This document shows, piece by piece, positions 1 to 64,000 of a stretch of 64,000 bases of DNA (the stretch's first letter is position 1; each line of letters starts with the position of its first letter). A model generated the notes under the pieces. The model saw nothing but the letters and a program-made list of their open reading frames with translations, made no database searches and was not told the origin of the DNA. This stretch comes from Aquilaria yunnanensis (lineage: Eukaryota > Streptophyta > Magnoliopsida > Malvales > Thymelaeaceae), in assembly GCA_039654915.1 (NCBI GenBank), contig CM077599.1, forward strand, positions 13,084,501-13,148,500. Direction: 5' to 3'. Both the position numbers and the translations under genes were made by a program.

Positions 1-2983
1 ATTTAATTATTATTTTACGGAATTAATTATTAGTTTAACTTATAAGTCTTTTTTATTAAATTTGTTAATGATTTTAAAAAAAATCTTTCTTTTTTATATC
101 TTATTATTCTTTTCTTTCTTTTCTTTTCTTTTCTTTATCTTTTTGATTTTTATCTTTCTCTTATCTTTCTTTTCTTTTTCTTATCTGATTTTTCTTGTTT
201 AATGAAGGATATTTATTATTTAAAGAATTACTCAATTTATAAAAGAATTAAAAAAAAATAATTAATTTTTTTTTAATAAGAAGTTAATTTAAAGGAATCA
301 AAGAGTTTAAAAATAAAAATCTTTGATCATGGTACGGGGCGTTGTTACTCAGCCAGACCTTCTTCACCAGGTGAAGCAGCTCAAAAGCGGGCACGAGACA
401 GTTTCCAGCCAATATACCATGAACTAAAAATTTTTTTTTTTTTGACTTAACAACATGGTTCAGATTTATTTTACATATATATTTTTTTATGGCTAATTTC
501 TTTAAATGAAATGAGTTTAACCATAAAATAAAGAAAAATTAAATAACAATAAATAAAGTGGAGGTTTTCTTCTTTTTTATTTTATTTTTTTTTGTTATTT
601 TTTGAAATCATTTGACTAAGATTTTTATAAAGGAAACAAAAAGTTATATCTTTTCATTATTTTAAAAGAAATAAGTAAAATATTACTGAATAAAATATTA
701 TCCTAAAATTTTTATTCTTTTTATTCTTTTTATTAATAAAGAAAGCTAAAAATTATATTTTATTATTTTAAAAGAAATAAATAAAATATTACTGAAAAAT
801 ATTAACCAAAAAATTTACTCTTTTTATTAATAAAGAAAACTAAAAAGTTATATTATAAAAATAAGTAAAATATTACTGAAAAATATTAACCCAAAAATTT
901 TACTCTTTTTATTCTTTTTTATTAATAAAGAAAACTAAAAAGTTATATTTTATTATTTTAATAAATAATTAATATATTAGTCCCAAAATTTTATTTTTAA
1001 TAAAGAAAATTTTATTAATATACTTTATTTAAAAATATTTCCAAGCCATGGATCCTGGCGAATCATTTGGTCATGGATTTTTAATTTTTGTTAAATTTTA
1101 ATTATTTAATTAATTACTAATTTTAATTATAATTTTATTGGATTTTTCTTGAATTTTTTATTTTAAAGATATGTTTAAAAAGAATTGATTTGTATATTTT
1201 TTTAGAATTATTTAATTATTTCTATTTATTAATTTTAACAAAAAGGAATAAAAAGTCAACTTTGTTATTTTTAAAGAAATAATAAAAAATAAAAATAATT
1301 GGCTTTTAAAAATGATTTTTTATTAGCCTTAATAATTAATTACAAAATAACCTTCTTTTAATTTTCATTTATTTATTTATTAGTAAAGGGTAAAGGTGAA
1401 TCAAATAAAATAAAGTGGGGCTTTTTGGCCATCCACTTTAAAAATAAATAATAATAAAGGTTAGCAAAGTTGATTAAATTAATTAACAACAATAATAAAA
1501 ATTAGCCAAGTTTAATTAATTGTTAACAACAATAATAAAAAGTTAGTCAAGTTAATTAATTAACAACAATAATAAAAAGTTAGCCAAGTTAATTAATTAA
1601 TAACAATAATAAAAGTTAGCCAAATTAATTAATTGTTAATTAACCAAATTAATTAAATTAATTAATTAACAAAAATAATAAAAAGTTAGAAGTTAATTAA
1701 TTAACAACAATAATAAAAGTTAGCCAAATTAATTAATTGTTAATTAACCAAGTTAATTAAATTAATTAATTAATTACAATAATAAAAAGTTAGTCAAGTT
1801 AATTAATTAACAACAATAATAAAAGTTAGCCAAATTAATTAATTGTTAATTAACCAAGTTAATTAAATTAATTAATTAACAACAATAATAAAAGTTAGAC
1901 AATTTAATTAATTATTAACAACAATAATAATAAAGGTTAGTAAAAATTAGCAAGTTAGTTGTTAGTTGTTAATAACAACAAAAAAAGAAAAAGGTTAGTA
2001 ATAATAACAATAATGAACAAATAAATAAACAAGTAAAAAAAAAATAAAAGAGTTAATTAATTAATTTTCTGTAAAGACAAAATAAAAAGGTTAGTGACTT
2101 AATAGAAAGAAATTGAAAAGATGATGGGTGAAATAGGGGTTTACCCTTTTGAATTAAAATTTTGAATTCCTGGGAAACGAAAACGATGACGCGGCCAGGG
2201 GCAGGGGGCGACGGCGTGGGGCGCGGGCGGCGGCAGGAGCGGCGAGGGGAGGGCACGGCGGCGGCGAACGGCGTAGGGCGGCGGTGGCGGGCGGCGAGGG
2301 GCACGGTAGAGAGAGGGAGAGAGAGAGAGAGGGAACAGCAGTGAAAAAAAAAAATTTGGCTTTCTGGGGAAGAAGGGAAGAGGGCTGGGGCTAAGGGCTG
2401 TAATTTTCTCTTTTTTAAAAACGGAGCTCTAAGTTTTTTTGGTATTTTTTTCTGTATTCAGCACTAAATTTGGAGGCCTATTTATAGAGGAAGTTTGGCC
2501 GAACTGTTGATGGATAAATTAATAAAAAATTTCAAACTTATCTTTTAAATTGGTAAAATGACAATTTCAGTCCTTTACGTCTCTCAGCCTCTGGATAAGT
2601 TCCTGAAGCTTCTGATTTTGACAATTTTGTCGTTTTCTGTCAATTTGGGCCAGAAACGTCGGTCGACCCAAAAATTCGTGTGACAAACTACCAAATGCTC
2701 CTGGAACTTTCAGAATTTGTCAATTTTTCCCTGAAACTTCTTAATTTTGTCATTTTTACCTCAAACTTTTAAATTTTGCCATTTTTTGGAGTTTTCTTTT
2801 TTTCTTTCAAATACACACATATATCATTTTAAATCAAATATTCACAAAACAAAAATGTATTTTAAACTAATTAAAATTTTTAGTAATAATAATAATAATA
2901 AAAATAATAATTTTTTTTATTTAATTTCTTTTATTTAATTTCTTTTAAAATTTTTTATGGTCGGACGAAATTGGGTGTCAACA
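1..2983 (-). repeat. 3' LTR (partial, cut by window start)
   Basis: This matches 14917-17880 base for base apart from scattered substitutions, homopolymer changes and a 14-bp duplication near 2926-2940 (ATTTAATTTCTTTT present twice). The LTR begins at 2983 on the minus strand (TGTTGACACC) directly after a purine tract. A TATA box (TATAAATA on the minus strand) lies at about 2480-2488. Roughly 500 bases at its far end are outside the window. Confidence 0.9.
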
Positions 2984-2996
2984 GCTGCCCCCCTTT
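2984..2996 (-). other. Polypurine tract (plus-strand primer site)
   Basis: On the minus strand the sequence AAAGGGGGGCAGC immediately precedes the LTR start TGTTGACACC. A purine-rich tract at this place primes second-strand DNA synthesis in LTR retrotransposons. It confirms that the element reads on the minus strand. Confidence 0.85.
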
Positions 2997-3119
2997 GCAT
3001 GCTTCATGGGACATGATGTATGCAAAGTTAGTTACCAAATTTCGTCCGGCTTAGCTAGGCATTGAAAACCTTCTCGCCGCCTAAATCCTGAGGTTAAGGA
3101 ACTTTCCTTAGAACCCCGG

Positions 3120-4372
3120 CGATAGGAGCTCTCCTATCGTTGAAGGAAAATTGATTGTTTCTGAGGCAAAAGTTCCATCCTTAAAACCTCGGATTGATTG
3201 ATTGATTTCGAAGCAAAGGTTCCATCCTTAAAATCTCGAATTGATTGATTGATTTCGAGGCAAAGGTTCCATCCTTAAAACCTCGAATTGATTGATTGAT
3301 CTCGCGGCAAAGGTTCCATCCTTAAAACCTCAGATTGATTGATTGATTTCGAGGCAAAGGTTCCATCCTTAAAACCCCGACGATAGGAGCAGTCCTACGG
3401 TTGATTGTTTTCGAGACAAAGGTTCCATCCTTAAAATCCCGACGATAGGAGCAGTCCTACCGTTGATTGTTTTTGAGACAAAGGTTCTATCCTTAAAATC
3501 CCGACGATAGGAGCAGTCCTACCGTTGATTGTTTTCGAGACAAAGGTTCCATCCTTAAAATCCCGACGATGAAAATTGATTATTTTCGAGGCAAAGGTTC
3601 TATCCTTAAAACCCCGATGATAAAAATTGATTATTTTCTAGGCAAAGGTTCCATCCTTAAAACCCTGATGATGAAAATTAATTATTTTTGAGGCAAAGGT
3701 TCTATCCTTAAAACCCCGATGATGAAAATTGATTGTTTTTTAGGCAAAGGTTCCATCCTTAAAACCCCGATGATGAAAATTGATTATTTTCGAGGCAAAG
3801 GTTCCATCCTTAAAACCCCGATGATGAAAATTGATTTTTTTCGAGGCAAAGGTTCCATCCTTAAAACCCCGATGGTGAAAATTGATTATTTTCGAGGTAA
3901 AGGTTCCATCCTTAAAACCCCGATGATGAAAATTGATTGTTTTCGAGGCAAAGGTTCCATCCTTAAAACCCCGATGATGAAAATTGATTATTTTCGAGGC
4001 AAAGGTTCCATCCTTAAAACCCCGATGCTGAAAATTAATTATTTTCGAGGCAAAGGTTCCATCCTTAAAACCCCGATGATGAAAATTGATTATTTTCGAG
4101 GCAAAGGTTCCATCCTTAAAACCCCGATGGTGAAAATTGATTATTTTCGAGGCAAAGGTTCCATCCTTAAAACCCCGATGGTGAAAATTGATTATTTTCG
4201 AGGCAAAGGTTCCATCCTTAAAACCCTGATGATGAAAATTGATTATTTTCGAGGCAAAGGTTCCATCCTTAAAACCCCGATGATGAAAATTGATTATTTT
4301 CGAGGCAAAGGTTCCATCCTTAAAACCCCGATGATGAAAATTGATTTTGAGGCTAAGGAGCTTTCCTTAGGA
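3120..4372. repeat. Tandem repeat array, 48-66 bp units settling to 51 bp
   Basis: About two dozen units share the core GGCAAAGGTTCCATCCTTAA. Units near 3180-3350 are about 48 bp, units near 3370-3560 are about 66 bp and carry a GACGATAGGAGCAGTCCTAC block, and units from about 3560 to 4350 are 51 bp. Because 51 is a multiple of three, the plus strand stays open from 3719 to 4393 and would encode 13 repeats of a 17-residue unit. That strand is antisense to the element, so coding is unlikely. The array lies between the LOG-like ORF and the 3' LTR. Confidence 0.9.
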
Positions 4373-4973
4373 CCTCGAGCGAAATTTATATGAAAGCAAT
4401 TGAAATTGGAATAATTTTCTTCGAAAGTGTGAATTTTTATAATAGGCGAGCGCAAAGAATTAGGCTTCGATAAAACGAGTGAATCTTAATGATGACAATA
4501 ACCCTGACAAATTATGTAAGGGGAACGGATGTTTGGAATCAATATTCAAGGTTCATCTAATATTTTCTTCAGTAAATATAGATTCCCTTGTGAGATATGT
4601 CATCCAAATAAGGTTAAAGCTTAACTACCCCAAAATGTTATGCCTAGTAGACCTAATAGGATGCGTCTCAAGAGTAATAAAAATTACTCTTTACTCAGCC
4701 ATTCCATCCTAAAGGCGTTGTCCTATGGTTTTAATATCAGCATGGACGAAGCTATATTATAAAAAAAGAAATTCCCTGAAAAGAAAAACTGAAACGCGAA
4801 AGAAAATGCTGATAATAAAACTAAAGGACAAGAAAAACGGATCAGATTGCTTCTTTCTTCCACAATACTTCAACAGGGTGAGTAGAGGACCATTATGGGA
4901 GTGAACTGGTCGGGAAAGACTGTCGTGTCCAGTCTATCTGAATCATTGCTGGATCTGGTTCAGGAACAAAAGC
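4373..4973. other. Spacer between the 51-bp array and the LOG-like ORF
   Basis: AT-rich retroelement interior, downstream of the LOG-like ORF in the element's orientation. It could be that ORF's 3' UTR. No domain, tandem repeat or conserved ORF was recognised. Confidence 0.5.
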
Positions 4974-5522
4974 TTATATTTTATCTAGCAATTCTTCAGC
5001 AGTTGTTGCGGATATTATGATTCGCCGTGCCACTCTTGATATGAAATTCTTCTGCATAGCATAATCCATAAAAGCTATCAGACCTGTAAAGAAATTGTTA
5101 ACATTTAAAAGCCCAATGAGTTTCTTATGCAAATTAAGTTGGGCCATGGAAGCAATTTGAAAGACTTCTCCCAATGTGCCAAAACCACCTGGTAGAGCGA
5201 TAAAAGCATCAGCATTTAAAAGCATTTGTAACACATGCTCTTGCAAATTTTTAACCACTAATTCTTTTCCAATCGTGCCCCCAGAAATAAATTTCAGAGG
5301 TCCAGGGATAATGCCCAGAACTTGACTTCCTCCTAGAGATGCTGCTGATGCTACACCTCCCATTAATCCGACACTACCTCCTCCATAAACTAAATGTATT
5401 TTTCGCTCAGCTAATACTCTACCCAAATGGTTGGCTGCTTTTAAATACTCTTCATCTTTTCCAGGAAAAGCCCCAGAAAATACACAAATACTTCGGGATT
5501 TACGAGTTGGGGTTTTCTCCAT
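4974..5522 (-). CDS. LOG-like protein (cytokinin riboside 5'-monophosphate phosphoribohydrolase family)
   Basis: LOG enzymes release active cytokinin bases from their ribotides in plant cytosol and nuclei. From the Met at 5522 the ORF gives 182 residues; an upstream in-frame Met at 5609 would add 29, but that segment overlaps a TATA box at 5555-5562, so 5522 is preferred. Family marks in order are ICVFSGAFPGK, LVYGGGSVGLMG and the nucleotide-binding loop ALPGGFGTLGE. The stretch before the loop reads LQEHVLQM, where LOG proteins usually have an Arg-Lys pair (MHERKAEM type); the catalytic arginine position appears to be His, so normal activity is doubtful. There is no intron, although plant LOG genes have several, which suggests capture through an RNA copy. 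It lies inside the LTR retrotransposon, on its sense strand, downstream of three cysteine-rich ORFs. Confidence 0.85.
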   Translation of the reverse strand: MEKTPTRKSRSICVFSGAFPGKDEEYLKAANHLGRVLAERKIHLVYGGGSVGLMGGVASAASLGGSQVLGIIPGPLKFISGGTIGKELVVKNLQEHVLQMLLNADAFIALPGGFGTLGEVFQIASMAQLNLHKKLIGLLNVNNFFTGLIAFMDYAMQKNFISRVARRIIISATTAEELLDKI

Positions 5523-5554
5523 TCCTATCCTTACCCTTGTGAGAAAAGAGGATA

Positions 5555-5562
5555 TATTTATA
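5555..5562 (-). promoter_or_regulatory. TATA box of the LOG-like cassette
   Basis: The minus strand reads TTCATCTCTATAAATATATCC about 33-40 bases upstream of the ATG at 5522. Nearly the same block (TTCATCACTATAAAT) stands upstream of two of the cysteine-rich ORFs, which suggests a shared core promoter. Transcription from it has not been shown. Confidence 0.5.
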
Positions 5563-5611
5563 GAGATGAAGAGATAAGGCAATAATTTTATTTTCAAGAA
5601 TGGATACATTA

Positions 5612-6075
5612 TTGCCAGCTATTCACAGTAGTCACGAGTATGACTCTGGTCAGGTATGGGTACACTATCGTTAAAAGAGGAGGAAAATTTTCAAAATAGC
5701 TGCTAGCATGTACAGTAGTCACTACTGTAGCTTACGTCAGGAGTAGGTACGTGATTGTTGGAAGAGAAGGAAAATTTTAAAAAGTGGCAGCTATATACAG
5801 TAATCATAACTGTATCTCATGTCAGGAGTGGGTACATTATTGGGAGGATAATTTCAAAAGCGACAGCTAGCATATACAGTAATCGTGACTTTGGTTCACG
5901 TCAGGAGTGAATACATTATTACCAAAAGGGGAGGAAAATTTCAAAAGCGACAGCTAGCATGTACAGTAATCGTGACTTTGGTTCACGTCAGGAGTGGATA
6001 CATTATTACCAAAAGGGGAGGAAAATTTCAAAAGCGACAGCTAGCATGTACAGTAATCGTGACTTTGATCCTCGT
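5612..6075. repeat. Minisatellite of about 77-88 bp units upstream of the LOG-like TATA box
   Basis: Five to six units share CAGTAATCGTGAC, a TCACGTCAGGAGT block and GGGGAGGAAAATTTCAAAAG. The units near 5872-6045 are nearly identical and those near 5612-5795 are diverged. The same sequence occurs once in each spacer between the cysteine-rich ORFs (for example near 6770-6850 and 7580-7690), so the array is a local amplification of that spacer. On the minus strand several units carry a TGACG motif, the core of plant bZIP (as-1-like) sites. Confidence 0.8.
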
Positions 6076-6115
6076 CTTCCACTGGCTTTGCGTCCAGTAA
6101 TAGCTTCAATGCTTT

Positions 6116-6664
6116 CTATGAATCGGTGATTTGCATCTCATCTAGCTTTTTCACAAACTGGCAAACAGGGTCGTTTAGGGTCAGATTAACAAGACTGTAA
6201 CGTTCTCGTTCTTTTTGGAGAATTATCCATAATCCAACAACCTCAAATTGCACTATTCCGCAAGAATGCGCTTCAAGAACCTCTCGGATATCTTCCAGAG
6301 ATTCCTTACGCAAGCCATTCTTAATGAATCTTATTCTATCATTACGATTTCTGGTGATCACTCCTGGAGAACGACATTTATTGCCGCAAATCCACCATTC
6401 ACAATTATGACAAACGCCTAGCCTCTTTGCTCTTCTTTTTTTGGCATAAGCGCTTTTACCAAAGCCGGGCATACGGGGAAAAAACGCTTCTGGAACTTCA
6501 CCAGCTGAACGAACCTTAGCTTCAATTAGCCACCGCACATTATCAGGAATGCCTTTGTGCATAAATACTCTGAATCATTCACATCTAGCTTGATAAATCT
6601 TTTTAAGAACATTTATTGGGAAGGAAGGAAAATACTTTCGTAGGGCGGAAAGAGAAGATTCCAT
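6116..6664 (-). pseudogene. Cysteine-rich NABP-like ORF, copy 1 (in-frame stop near the N-terminus)
   Basis: Homologous to copy 2 along its whole length: 549 bases from the ATG at 6664 to the stop at 6116. One in-frame TGA stands where copy 2 has a CGA codon, about 30 codons in. After it, an internal Met at 6562 opens a 148-residue ORF that keeps the core: a basic stretch (YAKKRRAKRLG), a CxxC...C...C cluster (CHNCEWWICGNKC) and the conserved C-terminal part. If translated, it would start from the internal Met. The motif layout resembles the nucleic-acid-binding proteins of plant betaflexiviruses and alphaflexiviruses; this is a recognition call, not a search result. A TATA box lies at 6723-6730. 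Confidence 0.7.
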
Positions 6665-6722
6665 TGATGAAGGAGGCAAAGAAAGAAATTAGTGATTGTA
6701 GGAAACGAAAATAACTAACACA

Positions 6723-6730
6723 TATTTATA
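6723..6730 (-). promoter_or_regulatory. TATA box upstream of NABP-like copy 1
   Basis: The minus strand reads TTTCATCACTATAAATATG here, about 60 bases upstream of the ATG at 6664. The same block occurs upstream of copy 2 and of the LOG-like ORF. Confidence 0.45.
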
Positions 6731-6880
6731 GTGATGAAAGGGATAATGCGTTAATTACACTTACAGAAGCAAGTACATTATTGTCAAAAGAAAAGACAAA
6801 TGATAGCTTATATGTACAGCAATCATGACTGTGGCTCTCATCTTCCACTGATTTATGTCCAGTAATGGCTTCAATGCCTT

Positions 6881-7429
6881 CTATAAGTCGGGGATTTGCT
6901 TCCCATCCAGTTTCCTTACAAACTGACAAACAGGGTCGTTTAAAGTCACATTCCCAAGACTGTAACGATCTCGTTCTTTATGGTAAGTCCTCCACAATTT
7001 GACAATTTGACCTTGCACTTTTCCACAAGAATGCGTTTCAAGAGTCTCTCGGATATCTTCCAGAGATTCCTTACGCATGCCATTCTTAATGAATTTTCTT
7101 TTATCTTCACGATTTGTGGAGATGTATCCTAAAGAGCGACATTTAGTATTACAATTCCATCGCCCACATTTATAACACACGCCTAGTCTCTTTGCTCTTC
7201 GCCTTTTGGCATAACGGCTTTTACCTAAACCGGGTATACGGGGCATAAATGCATCTGGAACTTCACCCGCCAAACGGACCTTAGCTTCAATTATCCACTG
7301 CACATTATCGGGAATACCTTTGCGTGTAAAAACTCTGATTCTTTCACATCTAGCAAGGTAGATCTTTTTAAGGACTTTTATTGGAAGGGAAGGATAGTAT
7401 TTTCGCAGTGCAGAAAGAGTAGAATCCAT
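6881..7429 (-). CDS. Cysteine-rich nucleic-acid-binding-like protein, copy 2 (intact)
   Basis: This is the only copy open over its full 182 residues. The N-terminal 40 residues (ALRKYYPSLPIKVLKKIYLA) look helical and are followed by the core near residues 70-105: a basic run YAKRRRAKRLG, then CYKCGRWNCNTKC, a CxxCx6CxxxC-like cluster that could bind zinc. FIKNG follows, then a C-terminal region (LNDPVCQFVRKLDG) shared by all copies. A serine/glycine-Tyr-Ala-basic run just before Cys-x-x-Cys is the signature of the small cysteine-rich nucleic-acid-binding proteins of carla-, viti- and allexiviruses, several of which suppress RNA silencing. The C-terminal third is not recognised. A host zinc-finger origin cannot be excluded. 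It sits on the sense strand of the LTR element, 216 bases upstream of copy 1. Confidence 0.75.
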   Translation of the reverse strand: MDSTLSALRKYYPSLPIKVLKKIYLARCERIRVFTRKGIPDNVQWIIEAKVRLAGEVPDAFMPRIPGLGKSRYAKRRRAKRLGVCYKCGRWNCNTKCRSLGYISTNREDKRKFIKNGMRKESLEDIRETLETHSCGKVQGQIVKLWRTYHKERDRYSLGNVTLNDPVCQFVRKLDGKQIPDL

Positions 7430-7549
7430 TGATGAGAGAAGAATTTGAGAGAAGAGGGAAATGAATCAGTTATTGTAGGAGACTGGAATAACCGACTTTA
7501 GAAGTCACGAGGTATCTTATCCGCTGCTTAATCAGAAGGAAGAACACGC

Positions 7550-7556
7550 ATTTATA
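7550..7556 (-). promoter_or_regulatory. TATA box upstream of NABP-like copy 2
   Basis: The minus strand reads TTTTCATCACTATAAATGCG about 120 bases upstream of the ATG at 7429. The leader between them matches the leader of copy 3 and is longer than that of copy 1, which lacks about 50 bases. Confidence 0.45.
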
Positions 7557-7718
7557 GTGATGAAAAGGGATAACGTGTCGATTACACTTAGGGGAGCATG
7601 TACATCTGTCAAAAGAAAATGCAAACTTTTCCAAATATAACAAACTGTATGTACAGTAATTGTGACTGTGACTCACATCTTCCACTGGCTTTACATCTAG
7701 TAACGGCATTAACGGCTT

Positions 7719-8268
7719 CTATGAGTCGAGTATTTGCTTCCCATCCAGTTTTCTTACAAGCTGGCAAACAGGGTCATTTACAGTCAGATTCCCGGGACTG
7801 TAACGGTTTCGTTCTTTATGAAAAATGCTCCATAAACCAAGAAGTTCACGTTGCACAGATCCACAAGAATGCGTCTCAAGAGTCAATTGGATATCATCCA
7901 ATGAGTCCTTACTCAGGCCATTCTTAATGAATCGTATTTTATCTTCTCGATTATCAGAGATCATCCCTAAAGAACGACATTTAGTATTACAAGTCCACCG
8001 TCCACATTTATGGCAGACTTGTAACCTTTTCGCTCTTCGCTTTTTGGCATAAGAGCTTTTGCCTATTCCAGGCATGTGAGACACAAATGTCTCTGGGATT
8101 TCACCTGCCAGACGAACCTTGGCTTCGATTAACCACCGCACATCTTCAGGGATTCCTTTGTGCATCAGAACTCTTAATCGTTCACAGCGAACTTGGTAGA
8201 TCTTTTTTGAGAATGTTCATTGGGAGAGAAGGAAAATATTTTTGTAAGACAGAAAAAGTAGGATCCAT
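7719..8268 (-). pseudogene. Cysteine-rich NABP-like ORF, copy 3 (frameshift near the N-terminus)
   Basis: The homologous ATG is at 8268. One extra A in a run of six (five in copy 2) shifts the frame about 25 codons in. An internal Met at 8165, at the same place as in copy 1, opens a 148-residue ORF that keeps the basic run (YAKKRRAKRLQ), the cysteine cluster (CHKCGRWTCNTKC) and the C-terminal LNDPVC-like motif (here VNDPVCQLVRKLDG). It is the first of the three copies in the element's direction of reading. A TATA-like TAAAATAAAG lies near 8390-8399 but is weaker than those of the other cassettes. Confidence 0.7.
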
Positions 8269-8399
8269 TTTCTAGAGGGAAGTAAAAGACAGAAGAGAGG
8301 AAAGAATCAGTTATTATGGGCAACTGAGAGAACCGACTTGAGAGTCACGGAGTACCGTATCCGCCGTTTAACCGGAAAAGCGGATCCTACTTTATTTTA

Positions 8400-11358
8400 G
8401 TATCATAGATATTTCTTATCTTTGATATCTCATCAGGCATGACATTGATCCAGTCCTTGATTATTGTCTGCTTTCGACGACAATATTTCTCGATATCCGC
8501 GCTTATCTTTGACCATAGCTATTTCTTATCTTGGATACCGCTAAGCTGGCGTCAATTCTGTCCATCAAGGTGTAGCCTCGATTATTGAATCGATTGCCAG
8601 GCTGTTGACAATATTGTCTACTTTATCTTTAAATTCCTGATGAGGCTAGGTCCAGCGTATTAACTGTGCATCTAATAATAGATTAGTAGGAGTTGATGTC
8701 ATTGAGATCTCAGCTTATACTGCTGTAGCTGTGCGGTGGATGTGCTTCCTATTTGATCCCTGTTATGTAAAAGCTATGTATGCATGATGTAAAATGCATG
8801 AATGTAATGTATGCGTAACTGATTGTATTCTTTTGTTTTTGTTTTTTTTTTTTTATGGATATAGTTCTTTATATCTTTGCTTTATTGGATCCTCTTTATA
8901 ATTGTCTTCTATCATTGAATCTCTTTATGCTTTCCAGCTGTTGTCCATTGTCTCGCTTTCCAGCTATTGTCCATTGTCTCGCTTTCCAGCTGTTGTCCAT
9001 TGTCTCAAAAGCCCAACTCTTTTCAAAATCCTCTTTCTTTGACTTGTTCTTTGAATTTTGGCCTCAATTTCTTTAAAGTTGGCCCGCCTCATAATTTATA
9101 TCTCTTTTGAATACTCATCCTTTGTCATGGATTTCATACTATCAGAGGCTTAACTTTCAATGTTTCATTGTCCCTTTTCTTGTGGCGTGTCGACACTTGT
9201 TTACCCCCATGTTACAGTCCGAATGATTGCTCTTCCTTAGACTCAGGTTCTGATCCATAAGACTTGCCCCCTTGTCTATTGAGCTTCTTTGTTGGCGGTA
9301 CTCCTCTTACGCTTCGTAGAGACTACTTTGCCCCCCTGAATATGGTGTTTATGTGGAAAGAGATATCATCTCGCCTTTGATTTAACAGAAGGTCGAGCAT
9401 TTCTAGACCTTTGTGATGGCACTTGATCGTAAATTTCTCTTACAAGAACCACATCTTATTAAAGAAAGACTCAAGCTATGTCCTCACTTTTAAGTCTACA
9501 TACATTAATGAATAATGGTTTGACCTTAAAGAAAAACTTTCATCAATTTGCAAAGCTTGACAAAGTAATTTACGGTCTTTGTTTTTAATTAAAATATCCT
9601 GCCATTCTTCCCTTTCCAACTCGAAGACATAAACTGTGCAAGGCAATAAGGTAGAAACATGATTTACAATAATAGCCTTTTAACTGACTGAGGATGATAT
9701 CGAGAGGTAAAAGTTAGGTGTGAGGAAAGTTAAGTTTGAATGTTTTTTTTTTGTGGCAGTCTTTTAGCTGAATGAGAATAATATTAAGAGGTAAATATTA
9801 GGTCTAAGTAAAGTTAAGTTTGAGTGGTGTGAAAGAAGGGTCTTTTAATACTACTCGTGAGCAGATTTGATTATGGTGAAAAACTCAATAGTGATGACTT
9901 CAAACTTGCCACCTTTTCTAGAAAGTTTGATCTCATCTGTTGCCCCCCAACTATCGTAATCTTTATGTACACTTGGGTTGAGGGTTGCTTTTGTCTTCTA
10001 AACCGTCTTTGCAGGTTTTCAGTCTAGAATCCATAGCTCACTTTTTTTGTTTTCTTTCTTTTGCTCTAACTTGAGCCTTTTTTTTTTTTGTTTTTTTTTG
10101 TTTCCCTTTTTTTTTTGTGAGCTATGGTGATGACATATTTGATAACTTTCTTGAAGTGAGATGACTCAAGTGGCCTTGCTTGCTCGTGTTTGTTCTCAGT
10201 TCTTTTTGGTTTTGAATTTTCCCTTGTTGGCTTTTTGATGGAAGGGATGAACTTTTTCCTTTTCGGAGTTTTTGTTACAGAGAACCGAGATCATAGCCTT
10301 CTTGAAATGAGATGATTCAAGTGGCCTTACTTGCTTGTGTTTGCTCTCAGTCTCTCTTTTTTTTTGTTTTGAATTTTCCCTTGTTGGTTTTTTGATGGAA
10401 GGGATGAACTTTTTCCTTTTTTTTTTTTTGGAATTTGTGTTATGGAGAACCGAGATCATAGCCTTCTTGAAGTGAGATGATTCAAGTGGCTTTAGTTGCT
10501 TGTGTTTGCTCTCTGTCTCTTTTTTTTGTTTTGGATTTTCCCTTTAATGGCTTTTGATGGAAGGGATGAACTTCTTTCCTTTGTTGGAATTTGTGTTGTG
10601 GAAAACTGAGAATCCTTTTTTTTTTTTTGTATTGAGCATTTGTGAGAATTGGGAGGCCACTGAAGTCATTTAATATGAGAGCTAACTTTTCTTGGAAGCT
10701 AACCCTGGACTTCTTGCAAGGATGTTGATAACCACTGTGAATTTTTTTTTAAGAGTTGGGGTGCAACATATGAAATCATTTTTGCTAGATTTAGTAGTAC
10801 TTTCCAGATCACCACTATCAAATCTCCCTTAACTTTTTATTTTCACCCACGAGTAGTATCATTTAGAAAGCAAAGTATGATGGCAATAATAGTTAGTGCA
10901 ATGGCAAAGATTGAGAGATAGAGGTAAAAATGAAATTTTTGGTAAAAAGTGTTAGAATGTGTAGGTGTAATAATTGAATTAAAAAGTGGTAGAATGCACA
11001 CATAACATCTTTTTGTTGGAGAACAAAAAGAATTACCGGTTGTCAAAAAGTAAAGTGTGATGACAATAATGGATAGTATAATGGCAAAGAGTGTAAAAAT
11101 GGAAAGTAGTAGAATGCACGCATTACATCTTTTTGTTGTACCAGAAAGAATACCAGGTGTCCATCTAACAAAGACTACACCCTAGATTCTGGACTAAATC
11201 TAGGAGATTTTTACTATTAGATTACTTTTGCAAGCTTTCAAAGATACAAGTTTATTCAGAGGATTCCCTGTCATTCGAAAATGTATGCGGACTGTTAGGT
11301 CAGATCTGACTTGGAGCCCTTCCAAAATCAATGTAATTCCAGCTCAAAATCTTCACTT
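8400..11358. other. Retroelement interior without coding signal; several local tandem duplications
   Basis: This is where pro-pol would be expected, yet no protease, RT, RNase H or integrase motif is seen in any frame. It holds short tandem repeats: a 26-bp unit three times (8930-9008, GCTTTCCAGCTGTTGTCCAT), an 85-bp unit twice (9660-9830), a 150-165 bp unit three times with T-rich tracts (10140-10620) and a diverged pair (10855-11160). Poly-T runs occur around 10075-10110 and 10610. Confidence 0.6.
10140..10620. repeat. Tandem repeat, 150-165 bp unit, three copies
   Basis: Each unit contains CTTCTTGAAATGAGATGATTCAAG, a CTCAGTCTCTTTTTT tract and TTTGATGGAAGGGATGAACTT. Unit starts are near 10146, 10298 and 10461. 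It lies inside the LTR element between gag and the accessory cassettes. Confidence 0.75.
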
Positions 11359-11498
11359 TCAATTACCAATCACATCGGGCCTAGCAGCTTGACCTCGGTT
11401 TTGTTTGATTTGTAGAGGAATGGCCTTGGGACTTGACGGCTTAAGAGTAGGTTTTGAGATTGGTATAGCATTGACTTCTTGTTCTTTAATGATCACAT

Positions 11499-13250
11499 TC
11501 ACATCATCATAAAAACGATAAGTTGGGATGAGTCTATGAGTCTTTGCAGATTTTTACGGAATTCTGAGCATTCTTGGATAGAATGACTCTTACTGTCATG
11601 AAAGTTGCACCATTCCTCATCTTCAACTTCTTCATGTCCAAAAGAAGGCTTTCCCATGATAATCCCTTCTTTCACAAGGCATGAATATACATGCTTAAGA
11701 GGGGTTATGATATCATTGACTGACTTTTTCATCAGCCGGTGTTCTTCTATCATATTGACTGGTTTTTCTTGATGAGGCGGCAATGGATTGTGAGTGACGT
11801 TCGGTTCATCGGAAAAGTCCAACCACTTTGATTCGATTAATTGTTGGACTATACGTTTCAATGCTGTGCAATTTTCCAAGCCATGGCCTGGAACACCATC
11901 ATGATATGGGCAAGTTATGTTGGGGTCATACCACGTTGGATATGGGGGTCCAAATGGATTTGTAGGAATTGGACGGATAAGTTGACTTTCTATGAGTTTT
12001 GGATACAACTCAGTGTAAGTCATGGGAATTGGTGGAAAAACTTCTTTTGGTCTTCGTGTGGGTACTGGAGGAGTCGGAACAGGTGGCCGTAATTGATTAG
12101 GCCTGTTGAGAGGATAATTGTTGGGCCTATTGGGAGGATAATCATTAGGCCTATTGGAAGGATAATCATTGGGCATATTGGGAGGATAGTTATTGGGCCT
12201 ATTGGTAGGATAATAATTGGGCCTTTTGGCAGAATAGGATAGGCGAGGACCGGTAGCCACAGTACCTACGAGGGGAATCCCTCTTTCGCGTCCTATTTGT
12301 TGTACTTCTTCATCTTTTGTTCTGGATGGTCCTTCTCTTTTCATAGGATCACTAAAAGACTCAGCAATCTTCCCAGTCCTAATCCCATGCTCGATCCTTT
12401 CTCCAGACATGACAACATCGGAGAAATTAGTTGCCGAATTGCCAATGAGTTTGTCATAATATGGGTATTTCAGTGTCTGGACAAACAAAGTGACCATTTC
12501 TTTTTCTGTCATGGGTGGCTGAACTTGTGCAGCTAAGTCCCTCCACCGTTGGGCATATTCCTTGAAAGTTTCTGGCTTTTTCTTCTCCATGTTTTGGAGA
12601 GTTTGGCGATCCGGAGCCAAGTCCATAACATGTTTATAGTTGCCGATAAAGGCCTGAGCAAGGTCATTCCAAGTTTTGATGTTTCTTGGTCCTTGACTTA
12701 GATACCACTGCAATGCTGATTTTGTGAGACTTTCCTGAAAAAGTGCAATCCACACCTTTTCATCTTTTGTGAGTGGTTGTAGTCTTCTTAGGAACAGTGT
12801 GATGTGAGTGATGGGATCACTCGTTCCGTCGTATTTTACGAAATCCGGTACTTTAAAGTCCGAAGGGATTATGACGTCTGGCACTAAGCAGAGGTCATCC
12901 ACTGAGAGAGATCCGAATATATTACCTCCTTCAATGGCTCGCAGTCTCTTCTCTATTGTTTCGATTTTTTGAGATTCTCCTTCTTCCTTTGGTGGTGTCT
13001 TCTTCTCTTCATACACAGTGTCTTGTTTCAGGTGAACACTAGCAGACTGTCCTGGTTCCTGAAACAGGTTTTCTTGGACTGAGACTCGTTGCGGAGTGAA
13101 TCTCGGAGGATAAGTGGGATCTTGTGCTTCTTTGATGGGAACTTGAGTTACTTTCTCCTTGATTAGTTCCATGAATTGTCTCATCTGTTCTGCCATACCT
13201 TCTATCTTGGACTTCATCTCTATAAGACGTCCTTCGGCTTGTTCTGCCAT
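11499..13250 (-). CDS. gag: Gag polyprotein of the Tat-type LTR element
   Basis: Gag packages the RNA into virus-like particles in the cytoplasm. The 583-residue ORF starts with a short coiled-coil-like segment (residues 1-35), then a retrotransposon gag domain at about 130-285 (FVKYDGTSDPITHITLFLRR, WNDLAQAFIGNYKH, FKEYAQRWRDLA). A proline/asparagine repeat (RPNxYPxN, six units) lies near 345-385. Two Cys-x-x-His-type knuckles, CPYHDGVPGH...C near 446 and CNFHDSKSHSIQEC near 541, are typical of Tat/Athila gag. The ORF ends at a TGA after MMM; one base fewer in a T run just before it seems to have shifted the frame, since the adjacent frame continues for about 45 residues to 11359 with the expected style. 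No protease follows. Confidence 0.9.
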   Translation of the reverse strand: MAEQAEGRLIEMKSKIEGMAEQMRQFMELIKEKVTQVPIKEAQDPTYPPRFTPQRVSVQENLFQEPGQSASVHLKQDTVYEEKKTPPKEEGESQKIETIEKRLRAIEGGNIFGSLSVDDLCLVPDVIIPSDFKVPDFVKYDGTSDPITHITLFLRRLQPLTKDEKVWIALFQESLTKSALQWYLSQGPRNIKTWNDLAQAFIGNYKHVMDLAPDRQTLQNMEKKKPETFKEYAQRWRDLAAQVQPPMTEKEMVTLFVQTLKYPYYDKLIGNSATNFSDVVMSGERIEHGIRTGKIAESFSDPMKREGPSRTKDEEVQQIGRERGIPLVGTVATGPRLSYSAKRPNYYPTNRPNNYPPNMPNDYPSNRPNDYPPNRPNNYPLNRPNQLRPPVPTPPVPTRRPKEVFPPIPMTYTELYPKLIESQLIRPIPTNPFGPPYPTWYDPNITCPYHDGVPGHGLENCTALKRIVQQLIESKWLDFSDEPNVTHNPLPPHQEKPVNMIEEHRLMKKSVNDIITPLKHVYSCLVKEGIIMGKPSFGHEEVEDEEWCNFHDSKSHSIQECSEFRKNLQRLIDSSQLIVFMMM

Positions 13251-13319
13251 TAATCTTGTTTGAAGCCGAGTTGAATATCGGTGTTGAGGTCCAATTTTAC
13301 CTTTTTAAAGGAATATTTA

Positions 13320-13680
13320 TTTTATTAGATTCTATGCGTATATGATTGATGTGATGGATGCATGCAATGAGATTATGTTTTTATCAAAATTAATATGCAC
13401 GTGATTGATGTAATGGAATGCATGCAATGAGATTATTTTTATCAGATTTTATATGCGTGTGATTGATGTAATGGATGCATGCAATATAAAGTGAGATTAT
13501 GTTTTTATCAGACTTTATATGCACGTGATTAATGTAATGGAATGCATGCAATGAGATTATTTTTATCAGATTTTATATGCATGTGATTAATGTAATGGAA
13601 TGCATGCAATGAGATTATTTTTATCAGACTTTATATGCACGTGATTAATGTAATGGAATGCATGCAATGAGTGAGTTTGC
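13320..13680. repeat. Tandem repeat of about 57 bp in the element's 5' leader
   Basis: Five to six units share GTGATTGATGTAATGGAATG, CATGCAATGAGATTATTTTT and ATCAGATTTTATATGC. They lie between the 5' LTR and gag, in the likely packaging and leader region of the element RNA. Confidence 0.8.
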
Positions 13681-14395
13681 TTATCCAATATCATGGAACT
13701 TCAAGACTTTTAGTTGTCATTATAAAGACCAAAAAGTTAGCAAAGTTTAATGCATGGTTTTGATGTATGAAGAGTAATTGCACAAAATAGAAGTACAAGA
13801 AAAGAAAGATAAGGTTATTAATAAGTTAAATAACAATTAACAACTCATGAACTATTATGGATAAACAAGTTAAAACCATACGTAGAAAAGTGTAGAGTAA
13901 CAACACAGCATAACAAGGATATGCTTATGGCGTTGGTAAAATGGTAGAAATTCTATGGTCAGTTCTATGGTTAAGTGGGGAGTTCTATATGCATAAGGTG
14001 GTTTATCAAACAGGCAAGGGATAGTTCCCGAATCCCGTCACTAAATCATAGTGACGGCCCGATTCCTTACTCTCTAGGGTTAATGTAAGGAATGGATTAA
14101 TTCGAGTCGTAGCTTTTCGTGGGCCCATGCAGAGACTAACCGTCTCAGAAGGCAATACACTACTTTGCTACTTTGAAACCGGTGAAGGCTTGGAGACCAT
14201 GGCCTCTCAAGGACAACAACACCAATTCCGCTTAGAAAGAACGTGTTCGATTTGAAGAAGCTCGGGTATAGAGCTTCATATTGTGAATGCATTATGCATG
14301 TTTACCTAAGTAAATATAACATATAAATCCACATAAATATAAGCAAAGCAAATCAAAATAAATCAACTTGTAGGCTCGACTCACTAACGTCGACA
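13681..14395. other. 5' untranslated region of the LTR element
   Basis: This lies between the primer site and the leader tandem repeats. No coding signal was recognised. The short minus-strand ORF at 14080-14292 has no recognised similarity. Confidence 0.5.
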
Positions 14396-14413
14396 TCCCC
14401 AGTGGAGTCGCCA
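14396..14413 (-). other. Primer binding site (tRNA-Arg-type, inferred)
   Basis: The minus strand reads TGGCGACTCCACTGGGGA three bases after the LTR end (CCACA at 14421-14417). A primer site starts with TGG, the complement of the tRNA CCA end, and this sequence is typical of Ogre/Tat elements, which are reported to use tRNA-Arg. The tRNA identity is from memory of the family. Confidence 0.75.
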
Positions 14414-14416
14414 AGC

Positions 14417-17400
14417 TGTGGCAACGTCGAGGTCTTCTGGAGTCGCCACCAATCTGTTTCACCTAAGTCGATTGGACACCTTAAAATTGGTCTGCGAGAG
14501 TTCGGGGATCGGGAGTACGGTTACGCTAAAATAATATTGTTATAGCGCCCAAAATTGGCACCTTAATTGATTTTAATTTTGTTTTACTTTGCTTTTAAAA
14601 ATTTTCAGTTAATTTAGATATTTTAACTGAATTAGTCGAAAATGTTGATTTTGGTAATTAATTCGGGTAAAATTTTATACTTCCGAACCATGGACTCTGC
14701 CGAGTCATTTGGACACGGAAGATTTTGATTCCGAACCATGGACTCTGCCGAGTCATTTGGACACGGAATTTGGTGAAATTTTAAATAATTTTATCCATAT
14801 ATGGATTTTTATTTTTTTATTTAATTTATATAGTTTTTTTTTAAAAAAAGGTTGATATTTCCAAACCGTAGATCCTGCCGGATTATCCGGATATGGAAAT
14901 TAATTTAAAGTTAATTATTTAATTATTATTTTATGGAATTAATTATTAGTTTAACTTATAAGTCTTTTTTATTAAATTTGTTAATGATTTTAAAAAAAAT
15001 CTTTCTTTTTTATATCTTATTATTCTTTTCTTTCTTTTCTTTTCTTTTCTTTATCTTTTTGATTTTTATCTTTCTCTTATCTTTCTTTTCTTTTTCTTAT
15101 CTGATTTTTCTTGTTTAATGAAGGATATTTATTATTTAAAGAATTACTCAATTTATAAAAGAATTAAAAAAAAATAATTAATTTTTTTTTTAATAAGAAG
15201 TTAATTTAAAGGAATCAAAGAGTTTAAAAATAAAAATCTTTGATCATGGTACGGGGCGTTGTTACTCAGCCAGACCCTCTTCACCAGGTGAAGCAGCTTA
15301 AAAGCGGGCACGAGACAGTTTCCAGCCAATATACCATGAACTAAAAATTTTTTTTTTTTTGACTTAACAACATGGTTCAGATTTATTTTACATATATATT
15401 TTTTTATGGCTAATTTCTTTAAATGAAATGAGTTTAACCATAAAATAAAGAAAAATTAAATAACAATAAATAAAGTGGAGGTTTTCTTCTTTTTTTATTT
15501 TATTTTTTTTTTGTTATTTTTTGAAATCATTTGACTAAGATTTTTATAAAGGAAACAAAAAGTTATATCTTTTCATTATTTTAAAAGAAATAAGTAAAAT
15601 ATTACTGAATAAAATATTATCCTAAAATTTTTATTCTTTTTATTCTTTTTATTAATAAAGAAAGCTAAAAATTATATTTTATTATTTTAAAAGAAATAAA
15701 TAAAATATTACTGAAAAATATTAACCAAAAAATTTACTCTTTTTATTAATAAAGAAAACTAAAAAGTTATATTATAAAAATAAGTAAAATATTACTGAAA
15801 AATATTAACCCAAAAATTTTACTCTTTTTATTCTTTTTTATTAATAAAGAAAACTAAAAAGTTATATTTTATTATTTTAATAAATAATTAATATATTAGT
15901 CCCAAAATTTTATTTTTAATAAAGAAAAGTTTATTTATATACTTTATTTAAAAATATTTCCAAGCCATGGATCCTGGCGAATCATTTGGTCATGGATTTT
16001 TAATTTTTGTTAAATTTTAATTATTTAATTAATTACTAATTTTAATTATAATTTTATTGGATTTTTCTTGAATTTTTTATTTTAAAGATATGTTTAAAAA
16101 GAATTGATTTGTATATTTTTTTAGAATTATTTAATTATTTCTATTTATTAATTTTAACAAAAAGGAATAAAAAGTCAACTTTGTTATTTTTAAAGAAATA
16201 ATAAAAAATAAAAATAATTGGCTTTTAAAAATGATTTTTTATTAGCCTTAATAATTAATTACAAAATAACCTTCTTTTAATTTTCATTTATTTATTTATT
16301 AGTAAAGGGTAAAGGTGAATCAAATAAAATAAAGTGAGGCTTTTTGGCCATCCACTTTAAAAATAAATAATAATAAAGGTTAGCAAAGTTGATTAAATTA
16401 ATTAACAACAATAATAAAAATTAGCCAAGTTTAATTAATTGTTAACAACAATAATAAAAAGTTAGTCAAGTTAATTAATTAACAACAATAATAAAAAGTT
16501 AGCCAAGTTAATTAATTAATAACAATAATAAAAGTTAGCCAAATTAATTAATTGTTAATTAACCAAATTAATTAAATTAATTAATTAACAACAATAATAA
16601 AAAGTTAGAAGTTAATTAATTAACAACAATAATAAAAGTTAGCCAAATTAATTAATTTTTAATTAACCAAGTTAATTAAATTAATTAATTAATTACAATA
16701 ATAAAAAGTTAGTCAAGTTAATTAATTAACAACAATAATAAAAGTTAGCCAAATTAATTAATTGTTAATTAACCAAGTTAATTAAATTAATTAATTAACA
16801 ACAATAATAAAAGTTAGACAATTTAATTAATTATTAACAACAATAATAATAAAGGTTAGTAAAAATTAGCAAGTTAGTTGTTAGTTGTTAATAACAACAA
16901 AAAAAGAAAAAGGTTAGTAATAATAACAATAATGAACAAATAAATAAACAAGTAAAAAAAAAATAAAAGAGTTAATTAATTAATTTTCTGCAAAGACAAA
17001 ATAAAAAGGTTAGTGACTTAATAGAAAGAAATTGAAAAGATGATGGGTGAAATAGGGGTTTACCCTTTTGAATTAAAATTTTGAATTCCTGGGAAACGAA
17101 AACGATGACGCGGCCAGGGGCAGGGGGCGACGGCGTGGGGCGCGGGCGGCGGCAGGAGCGGCGAGGGGAGGGCACGGCGGTGGCGAACGGCGTAGGGCGG
17201 CGGCGGCGGGCGGCGAGGGGCACGGCAGAGAGAGAGAGAGAGGGAACAGCAGTGAAAAAAAAAAATTTGGCTTTCTGGGGAAGAAGGGAAGAGGGCTGGG
17301 GCTAAGGGCTGTAATTTTCTCTTTTTTAGAAACGGAGCTCTAAGTTTTTTTGCTATTTTTTTCTGTATTCAGTACTAAATTTGGAGGCCTATTTATAGAG

Positions 17401-17880
17401 GAAGTTTGGCCGAACTGTTGATGGATAAATTAATAAAAAATTTCAAACTTATCTTTTAAATTGGTAAAATGACAATTTCAGTCCTTTACGTCTCTCAGCC
17501 TCTGGATAAGTTCCTGAAGCTTCTGATTTTGACAATTTTGTCGTTTTCTGTCAATTTGGGCCAGAAACGTCGGTCGACCCAAAAATTCATGTGACAAACT
17601 ACCAAATGCTCCTGGAACTTTCAGAATTTGTCAATTTTTCCCCGAAACTTCTTAATTTTGTCATTTTTACCTCAAACTTTTAAATTTTGCCATTTTTTGG
17701 AGTTTTCTTTTTTTCTTTCAAATACACACATATATCATTTTAAATCAAATATTCACAAAACAAAAATGTATTTTAAACTAATTAAAATTTTTAGTAATAA
17801 TAATAATAATAAAAATAATAATTTTTTTTATTTAATTTCTTTTAAAATTTTTTATGGTCGGACGAAATTGGGTGTCAACA
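14417..17880 (-). repeat. 5' LTR, complete, 3464 bp
   Basis: It begins TGTTGACACC at 17880 and ends CCACA at 14417, giving TG...CA ends. Features inside are a TATA box at 17390-17397, a GC-rich island at about 17105-17225, an array of about 38-bp units rich in TTAATTAATTAACAACAATAAT (16380-16850) and two copies of ACCATGGACTCTGCCGAGTC (14690-14770). Only U3 (about 500 bases) lies upstream of the TATA box, so R-U5 is unusually long. Confidence 0.85.
17390..17397 (-). promoter_or_regulatory. TATA box of the 5' LTR promoter
   Basis: CTCTATAAATAGGCC on the minus strand, about 485 bases into the LTR. The same box occurs at the matching place in the other LTR. Transcription would start near 17360 and run toward gag. 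Confidence 0.6.
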
Positions 17881-18376
17881 GAGAAGAATGGTAGCAACTA
17901 TTGAGAGGCAAAAAGTAAAATTTGGAGAGCATGACGATAAGAGAAAAGCAAGATTTCAAGGGCAAGATTGAAGAAATTCAACTCGGCACTTGAAGATCCA
18001 ATTTTTTCAGTGGAGTATTCTTTTTCTTCTTTTTCTTCTTTTTTTTTTTCAATTTCTTTTTTATGTCAAAATTGTGGATGATTATTTTGAAAGTTTCTTT
18101 CATGATTTTCCGTAGCTAAATTTGTTTGCTCTCTTAGGAGACATAAGAATTTTGTTGATGTTTTAATGCATATTTAATTTTTATCTTTCATTGTCATTTG
18201 TTTCTTGTTGATTTTCTCTTATGATTAACGAAAACTCTATGGCTAGGGTTTTATTTCTTGATACAAGTTCATATTTAAAAAAAGAAAAGAGAAAATTGAC
18301 TAGATCAACTTGACGATCAAAGGATCCCAAGCATCTAAGAAGCTAAATAGACGAAATTGGGCTTAAAATCACATAC

Positions 18377-18436
<60 letters not shown>

Positions 18437-18602
18437 GTATGTATAGACACACATGCATATAAGAAACAGTACTTTAAGACACAAGAACGAAGGAGAAAGC
18501 TCCAAGACATAGCAGCAGACAGAGATGAATGCTAACTGCTAGGGCATGACGTTATTACACTGCATCTGGGGGATATTATTATTATTATTATTATGATCAT
18601 CA
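17881..18602. other. Flank between the retroelement and the beta-glucosidase 3' end, with AT microsatellite
   Basis: The first five bases after the LTR (GAGAA) would be one copy of the target duplication; the other is outside the window. A dinucleotide AT run and an ATGT run fill 18377-18443, and an ATT run lies at 18576-18592. Part of this stretch must be the 3' UTR of the beta-glucosidase gene. No other gene is seen. Confidence 0.6.
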
Positions 18603-20169
18603 TCACTTTACTAGTGCTTGATCCAATACTTCGTTGAGGACATCAACATGGGTGAGAAGGTGGCGGTCCAAAACTGGGTTAAGGAAACGGTTGAACCAGA
18701 GTGCAGAGTGCTTGTAGTGGCGAGTCAAATTATTTTTGTAATCAACAAAGATGATGCCCATCCGTGGTTTATATCCACTTGACCATTCCAAGTTGTCCAT
18801 CAGTGACCACACAAAGAACCCTTTCACGTTCACCCCATCCACTCTGCATGGGCCCATCCAAAAATTCAAGTAAGTCAATCACTATTGATCAATTAATTAA
18901 ATTAGCAACATTGTCTACTTTTACATTACCTGATTGAATTTAATACTTGTTGAAGATGATTTCTATAAAATGCTATTCTTCTGGTATCAAAATTGGTTAT
19001 ACTGTCTGAAACACCTGAAAATTAACCCAAATTAAATTTTCAAATTGATTAAGCAGACATGCACGCTTTCTCATCATGGCTAGTGATTAAATAATTAAAT
19101 ATATAGCGGGATTAAGTGCATGCATGCACACACACATATGTATGTATATTTTGTACGCACCAAACTTACCATTTTCTGTGATGTAAATTGCTGGATTCTG
19201 ATACTTGCTCATTGTGTAGTTCAGGAGATATCTAATTCCTTCAGGATATGCAGAATATATTGTTGTCTGCATCACCAAATTTCATCTTCTTGTTAGTTAA
19301 AATATATATGATCTAAAATTGGTCAATTCTTCTACACACACATATATGATGTGTCCACATATTATGGAAAAATATGTAATATATATTAATTAGCTAGGTT
19401 TGAATTTCTTGGATGTATAAATTGTTCCACTGTAACCCCCAAAAAAAACCCCCCTTTTATTGAGAAATTAAAAACGATGTATTTTAATTAGGATAAAATT
19501 TTATCCACCAATGGTGCCAGGTGTTTTTTCCTTCACCACCGCATTACCATGAAAATAACTCTATAGTTGTTATTAAAAAACTACTTATCAATTTGATGAG
19601 ATCTTTAGTTAATTTTAAGATTAGTTTTAAAATAAGGTGCCAAAGAAAGAGAGAGAAAAAAAAAACTATACATGGTGATATGTGGAATGTTTATCCCTGT
19701 CATTACTTACCCATTCTCCAAGACCAGCAGGATTACTGCCATACATTGTCCCTATGAATCAAAAGAAAAATTCATTTGTATATAATATATAATATTTCAA
19801 ATATGGCTACGGAAAATCTATATGTATATATAGATCACTGTATATTTTTTTTTTTTAAGAAATGAAAATTACCATTCCAAGAAACATTGTAGTCATTGAA
19901 ATAGTTGAGACAGTTTGGGTCATAGATGCTTGGTTCTGGAATGGCGTAAGCTGATCCATAATAGTTTAGGCCAACAAAATCAAAAGATCGGATGAGGAGG
20001 TACTTTTCTTCTTCACTGAACTCAGGTAATCGGTTGCCCAGGCTCTTTCGCATTGAGTCGGGATATTTTCCATACGTTAAGGGACTTAAATGCCTACATA
20101 CAAATTAATTAATTAATTAATTAATTACTTAATTAATAATAATAATAATAGTAAATACTGATTAGGCTG

Positions 20170-20214
<45 letters not shown>

Positions 20215-21933
20215 GTTGTCGATGATCACTTACCAGCCATAACTCCAATCAAGAGATACATCCACTGCTTCTTGAGCTATAGAAGTATCATTCATTGGAA
20301 TGAACCAATTTGAGCAGAGCGAGAGGCCAATTTCACCCATTTGGCAACTCTATACAACTTAGCTCCAATAATTAATATGAAGAAAAAAAACACATCATCT
20401 GAAATAATATAAAATCAATAGTCATAATTAATGCTAATAACCTTGAAATGCTTTCGGTACTCTTGGACAGCGGCGGCATGGGCAAGAAGCAAGTGGTGAG
20501 TTACAATATAGGGTTCAGTACCGGAGTTGCCAACTTGACAAAAAGGGTTACCACTGAAACATTTTGAGCAGCGTCCCGGGGCATGAAAGCCCATTGCATA
20601 TCCCAATAAACTAATTGTCCATGGCTCGTTTATGGTCATCCAATGCTTTACTCTATCACCAAACAATTCAAAGCAAAGCCTAGCAAAGTCTCGATAATCT
20701 TCCCTGTTTATCATATTAATTAGTCAGCCTAATTACATTTGTTAGTTTATATTTGATGTATGTATATATATATATATATAGACACACACACATATATGTA
20801 TACGCACACATACGCACACACACTTATCACTTACACGATTTGTTTGCTTCGGAAACCTCCATATTCATTTTCTAGAGCTAAAGGAACATCCCAATGAAAG
20901 ATGGTGACCCAAGGTTCAATGCCTGCATATCGTTTTAGCCTTTAAAAAAAATAATTTGAATGGGACAGTGAATTATTATTGATTTATGTGCTTCTTAATT
21001 TCTCATTACTTATTTATTGTTTGACTATATATATTTATGGTTTGTCAAGGAAAACACATAATACCATTTTTGAGAAGTTCATTAATAAGGTTGTTGTAGA
21101 AATTGACTCCATCTTGGTTCACTCCTCTGCACCGCTTCCCATCTGAGCATCAAATTAAATTATAAATCAGAAAATAACCCAGAAATTAGGGGTTTGAGAG
21201 AGAGACAGAAAGAGAGACAGACGTGCATGCTATATATATATATATATTGATGCACTTACGTGGCAATAATCTGGCCCATGAGATGGAGAATCTGAAAGCA
21301 TCCAAGCCATTGTGTTTCATCATTCGAACGTCATCCTGCAGTAAACAATTTCATCAGATTAGTGTTTATTTATAAAATTAAGCGCTAGAGTTGAAACGGT
21401 ATGTACGGGCTTTTTTCTTATATAGAGTTTTGCCAAATTTCATTAAATAATTATTAATTTTAAAGCCAATAAGATATATAGATGTTGATGAATGAATCAT
21501 CACGAAGCAAATTTTGAAAGGTTTGTCTACCACGTGGCTAAGAGCACGTGTTAAGAAACATTAAAATCACGCACTAAATTGATATTGATTATGGTTGAGT
21601 ATTTTTTATACCCAACTTATCCTTCTTAAATTAATTTATGATTGATTTAATTCCCCATCTTGACTCCCAGCTACCCAAGGTCTTCCCATTTTTTTTTTTA
21701 CTTCCGTTTTTCTTTAATCCTTTTTCAGCCTTCCTATTTTCCCTCTAGCCCTTCCTCTATTCTGCTTTTTTTTTTTTTTTCTTTCCTCCACCATTTTTTC
21801 CTTGTGCCGCAAAAAACAGGTTAATTCTTTTTTTAGATGCGATAATGCTTTACCATATTACCTCGTCCACCTTTGATACTTACATTTGACCCACGGTTAA
21901 TTGTGTTTTTTTTTCCCTTAAGTTGGAAGTACA

Positions 21934-21971
<38 letters not shown>

Positions 21972-23736
21972 AACTTAAAAACAAATCCAAATATAACAAA
22001 CAATTGCAATTGTCTCAGTTTTGCTCATGATGTAGACAAACTCTGGTCGCTTCATACTATTCAAATTATTGAAATAATTTTTATTTCAAACTTTAGAAAC
22101 GTGATGGCTGAACTTTATCTTTGAAAAATAATTGCTAAATCAATTACAACCTTTCAGCCTCTTTTTTATTTCTTTTTTTAATGATGTCCAAGATAATGAA
22201 TTACAGTTAGTGGGCAGACAGTACAAAGGTTTTCAATTTATATATTATGCGGCAAAAAACAAGAAAAATCACAGCAAAGGACCGGAAAAAAAAAGCAAAC
22301 AAATAAAGGCTGGCGCGAAAAGAGATTACTGAAATGAGTAGGAAACAAAATAAGTAAAGACAAAACAAAATAAATGGGGATTCGAAGCCAAAAAGATTTG
22401 GAATTAAGTGAATTAATTGATATTGGAAAGGTAATTTAGGTAGAAAAACAATTCTACCTTAGTTAATATATATCATGGAATTGCGTTTTTAATGAGGATA
22501 AGTGTGTATTTAATGCTTCTTACCATGTGCCCTAAGGGCAGAAACCCAATTTTGAAACGGGTCATTGAACTCTAATTAAGAAAAGGAATAGTAAATGGAA
22601 TGGAATTGTCCCAAGTAAAAAGGACAAAATAACAAAATATTAATAATGAAATTCTGTTCTTGGATTAATCAAGTCAAAAGAAATTTAAATTAAGAACGAA
22701 TTTATGATCATAAAAAGTAACATTGGTGCATGTTAACACATGCGTATGTTTATTGTGAAGATGTATATGGAAAACTAAACATTTCGATACAAATTCAATT
22801 AAAAACTCGTTTACAAATTCTATGCATCTTGACATATAATACACATTGAATTATGTTAGAATTCGGCCTCCTAATAAGATGCGTCGATCTTGATATATAT
22901 CCATTGTGCAGTGTTGAGCATCCAAAATTCATGCAAAATCATTTTTTTATTTGCGTGCACACACACATATACATATAGTGGTAATAATCGGTTAAAAGAT
23001 GGAATCGGTGGAGTTATTTTCCCTTCTTTTTTTGCACTGTATGTATGTATATATTTGTGTGTGTGTGTGTGTGTGTATATATAGGTTTTTAAACTTTTAC
23101 TGAAAATCAAATTACACAGAAAGGCAGGTTCAATGTATAAATCTAAACTTTTTTGTTTTTATCAAGTTTTAAATTTAATTTGATTTTAGTACTGACGCAA
23201 AATTTTCTATAGTATATAAAATTAGCTAGGCAGACTAATTAATACCACATAGCGATGGTAAAAATCAATTGCCACATCCCCATTTGCACCACCGGTGATT
23301 CTATCTGCAAAAAGAACAGAGCAGAGCAGAGACAGACTGTTAATTTTAGGTTCAATTGAGAACCAATTAAATCAAAATCACAATTTAGTGACCAGGATAG
23401 GTGTGAGTGAAATAATCCCATATGTTAGGGCCTTTGCCGCTCACATTCCAAGCTCCTTCCGTCTACGTACATAGATATATAATATTGTCAAAATTTAATG
23501 ATTAATCATAAGCAAGCGCGCAAAAGAAATTTAGATATATATATAGTGTAGGTAGTTATTATAGTTACCTGATAGGCAGAAGAAGAAGCACCAAATATAA
23601 AACCAGGAGGGAAACTGAAGCGATTGAATATTCTTGTGGTGGTAGCCAGAGATTTAGGGAAGGAGGCAGTGGCCAACACCGCCACCACCAACAGCAACAG
23701 TAGTAGTCTAGCTGCCATAGCCAGCTGAAATACCAA
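18603..23736 (-). CDS. Glycoside hydrolase family 1 beta-glucosidase, 13 exons, 533 aa
   Basis: It hydrolyses beta-glucosides, probably a secreted or vacuolar enzyme acting on defence or hormone glucosides. Exons inferred from GT-AG borders and reading phase: 23736-23569, 23462-23393, 23304-23246, 21335-21260, 21142-21065, 20922-20835, 20703-20442, 20349-20234, 20093-19873, 19751-19711, 19266-19170, 19014-18930, 18843-18603; they total 1602 bases with phases agreeing throughout. A hydrophobic signal peptide ([14 protein letters not shown]) lies near residues 9-23. The acid/base glutamate is in TINEPW, the nucleophile in YITENG, and substrate-site motifs [12 protein letters not shown] and FHWDVP are present. 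Thirteen exons and about 530 residues are normal for plant GH1 genes. Met 7 is an alternative start. Intron 3 (21336-23245) is the longest. The exact substrate cannot be told. Confidence 0.92.
20165..20211. repeat. AT dinucleotide microsatellite in a beta-glucosidase intron
   Basis: A run of AT repeats between exons 8 and 9. Similar short runs lie at 20761-20822 (TA and CA), 21228-21247, 21936-21970 and 23055-23080 (GT then AT), all in introns of the same gene. Confidence 0.8.
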
Positions 23737-23781
23737 TATATGATGAGCTTGTGGTTTTGGACTTTATGACCGACGCCGGCC

Positions 23782-23791
23782 CTTTTATATA
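23782..23791 (-). promoter_or_regulatory. TATA box of the beta-glucosidase gene
   Basis: TATATAAAAG on the minus strand, about 46 bases upstream of the first ATG at 23736. The spacing suits transcription starting near 23755 with a short leader. Confidence 0.65.
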
Positions 23792-23799
23792 CAAGTTCC

Positions 23800-24534
23800 C
23801 GGTTAATTAGGTGTGATGGTATTGGTACGTTAAATTAACTTCAAAAATTTATCATCGACAAGTCATATATAGGTGATGTTTTCTAGTTACTCCCCTTTAA
23901 TTTCTACAGCTAGATGAGTCCTTGCTCCTTACTATCCTCGCCAACCCTAAACAAACAATTAAATACTCATGCTAGTGTTTTGTATGCACCCCATGGGAGC
24001 TAGGACGATTGAGTATGCATGGTTCTGGTTATAAGTTGGATTCTCCGGTAAGTTACTGAACCAAATTAAAAAAAATACTACTTGGATACCTAATTAAAAA
24101 AAAAAATCTATCCACCTCATTTATGGGGAAATTATTACTACTTTTAATTAATATTTCATGTTTTATGACAAAATGTTATTGTAGTGAAGAAGTACTCATA
24201 TCAATGTTATTAAGCAAAATATGTATTAAATTATATGTATTTCCAGTCAGCTCCATTTCAGGTTAGACGCTCCATCCCAAACCAGAAACGAACCAAGAGC
24301 TGACGGTTTTTGCCTTTTTGGAAAGGGAGAACTAAACCAAGAACCATGGTCCTCATTTTAACTATAAACCATAAATCCTAAATCAATAAGTACAGTTTAT
24401 ATAGTTTTCAATTGGTAAAAAAGGGCAAATTTCCCCCACTCAGTTTTTTGTGATAGACATATAACCTACCAAAGTATTTTTGCAGTTAAATCAATTATAA
24501 TTTTTGCAGTTAAATCGGTTACCAACGTTATCTT
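23800..24534. other. Intergenic, beta-glucosidase upstream region
   Basis: AT-rich sequence upstream of the GH1 gene and left of the Pack-MULE. Regulatory sites beyond the TATA box were not identified, and no ORF with recognisable similarity is present. Confidence 0.5.
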
Positions 24535-24783
24535 TTAAGTGAAGGGTAAATTGCACGCGTTACCCCCAATCTTTTAATTTTGTTTCTGCTCTAACCCCAA
24601 CCTTCATTTTGTTTGTTGCGCCTCCCTAATGTGGCTAAAACGTTTTATTTTGAACTTTTTTTGGATGGAATCCGTTATATTGGATGGAAAATGACGTGTC
24701 AACATAAGATTGTAGGAGAAAATTTCTTTACCAAAAAAAGCTTTAAAAATTTCAAATCTAGCAAAAACACCCATCCACAGTGT

Positions 24784-25095
24784 CACTGCCTGCACCTAGC
24801 AAGGCCAAGTTGTGGAAGGAAGATCAGGACGCCGGAGGCATGGACGAGCTTTTGGCGGTCCTTGGCTATAAGGTGCGCTCCTCCGACATGGCCAACGTCG
24901 CACAGAAGCTCGAGCAGCTCGAGATGGTGATGGATTCGGCCCAGGAGGATGGGATTTCCCACCTATCTGACACTGTCCATTACAACCCAACTAACCTCCA
25001 TGGATGGGTCCAGACTATGCTCTCTGAGCTCAACAATCCCCCCATTTATGAGCCTCAACAGCCGCAGATTGACCGCCAATTTTCTATCTTCAACA
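24784..25095 (+). pseudogene. Captured DELLA protein N-terminal fragment
   Basis: DELLA proteins repress gibberellin signalling and bind the GID1 receptor through their N-terminus. This plus-strand ORF carries that part: [20 protein letters not shown], then LEQLEMVM, then [13 protein letters not shown] and MLSELN, i.e. both the DELLA and VHYNP motifs. The Met at 24780 could start it. The ORF runs to 25157, but after about 25095 it enters the antisense of the P450 piece. The poly-Ser region and most of the GRAS domain are missing; another GRAS piece lies at 25815-26040. If expressed, the peptide could in principle bind GID1, which is speculation. Confidence 0.85.
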
Positions 25096-25099
25096 GTGA

Positions 25100-25815
25100 T
25101 TCCGAGTACGCTCCCTCTCCGATCCGACGTAGAGAAATTTCGTCAGTTTACAGATGAAAGGGAAAGCGTACATGAACCTTCCGGAGCTCAGAGTGGCGGC
25201 GTCTTGGAAAGCCCGCATGAACTTACCACCGGCTTCGGCGTCGCCGCTGAGGCAAGATGGGTCGACATCAAAGGCTAATTTACAAATATTATCAAAAGCG
25301 TATCTCTCTAAAATATCCTGCAAGTCCAAAATCTTACCCGTTGAAGAAGCTTTTTTGAGCAGCGGAATCAGTCTGGAAGAAGTTTCAAATCGGACGATTT
25401 CTAAGATGAAGTTGCGGAGCAATTTAGTGTTGAACTCATAGCTGGCCGTCTTCCTCTGCAACTTCCAGGCGTTGCCGTCGGCGTTGAAGATTCCGCTGCC
25501 GAGGAAGTCGTGGAGGAGAGAGAGAAATCGCTCGCCTTTCGGGTAGTTCTTGAAGTTGGTCTTGAGGATGTACTCGACGACGGAGGGGTTCGCGGTAATG
25601 ACGCCGTGGATTTTCCCCGGCCGCCAGAATGTCAAGGTGTTTCCCGGGTACTGGGTTAACACATGGGTCGACCAGTCGAGAAACCTGTGGCGGTTTTTCA
25701 AGAATTCCGGCAGAACTCCGACGAGTGGGTAGACTTTGAGTCCTTTAGACTCGGGTTTTTGGCGTCAAATCGAGAGGAATCGGAAGAAGTAGAGGGAGAC
25801 GATGCATTGCAGCAA
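25100..25815 (-). pseudogene. Captured CYP94-type cytochrome P450 N-terminal fragment (inverted)
   Basis: Read on the minus strand the piece starts with a hydrophobic segment (near 25812-25770), a proline-rich hinge and PEFLKNRHRFLDWSTHVL, then NPSVVEYILKTNFKNYPKGE, GIFNADGNAWKLQRKTASYE and NICKLAFDVDPSCL. These match the first 40 per cent of CYP94 enzymes, which oxidise fatty acids or jasmonoyl-isoleucine at the ER. A frameshift separates the anchor and hinge from the rest near 25700-25740. The I-helix, ExxR and heme-Cys regions are absent. Both edges border DELLA pieces in the opposite orientation. Confidence 0.85.
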
Positions 25816-26040
25816 GGGGGTTGCAAGTTGGCCCAATTGGTTGAAACAATCGGCCTCGAATTCAATTTCGGGGGGTTTGTTTGCAACAGCTTGGGGGATC
25901 TGGAGCCTGAAATTCTGAATCTCCATCCGCCGGAAGTCGAGGCGGTGGCCGTGAATTGCATGTTCAAGCTTCATCCACTCCTGGCACGACCCGGCGGAAT
26001 AGAGAAGGTATTGGGCTTGATTAAGGCAATGAAGGGTGAG
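25815..26040 (+). pseudogene. Captured DELLA GRAS-domain fragment
   Basis: The plus strand reads KLAQLVETIGLEFNFGGFVC, NSLGDLEPEILNLHPPEVEA and FKLHPLLARPGGIEKVLGLI in sequence, the middle of a DELLA GRAS domain (LHRI-VHIID to PFYRE region). Orientation matches the N-terminal DELLA piece at 24784-25095, so both may come from one capture that lost its middle and gained the inverted P450 piece. After 26040 the sequence is not recognised up to the inverted repeat. Confidence 0.85.
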
Positions 26041-26411
26041 GGAAGGCCGGAGAGCGACGACAGATGAGAGTGGCGGTAGGTGAGGGAGGTGGACAGCGGA
26101 TAGGTTGTTCTAAGAGGGAGGCGAAGATGAAGAGGAAGAAGCATGAGGGGTTTCTTGCTAGATTTGAAATTTTTAAAGTTTTTTTTTGTAAAGAGAAATG
26201 TTCACAAGGGTTAAAACAAACGTTTTCCTCTACAATCTTATATTGACGTGTCATTTTCCATCAAATACAACGAATTCCATCCAAAAAAAAGTTCAAAATG
26301 AAACGTTTTAGCTACATTAGGGAGGTGCAACGAATAAAATGAAGGTTGGGGTTAAAACAGAAATAAAATTAAAAGGTTGGGGGTAACGCATGCAATTTAC
26401 CCTTTAAGTGA

Positions 26412-27280
26412 ATGTTGGCCACTGCCGTTACTTTTGTCTGCTGTTACTTTTGTCTAGCTGTATGATAATTTGGAATATTTTGATAACGTGATAATATGAT
26501 GTCAAACTTGTGTACCAAAAAAAGATAAAATATTTGACATGGCCCTTAAACATTTATCCAACATTACAAATCCCCCTAAACTCTTCTTTTTCTCTCTCCC
26601 CACTAAACTTTCTTCTGATGGTGAAATTGGTGTCGACAAAAAGCGACAATTTCAACCAAGGTCGTCTCTGATTTCAAAGAGAGCGACGATTCGACCAAGG
26701 CTGTCTCCGATTTCATAGACAAGGTTCAATCGCCTCTTAATTCAATCACTTCCGATTCAATCACAAAAAAAAAAACTTTAGTAGTCAATATTATAAATGA
26801 GGACTATTATGCATTCATAGGGATAAATAATTTATAATTTATACAGTGAGAAATAATTGATAATTTATAGTATTTATAATTGATCACCAAAAAATTATTA
26901 AAAATTTTCAATTTAAAATAGCTGCTAGATAATTTATATTAGAATTTTAAAAATTAATGTGAAATATATAGCATAAGAAAAGAACACGAGCAAGGTGTAA
27001 TTAAAGAAGAATTGACATACGGCTCCTTGATCTAATGCATAGGCATGGTTCATCTTCATCCAACTCCTTGATCTAATTGAAAAGTAAAAGCATGATCCTT
27101 TCGGCCTAAAATCTGTGCCATCAATCAAAGCTATTGAATCTCTATTAATGTCGTCGCTGGAACACTTCTCGATTGAAACAACCTTCAATTCATTTCTTTG
27201 ATTATTTTTAAGGAAAACAGGTAGTCACTCATGTTTGTTTCTCTAAACAATTATATCACTGAATACCAAAAAATGATAAT
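26412..27280. other. Intergenic, no gene seen
   Basis: AT-rich. The stretch 26600-26760 has two imperfect copies of a GACGATTTCAACCAAGGTCG-like phrase. The short minus-strand ORF at 26934-27188 is not recognised. Confidence 0.4.
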
Positions 27281-27289
27281 AATAATAAT

Positions 27290-28483
27290 GGCCTAACTAC
27301 AGAAATAGCCCCTGAACTTGCCCAACTCGAGCGAGTTTGTCCAAAACTCAGAACTCACTAAAACTTGGCCCCTTAACTTTCAAAAACTATGCACTTTAGT
27401 CCATTCTATAATATAATAAACATACGATGTTAGGCTGTACTTAGGTGGCATTTATCACTTGCTGAGATAGAATAAATAATGGTTTGATTAAGAGATGCGA
27501 AACAACTCCATATCCCCAATTCTTCGAAACAGAGAACCCGTGTTTTCCAGCAAGAAAGAGAAATAATCGCCACTATGTTTTTGCGGTTGGGGGAGATTGG
27601 AATTGAAATGGAACCAAAATGGCGGAAGGCGGTCGAAATCAGAGGTGAAATCGGAGATTGGAGGATGATGAATCGACAATTGGAGAATGGTGAATCGAAG
27701 ACTGCAACAGCAATGGCCATTACAGGATCGCGAATCGAAGAGAACACGATGGCAACGGCGGAACCAGAGGCAAAATCGAAGATTGGAAGACAACGAATTG
27801 GCGATTGGAGAACCGTGAATCAGAGACGGTGATGGTGACGGTGATTGGAGGATGGCGAATCAGAGAGAATGCGGCAGAGACGGCGAAATCAGAGACGATT
27901 GGAGGATGGTAAATTGGAGAGAATGCGACGGCGACGGCGACGGCAAAATCAGAGACGATTGGAGGATGGCGACTCGGAGAGAATGCGACGGTGACGGCAA
28001 AGTGAGAACGACGAATCAGCGATTAGAGAATGACGAGTCAGAGACGGTGACGGCGATTGGAGGATGGCAAATTGGAGAAAACCCGACGGCGACGGCGACT
28101 GCAACTGTGAATCGGAGACGGAAACGACATCCTCGCTGTTACTTGCAACAATTGGGACAAATTTCATAGTGTTAGAGTTCGATCCAGATGTAATTTTCCC
28201 ATCCGCTTCGGACTAGAGTTCAAATGGAAGAGGGTGATAGAGCTCAATGATGAAGAAATGAAAAACATCTTCGGAGGAGCAGAGCAGAAATCGAAAAACT
28301 AACTCCACCTCAGCTAACAAAAGCCACATCATCCTTCCCCTAACGCCATCTGTTTAATACTGTAGCTCATGGACTAAATTGCATAGCTTTTTAAAGTTCA
28401 GGGGCCAAGTTTTAGTGAGTGCTGAGTTTTGTTCCAACTCGCTCGAGTTGGTCAAGTTCGAGGGCTAATTCTGTAGTTAGGCC
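27290..28483. mobile_element. Non-autonomous MULE-like element
   Basis: Inverted repeats of about 115-165 bases start GGCCTAACTACAGAA at 27290 and end with the complement at 28483. The flanks are AAT-repeat sequence (AATAATAAT left, TAATAATAA right), consistent with a 9-bp duplication but not provable in such sequence. The interior (27590-28130) is G- and A-rich and made of imperfect units like GGAGGATGGCGAATCGGAGA with GACGGCGACGGC. No transposase and no recognisable captured gene. Confidence 0.75.
27590..28130. repeat. Purine-rich imperfect tandem repeat inside the MULE-like element
   Basis: Units of roughly 40-60 bases share GATTGGAGGATGGC, GAATCGGAGA and GCGACGGCGACGGC. The ORFs at 27575-27832 and 27852-28169 arise from this repeat and have no recognised domain. 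Confidence 0.65.
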
Positions 28484-28639
28484 TAATAATAATAATAATT
28501 GTATCACTTTTTTTGGTGCAAATTTCCAATGTGGCAAATGCAAAAGTATGCAAAAATCCCAACCCCAATTTGAATATATATGGAAGGCGGACGAAAGTAG
28601 ATTGGTTGAAATAATTCCCACAACATGCCAACAGGAGGA

Positions 28640-29495
28640 GCCTGCACAGAATCCGGTAAACCTATAAAACCGCATAAATTGATTCATACCAAACCAATAA
28701 TATGCAGTTTTATACGGTTTCGATTATGGTTCGGGCTTAGAAATTTTAAAACTAAATATCATATGGTGCGGTTACAGTTTTTAAATTTCATAACTAGTAA
28801 AAACTGCACTAGCCCAATAGAAAAGACTTAATCCAATATAAATTAAAATTATTTACCTAATCAACTAATCCTCTCTTCTTTTTGATCCTTAATTCTACCA
28901 TTTAAAACTAATTTCTTAATCCCAAAATTAAAGTCCAACACTTGAAGAAAGACCCAATACATTATCTATCATATTCCCTTTCCTTAGTGCCCAGCTCGCT
29001 GGCCCAATCAAATTCTCTCTTGCCCTTTAACTATAATGTTGCATTGCTCTCTATTGCTGCTAGACGAGACTCACCAATCAAGACCACCATCAGACATTCA
29101 GACACGACAAGGGAGACTGGGGAGTAAAGAGAAACGACCATCATCGGTGTGAAATGACCATTATAGTTTTCTTATATGTGTAGGATTTAGGATGATAAAT
29201 TTGGCTTATTTGAGATTTTTATTTATTATGTGTATTCATTTTATAGACTAAATTATATTTTTATTTTATTTTTTATGTTATGTGTTTATATTAATTATTT
29301 CGATTTAGCATGATAGATTCGTGATGTGAAAAAACTACAATCAAACCGCATTTATGTAGTGGGGTTTTTTTTATTTGTACACAAAAGCGGTGCAATTAAG
29401 CTTTCTAAATTGTAAAACTGTTTATTATGTGGCGTGATTACAAATTTGGCCCTAAACCACATTAAACTGCACCATGAACACCCCTAATGGAAAGC
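28640..29495. mobile_element. Possible hAT-like terminal fragment(s)
   Basis: The stretch 28660-28830 carries ACCGCATAAATTG and GCAGTTTTATACGGTTTCG, and 29330-29495 carries matching ACCGCATTTATGTAGTG with a right border ATGAACACCCCTA. AACCGC-rich ends with a TAGGGGTG-like border are common in plant hAT elements. No left border and no target duplication were found, so this is a weak call. Confidence 0.3.
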
Positions 29496-29719
29496 CACTG
29501 ACCGAATGGTGACCAACAGCCGGCCGAATGTAGGTGACCAATTTTACTTGATCTCTATTTCAGATAGCAACTTTTTTTGGAAGTTGTGCTCACTTTATGG
29601 TGACCGATGTGGTGATGGAAAGACTAGTGACCAAAACTTCAATCACTTCTCTTGGTCGCCAAATCCTAATTTTGTTATAGTAACAAGATGATTTTCATCT
29701 AGAAAAGATCTTCTTGGAT

Positions 29720-32700
29720 CTTCTTTCCCAGTTATATAAATAGGCCACCCACAGCAATCTAGAAGTATAAGATTTCACCTAGCATTGTATCATTTCCACT
29801 TCTTTGACTTGACCCTCAAAGGGTTTTTACTGAGAAAACATCCCGGGGCCCTGACATTTTCTTTGGTTGTAGGACCTCCAAGTTTATCATTCGTAAAGCC
29901 ATTAAGCTAGGCCCATATGACCCAACATTGACTATCAATTTGGCACCATCAGTGGGAACATGATGAACATTTAAAGATCTCCTATGGATAACTAAGACCA
30001 ATTGGGAAATAAGCACGAAAGCTAATGTAGGGAATACCCAAATGCCCAGTAAGGTTTGTAAGGCCCCCAGGATGAGGGGACAGCCCATGAAGTTGAAGAA
30101 AAGAAGTTTTGGTGCCACCTAGGGACCCTCGGAAGGGAAATGACCCACTCTCTTAAATAACGACCAATTTTCAAGCTTTTCAACATGCCCTTTCGAACAT
30201 TAAAAGTGACTGTTTCGTAGAAAATCTAGAAAGCACTGCCCAAGGCACCCCCGAGGAGGTTGCTGAAAGCTACCTAGGACCTAACGAACCCTGTCAAGCC
30301 CCACTTCAGTATTTACCCTTAATGGCCCACTCAGGCCAGCCCCCAGCATCATTAGGGCAATCTATCGGTCCCACTAGTATTGATATAAGTGCTATTTTGC
30401 AATGGTTAGAACAAATAACAGTGCATGAGGGTGCCCAAAACCCCCATAGTAAGTTTTGGTTCCACCTTTGATATTGAGTATATGTGGCTTCAGCCATTCA
30501 AGGATAAAGTAATCAATGCCCCAATTCCTAATGGCTTCCAAGTGCCAAAATTTGACTTATATGATGGCTTCTCAATTCCTGTCAATCATCTAAAAAGATA
30601 TATCAGCTCCATGAAGCTTGAGAAGGCCTTAGAAATCATCATGTGTAGAGCATTTAGCTCTATATTAACAATGGCAATGGCCTCTTATTCAGAACCAACA
30701 TGGAACATCATTTCTACTCCTTCAAGGACCTTTCCCAAGCATTCCTTCACCACATTTTGGAGAGCGGGCTGACCCCTAAGAGTGTAGCCCACCTGTTAAA
30801 GATACAGTGAAGTTGAGACAAGTACTTGAGGGACTATGTCTAGAGGTTTAATGCTGAAGCAATTCAAGTACGGGATATGTCCCTATAGCTATATATCATA
30901 GGCATAACCCAAGGTTGAAAGACTCTAGGTTGGTTTGGGATCTACATGAGAACCCCATCAGGAGTATAGAGGAGTTTCTTAACCACTCTACTCAGTACAT
31001 GCATGTGGAAGAGCTTAATCAACCTAAAATCCAAAAAGAATAATCAAAAGCTAGAAAGGGTGGAGTTGTTTCTAGAAAGATAAGCAAAGATACAAAGTCA
31101 TCCTAACCAAATCCAGTTCTACCACCACCGAGAGAGACAAAAACTAACATTCTGTATATCTTGGGAAAAAAAACTAGGGCCTTAATTGGCCTCCTCCAAT
31201 CGGCCCTTTGAAAAAAAAATTTGAAGAAGTACTATCGGTATCACAAGGATAAAGGCCACCATACTGAAGATTGTTGGCAATTGCAAAGGCTCCTCGAAGG
31301 GATGGTCCAAGCGGGAAAACTAAAAGAATATATGGTTAGGTCATTCCCTCTATTGGAGGCAAGAAGAGAGGCCACAAACCCGCCTAAGAGACCACAGGAA
31401 CATGGGACCCCCTAAAAAGGTCATACACATGATCATTAAAGAAGAATCTTCTGTAGCCTAGAAAGGCAAGAATGTGAAATCATCTAATTAGAAGTGGCTG
31501 ATGCTAGCAACGTCCTTACAAGGCTTAATAGGTCCTGAGTTTTTGTCCTTCATGTGGAACAAATTGCAATTACAGCAAAGATTAACAACTTCAACGTTGA
31601 TAGAGTATACTTAGATATGAAAGCCAACTCCAATGTCCTTTTTGTTGACTTGTTTAAGAAAATTAGAATCAAAAGGTTTTCACTAACCTCCATTTTAGGC
31701 CCTACGTTCAGAGTTGGGAAAGATGAGGTTCCAACACTTGGGACGATTAAGCTGCCCCTTATGCTGATGGGCATCGATAAGGATGAAAGGACAATCTGTG
31801 ATTCACATACTTTAAAATTCCTGATTTTGGATGTACTATCACCGAACAACCCAATACTAGAAAGGCTAGTCCAGGTACAATTCCATATTAGATCAAACAT
31901 TAAGTAGCTAATGATGGTTTTCATGACTCCTATTGGATACACCATTGTTTACATAAACCAAGCTTCGGTCAGGTGAAGTTATGTGGCCAACCCAAGGGAA
32001 TCAAAGGATGGCAATTAGGCCCCTGTGGATCAGAAAATGAGGAATGAGCAATCACATAACAATGAGCTCGGGGAGTCCCTGTCTAAGGATGCCAAAGAGG
32101 TTGAGCTAGCCTCGTTGGCAAAACCGTGAATATCGGCAACCTTTCTCCTAAGGTAAAACAATCATTTATTGACTTCATGCAGGCTAATATGGATATTTTT
32201 GCATGGTCCCTTAGTAACATGTTAGGAATAAACCCGAAAGTCATCACTCATAAGCTAGAAGCCAACCTCTCTACTCAAACAACCCAACAAAAGAAGTGAG
32301 GCATGGTATTTGAAAAAAGGGACTTTGTTAAGGAAGAAGTTAAAAGATTACTAAAGGTGGACATTATTCAAAAAGCACGATACCCAGCGTAGGTCACTAA
32401 TTTTGTTTTAGTGAGAAAAAAAATAATGCAGAATGGCATATGTACATCGATTTTATGAACCTAAATGATACTTGCCCCAAGGGCCTCTACCTATTACTGT
32501 CTATAGACCAATTGGTCGATGCCATCGCATAATTTAAAATCCTATCCTTTATGGATGCCTTTAGTGGGTAACATCATATTCGAATGGATTCGGAGGATGA
32601 GGAAGAAATGGCCTCCACTATATGAGAGGCTGTGTTTTACTATCAGCCGATACCTTTTGGTTTAAAGAATTCAAAATCCACCTACTAAAGGCTCGTGAAA

Positions 32701-32880
32701 AATATCTTCTCAGAGCAACTTGGCCAAACACATTGAGGTCTAGATAGATGACATGATTGTTAAAAACAGGGCAATAGAATGTCATTTTGATGACTTGTGA
32801 GAGACCTTCTAAAGAATGAGGCAATTTAATTTACAGTTAAATCATCGAAAGTGAACTTTTGGAGTAAGTGTCCGAAAATT
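29720..32880 (+). pseudogene. Decayed Ty3/Gypsy retrotransposon gag-pol relic
   Basis: A TATA box (TTATATAAATAGG) at 29731-29745 and a worn primer site (TGGCACCATCAGTGGGAAC) at 29941-29959 mark the LTR end. Downstream pieces in several frames show gag (HHFYSFKDLSQAFLHHIL-like near 30700; knuckle YRYHKDKGHHTEDC at 31230-31275), protease (FNVDRVYLDMKANSNVLF near 31590, with the Asp of the DTG triad but not the full triad) and reverse transcriptase (FMDAFSG and HHIRMDSEDE near 32550-32600). Stops and frameshifts are frequent. It ends in the RT domain near 32880; no integrase or 3' LTR was found. Confidence 0.8.
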
Positions 32881-32982
32881 TTTAAGTTAACTGTAAGGGC
32901 AAGCATTCGGTTAGTTCAGTTTGGAACCGATCCGAACGCAATGATCCAATTGATTTTTTTTTATAAAGTATATCTAAGTTGT

Positions 32983-33065
32983 CCAAATTACATATTAAAA
33001 TTGATTCGAGCCACCCAAATTATATTTCAGTTTATTCAGTTCTTTTTCTCAGAATTAGACACATC
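32983..33065. repeat. Direct repeat of about 80 bp, left copy
   Basis: TTACATATTAAAATTGATTC begins a stretch that recurs at 36875-36955 with few changes and ends ATTAGACACAT in both. The left copy abuts the first recognisable Helitron helicase codons; the right copy directly follows the Helitron CTAG end. Confidence 0.8.
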
Positions 33066-33780
33066 AGTGATGTGATCACCTCCACTTACCCAAAATTGGT
33101 TCAGAGGTTCGAAGATCTTAATTACTTGAAGGAAAACAATTTTGTCATCCACTAATAAGATTGTGGATCAAGTGAATGATCGTATCATTTCAATGCTCCC
33201 TGGAGATATTCAAATATTTCTGAGTGCGGATAAAGTTTCACCTGTTTCTGATAACTTTAAAGCACATACAATGTTATATCCCACGGAGTATCTCAATTCA
33301 TTCAAGTTCTATGGGTTCCCTAACCATGAATTAAGACTCAAGGTTGGTGTCCCAGTTATGTTGATGCGAAATCTAAACGAATCTCTTGGTCTATGAAATG
33401 GAACGCGCATGGTTGTTACACGGTTGGCGCATAGAGTGATTGAAGTCAAAATTATCACTGGTCCGAATTCTGGTCGTCGATTTTTCATTCCACGAGTAGA
33501 AATGGTACCTTCTGATAATGACCTGACTTTTTTATTCTGTCAACGGCAATTCTCACTTAAGGTCTGTTTCGCTATGATGATCAACAAAAGCCAGGGACAT
33601 ACTTTCCACCATGTTGGCCTATATCTTCCACAACCTGTTTTTAGCCATGGCCAATTGTATGTTGCTGCATCTCGTGTTACCAGTCCAGCCGGTTTTCGTG
33701 TGCTTCTCGAGATGGATGAGCCTAATAAGTTATTAACAAGGAACATTGTCTATCGTGAAGTCTTTCAACACCTTCACTGA
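33066..33780 (+). pseudogene. Helitron (PIF1-type) helicase C-terminal fragment
   Basis: Rolling-circle DNA transposon helicase. Visible motifs: TNKIVDQVNDRIISMLPGD, LKVGVPVMLMRNLN, and the late helicase motifs MMINKSQGHTFHHVGLYLP and HGQLYVAASRVTS. One in-frame TGA lies at 33394-33396 (between SLGL and NGTRM) and a frameshift near 33150. The Walker motifs and the Rep domain are missing upstream. Confidence 0.85.
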
Positions 33781-34198
33781 TATTCTTTTTACCTTTATAC
33801 TTCATTGTATGACTGACACTCTTGTCAATATATCTTATACTGCCCTTTCCTGTACATTAATATTTAATACTATTGTTTTCTTGTATTGGTAACAGGTGAA
33901 TATGAGACAACAAATAATACATCTCAATCAATTGACACCACTTACGTAAAGATGGACAATCAGGGTATGACTAACCTGTCTATGGGAGACTATTAATGTC
34001 AACAATCATAACCCATTTGGCATTTCCATGATATTCCTTGATGAACAGCTATTATTATTACTGTTCCTTAACCTAACACTTTATCTTCAAATTCTTGATT
34101 ATTTTGGGTACAAATTTCGACACATTATAATCCCCCTATTGTTTATTCTCCTTTTTTATTGTCTTACCTTTCTCCCTTAGAATGATCACATTCATGCG

Positions 34199-36100
34199 AT
34201 GGCTTCAAACTTCATCGCCCCAAAATTCAAATCTATATTGCAAGAAAGGGAGGTCTACATGATTTCAGATTTTAGTGTGTTCAGAGCTGATCGACGATAT
34301 AGACCTATCACTAATGAACACATAATTCGCTTCACTACGTCTACAAAGGTCACATTCGTCTTTATCCCTGTTCCAAATATCAGGCGCTACATGTTTGAAC
34401 TTGTTCCTTTTCAACAAATTCATTTATGTCATCCTAACAATATACAACTATGTGGTATGACTTTAAATAGTGACCGTTTCACGTTTAAACTTTGACTCTG
34501 CTTTCCAAACTAATACTATTGCTTCTTTCATTGTAGATGTTGTTGGCAAGCTTACAGAATTTGGTGATGCATGTGAAATTACACAATCTGATGGGTTACA
34601 CACCATCAAGCGTAATATAAGACTCGCAGATTTAAGGTACTATTTTACACATAATAGATGCACTGTTCGTACTGTTTATTGATCTGATTACAATGCATCA
34701 TTCTTACATACCACTATTGTATTATAGCGGATCAACTATGGATTTAACTTTTTGGGGAGATCAAGCCAAGTCCTTTGACTACAGCTCCTTGAAGAACTCA
34801 TCTACAAATATAATCCTGGTTGTTATGTTGACTTTTGTTAAGTTATGTGAAGGTATTTTATTCAATAATATATGCTTAGTGCATCAATTAAACTCCTTCC
34901 ACAGTTTTCACCTATCTACTATTATTATGTTTTCTTAAGGCAATATAATTTGTCATCAACATCGGGAACAAAGGTTTATGTCAATATTGAGATTGATGAA
35001 GTACACCAGTTCTTTCGATCGTACGACTCTTTTAACTCATCTTTAACATTTCTTTCCCCTTCATCATTTTTTACTTTACATAGTTTGTTATTAACATAAC
35101 CTTCTAAAGAACATTACACCCTCCATTTAGGCAATTTACCGGAATGGATGTTGTACAAGATTATGTCCTAAATCTAGCTGCACGTCGCCCAGACTTAAAA
35201 CTATTGTAGAGACTACTGTAGAGATTACTGAACTGTTAACCCGTGGGCCTTTACATGTGAGTTACTTTCTTCTTATTTCTTTACTTATTTGATACTACTA
35301 CTTATTCAAATTCCTTTTTCACTTTTAACTTAAATTCATATTTTAGTGTAACAACTACACATGTTGTGCAACTATAACACAACTTCTCATTGAGAAAGGA
35401 TGGTGGTATTACGCCTGTAAAAAATATTGCAGGAAAGTTGATCCCATAGGGTTAACTTTCTTCTATCCTTTATGCAACATAGTGAACCGGTCGCCACCAA
35501 TCCGGTACATATTTCTTCTTATTTTTACCACAACCACTGTATTATCCTATTTCCCATCACTTTTATACCAAAAAAAAGCTTACACATCTTGCATGACTAA
35601 CTTTACAGGTATAAAGCAGTTGTGAAGGTAGTTGACTCTACTGGAACTGCTTTATTTACCATGCTTGACTCTATCACTTGCAAGTTTTTTTGTTCCTCTG
35701 CTACATCTCTTCGCTCCCTTTAACAATTGCTTTTTACCAATTTTTCCATTTTCACTTTCAATTGATCCCCAGCTTATACATTTATTTTATTCTTCCATTT
35801 TAACCTACTAATACCCCTTCTGAATATTTTAACTTTATTTGTAGGAAAATGGTTCCACAAACCTTCAGGCACGATTTCAAGAATCACTTAATCGAGAACT
35901 TATTCTTGAGCTTGAGCTTAATTTCTTTAACTTCCAAAACCCCTCTTCACTGTTGACTCTTAAGAGGTTTTTCCCAATAAATCATAAGGAGGAAGCACTC
36001 GCATTCCGACTGAAGGAACAGATTGTATGTTTCTTCTGTTTTATTCTACTAATACTTTTTTCCCGTTTATTTTTAATTTAAACTTGTACATTGTTATCAT
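34199..36100 (+). pseudogene. RPA70-like (replication protein A DNA-binding subunit) gene of the Helitron
   Basis: RPA binds single-stranded DNA; plant Helitrons often carry such a gene downstream of RepHel. Exon-like pieces: 34199-34482 (REVYMISDFSVFRADRRYRP, OB fold), 34500-34650 (DVVGKLTEFGDA, RNIRLADLR), 34730-34800 (MDLTFWGDQAKSFDY), 35130-35210, 35347-35510 (CNNYTCCATITQLLIEKGWW zinc-finger region), 35610-35700 and 35845-36025. Splice-like borders exist, but whether all pieces still join in frame was not established. Confidence 0.65.
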
Positions 36101-36874
36101 TCTACAGGCACCAAGCCAGTCAACGCCGAATTCTATACTGTCCTCCACTCACTAGCCCTACATACCTCCGCCATTTGTTCTTTCCATACAGCCGATGCAT
36201 TTGTATACTATTGTTCTTCTTGATCCAACCTATTCCATTACTTTAACACTCATCATTATTATGACGCACTATTCTTTGTATTATAGGGAACCAACTACTT
36301 CAACTTATGCATATGCTCCAGCATCGACGTTTGCTGTCCCATCGACCATCGAAGTCGAAGTTGCTTTGATTCTGTACGTCCTTCGTCAAAATAATCTTCC
36401 CTTACCCTTACATCATATAATTCAAGCTTACTTTTCAAACCTAACATTTTTACAGATTGAACCTTCAAAAAAGTGCTCCACCTTCCTCCACTTCAACTCT
36501 AGGCCTTCAATTCGCTTCCCACATCATTGCAGCACATGAATGGTAACAACTATCCCTTAACACATACTGTCGCTTTCAGTACGTATATATTGTAAATCTA
36601 AACTTCTCTTAACATCTTAAATAATGCACTTTTAATCCACACTGCCACTTTTTTTACAGGGTAGAACTTTTAGAAGATTGCGATGTTCTTGCTGAATTTC
36701 CACAAATAAATCCTCACCAAATATAAGTTCATGTTATCTTCTAGACTTCCTACTTCTCAAATAGTTGTTTTTGTTATTGCGATTTATTCTCCAATATTGT
36801 TTCTTTTCTATCAATTACTACTTGGTATTTAATATGAATTTCTATCATATCCGATAGACGGGTTATGAAACTAG

Positions 36875-36955
36875 TTACATATTAAAATTGATTCAAGCCG
36901 CCCAAATTATATTTCAGTTTATTCAGTTCTTTTTCTCAAAATTAGACACATATTA
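36875..36955. repeat. Direct repeat of about 80 bp, right copy
   Basis: Second copy of 32983-33065, starting immediately after the Helitron CTAG. The pair brackets the truncated Helitron. Confidence 0.8.
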
Positions 36956-37120
36956 AATAAAAAAAATTTCCTCTCATATCCAAAATTAAAGAAAGATGGA
37001 AAACATATTGTCCGAAATTAGTAAGAAAGACTTTTATATATGTAAGGCCAAAATAGATAATGGTAAAAATTAGTAAGAAATAACTTGATCCTAAATTTGA
37101 AACTTTTGTTTTTCTTAAAA

Positions 37121-37290
37121 GGCCTAATTGCAAAGACAACCCCTGAACTTGACCAACTCAATCGAGTTGGTCCAAAACTCAGCACTTAGTGAAAAGTGGC
37201 CCTCAACTTTGAAAAAGTTAGCATTTAAGAGAGGCTGAAATGGCAGTTAGTGGCTGAGGTGGATTTAACGGTAGCCCTCTGATTGTAGGG
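37121..37290. mobile_element. Lone MULE-type terminal repeat
   Basis: GGCCTAATTGCAAAGACAAC followed by CCCTGAACTTGACCAACTC resembles the terminus of the element at 27290-28483. No matching inverted end was found to its right within the window. Confidence 0.55.
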
Positions 37291-37349
37291 TTAGCTGAAC
37301 CTACAGAATATTGTAAAAAAGGCAAAAAAAAATTAAAGAAAATAAGAAA

Positions 37350-37505
37350 AGAAAGCTTAGAAATTAAAGGAATGAAATAAGAATCGGAGACCTTGAAGAA
37401 GCGATTGACCAGGGGAGATGCTACATCATCATTGTCTTGGTGAGGATTTGGGCCTATGGATGACGAATTGGGTCTGAGAGAATTGCCCAACCTCGAAATG
37501 GCCAT
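37350..37505 (-). other. Possible small exon fragment, unrecognised
   Basis: A minus-strand ORF starting MAISRLGNSLRPNSSS at 37505 lies just inside the lone MULE-type end, with telomere-like AAACCCTAA sequence upstream. The codon use of the first 45 residues looks gene-like and the rest is low complexity. It could be a captured first exon. No similarity is recognised. Confidence 0.25.
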
Positions 37506-37509
37506 GGAG

Positions 37510-38610
37510 GTTTAGTGTTTGTATTTAGAGTTTAAGGTTTAATTAAGGTTTGTGTTTAGGGTTTAAGTTTAAGGGTTAATGGTAGGTAGGTTTAGGGTTT
37601 AATTAAAAGGGTTTGTATTTAGGGTTTAATTAGGGTTTGTATAAATGGTTTATGGTTCAAAAAACCTCACACCCTAACTACATACAAACATAAAAACCAT
37701 AAATCCTAAATCCTAAACCATAATTAAACCCCAAACTTTGATTCCTTACTCCTAAACCCTAAACACTTAAAACAAACCTTAATTAAAACCTAAATCCTAA
37801 TTATACCCTAAACCCTAAATACAAACCCTAATTAAACCCTAAATCCTAAACCTAACTACCATTAATCCTAAACTCTAAACCCTATATACAAACCCTAATT
37901 AAACCTTAAACCTTAAATACAAACCTTAATTAAAACTTAAACCCTAAACCTAACTACCATTAACCCTAAACCCCAAATACGAACCCTACTAATTAAACCC
38001 TAAACCCTAAAACTAACTACCATTAACCCTAAAACTCTAACCCTTAAATACAAGGCCTAATTAAACCCTAAAACCTAAATACAAACCCTAATTAAACAAT
38101 AAACTTTAATTAAACCCAAAACCCTAAATACAACCCTAATTAAACCCTAAACGCTAAACCTAATTTATACCATTAACCCTAAACCATAAACTTAATCTAT
38201 ACCATTAACCTTAAATGCAAATCTCATACCCTAAATTTCAATACCCTAACACTTAATTAATAACCTTAAACCATCCTAATTCTGTATATTTCCCTAAACC
38301 CTAAAAAAATTCTCAAACCCTAAATCATAAAAGAAGCTCTAAATTAATCCTAAAATAAATCCCAAAACCCTAATATTAAATTGATTCAATTAATACCCCT
38401 AACCCTATACTAATTTTGAACCCTAAACTTTAAAGAAAAATCTCACACCCTAGATCTATGTCTAATACCTTTAATCTCTTAAAAACCCTAAATCTTAATT
38501 CTATATCCCTAAACCTTAAAAAAAATTCCAAACCCTAAAACAAAAACAAAAATGAATACATATATCCTAAACTCTAAAAACACCCAAACCCTAAAAAACC
38601 AATACTTCTA
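37510..38610. repeat. Degenerate telomere-like repeat block with strand switch
   Basis: From 37510 to 37640 the plus strand carries TTTAGGG-type repeats; from about 37665 to 38610 it carries CCCTAAA-type repeats broken by spacers such as AACTACCATTAACC and AATTAAA. The block is too degenerate to be an active telomere end. Confidence 0.85.
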
Positions 38611-38611
38611 A

Positions 38612-38851
38612 ATCAATTAGCCACTGAGAAAGCGATTAAGGCAAATTTTGACAGCTAAAAAAGTGACTGATTGGCAACTGAAGTCAAATCTGTAAAAAAT
38701 TTCTGACTAAAAAGTGACTAACATTTTAACAACCGAAACCTTGATTCACCCATCAGTCACAATAAAAAGTAGACATTTTTACTTCCGACTGATTGAAACA
38801 CCAAGCAACTCAAAGTCAGTTGCAATTTTGCATCGATTTTGCAGTGAATAA
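38612..38851. mobile_element. CACTA-like terminus following the telomere-like block
   Basis: Repeated short motifs (GTGACT, GCAACT) and a right border reading GATTTTGCAGTG, i.e. CACTGCAAAATC on the minus strand, resemble CACTA sub-terminal and terminal repeats. A diverged copy of the same arrangement occurs at 57630-57890. Confidence 0.5.
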
Positions 38852-38859
38852 TTATCTAA

Positions 38860-41645
38860 AATATTTAAGAATAAATAAAATAAAAAAAAAAGTAAAGATC
38901 CTTATTTAGGTTGTCCAGAAAAATCCATGGCTTGGAAACATTAAAATGTATATAAAACAAGAAAAATTAAGTAGTAAGTTAAAGGGTCCACATCCAAGGT
39001 GATTCGATTAGAATCCATAGTTTAGAAAATTAATTAAAATATTTAAATGAAAGAAAAAAAAATTTAAATCAAACTTACGTGCCAATTTTGTGGTACTATA
39101 ATAAAGTTATTTTAGTGTAATTGTACTCCTGAACTCCTCAAGCACTTGTTGACCATTTTAAGGTGTTCAATCGATCTAGGTATAAACAGAATAATGATGA
39201 CCCCTAAAAACACGTAGCTACATATACGCGGCACAAAAGCTATTTACATACAGATATATATATATGCATTATATTACATACATGATAGTCCAGCACTTAG
39301 GTCAACAGACTAAGTCTATGATCTTGATGACTCCTAGGCCTAACCCCTTCTAAGCAATTATCCACTACCTAGAGCACTTGTCAAGCTAGCACAAATAGAA
39401 GCTAAACTAGTTAGCTACAAAATTGGTATTAACATTCAAATGATGTTGGTTACTAAGGGTTGTGCTATGAATACTTGATAGGGGCAATTGGCACCACTTA
39501 ATTTTGAAAAGGCTATAGAATTGGTATATTATTTTTTTAAACAGTATTCATTTTTTCCTTTATAAATTTTTTGGTAATGCCCCACTAACTTAAAAGTTAA
39601 AAGAGCATGAACATAATTCTAATGAATGGTCAAAAATAAAAATATATAAAATTTGATAGCAAAACTAAAAACCAAAAAAATTATTAGTATTATATAGAAC
39701 TTAACACACAAACCTAACCTACTGAGAGAGAGAGAGAGAATCTCATCTTTTCCACATCCCAATTAAAAAAAAATACTAGTGAAAATATAAAAACAAAACA
39801 ATAAAAAAGACTAACCTAAAAATCTTAGCAAAGTAGACTCAAATTAGTATCAATTTGAAAAATTCATCTTTATTTCAGAGAGACAATCTCATAGCTTGCT
39901 CCTTCCCCTGTCACAGGTCCGTAACATGCGGATTCATTTGCTCCTCTTGTTCTTCTTTCTTACTCAAAAAAATTGTGCCAAAAGTTAATCTCTATAGGTA
40001 ACCAGGTAGAGATGTTAATGGACATTCAGTCTGATAGGGATCCAACTGCATCTGAGTGGGTATGATACGAGTTTGAGGTTCTTATGCCCATATCTAAGGT
40101 TTTTATGCCTATATCGAACCAACACACACACACACACACACACACATGTATGTATGTATGTATGTATGTATGTATGCAATTCTTCATTTTCTTCGAATTT
40201 ATCCAACCATACGTGTATTACTTAATATAAGAAATTGATTATAGTCACACCACATGAAAATAAGATAAAAGACAAAAACAGGGCATAGAACATATAAGCT
40301 AAAGTTAATTTTGTTACTATTGAATATAGGAAGATAAATACTTTGCAAAAGTTGGTTATTCCTCATTTTGTTTCACGCTGCTATTTATCTACTGTGAGAT
40401 CAAGTAGGTAGAATCATATCAACTGAATAGTTGTAGTTATGAAAGTAGTGGGTGGATAGGTTTTACCTGATTCAATCTGCCCCAAAATGGAAAGGATATG
40501 GATATGAAAATTATCCATTTGCCTGGTGATGGGTAGGATATAGGTGCGGTGTCCAACATAGCGGTTTGGATGTAAGAATACTTTTATCCCCCAAATCTAA
40601 CCCAATGACATATTTTATTAACAATTTTTTATTGCCCCGACTAACATTTTTTTTTTGTTCCATCCCTACTAGTTATAGAGTTAAAAATAAAAATAAGTTA
40701 TTTTGGATTAACTCGATTTAACAAAGAACAAACTGTAACTTAAGTTTAAATTTAACATAAGGATCTTTCCACGGTACTTAGGCAGGTGTCAACCTTGGTC
40801 TAGGTGGCACATATATGACATGAGTGTCTGAACATGTTGGAAATGTCTTTCCAAGGCTGGGCATATAAACCCAGGTCAAGACAATGGCCTTATAAAAAAA
40901 GTCAAACCTCAAGTCAAATGCTTTCGACCTAAACCCGCTTTTTTGGATTATTTCAAATAAACCAACGTTCATGTTATTCAAGTCTATTTCTAATCAATTC
41001 CACACAATTTTTTTGCACGTACTGATGCTAAATAAAATCATTTAAACTGGCTTTGTAAAGAACTCCAAAAAAAATAAGCTCACCTGAGTAGCAGTTCACA
41101 TATAACCCACATAAACTACAGTTATTCGGACACTTTGCAAATTCTTAGGATTTGGGCTTGGAAACATGGTTTGATGATCTATACATATTTAAGCATAGGT
41201 CAAAGTATGTACACAAAGTTTTAGCCTAAAACCATGAGTCTATCATAAAGCCAAACTTATGTGACCATTAAGCAAAAACCTATAGTAAACCAAAATTAAC
41301 ATGTCCAAGCAAATCAAATCTATTTATAGAAATTGACATGATTTCATGCAAGTAGAAATGCTAAGAAAACTATGCTGCACTACAATTGAATTGGAAATCC
41401 ACAAGTCAACTTTTATTTCTAAAAATTTAAGCTTTATATCCAGTACAGAAGCAGGACTTGTATGTGTTCCACAATTCAACTACAAACTAGCCTCTACATA
41501 ACTAAATACAATAAACCAAGGATTGATTTATAGTCAAAAGAATTAAATTTCTTCAATACAGGAACTAAAGGTTAAAAGCTCTTATCCATGACCATGCTTC
41601 ATGCTGCCACATAACAAATAAAGTTCTTCCACTTCCTTCATTGTC
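38860..41645. other. Intergenic, no gene seen
   Basis: AT-rich sequence without recognisable coding regions. It holds a GA run at 39724-39740 and the CA/TATG microsatellite at 40123-40176. Confidence 0.5.
40123..40176. repeat. CA then ATGT microsatellite
   Basis: About 12 CA units followed by seven ATGT units. The short ORF across it reflects the repeat only. Confidence 0.9.
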
Positions 41646-41653
41646 TACTTAGC

Positions 41654-42790
41654 CAAGGACGTAGCCATTTGGGGGCGGAGAGGGGTTCTAACCCCCCTTA
41701 GATTTTTCAAAATGTTTTTATTAGTAGTAATTAATATGATATAAAATTGTAAAAGTATTAAAGTTTGGTACTTTTTTGTAAATTATTGAATTAGCAATGG
41801 ACATTGGTGTATTTTATCCTTTTTAAATGTTTTAACGCAAACCACACACATGTGAATAAATCAACCAAAAACTTCAGTAAAGTTCTACAAGGCAAAAACA
41901 AGCGAACGAGCAAACCAGTCCTAGATTCCCAGTTTATCCCTCTATTCACATCAATCTCTATAAAAGGTCTACTCATTTTGTTCAAAACATGATTTTGATA
42001 TTATAGATCTAAGTACTCCACATTTTGTGAGGCATAGTAGTCACCGACATGATAATTTGACAGTGGAGTGTTATTATTTTTTTGATGTGTTTAATGAAAC
42101 TATAGATTTTTAATTGTAGGAGATTTTTTTTCAGATTCAATGAACATCTCATAGAACTTTTGAAGTTAAATTCATGTTTGAATTCGAAAAACGGGTTCAA
42201 GTCTTTTAATATTGAGTCAATTTGCAGCATTGCACGGAAATATTATCCCAATGATTTTTCAAGACATGAACTTAACTTGATGTCATTTCAATTACGACAC
42301 TTTTATACTAATATTAGTAATTTATCAGACTTTAAAGGATTGTCATCAATAACTGAATTATACCAAGTCTTAACAACTCCGGGGAAGTCAAGTTATTACT
42401 TTTTTATTGACAGATTGATCCATTTGATATTTACTCTTCCTGTGTCAACTGCCACTACAGAATGTGCTTTTTCAACTATAAAGATTTTGCATACCAAATT
42501 GAGAAACAAGATGGATAATGACTTTTTTGCTGATAGTTTGCTTTTGTATATTGAAGAAAATATTACAGAGACTTTTAGTTTGGATTCAATATTTAATGAT
42601 TTTAGGGATTTGAAGGAGTATCGTGTTAAATTTTTAACTAAATTATTGTAGACTTTCAAATTTCATGAGTATATATATAACATTATTTGATACTTTTTTA
42701 TTATTGTTCATGAATTTATACTTGTTAACAACCCACTTACACCCACATCTTCACCTTGCCCCCTAGCCATGATTCTTGGGTACGTCCTTG
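41654..42790 (+). mobile_element. hAT transposon, internally deleted
   Basis: CAAGGACGTA at 41654 and its complement TACGTCCTTG ending at 42790 form the terminal inverted repeats. The flanking 8-mers TACTTAGC and TACTCAGC differ at one base, fitting the 8-bp hAT target duplication. The interior keeps only the 3' part of a transposase gene. Confidence 0.8.
42100..42651 (+). pseudogene. hAT transposase C-terminal (dimerisation) fragment
   Basis: The ORF from 42160 carries LPVSTATTECAFSTIKILHT then KLRNKMDNDFFADSLLLYIE, the hAT C-terminal dimerisation domain of the TTF-zinc-finger / DUF4371 type. The N-terminal zinc finger and RNase H-like catalytic core are missing, so it is not functional as a transposase. 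The stop is at 42651. Confidence 0.85.
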
Positions 42791-42799
42791 TACTCAGCC

Positions 42800-43755
42800 A
42801 CATCATCAATGCTCATTCTTCACCCCAGTAACTATATCACATACTCCATATTTTCATAACTACAGGAGCATGCTATAAAAAATTAGCAAGCTAAAGTAGC
42901 AAAAAATGTGATTTATAGTAAACCTCTGTCCCTTTGACACATCATGCGATGGATGGTGATCATTAAATGGGAACACGTTTATGTAGAACTACGGCTACTC
43001 CACCATTGCGTAATGGGGGATCCAAGGATTAAGTCCTTCCTGACATTGCTAATGGCGTCGAACCGCACCATCAAGTGGCAGTAAAACGATTCAGCTAAGT
43101 TGATGCTAGAACAGATGCAAACCATCAATCAAATACTGCAAACTCGTTCGCCACTGTTGTGCATACCTATACCCAAGAAACCTATTTGAGCCAACTCGTC
43201 ACAGTTTTCCTCATGCCCTTTACTTGCCAGACAAAGCCATTTATAGCCGCTCAGGCTCCCTCTGCCATGCATTCATCTTTGATCCCGTTGGCGACCACTA
43301 TCGCGAGTGCTTCCCTCTACTAGTCTTTTTTTTCTTAACCCATGCATTCATTTTTTTAACTATTTATAGCTTTTTTATTTTTAGCCGTTGTAGTTAAAAA
43401 TTTAAGGACTTACATTGTATTTCTACAAAATAAATAAAACTTGGTCAAATTCCCACTAGAATTGCCACACTTAATTCATTATATACCAAAAAACGGAGCA
43501 TTTTATTTTTTTTAAGAGCTTTTTGGTAGAATTTGACAATTTTATGACTTTATGATTGTACAAAAATCAAAATGACTCTAGGTAAAATCTGTCCTTGTAA
43601 CAAACAATGACAGGATAGAAACACTTGGCAGACAAAAAATTGAATAGAAAAATAAAGATGGATTGGACGGTGAAGCTCAAGTGGGACACAAAGATTTATT
43701 TCTCACAATGCAGATGGCCGAAACGATAATTTATGAAATTTACCACTTCCAGTGA
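42800..43755. other. Intergenic between the hAT element and the amidase 3' end
   Basis: No gene recognised. The last part must hold the amidase 3' UTR. Confidence 0.45.
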
Positions 43756-43760
43756 ACACT

Positions 43761-45634
43761 TTAGAATGTAGGAGGCTTCCTGACCTTAGTCGCTTGCTCG
43801 AATCCGTAAGCAATCTCAATCAGCTTGGGTTCTGACCATCGTACCCCTGCAAACGTTAGTCCGAAAGGCTCTCCGGTGGTCGGATTGTAACCGGCCGGCA
43901 CAACGATTCCTGGAGCTCCGCCCATTGCCAGGAAAGAAGAAGCATAAAAGCTGGGGAATAATAAGGCGTCTAGCTGGTTGTCCCGCATCACCTTCTCAAA
44001 CCCATTTCTGTACAACATTCCTAATCCCTCTCTGGCTTCCCTCTCTTTTTTGCCAATCCCCTTGGTTGCTTCTGCCTCAATAAGAGTATCTTGCCCGTAT
44101 TCCTTTATCTTCTCCTGAAAGAAATTCCAACACAATTTCTCAACCAAAGCTCGTTAATTACCTGGCTACCTCGTTGATTGAATAAATCAACATCTCCATT
44201 AAATGCTCACCGCTTTGGCATTCTTCTTGTTGAATTCTATGACTTGTTTCAGAGACCGAACAGGGGATATGACCAAGTCCTTAAGGTAAGAGTTCAAGGC
44301 CAGTTTGAACTCGGCGGCTAGTGCCCTGTCTTCATAGTCCGAGTTGATGGTGAAATTATTTGGAAATTCCAAGTTGTCTACCAAAATGGCACCTCTTTGC
44401 CTTCATGGATCACAATCAAATCACATTCTTGTTAAAAGGTTCATGGATAATCGATAAATTAAAGAATTTTCTGGCACCTTAATGTCTTGAAATGGCTCTC
44501 GTAAACCTCATTCCGTGGAGTGAAAAATTCCCTCCTCAAAATTCCAAGTCTCCTCCCTCTGAGCCCTCCAGGATTTAGAAATTGTGCGTAACCACCACGG
44601 GGAATGTGCTTGGCCGCCGGTAAAGTTGCTTTGTCAAGAAAATCCACTCACGCAATCGCATCAAGAACATATGCTGCATCTGTTACTGTCCTACAAATCG
44701 GTCTGTTCCGCTCCCGTTTTAAGTAACATGTAATAATTATTAGATCAAGTTCAGAAATTAACAATGAAATTTCTATTGCTTTGCTTACCCAACAACGTCT
44801 TGTTTAGGACTAATGGGGATGACACCTGAGCGGCTGGTGAGGCCCAGAGTTGGTTTGATGCCAACCACCGAGTTATAACTAGATGGGCACAATATCGAGC
44901 CGTCCGTCTCCGACCCCAACGACACGGCCACCAAGTTTGCCGCCACCGATGTGGCTGACCCGCTACTTGACCCGCAAGGATCTCCCAGTGTATAAGGGTT
45001 CTACAATCCCGAAACATAAAACCATAAATATCCAATTTGATCCCGAAAAAGAAACAAGAAAATCAAGATAAGAGTTGAATAGTTAGCCCACTTTTCCTGC
45101 ACCACTCCTAGCACACCAGCCACTGGGTATAGAATTGCCTCTGAAATGAGCCCATTCGCTCATGCTGGCCTTCCCAAAAATAATGGCACCGGCTTTCCTC
45201 AGCCTGGTCACGACGCCGGCATCACGAGGGACGACGGAGCCGAGCAGCGCGAGGGACCCGGCAGTGGTGTTCATCTTGTCCTTGGTAGCGATATTGTCCT
45301 TGAGTAGAATGGGTATGCCGTGCAAAGCAGGCAGGGAGCGCGGTGGTTTGACTTTCTGACGCTCTTGGTCGGCATTATCGGCTTGGGACAGAGCATCCGG
45401 GTTTACTTCGATGACCGCTTTGAGGAGCGGGTTGAGTCTATTGATGTTGGCGAGGTAGAACTGGACGAGTTGCCTGGAGCTGAGCTGGTTGCGCTCAAAA
45501 GCCAGTTGGAGGTCAGGAACTGTAGCTTCTTCGATGGAGAAGGGAGCAGAGAGTGCCAGATTGGGGAGAAGTAGAAGATGTGACAAGAAAAGTGCCCAAT
45601 TGAGATCAGCCATAGCCTCGCACCTGCTGTCCAA
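43761..45634 (-). pseudogene. Amidase-signature family gene, 5 exons, with one premature stop
   Basis: Plant homologues hydrolyse amides with a Ser-cisSer-Lys triad. Exons from GT-AG borders and phase: 45634-45092, 45000-44789, 44702-44478, 44400-44211, 44114-43761, together 1524 bases (508 codons), the usual size. A signal peptide is likely (WALFLSHLLLLPNLALSAPF, using Met at 45613). The catalytic Lys is in GIPILLKDNIAT and the serine signature in DPCGSSSGSATSVAANL. Exon 3 has an in-frame TGA at 44650-44648 (codon 270, between VLDAIA and VDFLDKAT, where homologues have Gly). Everything else is intact and in phase, so the loss is recent, or a sequencing error, or a stop in this allele only. 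The first splice donor (GTGGGC) is weak. Confidence 0.85.
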
Positions 45635-47838
45635 TCCTAGTGCGCACAGAGTTTATTTAAGAAGACCAAACGAAAGATTCCGCTTTCTTTATACATAAAA
45701 ATATTCCTCCGAAAAAAAACGACAAAAATTTATCGACACTGAATAAAAGTAAGTCCAACAACCAAAGTTTTGTACACACCTTTCACGCTCGCGAATGGTG
45801 GGGTTCCAGAACATGCTTCCTAATTATGACGGTTACTGTTCATGGACAGTACTTGCACGAACTCATTTCTTTCCGAGGTCGAAACGGCGTCGTTTGTTTC
45901 TTTTTTTTGGCCAGCTTTTCCTAGTTTATCATCAGTCACGTCTTTTGGCTCCTGAATACTTCACTCCCCCACTTTCGCCAGGTGTCGCGAGCTGGAGTGG
46001 AAAAAGTGCATTGGCAGATTCGAAAGCCTGAGGACTATTACAGGCAAAGAACAACAATAAAGGGACTGAAAGTATTTTTCCCAATTTTATCACACGTACG
46101 GGATGCAACGACGGTTTTTTTTTTTCTGCGTTTTCTCAGGGAATGGTCAACCCTTGTTTTGGTCCCTATATATTTTACTCCGGCCATAATAGTCCCCACA
46201 TTTTGCAAACTCTAGCGAGCTACAGTGAAGAAAAGTGAGGACGGTGGTAGGATTGGCAGATCTGAAATTTTGGGGACATTACTGGCTGAGAGCAATATTA
46301 CAGGGAATGACAGTGAATTGTTACAAAGTTATCACGGACAAAATGTTTGTGCTTCTATTGTACTCAGAACTTTTTTACATGGGCTTGATCCACAGTTTCA
46401 TTTAGTCAAAGTAAACGCACAATTTACACTATGTATGAGTGTTCAAACTCTTAAAAGATATTATGAATGCGATGTTACCATCCATGTGATTCCATTTTCA
46501 TATTGGGTTCTCTTATGAATCTTAATTCCCAATTGAGGATATACAACTAAGAAAATATCATTGAGAATTAAGGGTTCAATATGCTTTAAAATTTTTAAAA
46601 ATTATTATATAATTTTTTAAATTTTAAAGTATTTATAAATCTTAATTCTCAATTCATGATACATAACATAGTAATGCTAATCAAGTTTTAGATATATCTT
46701 AAAATTTAAAATTCTTATATGTTTTTTCAAAACTTTCAAGATTTTATCAGTCCTAATTTTCAATTGATGCAATAAAATATGATCAAATGAGAATTAAGAT
46801 TTAACACGAAGATCATTCCCTGTTATATATGCTTTTTGAATTATTGTGGTTTTCTACTCTGAAATTACCCTTTCTAGTGTTTTGCTTGATGATTTGAATC
46901 TCCCAATTTGGAGGTATTATTTGATTATAAATATATTAATATTTGTTCTATTTCACTTTTGTTGCCTCACTTTATTGGGTATATTATTTGTATTTTTATT
47001 GTTATGCTTTTTAGGTCCGTTTCAATTTTGTTCGTGGTCCCATTGTTTTGTCTTCCATATATCATCTCACCATGCAAGTGAAATTACATTTATTCTTCTC
47101 CATTTGTTATCTTTAATGATTTTTTTATAATATGTAAGTTTGTCTTCAGTTGATTTTATCTATATTCAAATTTTAACTGTTGTTACAATGAGTTTTATCT
47201 TTTTATGTCGTTCTATTTGTAACAGGACATTGATGACATTAAACAACTTCGAGATGACAACGGGGTGGATTGGGCATGGAATCACCATTGTCACCGCCAC
47301 CCGCCTGCGAAGGCTAACGGGTAAAATATCATGCCCGTGCCCGTCACATACTAGCTGCGAGTTACCCACAGATTACCCACTTGACAAAGCAGATCAAAAC
47401 ATGTTGCTCTACTTAGCCCTTTGATGGTGATGGCGTGATGAGGTAGGTGCTGGATCATTACCGGTGATTGAGAAGGAGGTGCAACGGAAGGCAAAATTGT
47501 TCCAAGGAGGCTAAAGAAGAAGAAGATGATGATGATGATGATGACGATGACAACAATTAAACGAGAGAGATGAGTTTAAAGAAGAAGAAGTCAAATAGGA
47601 GGCTAAAGAAGAAGAAGAATATGAACAGACTAGATAGAGGATGCCAAAGGAGAAGAAGACGAACAAACAACTGTGGGCTAAAGAAAAGTGGTGGTCTAGG
47701 AAAATATCTAGGGTTTAAGAATATATGTATTGTTAATTCACAATTTGACCTTTTGAGTTATTTATTCTTTTTCATATTAGTCTATTATTTTTAAAAATTA
47801 TAATTAAGTCATTAACAAATAAAAGAAACGGATTTACC
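45510..47838. repeat. Tandem duplication, copy A (amidase 5' end and upstream sequence)
   Basis: Sequence from GGTCAGGAACTGTAGCTTC at 45511 recurs at 47851, an offset of 2340 bases. Homology continues to about 47838 (ATTAAGTCATTAACA) against about 49912. Copy A holds the amidase start, its promoter, AT-rich sequence and an AAGAAGAAG-rich tract. Confidence 0.85.
45645..45665 (-). promoter_or_regulatory. TATA-like box of the amidase gene
   Basis: CTTAAATAAACTCTG on the minus strand, about 15-30 bases upstream of the ATG at 45634 and about 40 bases upstream of the second Met. It is repeated in the duplicated copy near 47990-48000. Confidence 0.35.
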
Positions 47839-47848
47839 CATCAGCTGA

Positions 47849-47953
47849 GAGGTCAGGAACTGTAGCTTCTTCGATGGAAAAAGGAGCCGAGAGTGCCAGA
47901 TTGGGGAGAAGTAGAAGATGTGATAAGCAAAGTGCCCAACTGAGATCAGCCAT
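47849..47953 (-). pseudogene. Duplicated amidase 5' fragment
   Basis: About 35 codons from a Met at 47953, matching the amidase from its second Met at 45613 (signal peptide and SAPFSIEEAT). The fragment stops at the duplication edge. The amidase upstream sequence is copied with it, so this promoter could still drive transcription toward the real gene's upstream region. Confidence 0.8.
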
Positions 47954-49912
47954 AGCCTCGCACCTGCTGTCCAACCCTAGTGCGCAGAGACTTTATTTAA
48001 GAAGACCAAACGAAAGACTCCGCTTGCTTTATCCATAAAAATATTCCTCCGAAAACAAACGACAAAAATTTATGGACACTGAATAAAAGTAAGTCCAACA
48101 ACCAAAGTTTTGTACACACCTTCACGCTCGCAATATGCTTCCTAATTATGACGGTTACTGTTCGTGGACAGTAACTCACACAAACGCATTTCTTTCCCCG
48201 ATCGAAACGGCGTCGTTTGTTTGTTTGTCTGTTTTTTTTTTTTTTTTTTTTTGGTGTTTTTGGCACGCTTTTCCCAGTTTATCATCAGTCACGTCTTTTG
48301 GCCCCTGAATACTTCACTCCCCCACTTTCGCTAGGTGTCTTTTGGCCCCTGAAATTTTGGGGACATTAATGGCTGAGAGCAACATTACAGGGAATGACAG
48401 TGAATTGTTCCAAAGTTATCACGCACAAAATATTTGTGCTTCTATTGTACTCGGAACTTTTTACATGGGCTTGATTCAAAGTTTCATTTAGTTGAAGTAA
48501 ACGCACAATTTGCACTATGTATAAGTGTTCAACTCTTAAAAGATATTATGAATGCAATGTTGCCTTCCATGTGATTCCATTTTCATATTGGGTTCCCTTA
48601 TGAATCTTAATTCCCAATTGATGACATACAAATATAAAATATCATTGAGAATTAAGGGTTCAATATGCTTTAAAATTTTAAAAAATTATTATATAGTTTT
48701 TTGAATTTTAAAGTATTTATAAATCTTAATTCTCAATTCATGATATATAACATAGTAATTGATAATCAAGTTTTACATATATCTTAAAATTTAAAATTCC
48801 TATATGTTTTTTCAAAACTTTCAAGATTTTATCGGTCCTAATTTTCAATTCATGCAATAAAATACAATCAAATGAGAATTAAGAGTTAACACGAAGATCA
48901 TTCTCTATTATGCTTTTTGAATTATTGTGGTTTTTTGCTCTGAAATACCCTTTCTACTGTGTGTTCTGCCTGATGATTTGAATCTCCCAATTTGGAGGTA
49001 TTATTTGATTGTAAATATATTAATATTTGTTCTATTTCACTTTTGTTGTCTCACTTTATTGGGTATTTTATTTTTATTTTTATTGTTATGCTTTTTAGGT
49101 CCATTTCAATTTTGTTCTTGGTCTCATTGTTTTGTCTTCCATCTATCATCTCACCATGCAAGTGAAATTACATTTATTCTTTTCCATTTGTTATCTTTAA
49201 TGATTTTTTTATAATATGTAAGTTTGTCTTCAGTTAACTTTATCTGTATTCAAATTTTGATTGATATTACAATGGCTATTATCTTTTTATGTCGTTCTAT
49301 TAGTGGTAGGACATTAACGACATTAAATAACTTCAGGATCATAATGGGGCGGATTGGGCATGAAGCTGCCACCGCCCCCACCACCGCCGTCGCCACCCGC
49401 CTGCGAAGGCTGATGAGTAAAATATCATGCCCGTGCCCATCACCTACTAGCTGTAAGTTACCCATGGATTACCCACTTGACAAAGCAGATGCAAAACATG
49501 TTGCTCTACTTAGCCCTTTGATGGTGACGGCGTGACGAGGTAGGCACTGCATTATTACTAGTGATTGAGAAGGAGGTGCAAAGGAAGGCAAAATTGTTCT
49601 GAGGCTAAAGAAGAAGAAGAAGAAAAAAAGACAACAATTAAACGAGAGAGATGAGTTTAAAGAAGAAGTTGAACAGGAGGCTAAAGAAGAAGAAGAATAT
49701 GAACAGACGAGAGAAAGGATGCCAAAGGAGAAGAAGACGAACAAACAACTATGGGCTAAAGAAAAACGGTGGTCTAGGAAAATATCTAGGGTTTTGGAAT
49801 ATATTTATTGTTAATTCACACTTTGACCCCTTGAGTTACTTATTTTTTTTCATATTACTCTATTATTTTGAAAAGTTACAATTAAGTCATTGATAGATAA
49901 AGGAAATTTGTG
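47849..49912. repeat. Tandem duplication, copy B
   Basis: Second copy of 45510-47838. It lacks about 265 bases that copy A has between the GGTGTC at about 45980 and CTGAAATTTTGGGG at about 46260, and has many small differences. A third, more diverged stretch at 50080-50400 resembles copy A 46055-46230. Confidence 0.85.
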
Positions 49913-52900
49913 TTGAGCGAGCATGGTGAGTTTACCAAAGAGGCAAAATAAAAATCCGTAATGGGCAGATGGGTGTAATTTTCACCAAATATTCACATCG
50001 CAACCCATTAGCTGAGTATCCGCAGGTTACGGATTTCACCCTACCCACTGTGATCCCTATCTTGCGTTTATCAATTTGTGGTCAAACCCTTCTTTTGGAC
50101 CTTGAATATTTTACTTCTGCCATAACTGTCCCAACCTTTCACCTGCGATCATGAGCTAGAATGAAGATCGTTTGAAGCCTGCGATAAGATTGGAAGATCA
50201 TAGAGTTTGGGGACCATTACTAGCCAAAACCAACATTACAAGGACTGAAAGTGCTGGTTTGTCCAATTTTATGACAAGTCCGTATGTTGCACTCCATTTC
50301 AATTTCTTTTTGCCTTTCCTGGGGAATGGTCAGCTCCCTCTTTTGGTCGTTAAATATATCACTTCTGCCACAATGACCCCTTACTTTTGCAATCTATTGT
50401 GAACTTCTAGAAAAAGATGAAATTTGGATGGCCTGTTTGTAAAATTTAAAATGCTAGGGCCTAGTGAAAGAAAAGATAAGTCTAGATGATTCGATTGCCT
50501 GGGTCGATTCCATTGCCTGAATGGTAAATTTCTTGTCAAAAACTCGTAATCTCTAAGTTGCTGCCTGGGTCGATTTGATTGCCTGGGTTAGTGGAGCGCG
50601 GGTCGTCGAATGAGCATTGAAGCACTAGTGGATTGGCCTGAATTGCCGTACTAGTGGGGTATGTGGCCGGGGGGAGTTGGAGGTACGAAGGCTAAGTCTT
50701 GTGGTGGCGTGAGGCAGAGGTAGGATTGGCTTATGGTGGCGGATGAAGGGATTGGCTAGTGAGGCAAGAAGGTGGGTATCAAGGACAAGCTAGTCGATGG
50801 CAAAAAAAGGATTGGCTGGTAGACGAAGGCAAACTGTGTGAGATGAAGGTGTCAGACTGTGTGATGTTAGGCTTGTGGGTAATGGTGAGCTGAGGGTTGT
50901 GAGTCTTGAATTTAAAAAAAAATTCATATTTTTCTTTTTTAATTAGTTTTATTCCTATTCATATCATTGCCAACAGTTGATTATTGTACCATCATGATAA
51001 ATCGCTCCATATTGGCTTGCCACATGGCCAGTTCTATCAATTTTAATGTTTTTTGTTCTCCAAAAATTTAAAATGGAACAATAAATTGAGGTTAAGAACA
51101 TTCCATGTAAAATTTTGATATTAGAGTCTAAAAAAGGACAATAATAAAATGTTAGGAGTAACGGGTGCAATTCAACCATATCATAACAGAAGCAGGGAGA
51201 GAGAGATGACGGCGCGGTTGGTCTTATTTCCTTATTTTTGCTGTTAAGGAACTCCCATCAAGAAGTTTGGTGAAGGAGGCAAGAGAGACATGACGGTGAA
51301 GGATGCCGGAGGCTTCACTTTGGTGGAGGAAGCGAAGATTTTGGGCCCATGCTGTACAATTAAATCTTTTATGCTATTTTGACCTAGTAAGTGGAGCTGT
51401 GTAGTTTTTAAGTTTTTAAGTTTTCATGTTTTATGTGACTCGATAATTCCGTCTCATCAAGTAACAGCTAACAGCCTTACGCAGAGGAGCTACTTCCGGT
51501 AAAAAACAACAATAATTACGATAAAACTTCGTTCATCAACTCAAAGTTGTAACACAGGGATGGAGATTCAACGACGTCTATCTTCTTCCCCTCGCATTAT
51601 ATGTTCAAAACAAGAAAACGATAATTAAGATTGTGTATATATAGAACATTCGTTGTATCTTTTGTGTCTTTAATCGTACCAGTATCATCCCCATTATTCG
51701 TTCAATAGAAATATAGATTTATTTGATGAAGTTTTTAAAAGATCTATTTTCCTTATTAATTCACAGAATGCACGACATGAATATAGAGTCATATTCCGTG
51801 GACCAAGCAGTTCACAGCTCATGAAGAAAACTGGGTTAAAGTGCAAAATTCCCACTAATGTTTGCTTGAAGGAGCAATTTTCAATTTTGGCAATAATATT
51901 TTTTTTCTTGTGTAAATTTTCCACTAATGTTAAGACATTAGAGCAAATTCCCACTAAAGTTGTAAAATAAGAGCAAAATAACAACCAAGTGTCTAATAAT
52001 TATTCAACGACATAAATATTCTGTCCAAAATGAGAATATTCCATGCCACATTAGAAACACATCAATGCCAAGCAACTGAAAAAACTCTTAAACTAGCATA
52101 ACTTTACAATCTGCTAATTTGACTATCTCCTCTAATTTGTACGATCTCAACAAGGCCGAGGGCTCCTCCACAGGAATCCAACTATCTTCTCCAATTTGTA
52201 CGACCTCATCTCCCTCCCATGCCCACTATTGCCATTGTCACTATCCTCTTCGTCTTTCTCGAACTTCCATGCTTAAAACAACTCAAGTCCATAAACCTCT
52301 ATAGCTCCTTCAAGAACCCAAAAGAAACATTTTATTAGCCAAAAAGAAAAGTAGGATGTTGCCTCTTTAACATTTTAAAAATTTAAAGTTTTGATAAGTT
52401 TGAAGAAAAGAAAATTAACAGGGCACTACAAAGGAAAAGACTAGTGCAAACTGTTGGTTTAAATGCCAATTTTCACGATCATTAACCTGTACACATTAGC
52501 TTTCTACTTCTTATGTTTATATATATTTCCATTCAAATACTACACATCATAGCACAAGACATGTGCAAACACATCAAATCTCATGGCTCCTCAAAATCAA
52601 AATTTGAGATTTATTCAAATCAAATATTAAATATGTATAAACTCTACGCACAAAGAAAGTAAGAGCTGTGTACAAATAACATAAGATATATGTATAAATG
52701 AGATTAAAGATACGTTACCAACATAGTACATAAGGCTCAACATCCCAGAAAAAAATATGTGTGAATGTATCAAATCTTACTTAGAGATGTATACAAATAA
52801 GATAACAGATATGTATAAAACTTGATATATGAAACAAGTCAAGCATATATACAAAACATATGACATATATGTGTAAATGATATTAGAGATATGTTATAGA

Positions 52901-52930
52901 TATATCCAATTATATGTACGAGTTTAATAT
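49913..52930. other. Intergenic with repeat fragments, no gene seen
   Basis: 50080-50400 is a diverged relative of the 46.1-kb repeat. 50460-50900 is G-rich and unrecognised. The 51180-51000 minus strand (TTGAATTGCACCCGTTACTCC) resembles the Pack-MULE terminus at 24543. 51830-51990 resembles another inverted-repeat terminus (AAAGTGCAAAATTCCCACTA). 52119-52304 has no recognised similarity. Confidence 0.4.
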
Positions 52931-52934
52931 TTCA

Positions 52935-53220
52935 TCCACTGATAGAAAAAAGACATCATTTCCAACAGAATTTTCCGATAGCTAACTGTTGACAAAATGA
53001 CGGTTCCAACTGACAGGATCGGGAAAAGGACAGTTGACTTTCAGGAAATAACCTGCCGACAGCTGCTGTTGGATTTTCCGACGGACTGCAATGACCATCG
53101 GATTTGCTGATGGACGTTGCCATCAAAATTATCCTCATGGACGGCGGCTGTTGGATTTTTTAACGAACGGAAGCTATTGGATTTTCCGTTTGATGGCAGC
53201 CGTTGGAAAGTCAACATTTT
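52935..53220. mobile_element. CACTA-like terminal fragment
   Basis: CACTGATAGAAAAAAGACAT at 52935 resembles a CACTA terminal repeat. It is followed by repeated TTGGATTTTCCG and CCAACAG/CTGTTGG motifs, typical of CACTA sub-terminal repeats. No internal gene or second end was found. Confidence 0.5.
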
Positions 53221-53899
53221 TTTTTATAAAAAAAAACATATTAGCACTTCCAACATGAATTGTAGCAACATTCTTTGACTGGGAATAAAAAATCAGCAAT
53301 CTTTCTCGCAGAAACCAATTAGCACAAACTGGGAATTCTTAGCCTCAAGAAAAAAAAACTTATGAAAAAACAAAAAAATCAGAAATTCTGGTATTTATAG
53401 CACTCTCCAATTACCTGTAACAGCTGTTTGACTGAAAGCATTTCCAAAGATCTTCAAGAACAAAACATAAATTCATTTACCAACAATAAGCACGCTAGAA
53501 AACAGAATATAAAGTCAACTGAAGGTTCATTCTGGGAAATCAAATGCTAGATTTTCTCTTTTGACCTTAAAACAATAGACATCACACACAGATAAGCAAA
53601 AGGAAGAGAAATAGAAAGAAACAAACAAATTTATGAATGCAATTAGTATCAGAAAAGGTTGCTGCATGGATAAAATTACTGACTAAAACAAAAGTTACCA
53701 GGTAAGTGCAAAGGTTACCATGCCAGAAGGTATGATTTCTAAACCTCAAAAATTGCAAAAAGCCCAATTTCATAAAACTTAAATCCAAAACATAGCAACG
53801 TCGTTCCTCAGGGGATGGATCTTAGTTCACTGCACGTACCAAATACAAATCAAAGTACTCCAGTTGCAAGTCCCTAAGAGTGCCACTTAATTCCTCTAT
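53221..53899. other. Spacer, no gene seen
   Basis: AT-rich, between the CACTA-like fragment and the large CACTA element. No recognised feature. Confidence 0.4.
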
Positions 53900-53923
53900 C
53901 ACTACTAAAAAATCCGTCTTTTC

Positions 53924-54225
53924 CAACTGTTTTATTACCAACGGTCAAGCCGTTGGTAATTACCAACGTGTAGAACCGTTGGTAAAAATCTTCCAACATG
54001 CACACGTTAGTGCTTTTTTTCTTTTGTTACCAACGGCTAAGCCGTTGGTAGTTAGCAACGGTTGTGACCGTTGGAATTGGGTTCCTATTGTCACGCGTTG
54101 AAAATATATACAATAATTAGGAAAATGCATGTGTACATTTACCAACGGCTTCAACTGTTGGCAGCTGATTAATGAAACGGTGCGTTTCGGCCTTAGGTTT
54201 CCAACGGCCTTAGCCGTTGGAAAAC
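53924..54225. repeat. Sub-terminal CCAACGG/CCGTTGG repeats of the CACTA element
   Basis: At least eight CCGTTGG or CCAACGG motifs, several paired as perfect or near-perfect palindromes. In En/Spm such sub-terminal motifs bind the TNPA-type protein. A poly-C run lies at 54240-54252. Confidence 0.8.
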
Positions 54226-56749
54226 ATGTTTTTAAATTCCCCCCCCCCCCCCAGTGCAGGTCGTCTTCCTCGTCGCGACAGATTTGCGTCTCTCTCCCCC
54301 TGCAAACGACCTCTTCACACAGCACACACATTCACGTGGCGTCGTCGATTGGGGCCCGAAACAGCTTCTTCGAGGTCGGAAATGCGTGAATCTGCTGTCA
54401 TTTACCACGATCTGAAGGTTAGTTAACTTTTTTTCCGAGAATTTTTTGATTTTTTTTTTAGGTATTTCTCCCTATTTGAGCTTCTTGGTTGATAATGGGT
54501 TGAAGATTTTAGTTTTTATTGCAGGATTAAAGTTATTTGGAGGTGTTTGAAGGAAGTTAACATTTTGATTTGAGGTAACCGCGTTTATTTCAAATTATTT
54601 CAATTTTTTCCCCAATAAATACGCATTTTCGGATTATATAGTGTTAATTTGGTTTGAAATATGTGCAATATTTGTTATTTTGTGTTGTATTTGGTTGGAG
54701 ATTTAGTTTTTAGGTTACCCATTACAATTGCAAATTTATGTGCATTTTCTTACAATTTTTTGTTTATTTTTGGGATTAATTAGAAATTATGAAATTATTA
54801 GTTTTAAGTGATTTGTTTAGGTAGTATATTTACATTTTGCAATGACAAAATATTGTAGAATATGTATATTTTTTTCATATGGTGAAAAATAATTTTTAAA
54901 ATAAAATGAGATTAGCTAAAATATATTTTAAAAAAATGATACTTCTCTATTTGAACTAATTGAAAAATGAATAAAATGTTAAACAAGTAAATATTAATAT
55001 TAATCACAAGCATTAACTATTGGTTTATAAATATAAAAATCCATTATAGATATAGAAATTATTGGTAAATTTACAAAGATATAAATTATTTAGAAATATA
55101 AAATTTATTAGAAATATATTATATATTTAGAGAAAATGGATTGGATGTGGTATGAAATAAATATTGTTGGTGATTTACACAATTTACAGATCTTATTGTG
55201 TAATCATGACATTTGGCCCACTTGCATAGTATTGAACTGGAATGATGTGTCTACTCCAGGGGCAAAGTGTAGGTTTCTAAAATAGAGGAGTAAGTGTAGA
55301 TTAGGTTAAACATAATGTGGTTTTTGCAACTTTCCCCTAGATTGTTTGCAAAAAATGCAAGTGGGCATAGCAATCTATGAATAACTCTCTTGTTCTTTTC
55401 ATGCCCTCGTTAAAATGTCTGGCTTTGGCAATTCCCACAGGGCAGAGGTAGACTAAGAAAGGAAAGGAAAAGAATATTAGCAAACCCGACAGCAGTAAGG
55501 TTAGGGTGTTCAACGTATTTTGCCATAAAATTGCAAGGGGGTTTATGTACTTACATCCAATTCTTTTTAATTTCAATTAATTAACTTTAAAATGATGTAT
55601 TTTTATTTTTATACTTTTTTTACTCAAAATTAATTTTAATTAAAAGTCCATATTATACAGTTGAAATAATCTATTGAAGATATAATTTTTGTAATCTTAC
55701 TAAATTTTTATGAACTTTTTTAAATTTAAGGAATTAAAAAAGAAAAATTTATAAATATTTAAAAATATCATAAAAATTTAATTTTAAATAGATTATTGTA
55801 TCTATATAATATTAACTTTCAAATAAAATTAATTTCAGATAAAAACTATAAAAATAAAAATAAATTAGCTAAAAAAATAAAAATAAAAATAAGTTAGTTC
55901 ACTTAAATTAAAATGAATTATATAGAGCATCCATTTCTGACTTTTTAAATCTTTAATTAGAAGGAAAAGCAACTCTAGATATGGAAATTTAGTTTGTGTT
56001 GTATTTGGTTGGAGATTTAGTTTTTAGGTTACCCATTACAATTGCAAATTTATGTGCATTTTCTTACAATTTTTTGTTTATTTTCGGGATTAATTAGAAA
56101 GTATGAAATTATTACTTTTAAGTGATTTATTTAGGTAGTATATTTATGTGCGCAATTATTTAGTATAATTTAAAATAGTAAATAATTTGTAATGTTCATT
56201 TGTACATTTTTTGTTGTTGATTTATTTGTCTATTTTTTTATTCATGTATTTTAAAAGGATAAATAAAAAGATTTATTATGTGCCAAAAAATAGGGAAAAT
56301 AACAAAAACAAACAAAGAATGTGTGAAAAAAAAAAAGAAATGAAATTGAAGAATGTCTCGCTGAAATGGCACTAGGCTGGTTAATAATTATTATATTATA
56401 GACATATGTGTAATTAGACATAGTTTTTCAATATCTAAACTTAATTTACACTCAATCCTGCATCCTTAACAAAATTATAGTTCTACCGTTTACTTTAATA
56501 CCTTAACAAAAGTGTCATGGATAATTACTTATTCATCGTCCATCATTTAATTTTTTTAATTGAATTATCCTTGTTATATAACTAGCATTCCCCGTACATA
56601 TAAATATATAAATACACACACACACACACACACACAACACACATGAATATAATTATATATTTGGTACAATCATAAATATATATAAGTTCATGAAATTTTC
56701 TCTATAAACATAATTTCAAAAATTAAATTTAATAAAGACATGATATCAT

Positions 56750-57620
56750 ATACAAGGAAGTAAGAATCATAAGAATAAATCCCAAACCTTAATAATTAAT
56801 TAAACCCTAAATCCACATTCTATATCCCTAAACCCTCAATTAAACCCAAAGATATAAAACCCTAAACTTGATATACCATTAATTAACCTTAAATCCCAAA
56901 CCCTAAATACTGTCCCCAAAACCCTAAAATCCTAAATTAAACCCAAAATACACAAACCTGTAACCATAAATTAAACACTAACACCTAAAACCCTAAACCC
57001 TAAGTACAACCCGTTAAACCTAAACCCTTGTTAATTAAATGTAAACCCTAAAACCCTAAATTAAACCCTAAATACACAAACATTAACTCTAAATCATAAC
57101 CCTAGAGCCTAATTAAAGCATAAACCGTAAAACCCTAAACCCAAATTCTATACCCTTAAAACCCTAAACCTAATATACCATTAACCTAAACCCTAAATAT
57201 AAATCCCTAAACCCTAAATTTCAATACTGTAATATTTATAATTCAATAATCATAAACCCTTAAAAACCCTAAATCCTAATTATATATCTCTAAACCCCAT
57301 AAAAATTCTTAATCCCTAAATCATAAAAAAATCTGCAAATTAACCCCAAATAGCCCTTAACATAATTCTGAAAACCATAATATTGAATTAATTCAATTTA
57401 CCCCAATAACCTTATGTAGATAATTTCATATACCTAAACACCAATTTTAAACCATTGACAAAATATCAAAAATATCAAACCCAAAGGCTATATCCAATAC
57501 CCTTAACCCCTTAAAACCCTTAAATCGTTAAAAAAAAAATCCAAAACCCTTAACCCTAAAAAAATCCCAATACACATACCCTAAACTCTAAAAAAACTTC
57601 AAACCCTAAAAAACCTTAAA
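56750..57620. repeat. Degenerate telomere-like (CCCTAAA) block inside the CACTA element
   Basis: Many AAACCCTAAA motifs separated by AT-rich spacers such as AATTAAACC and ATACCATTAA, like the block at 37665-38610. Only the C-rich strand orientation is seen. Confidence 0.85.
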
Positions 57621-57629
57621 CCCCTAAAT

Positions 57630-57890
57630 CAATTTAGTCATTGAAAGGGCAACTGTAGTCTAATTAGGGAAAAAAATGACTAAAAAGTGACTGCAATCTA
57701 ATTCAAAAAAAAATTCACGTCTGAAAGTTAATTGCAAAGTAGGCTACTGAAACAATGAGTCATCCAACAGTCGTAAAAAAAAAAAAAAGAATACCTTTTT
57801 GTTTCCAATTGAATCAGAACTGGCAAGAATAAGGACTGACCTAAAAATCACCACTTTCAATCGTGATTTCATATTTGTTTTGTGGTGAAT
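57630..57890. mobile_element. CACTA-like terminus after the second telomere-like block
   Basis: GACTAAAAAGTGACT and related motifs, ending TTTGTTTTGTGGTG, i.e. CACCACAAAACAAA on the minus strand. It aligns in layout with 38612-38851. Confidence 0.45.
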
Positions 57891-59630
57891 ACAAAATAAA
57901 AAAAACCGTTAAAAAATAGATTATATGGTTTAAATCTACTTTAGTTTCAAACAATGATCACAAAACTTAAACAAACTTGATATTAATAAGCGATTAAGAA
58001 AAGCCAGTTCAAAAAACTCAAACTCATTGCCATATATATATATAAATATTGGTCAATTTCTATATTCAACGATGGAAACTAGATATGTAGAAAATTGCAC
58101 TTGCCTTATGTGAAATTTAAAAAAAAAATGTCTCAATTTAAAACAGTTATACATAAGTTAAAATAAATCATGCGTTAAAAGGGAAAAGAGTATTTAAAAC
58201 AGTTATACATAACTATAATGAAACAAATAATAATATCCCTAACGTATTTTGTTTAAATTACTCGTTTACATTAATGATACTTTGTGTCATTTGCAGAAAT
58301 TTCTTATATTACGAGGATATTAAGTTATTTTTCCCCTTTTTTTCAGTTCCTCCCTGCATCTGTAAAGCGTGAAGAAGTACCCATTGTTTTTCCTGTCCGT
58401 TTGCAATCGTTCGAGGTTAGATTATATTTCTTTTCCTATTATATTGAGAATGGGATGATTTTAAGGGAAATTGTTTTACTTACTAATATTGATAATAAAA
58501 CTTATTTGTTGTCACTATGGTTTGAACACAGTGGGTTTAGATTTGAATATGCAATTTATGTTAATTATTTGTTATCTGTGGATATTTTTTCTTCTGGATT
58601 ATAGTCAATATGTAATTTCTTTATGCATTGTATATATTATTTTATGGCATGATTATTTGTATAAGTTCATGGTAATAGGTGTAGTTATGGTTTAGTTGGA
58701 GTGCTTTAGTGTAAATAGTTATATTATGTCATGGTGTATTGATAATAAAAATTTAATCATTATAATAAAACCATGTTGCAATAATATGACAATAATAATG
58801 CAGAAAAAATAAAACAATTAATTTGGAGACCAATAGAGAAAATATGAAAACAAATAAATTACAACCACTGAAGAGGATGAGTCACTATCATTCGAAGAAA
58901 TCCAGGTAGCCTGATTGTACCAAACATGACTTGAACGCAAACTTCTTCCTAACCCTAACCTTTACCTTAGACCATAAATCTAAACTTAAACCCAACACCG
59001 TCAACCTAAACTTGTAAACCCTAAATACGACAAAATCTAACCTAAACTATAAGTCGTATATCGTAGCAGTATGAACCCTATACCTAAGTCTAAACTCTAA
59101 TAGACATAAACTTAGACGCTAATCTTAACAATAATTTGTACAAAACCATAAACGCTATACAATAAATCTGAACCAAAATAATCCCCATAAACCCAAGACT
59201 CTAACCTTAACCTTAACATTAACTATAAGCTCGTAATTCAAATCATAAACCCTCAAACTCTAACCTTAAAACTCTCAACCATTAAAGGAATAATTAGGAC
59301 AGTTTTAAACCCTTAAGGTAAACATTAACTTTCTTTATTCATTACCTTTTGTAGTTAGTAAAGCCTATATGTAATAAAATATCCTTTGAAAATTATTAAT
59401 TTAAGTACTAAGAACAATGACAGTAATAAGAACAATAATGATGACCGTACGTTAATCATAAGAACAACTAGATTGAGAATAAACTTTGTCTATCTAAAAA
59501 TACTGTAAACTTGAGTACGTAAACATTGAAGCATACTTTTGTTATTTTTACTAACTCAATATAAAACTTAAGTACGTATATCATTTAATAGATTGAGGTG
59601 TTTATGATTACGAACAGATTTTTTGTGTAA

Positions 59631-62600
59631 TGGAATCCGCCCGTAGTTGTATGTACAGTAACCGTTTCTTGCCTGGCCGAACTGGTTACACACAACAGTA
59701 GGAGTCCGGGGTGGAAGAATTTATATCATTTGCTATATCCCACCCTGAAACTATGAGCGGGTTACGCATTCGCTGTCCTTGTCGGAAGTGTAACAGGCTG
59801 ATGAAGTCAGAGTTCATCTGTACAAATGGGGGTTTAAGCCTTTTTACTTGAATTAGACCGTTCATGGTGAGCCATTTAATGAAGCATCAGATACGGCTCA
59901 GGGTGTGGGTGGGTTTAGGGAGTTTGACCAGGGGTGTTCGACGAATCCATATGATAAGATGGTATTAGATGCCGTTGGCCCTAGTTACTCACAATTTCCA
60001 GAAGACAATGTTGTGGAGCCGAATGAAAGTGCTCAAAATTTTTTTAATCTTTTGAATTCAGCATCAACTCCTTTATGGGATGGGTGCGAAAGTCATTCTG
60101 AGTTATCTGCTGTTGTCCGCCTTCTCAACCTTAAGTCTGAGTATCACATGTCACGAGGATGTTTTAATGGCATTGCCCAACTGATGAAGGAGACTTAACC
60201 AACAGATAGTAAGATGCCATCAAATTGGTATGAAACTAAGAAATTAGTTTCCCAGTTGGGTCTGTCTCACGAGAATATTGACATCTGTGTGAGTATGTTG
60301 TTCTGGAAAGATGACAGTACCGATCGTATTTGTAAGTACTGTGGGTCTGAGAGATATAAGCCAAAAAAGGGAGGTCATGGTAAAGATCGACCGAGGAAAA
60401 CCATGCATTATTTACCACTAGGCCCTCGTCTACAACGCTTATTTGCGTCATTGGCAACAGCTGAGCAGATGAGGTGGCATAAGGAGCAAACACAGGTCCC
60501 AGGTGTGTTAAAACATCCATCAAATGGTGAAGCTTGGAAACATTTTGATCAGACCTACCCATGGTTTGCTTCGGAACCACGAAATGTCAGATTGGGGTTG
60601 TGTGCCGATGGATTTAAACCTTTTGGAGCATCTGGGAAACAATACTCTTGTTGGCCTGTGATCGTTACTCCGTATAATTTGCCCCCTTGGATATGCATGA
60701 AAAAACCCTATATGTTCCTTTCGTTGCTGATTCCAGGTCCACGTAGCCCAAATCATAAGATTGATGTTTATCTACAACCTCTCATAGACGAGCTACGGCA
60801 TCTGTGGTTTGATGGCGTCGAAACATGGGATGTGTCATTGAAACAAAATTTTATTCTGCGAGCAGCATTAATATGGACCATAAATGACTTTCCGGCTTAT
60901 GGCATGCTATCAGGGTGGATGACACATGGGCGATTGTCTTGCCCTATTTGTATGGGTGAAAGTAAGGTATTCCAACTTAAGTATGGCGAGAAAATTTCTT
61001 TTTTCGACTGTCATCGGCAATTCCTCCCCCGGAACCACCCATATAGAAGGAATTGTACTTGCTTTAAAAAAGGGAAATCAGAAAAATTATTACCTCCGTC
61101 GCGCTTATCAGGTGAAGATATATTTGAAAGAATCTCATGGATTCCATCAGTTGGTAACGATGGTCCATAAAATCGACCGTGTGATTATGGGAAATCACAT
61201 AATTGGACGAAGCGAAGCATTTTCTGGGAGTTACCATATTGGGCCACGAACTTAATACGACATAATCTTGATGTTATGCATATTAAGAAGAACGTGTTTG
61301 AGAATATATGGAATACTGTGATGGATGTTAAGAACAAAATGAAAGATAATGTGAAAGCACGGAAGGACCTGGAAATTTATTGTAATCGGCCGGAGTTAAA
61401 CATGGTTCCACTTGATGATGGTCGTTCGTTCAAACCAAAGGCGAGGTTCACATTGGATGTTAACCAAAGGCAAGATGTGATCGTCTGGGTAAAATCTTTA
61501 CGACTCCCTGATGGATATGCCTTAAATCTTGGGAGATGTGTTGATGCAGCTGGTTGTAATATGTATGGTATGAAGAGTCATGATTGCCATGTTATGATGC
61601 AAAGGCTTCTCCCCATTGCCCTCAAAGCGCTACCCGACAATATTTGGAAGCCATTAACGGAGTTAAGCCTATTCTTTAGAGACTTGTGCTCTCCAGAGTT
61701 GCATGAAAATCACTTGTTTGCGCTGGAGGCTAATATTCCAATTATAATTTGTAAGCTTGAGAGAATTTTCCCTCCAGGGTTTTTTGATGTCATGGAGCAT
61801 CTCCCAGTTCACTTGCCCTTTGAAGCAAGGGTTGGAGGACCTGTTCAGTACCGATGGATGTATAAATTTGAGCGGTGCATGCATGACCTAAAAATGAAGG
61901 TTTGTAATACTGCTCATGCTGAGGGATCGATATGTGAAGCATACCTTATAGAGGAGACTTCCATCTTTTGCTCTCATTACTTTGAGTCCCATGTTCCCTC
62001 CATGATGAACCGAGTACCGAGAAATGATGATGGTGGTCCTGTCCAATGTAATGGTGACTTGTGGTCCATATTCACTTTTCCGGGACGACCATATGGTGCA
62101 TGCCGATATAGATTCCTCACGGACGATGAACTAAGACTTGCAACCACATACATTCTTCTAAACTGTGCTCAGATCAGGCCATACCTAAAGTAAGTCATCG
62201 TTCATGTAAAGGCATTCCAACTGTGATTATGTTGAAATTCAGTACTACTCATCAAACAAAACTAACATATTTTTATTGTTTCTGTTATTGGCGACAGTAT
62301 GTTTGTGGACATGGTCAGGGAAACTGCACCCGAGATAACAATGTCCGAGATGGACATACACATTGAAAACAATTTCTCAGCCTGGCTCCGACAATATGTA
62401 CGTGTGCTTTTAGGACAGAATGTATTGTAATATGTTAAGTTATAAAAGTCTCCATATATATTGTCCTAAATTGAAATATGTTTTACATAGGTTGATGACC
62501 TAGGTAACAATATTGTCGATAACATCTTGTGGGATGTTGCATGTGGGCCCTCACGGCGAGTTCAGACATGGCCAGTGTATTTCACAAATGGGTACAAGTT

Positions 62601-63225
62601 TCACATAAGTGAATGGGGGAAGGACAAATCAACATTTAATAGTGGAGTCTGCATACGCAGTACGGGTGCAAGTGAAGTTGAATGTGATTTTTATGGTATA
62701 TTAGAAGAAGTCATTCAACTCGAATATCTCGGCTTTCCGCATAAGAATGTTGTCTTGTTTAGGTGCAACTAGTTTGACCCAACACTTGGACGTGGAACTC
62801 GAATGCATAAATAGTTTGGGTTAGTTGAGATCCGGAATAGCCGCAGATATCAGAAGTTTGATCCTTTCATTCTAGCATCACAAGCTGACCAAGTTTACTA
62901 CACACAATATCCAAGTAAGTCAAGTGAAAGAAACGGGTGGTCAGCTGTTATGAAGATAAAACCTCGATGGATAATACAGGCTGCAATTCTGGACACGGAT
63001 GATGTGTATCAAGACAGTGGATCCGTTAATTGTCAAAGAATTGAAGATGACCCAATTGAGGAGTTAGCTGACACGGGTGTCGGTGATGATATTGAAGAAG
63101 ATGTACTTGAGGAGGGGGGATCTAATGACGAGACAGAGGATGATGAAGAGTTTATATCCGATGACAGTGACTCTAAAGAGTCAGAGGAGTTTGAGTCGAA
63201 TGACAACAGTGGGTCGAATGAATGA
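59631..63225 (+). pseudogene. CACTA TNP2-type transposase, decayed
   Basis: DNA-cutting transposase of En/Spm elements. A transposase-associated domain (GVEEFISFA, RIRCPCRKCNR) lies at 59631-59840, then, after a frameshift near 59840, the TNP2 core from 59905 (NLLNSASTPLWDGCESHSEL, ETKKLVSQLGL, CADGFKPFGASGKQYSCWPV, HNLDVMHIKKNVFENI) and a DUF4216-like C-terminus (LGFPHKNVVLFRCN, ASQADQVYY) with an acidic tail. Introns fit at 62190-62297 and 62398-62490. In-frame stops lie at 59700-59702, near 59845, 60196-60198, 61168-61170, near 62770 and near 62813; several are TAG where Trp is expected. The protein cannot be made whole from this copy. Confidence 0.85.
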
Positions 63226-63374
63226 TTAGATAACATGTACTAGGAATAATGATAACCTGTAATTTCTAAGTAATGTGTAGAAAATATTTGAGTACATTTA
63301 TGTACCCCTAATACTGCACAATATATGTCAGTAAATATATGTTATGTTTAATTTACCAACTTACCTAAAAATAA

Positions 63375-64000
63375 ATGCAGATGCCTCGTAAAGGGGATAA
63401 CACCTATAAACGCCGACCTGGGAAAGGACCATTTATGCAATTTAAGGAGGTAATGGAGCCAATACTTAATGAACGACATAGGATCGGTTCTTCATCCCGG
63501 GCACAAGAGGATGTCGGTGTAGAGACGCAGGGAACAACAGTGCCAGCCACGCAGGTCCCCTCACATGAGCACCAATCTGACGGCGGTGGAGGCACGCCAT
63601 CAGGACATGGATCTGGTGCGCGCCACCTGAGGCACCCCATAGTGACGACTCATCCCTCAGATGATGATATACATATTGATGACATCCCATCATCGATGTC
63701 ACAGACAGCAGGCCGACCGCGGATGAAGATATCCCCACATGGTAACACGTAAGTGATAAATACCAGACACACGTATTAATATTAGTAAGAGTAAATACTT
63801 TACATGGAATCATTCTTTGAAACTTAAGTCATATAATTTCAACGTCACAGATTCATTCCAGCTGCGGCGACACGGTTAGTGACACCATGTTTCACCACAC
63901 ATTTCAAACCATATTCTGATTGGTCCTCTGTCTCTCCATCAGACCTGCAGCAATGGTGGCATGTTTTTTAGGTATGACAATAATATTACTATGTTAATGA
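63375..64000 (+). CDS. Second ORF of the CACTA element (N-terminal part), cut by window end
   Basis: The first exon runs from the Met at 63381 or the upstream Met at 63375 to about 63748, where a GTAAGT donor stands. It is basic then Ser/Pro/Gly-rich. A second exon starts after the AG at 63850 with FIPAAATRLVTPCF and later SDLQQWWHVF. A second gene downstream of TNP2 in CACTA elements normally encodes a TNPA/Ptta-like DNA-binding protein that recognises sub-terminal repeats; that role is inferred from position and style. Confidence 0.55.

Follow-up and report, generated by a model that had tools for sequence, protein, structure and literature searches.

Several plant LTR retrotransposons with additional open reading frames (ORFs) resemble the locus considered here, and an earlier survey by Steinbauerova and colleagues reportedly included LOG-like ORFs in two Athila-like elements. 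A LOG/YgdH-type domain is described as non-canonical cargo of Citrus and Populus Ty3/gypsy elements, in a paper whose LOG section leaves an NABP-like partner unmentioned (PMC9289625). In Ogre elements of the Tat lineage a second RNase H separates RNase H from integrase, and the characteristic domain of their extra ORFs in print is the plant mobile domain, according to the sections devoted to them (PMC6317226). In the account of Retand, the region from pol to the 3' LTR contains tandem repeats and conserved extra ORFs (TRP28), for which a regulatory, nucleic-acid-binding role has been proposed; those of the ORFs that have known domains run antisense (PMC11963269). The part of the literature treating Phalaenopsis Gypsy elements reports an AlkB-type RNA demethylase that was tested in vitro and is thought to counter host control (PMC9289625). 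Proteins of the NABP type, as presented in the sections on viral members, are silencing suppressors, and one of them is a transcription factor inducing hyperplasia (PMC12172455).

The window analyzed here is the whole stretch of 64,000 nt from Aquilaria yunnanensis (GCA_039654915.1, CM077599.1, positions 13,084,501-13,148,500 of the forward strand). An LTR retrotransposon of 18.4 kb occupies positions 1-17880 of its minus strand and continues for 500 bp beyond the left edge (Table 1). The first-pass annotation had drawn the feature at 4974-8268, a span that covers the cassettes and not the whole element, and had placed LTRs, primer site, polypurine tract and gag on the minus strand, where every one of these parts is present. 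With these parts, an intact gag ORF and no pol, the copy fits a non-autonomous LTR retrotransposon. The LTR pair has 25 differences over 3,462 compared positions in total. Within the window, a global alignment gave 20 mismatches over 2,962 compared positions with 33 gap columns (17 mismatches and 25 gaps by BLAST), and the outer 500 bp had 5 mismatches and no gaps. Near-identical LTRs, both directly flanked by GAGAA as a target-site duplication, bear out the earlier suggestion of a recent move. The putative primer binding site may match tRNA-Arg, to which that of Ogre is complementary; the window contained no tRNA gene for comparison.

Table 1. Features of the element, in window coordinates.
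Feature	Position	Strand	Evidence
3' LTR, inner 2,983 bp	1..2983	-	aligned with 5' LTR and left flank L029
3' LTR, remaining 500 bp	left of window, reaching C7:13084001		
Polypurine-tract-like sequence, adjoins 3' LTR	2984..2999	-	direct reading
3' untranslated region containing tandem repeats (51-bp unit plus related ones; families D1, D4, D10)	3150..4380	-	
LOG-like ORF, 182 aa from family start	4974..5522	-	PF03641 E 1.1e-26
TTCATCTCTATAAAT block, upstream of LOG	5556..5570	-	
Direct repeats of ~87 bp (D11, D15), NABP1-LOG interval	5625..6076	-	
NABP1, 148-aa ORF	6116..6562	-	PF01623
TTCATCACTATAAAT block, upstream of NABP1	6724..6738	-	
NABP2, 182-aa ORF, intact	6881..7429	-	PF05515 E 6e-8, PF01623 E 1.3e-5
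TTCATCACTATAAAT block, upstream of NABP2	7550..7564	-	
NABP3, 148-aa ORF, upstream block absent	7719..8165	-	PF01623/PF05515
Non-coding stretch at expected place of pol	8269..11498	-	no Pfam domain
gag ORF, 583 aa	11499..13250	-	PF03732 E 6.7e-12
PBS-like TGGCGACTCCACTGGGGAT, 3 nt off 5' LTR	14395..14413	-	predicted
5' LTR	14417..17880	-	alignment
Target-site duplication GAGAA	17881..17885	.	partner C7:13083996-13084000, outside window

The array proved abundant in the genome. The upstream block TTCATCnCTATAAAT occurs 7,952 times genome-wide versus 9 times for its reversed control, and arrays carrying the module number roughly 2,900. In all 37 parsed arrays the LOG-side block has T and the remaining blocks A or G, with the array ending in the T block. 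A genome search with NABP2 returned 9,036 first-look candidates; the best 150 scored matches were all 95-100% identical, and 135 of them were free of stops. NABP3 sequence was present in 20 of 20 further copies, but these were all picked by the block, so array-less copies with the same LTRs lie outside the sample and are not excluded by this count. Together with the target-site duplication and the near-identical LTRs, the regular arrays of blocks and the NABP3 count uphold the earlier view of the array as recently moved cargo, and the array is almost certainly part of the transposing unit. A single nested insertion event is disfavored by the block count, the shared array, the dN/dS values given below and the NABP2 matches.

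A Tat/Ogre-type pol precedes the array in four of the 20 copies; pol gives way to non-coding sequence in 14, and the other 2 are rearranged. The four encode reverse transcriptase, RNase H, a second RNase H and integrase, and all have NABP3 and LOG frames. In each of their pol ORFs (RT_RNaseH at 415-517, RVT_3 at 582-692, rve at 858-955) the additional RNase H sits between RNase H and integrase, as in Ogre. Tat/Ogre gag and pol form two ORFs with a short gap (274 bp on average in print), and two of our copies likewise have two open frames, at 587-3949 and 4146-7577 in L020 and at 423-3785 and 3978-7409 in L021. The LTRs of the pol-bearing copies are ~71-88% similar, by pieces, to those of the window copy. 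Partners with pol, for which the first-pass annotation had advised a search, exist. The idea that the array stands in place of pol found no support: in pol-bearing copies it lies downstream of pol, and the window copy is a derivative that lacks pol. No pol remnant was detected, with no Pfam domain at E ≤ 0.1 in six frames of 8270-11498; the NABP3-side end of the non-coding stretch also occurs in pol-bearing copies. Judged by its sequence, the window copy belongs, without a pol of its own, to a Tat/Ogre-type Ty3/gypsy family that was recently active.

The module of this family consists of one LOG together with NABP-like zinc-finger genes, usually three and sometimes four in number, and lies downstream of pol if pol is present. 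As described for Ogre, the pol-bearing copies combine large LTRs, tandem repeats and extra ORFs with a pair of ORFs ~0.2 kb apart; unlike the Ogre of that description, they have several extra ORFs in tandem, sense and downstream of pol, and these are NABP-like and LOG rather than plant mobile domain ORFs (PMC6317226). Conserved extra ORFs and tandem repeats on the 3' LTR side of pol recall the published Retand elements, although here all four ORFs are sense (PMC11963269). The Phalaenopsis elements, in the section concerned, are likewise giant and gypsy-type with an extra ORF of a flexivirus kind, but that ORF is single and encodes another protein (PMC9289625). The first-pass annotation knew of no element with such content. 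This does not hold for LOG, since LOG-type cargo in plant gypsy elements is already in print in the section cited at the outset (PMC9289625); NABP-type cargo was not found in the literature searched, with many subscription papers outside its reach.

The three cysteine-rich ORFs and the LOG-like ORF reported earlier are all present on the sense strand, but only NABP2 is full length among the NABP-type genes. All three cysteine-rich ORFs exceed the PF01623 cut-off and two exceed that of PF05515, with NABP1 falling 0.1 bit below the latter. Across the family, Carla_C4 matches 21 of 21 members and Viral_NABP 20 of 21 (E ≤ 0.01). An in-frame stop severs the N-terminal part of NABP1, which reaches ~6664, and a frame change leaves the N-terminal part of NABP3, up to 8268, in another frame; both fall in the N-terminal 34 residues, making NABP2 the only full-length NABP of the window copy. 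The fourth ORF is, by sequence homology, a homologue of the cytokinin-activating enzyme LOG. It terminates early, with an incomplete C-terminus, and has His where 10 of 12 aligned relatives have Arg, upstream of the PGGxGTxxE motif. The motif, as PGGFGTLGE, is present in the window LOG and in 7 of 7 other family copies, all of which also keep the Arg and the C-terminal end. NABP1, NABP3 and LOG, three of the four accessory genes, are thus damaged in the window copy.

Two side observations concern LOG. Host LOGs and element LOGs could not be distinguished. NABP and LOG matches on contigs of equal size (8,723 nt; 4,511 nt) suggest joint contigs in other plants; size coincidences among shorter contigs were put down to likely chance.

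We quantified selection on the open copies. The dN/dS was 0.144 for NABP3 (16 open copies), 0.208 for NABP1 (6 open copies), 0.246 for LOG (6 open copies) and 0.093 for pol (4 copies). NABP3 frames were fully open in 16 of 20 copies, and its estimate drops the 4 broken ones from a set chosen entirely by block. The NABP copies are old, with dS of 0.42-0.83 among them versus an LTR divergence of 0.007, and are still kept separately. This comparison of open copies suggests that the NABP and LOG cargo genes are kept by selection.

The explanation that we prefer, and to which we give about an even chance, is a recently active Tat/Ogre-type family with a selected NABP and LOG module acting on the host. 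NABP2, NABP1 and LOG would be transcribed from their own TATA promoters into 3'-nested mRNAs ending in the LTR. The basic zinc-finger proteins would act in the nucleus like flexivirus NABPs, making silencing of the element less effective and changing transcription in the host. LOG would release active cytokinin, favoring dividing, meristem-like cells where new insertions are inherited, and pol-less copies such as this one would be moved in trans by pol-bearing ones. That the module functions in manipulating silencing, transcription and cytokinin is conceivable, somewhat short of probable. Several results count against the preferred explanation: NABP2 had a dN/dS of 0.479 (3 copies only), one of the seven LOG copies (L033) lacks the usual in-frame start, no block precedes NABP3 in the window copy, and over 20 copies the block was not conserved above its neighborhood.

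The last two results bear on whether the cassettes are independent transcription units, as the near-identical blocks ahead of three of the four ORFs had suggested. The exact block does occur exactly three times in the window, ahead of LOG, NABP1 and NABP2 (6 places with up to 2 mismatches versus 1.65 expected). The blocks could instead be leftovers of duplication, with the cassettes expressed from the LTR via splicing or re-initiation and lacking promoters of their own. We regard this as a serious contender, though not the probable one: tandem duplication accounts for the upstream likeness of NABP1 and NABP2, and both block results favor it. However, LOG is unrelated to NABP and has the same module, of which the TATA core is the best conserved part (22/26 identical between LOG and NABP1 versus 61/116 outside). 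Independent transcription is backed by the shared TATA-centered module and weakened by blockless NABP3 and by the lack of distinctive conservation.

A rather less likely possibility is that the module is selected for the element's own cycle, with the NABP-like proteins as RNA chaperones or packaging or export factors for element RNA, LOG in some nucleotide-related step, and silencing and hormones unaffected. The same dN/dS evidence applies to it, the module was amplified together with the element, and basic zinc-finger proteins bind nucleic acid in the Pfam descriptions. To our knowledge, however, reverse transcription has no evident need of a LOG enzyme. The viral relatives, moreover, are known in the relevant sections for silencing suppression and effects on transcription (PMC12172455). 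Passive cargo, meaning captured genes carried without benefit as in retrotransposon gene transduction, is improbable: the damage to three accessory genes in the window copy is what it would lead one to expect, but the dN/dS of NABP3, NABP1 and LOG (0.14-0.25), the separately kept old NABP copies, the mostly open NABP3 frames, the block count, the array-bearing copies and the NABP2 matches all disfavor it.

The preferred explanation also draws on viral relatives, Carla_C4 and Viral_NABP being flexivirus proteins that bind nucleic acid and suppress silencing. Carla-, allexi- and mandarivirus NABPs share the PF01623/PF05515 match and a basic stretch before the Cys cluster, but the spacing printed for a carlavirus is CX2CX12CX4C and the element's is CX2CX4CX3C (PMC12172455, PMC8839810). 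The basic stretch lies immediately ahead of the cluster in 195 of 237 proteins and the element's spacing occurs in 176; the printed carlavirus C4 spacing occurs in none, which counts against the preferred explanation. Unlike the viral proteins, which RNA virus genomes encode, those here lie within a retrotransposon with LTRs, gag and a target-site duplication, number three or four genes per element, and extend at the N-terminus beyond the profile match. A fold search used a second structure model (pLDDT 67, to be read with caution), the first (pLDDT 58.5) being too weak, and found no match at E ≤ 0.001, again contrary to the preferred explanation; 21 of its top 25 ranks bore the names of flexivirus NABPs, suppressors of silencing or RNA-binding proteins, with E values no better than 0.055. 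A core search for viral NABPs gave no viral sequence among the 120 of 570 matches listed, the few named by source being plants, and in IMG/VR none of 46 pattern stretches for the NABP alignment or 10 for LOG was confirmed. Two gene models that we took to resemble integrase- or protease-linked NABPs (P0085, P0111) have no such domain in Pfam. Despite the profile matches and fold-search ranks, it is most improbable that the cysteine-rich ORFs are recent RNA-virus pieces integrated into the element, given the absence of another domain in 8270-11498, the differing spacing and a broad plant family in which 50 of 120 members listed are exactly 182 aa. Plant and viral NABP-type proteins may still be related by ancient descent, whichever way the gene passed.

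Whether extra ORFs in plant LTR retrotransposons have a function at all has been called an open question in the pertinent section of one study (PMC6317226). Here the ORFs have recognizable homologues, copies of very recent date and carriers with pol, and their selection signal can be gauged against that of pol, which makes the question directly testable. In a more speculative and rather doubtful version, the family would carry a two-armed host-manipulation module with a promoter for each gene: the NABP array would blunt silencing and reprogram transcription, LOG would raise active cytokinin, cells would stay dividing and permissive for heritable transposition, and the lineage may be a source of, or share origin with, flexivirus silencing suppressors. 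If true, selected relatives of viral-type silencing suppressors and a hormone-activating enzyme in one retrotransposon would surprise specialists, and would link mobile-element cargo to an RNA-virus protein family.

The window, located at C7:13084501-13148500, is plant-like nuclear DNA carrying the element on its minus strand in the order 5′ LTR, PBS-like sequence, gag, non-coding stretch, four accessory ORFs, tandem-repeat 3′ region, and 3′ LTR. GAGAA stands immediately outside both LTRs (for the 3′ LTR, in the left flank). The first-pass annotation of an LTR element with gag on this strand held, as did its description of the LTRs as nearly identical. Inside the window, aligning the LTR pair gave 20 mismatches over 2,962 compared positions plus 33 gap columns, and the outer 500 bp contained 5 mismatches and no gaps, giving a combined divergence of 0.72%. 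Substitution rates of 1.3e-8 and 7e-9 translate this divergence into ages of ~0.28 and ~0.52 million years, respectively. A 224-aa plus-strand ORF (window 3719-4393) consists entirely of the 51-bp repeat arrayed in tandem in the 3′ region of the element and is very likely a repeat artefact.

Structural features of the element in window coordinates
Feature	Position	Strand	Basis
5′ LTR	14417-17880	-	LTR alignment
PBS-like sequence	14395-14413	-	sequence
gag ORF	11499-13250	-	PF03732, E 6.7e-12
3′ LTR	1-2983 + 500 bp outside window	-	LTR alignment

Several other features lie elsewhere in the window. At 24780-26067, a cytochrome P450 fragment (PF00067) on the minus strand is flanked and overlapped by a plus-strand ORF, which we take to resemble a DELLA N-terminus, and by a GRAS fragment (PF03514); these are possibly captured or rearranged gene pieces. 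Transposase_21 (tnp2) and DUF4218 ORFs at 60214-62193 mark a CACTA-type DNA transposon, and 42160-42651 has a weak, sub-cut-off match to the hAT transposase dimerisation region. Amidase-like gene pieces occupy 43761-45634 on the minus strand, with PF01425 at 45083-45634 and no Pfam match for 43761-44147. The ORF at 33409-33780 had no Pfam match and is reminiscent of the terminal part of a Helitron-type helicase.

Searching the 842-Mb genome for copies supported the view that the array is element cargo. The window holds exactly three instances of the upstream block TTCATCnCTATAAAT, and the whole genome 7,952 (3,960 + 3,992), versus 9 (6 + 3) for the reversed control. The 100 listed sites, all at the start of contig C1 (first 8.1 Mb), group into 37 arrays averaging 2.70 blocks, which extrapolates to about 2,900 arrays in the genome. 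In all 37, the last block, on the LOG side, carries T and earlier blocks carry A or G (A-A-T in 17, G-A-T in 7, A-T in 6, a lone T in 3, and single cases of G-G-A-T, G-G-T, A-A-A-T, and G-T). NABP2 yielded 9,036 first-look candidates; the best 150, including the window, had 95-100% identity and were distributed among eight large contigs plus a small one. Stop-free NABP2 was found in 135 of these 150, a set biased toward intact copies because it holds best matches only. Other copies share the array: NABP3 sequence was present in 20/20 C1 copies, all chosen by the block (partial in L009), and open along its full length in 16.

For these 20 block-bearing copies, we examined the 10 kb of sequence preceding the second cassette. 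Four (L010, L020, L021, and L024) contain a 1,144-aa pol frame, supplying the pol-bearing partners that had been sought, and all four frames have RT, RNase H, second RNase H, integrase zinc-binding, and integrase core domains. L020 and L021 additionally have a 1,121-aa frame combining gag and G-patch; it is split in L024, and its later part alone was seen in L010. As described in parts of PMC6317226, Ogre elements are likewise marked by two ORFs that a short gap separates and by an additional RNase H located between RNase H and integrase. Fourteen copies have the window-type non-coding stretch, without any sense frame >250 aa between gag and NABP3, and 4 of these 14 show similarity across the whole gag length; the remaining two (L009 and L016) are rearranged upstream. 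Since pol-bearing copies also have the array, the original description of an array in place of pol fits a pol-less derivative, not the family. Downstream of pol, NABP3, NABP1, and LOG are open in 4/4 copies, and NABP2, which spans a border between sequence pieces, was seen as open parts only. Three of these four copies carry an extra NABP frame (L034, L035, and L036; truncated in L036), which implies that cassette number differs between copies. One pol-bearing copy has a 1,526-bp LTR overlap at 100% identity, and another has LTR-pair pieces 92% and 95% identical.

Pooling pairs of open copies gave Nei-Gojobori dN/dS values of 0.144 for NABP3 (16 copies; 4 non-open dropped), 0.208 for NABP1 (6 copies), 0.246 for LOG (6 copies, one partial), and, as a weaker signal from three copies only, 0.479 for NABP2, compared with 0.093 for pol (4 copies) and 0.229, 0.170, and 0.079 for gag (three pol-less copies, across five, and two pol-bearing); these values show that the genes were constrained in source lineages, rather than giving exact strengths, because pairs are non-independent and open copies were selected. 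Pairwise comparison of NABP cores within the window gave dN/dS of 0.24-0.45 and dS of 0.42-0.83. This dS exceeds the LTR divergence by a factor of some 58 to 116, so the triplication is much older than the window insertion. In a 78-protein tree whose bootstrap had not settled, NABP3 paired with P0002 (100/95) and NABP1 with P0001 (100/98).

All three cysteine-rich ORFs match PF01623 (Carla_C4) above cut-off, and two match PF05515 (Viral_NABP), the third falling 0.1 bit below. At E<=0.01, 147 relatives turned up in a protein search. Among the 120 listed, 50 are exactly 182 aa long, and those with a named source come from Xanthoceras, Acer, Rhamnella, and Orobanche; several clusters at 90% identity comprise 47 to 109 sequences. 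Aligned members matched Carla_C4 in 21/21 and Viral_NABP in 20/21 cases (E<=0.01). The cysteine cluster is CX2CX4CX3C in 176/237 proteins, with a basic stretch immediately N-terminal of CX2C in 195/237, whereas the CX2CX12CX4C spacing given for a carlavirus in portions of PMC8839810 occurred in 0/237. A fold search with a structure model of pLDDT 67 lends weak support to the viral-NABP likeness: of the 25 top-ranked viral matches, 21 were named as flexivirus NABP, silencing suppressor, or RNA-binding proteins (best E 0.055), and 0/45 matches reached E 0.001.

The LOG-like ORF matches PF03641 (E 1.1e-26), and its relatives include solved structures of At2g37210, At5g11950, and LOG enzymes. The window LOG keeps PGGxGTxxE, terminates early, and has His where 10/12 aligned relatives and 7/7 other genomic copies have Arg. 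Of the three NABP genes, NABP2 alone is intact: an in-frame stop in NABP1 and a frame change in NABP3 both fall inside the N-terminal 34 residues. Together with the LOG changes, these lesions indicate that the cargo of the window copy is decaying. Among 7,871 LOG matches, 32 of the 120 clusters listed came from Reevesia pubescens alone, which suggests that mobile elements have amplified LOG in that plant too. NABP-LOG pairing outside this genome is likely, given that Rhamnella gene model P0103 fuses an NABP-like part to LOG (both in precomputed Pfam, LOG only in our scan) and that listed NABP and LOG matches share source-contig sizes of 8,723 and 4,511 nt.

The first-pass annotation knew of no element with this content. 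This did not hold for LOG, since sections of PMC9289625 report LOG-type domains in Citrus and Populus gypsy elements, but literature searches found no publication on NABP-type ORFs in retrotransposons. Other extra ORFs are described for Ogre, Retand, and Athila elements in parts of PMC6317226, PMC11963269, and PMC7264820.

Upstream regions were compared pairwise against 60 shuffles each. The z scores were 12.3 for LOG-NABP1, 4.9 for LOG-NABP2, 21.8 for NABP1-NABP2, 27.4 for NABP2-NABP3 (confined to the leader), 0.6 for LOG-NABP3, and 0.9 for NABP1-NABP3. The TATA core, singled out before the comparison, was the best-conserved portion between cassettes, with identities inside versus outside of 22/26 versus 61/116 (LOG-NABP1), 20/26 versus 51/103 (LOG-NABP2), and 24/27 versus 88/125 (NABP1-NABP2). 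Across the 20 copies, the block was not conserved above its neighbourhood. It is plausible that the upstream modules act as promoters. Upstream of LOG, 87-bp repeats (window 5625-6076) contain recurring TGACGT-type motifs, identified by eye, that could be candidate bZIP-binding sites.

LOG enzymes release active cytokinin, and the LOG arm, judged by its sequence, would thereby promote a dividing cell. The role of these enzymes is also named in passages of PMC9289625. Viral proteins of the NABP kind suppress RNA silencing, and p12 of chrysanthemum virus B is also a transcription factor inducing hyperplasia, according to portions of PMC12172455; by analogy, the NABP arm may weaken silencing and alter transcription. 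The main rival explanation is that the cargo serves the element's own RNA cycle. Host manipulation through two arms is the likeliest explanation on this analogy: the two would jointly promote cells that divide and are poorly silenced, a state in which a retrotransposon can gain heritable copies.
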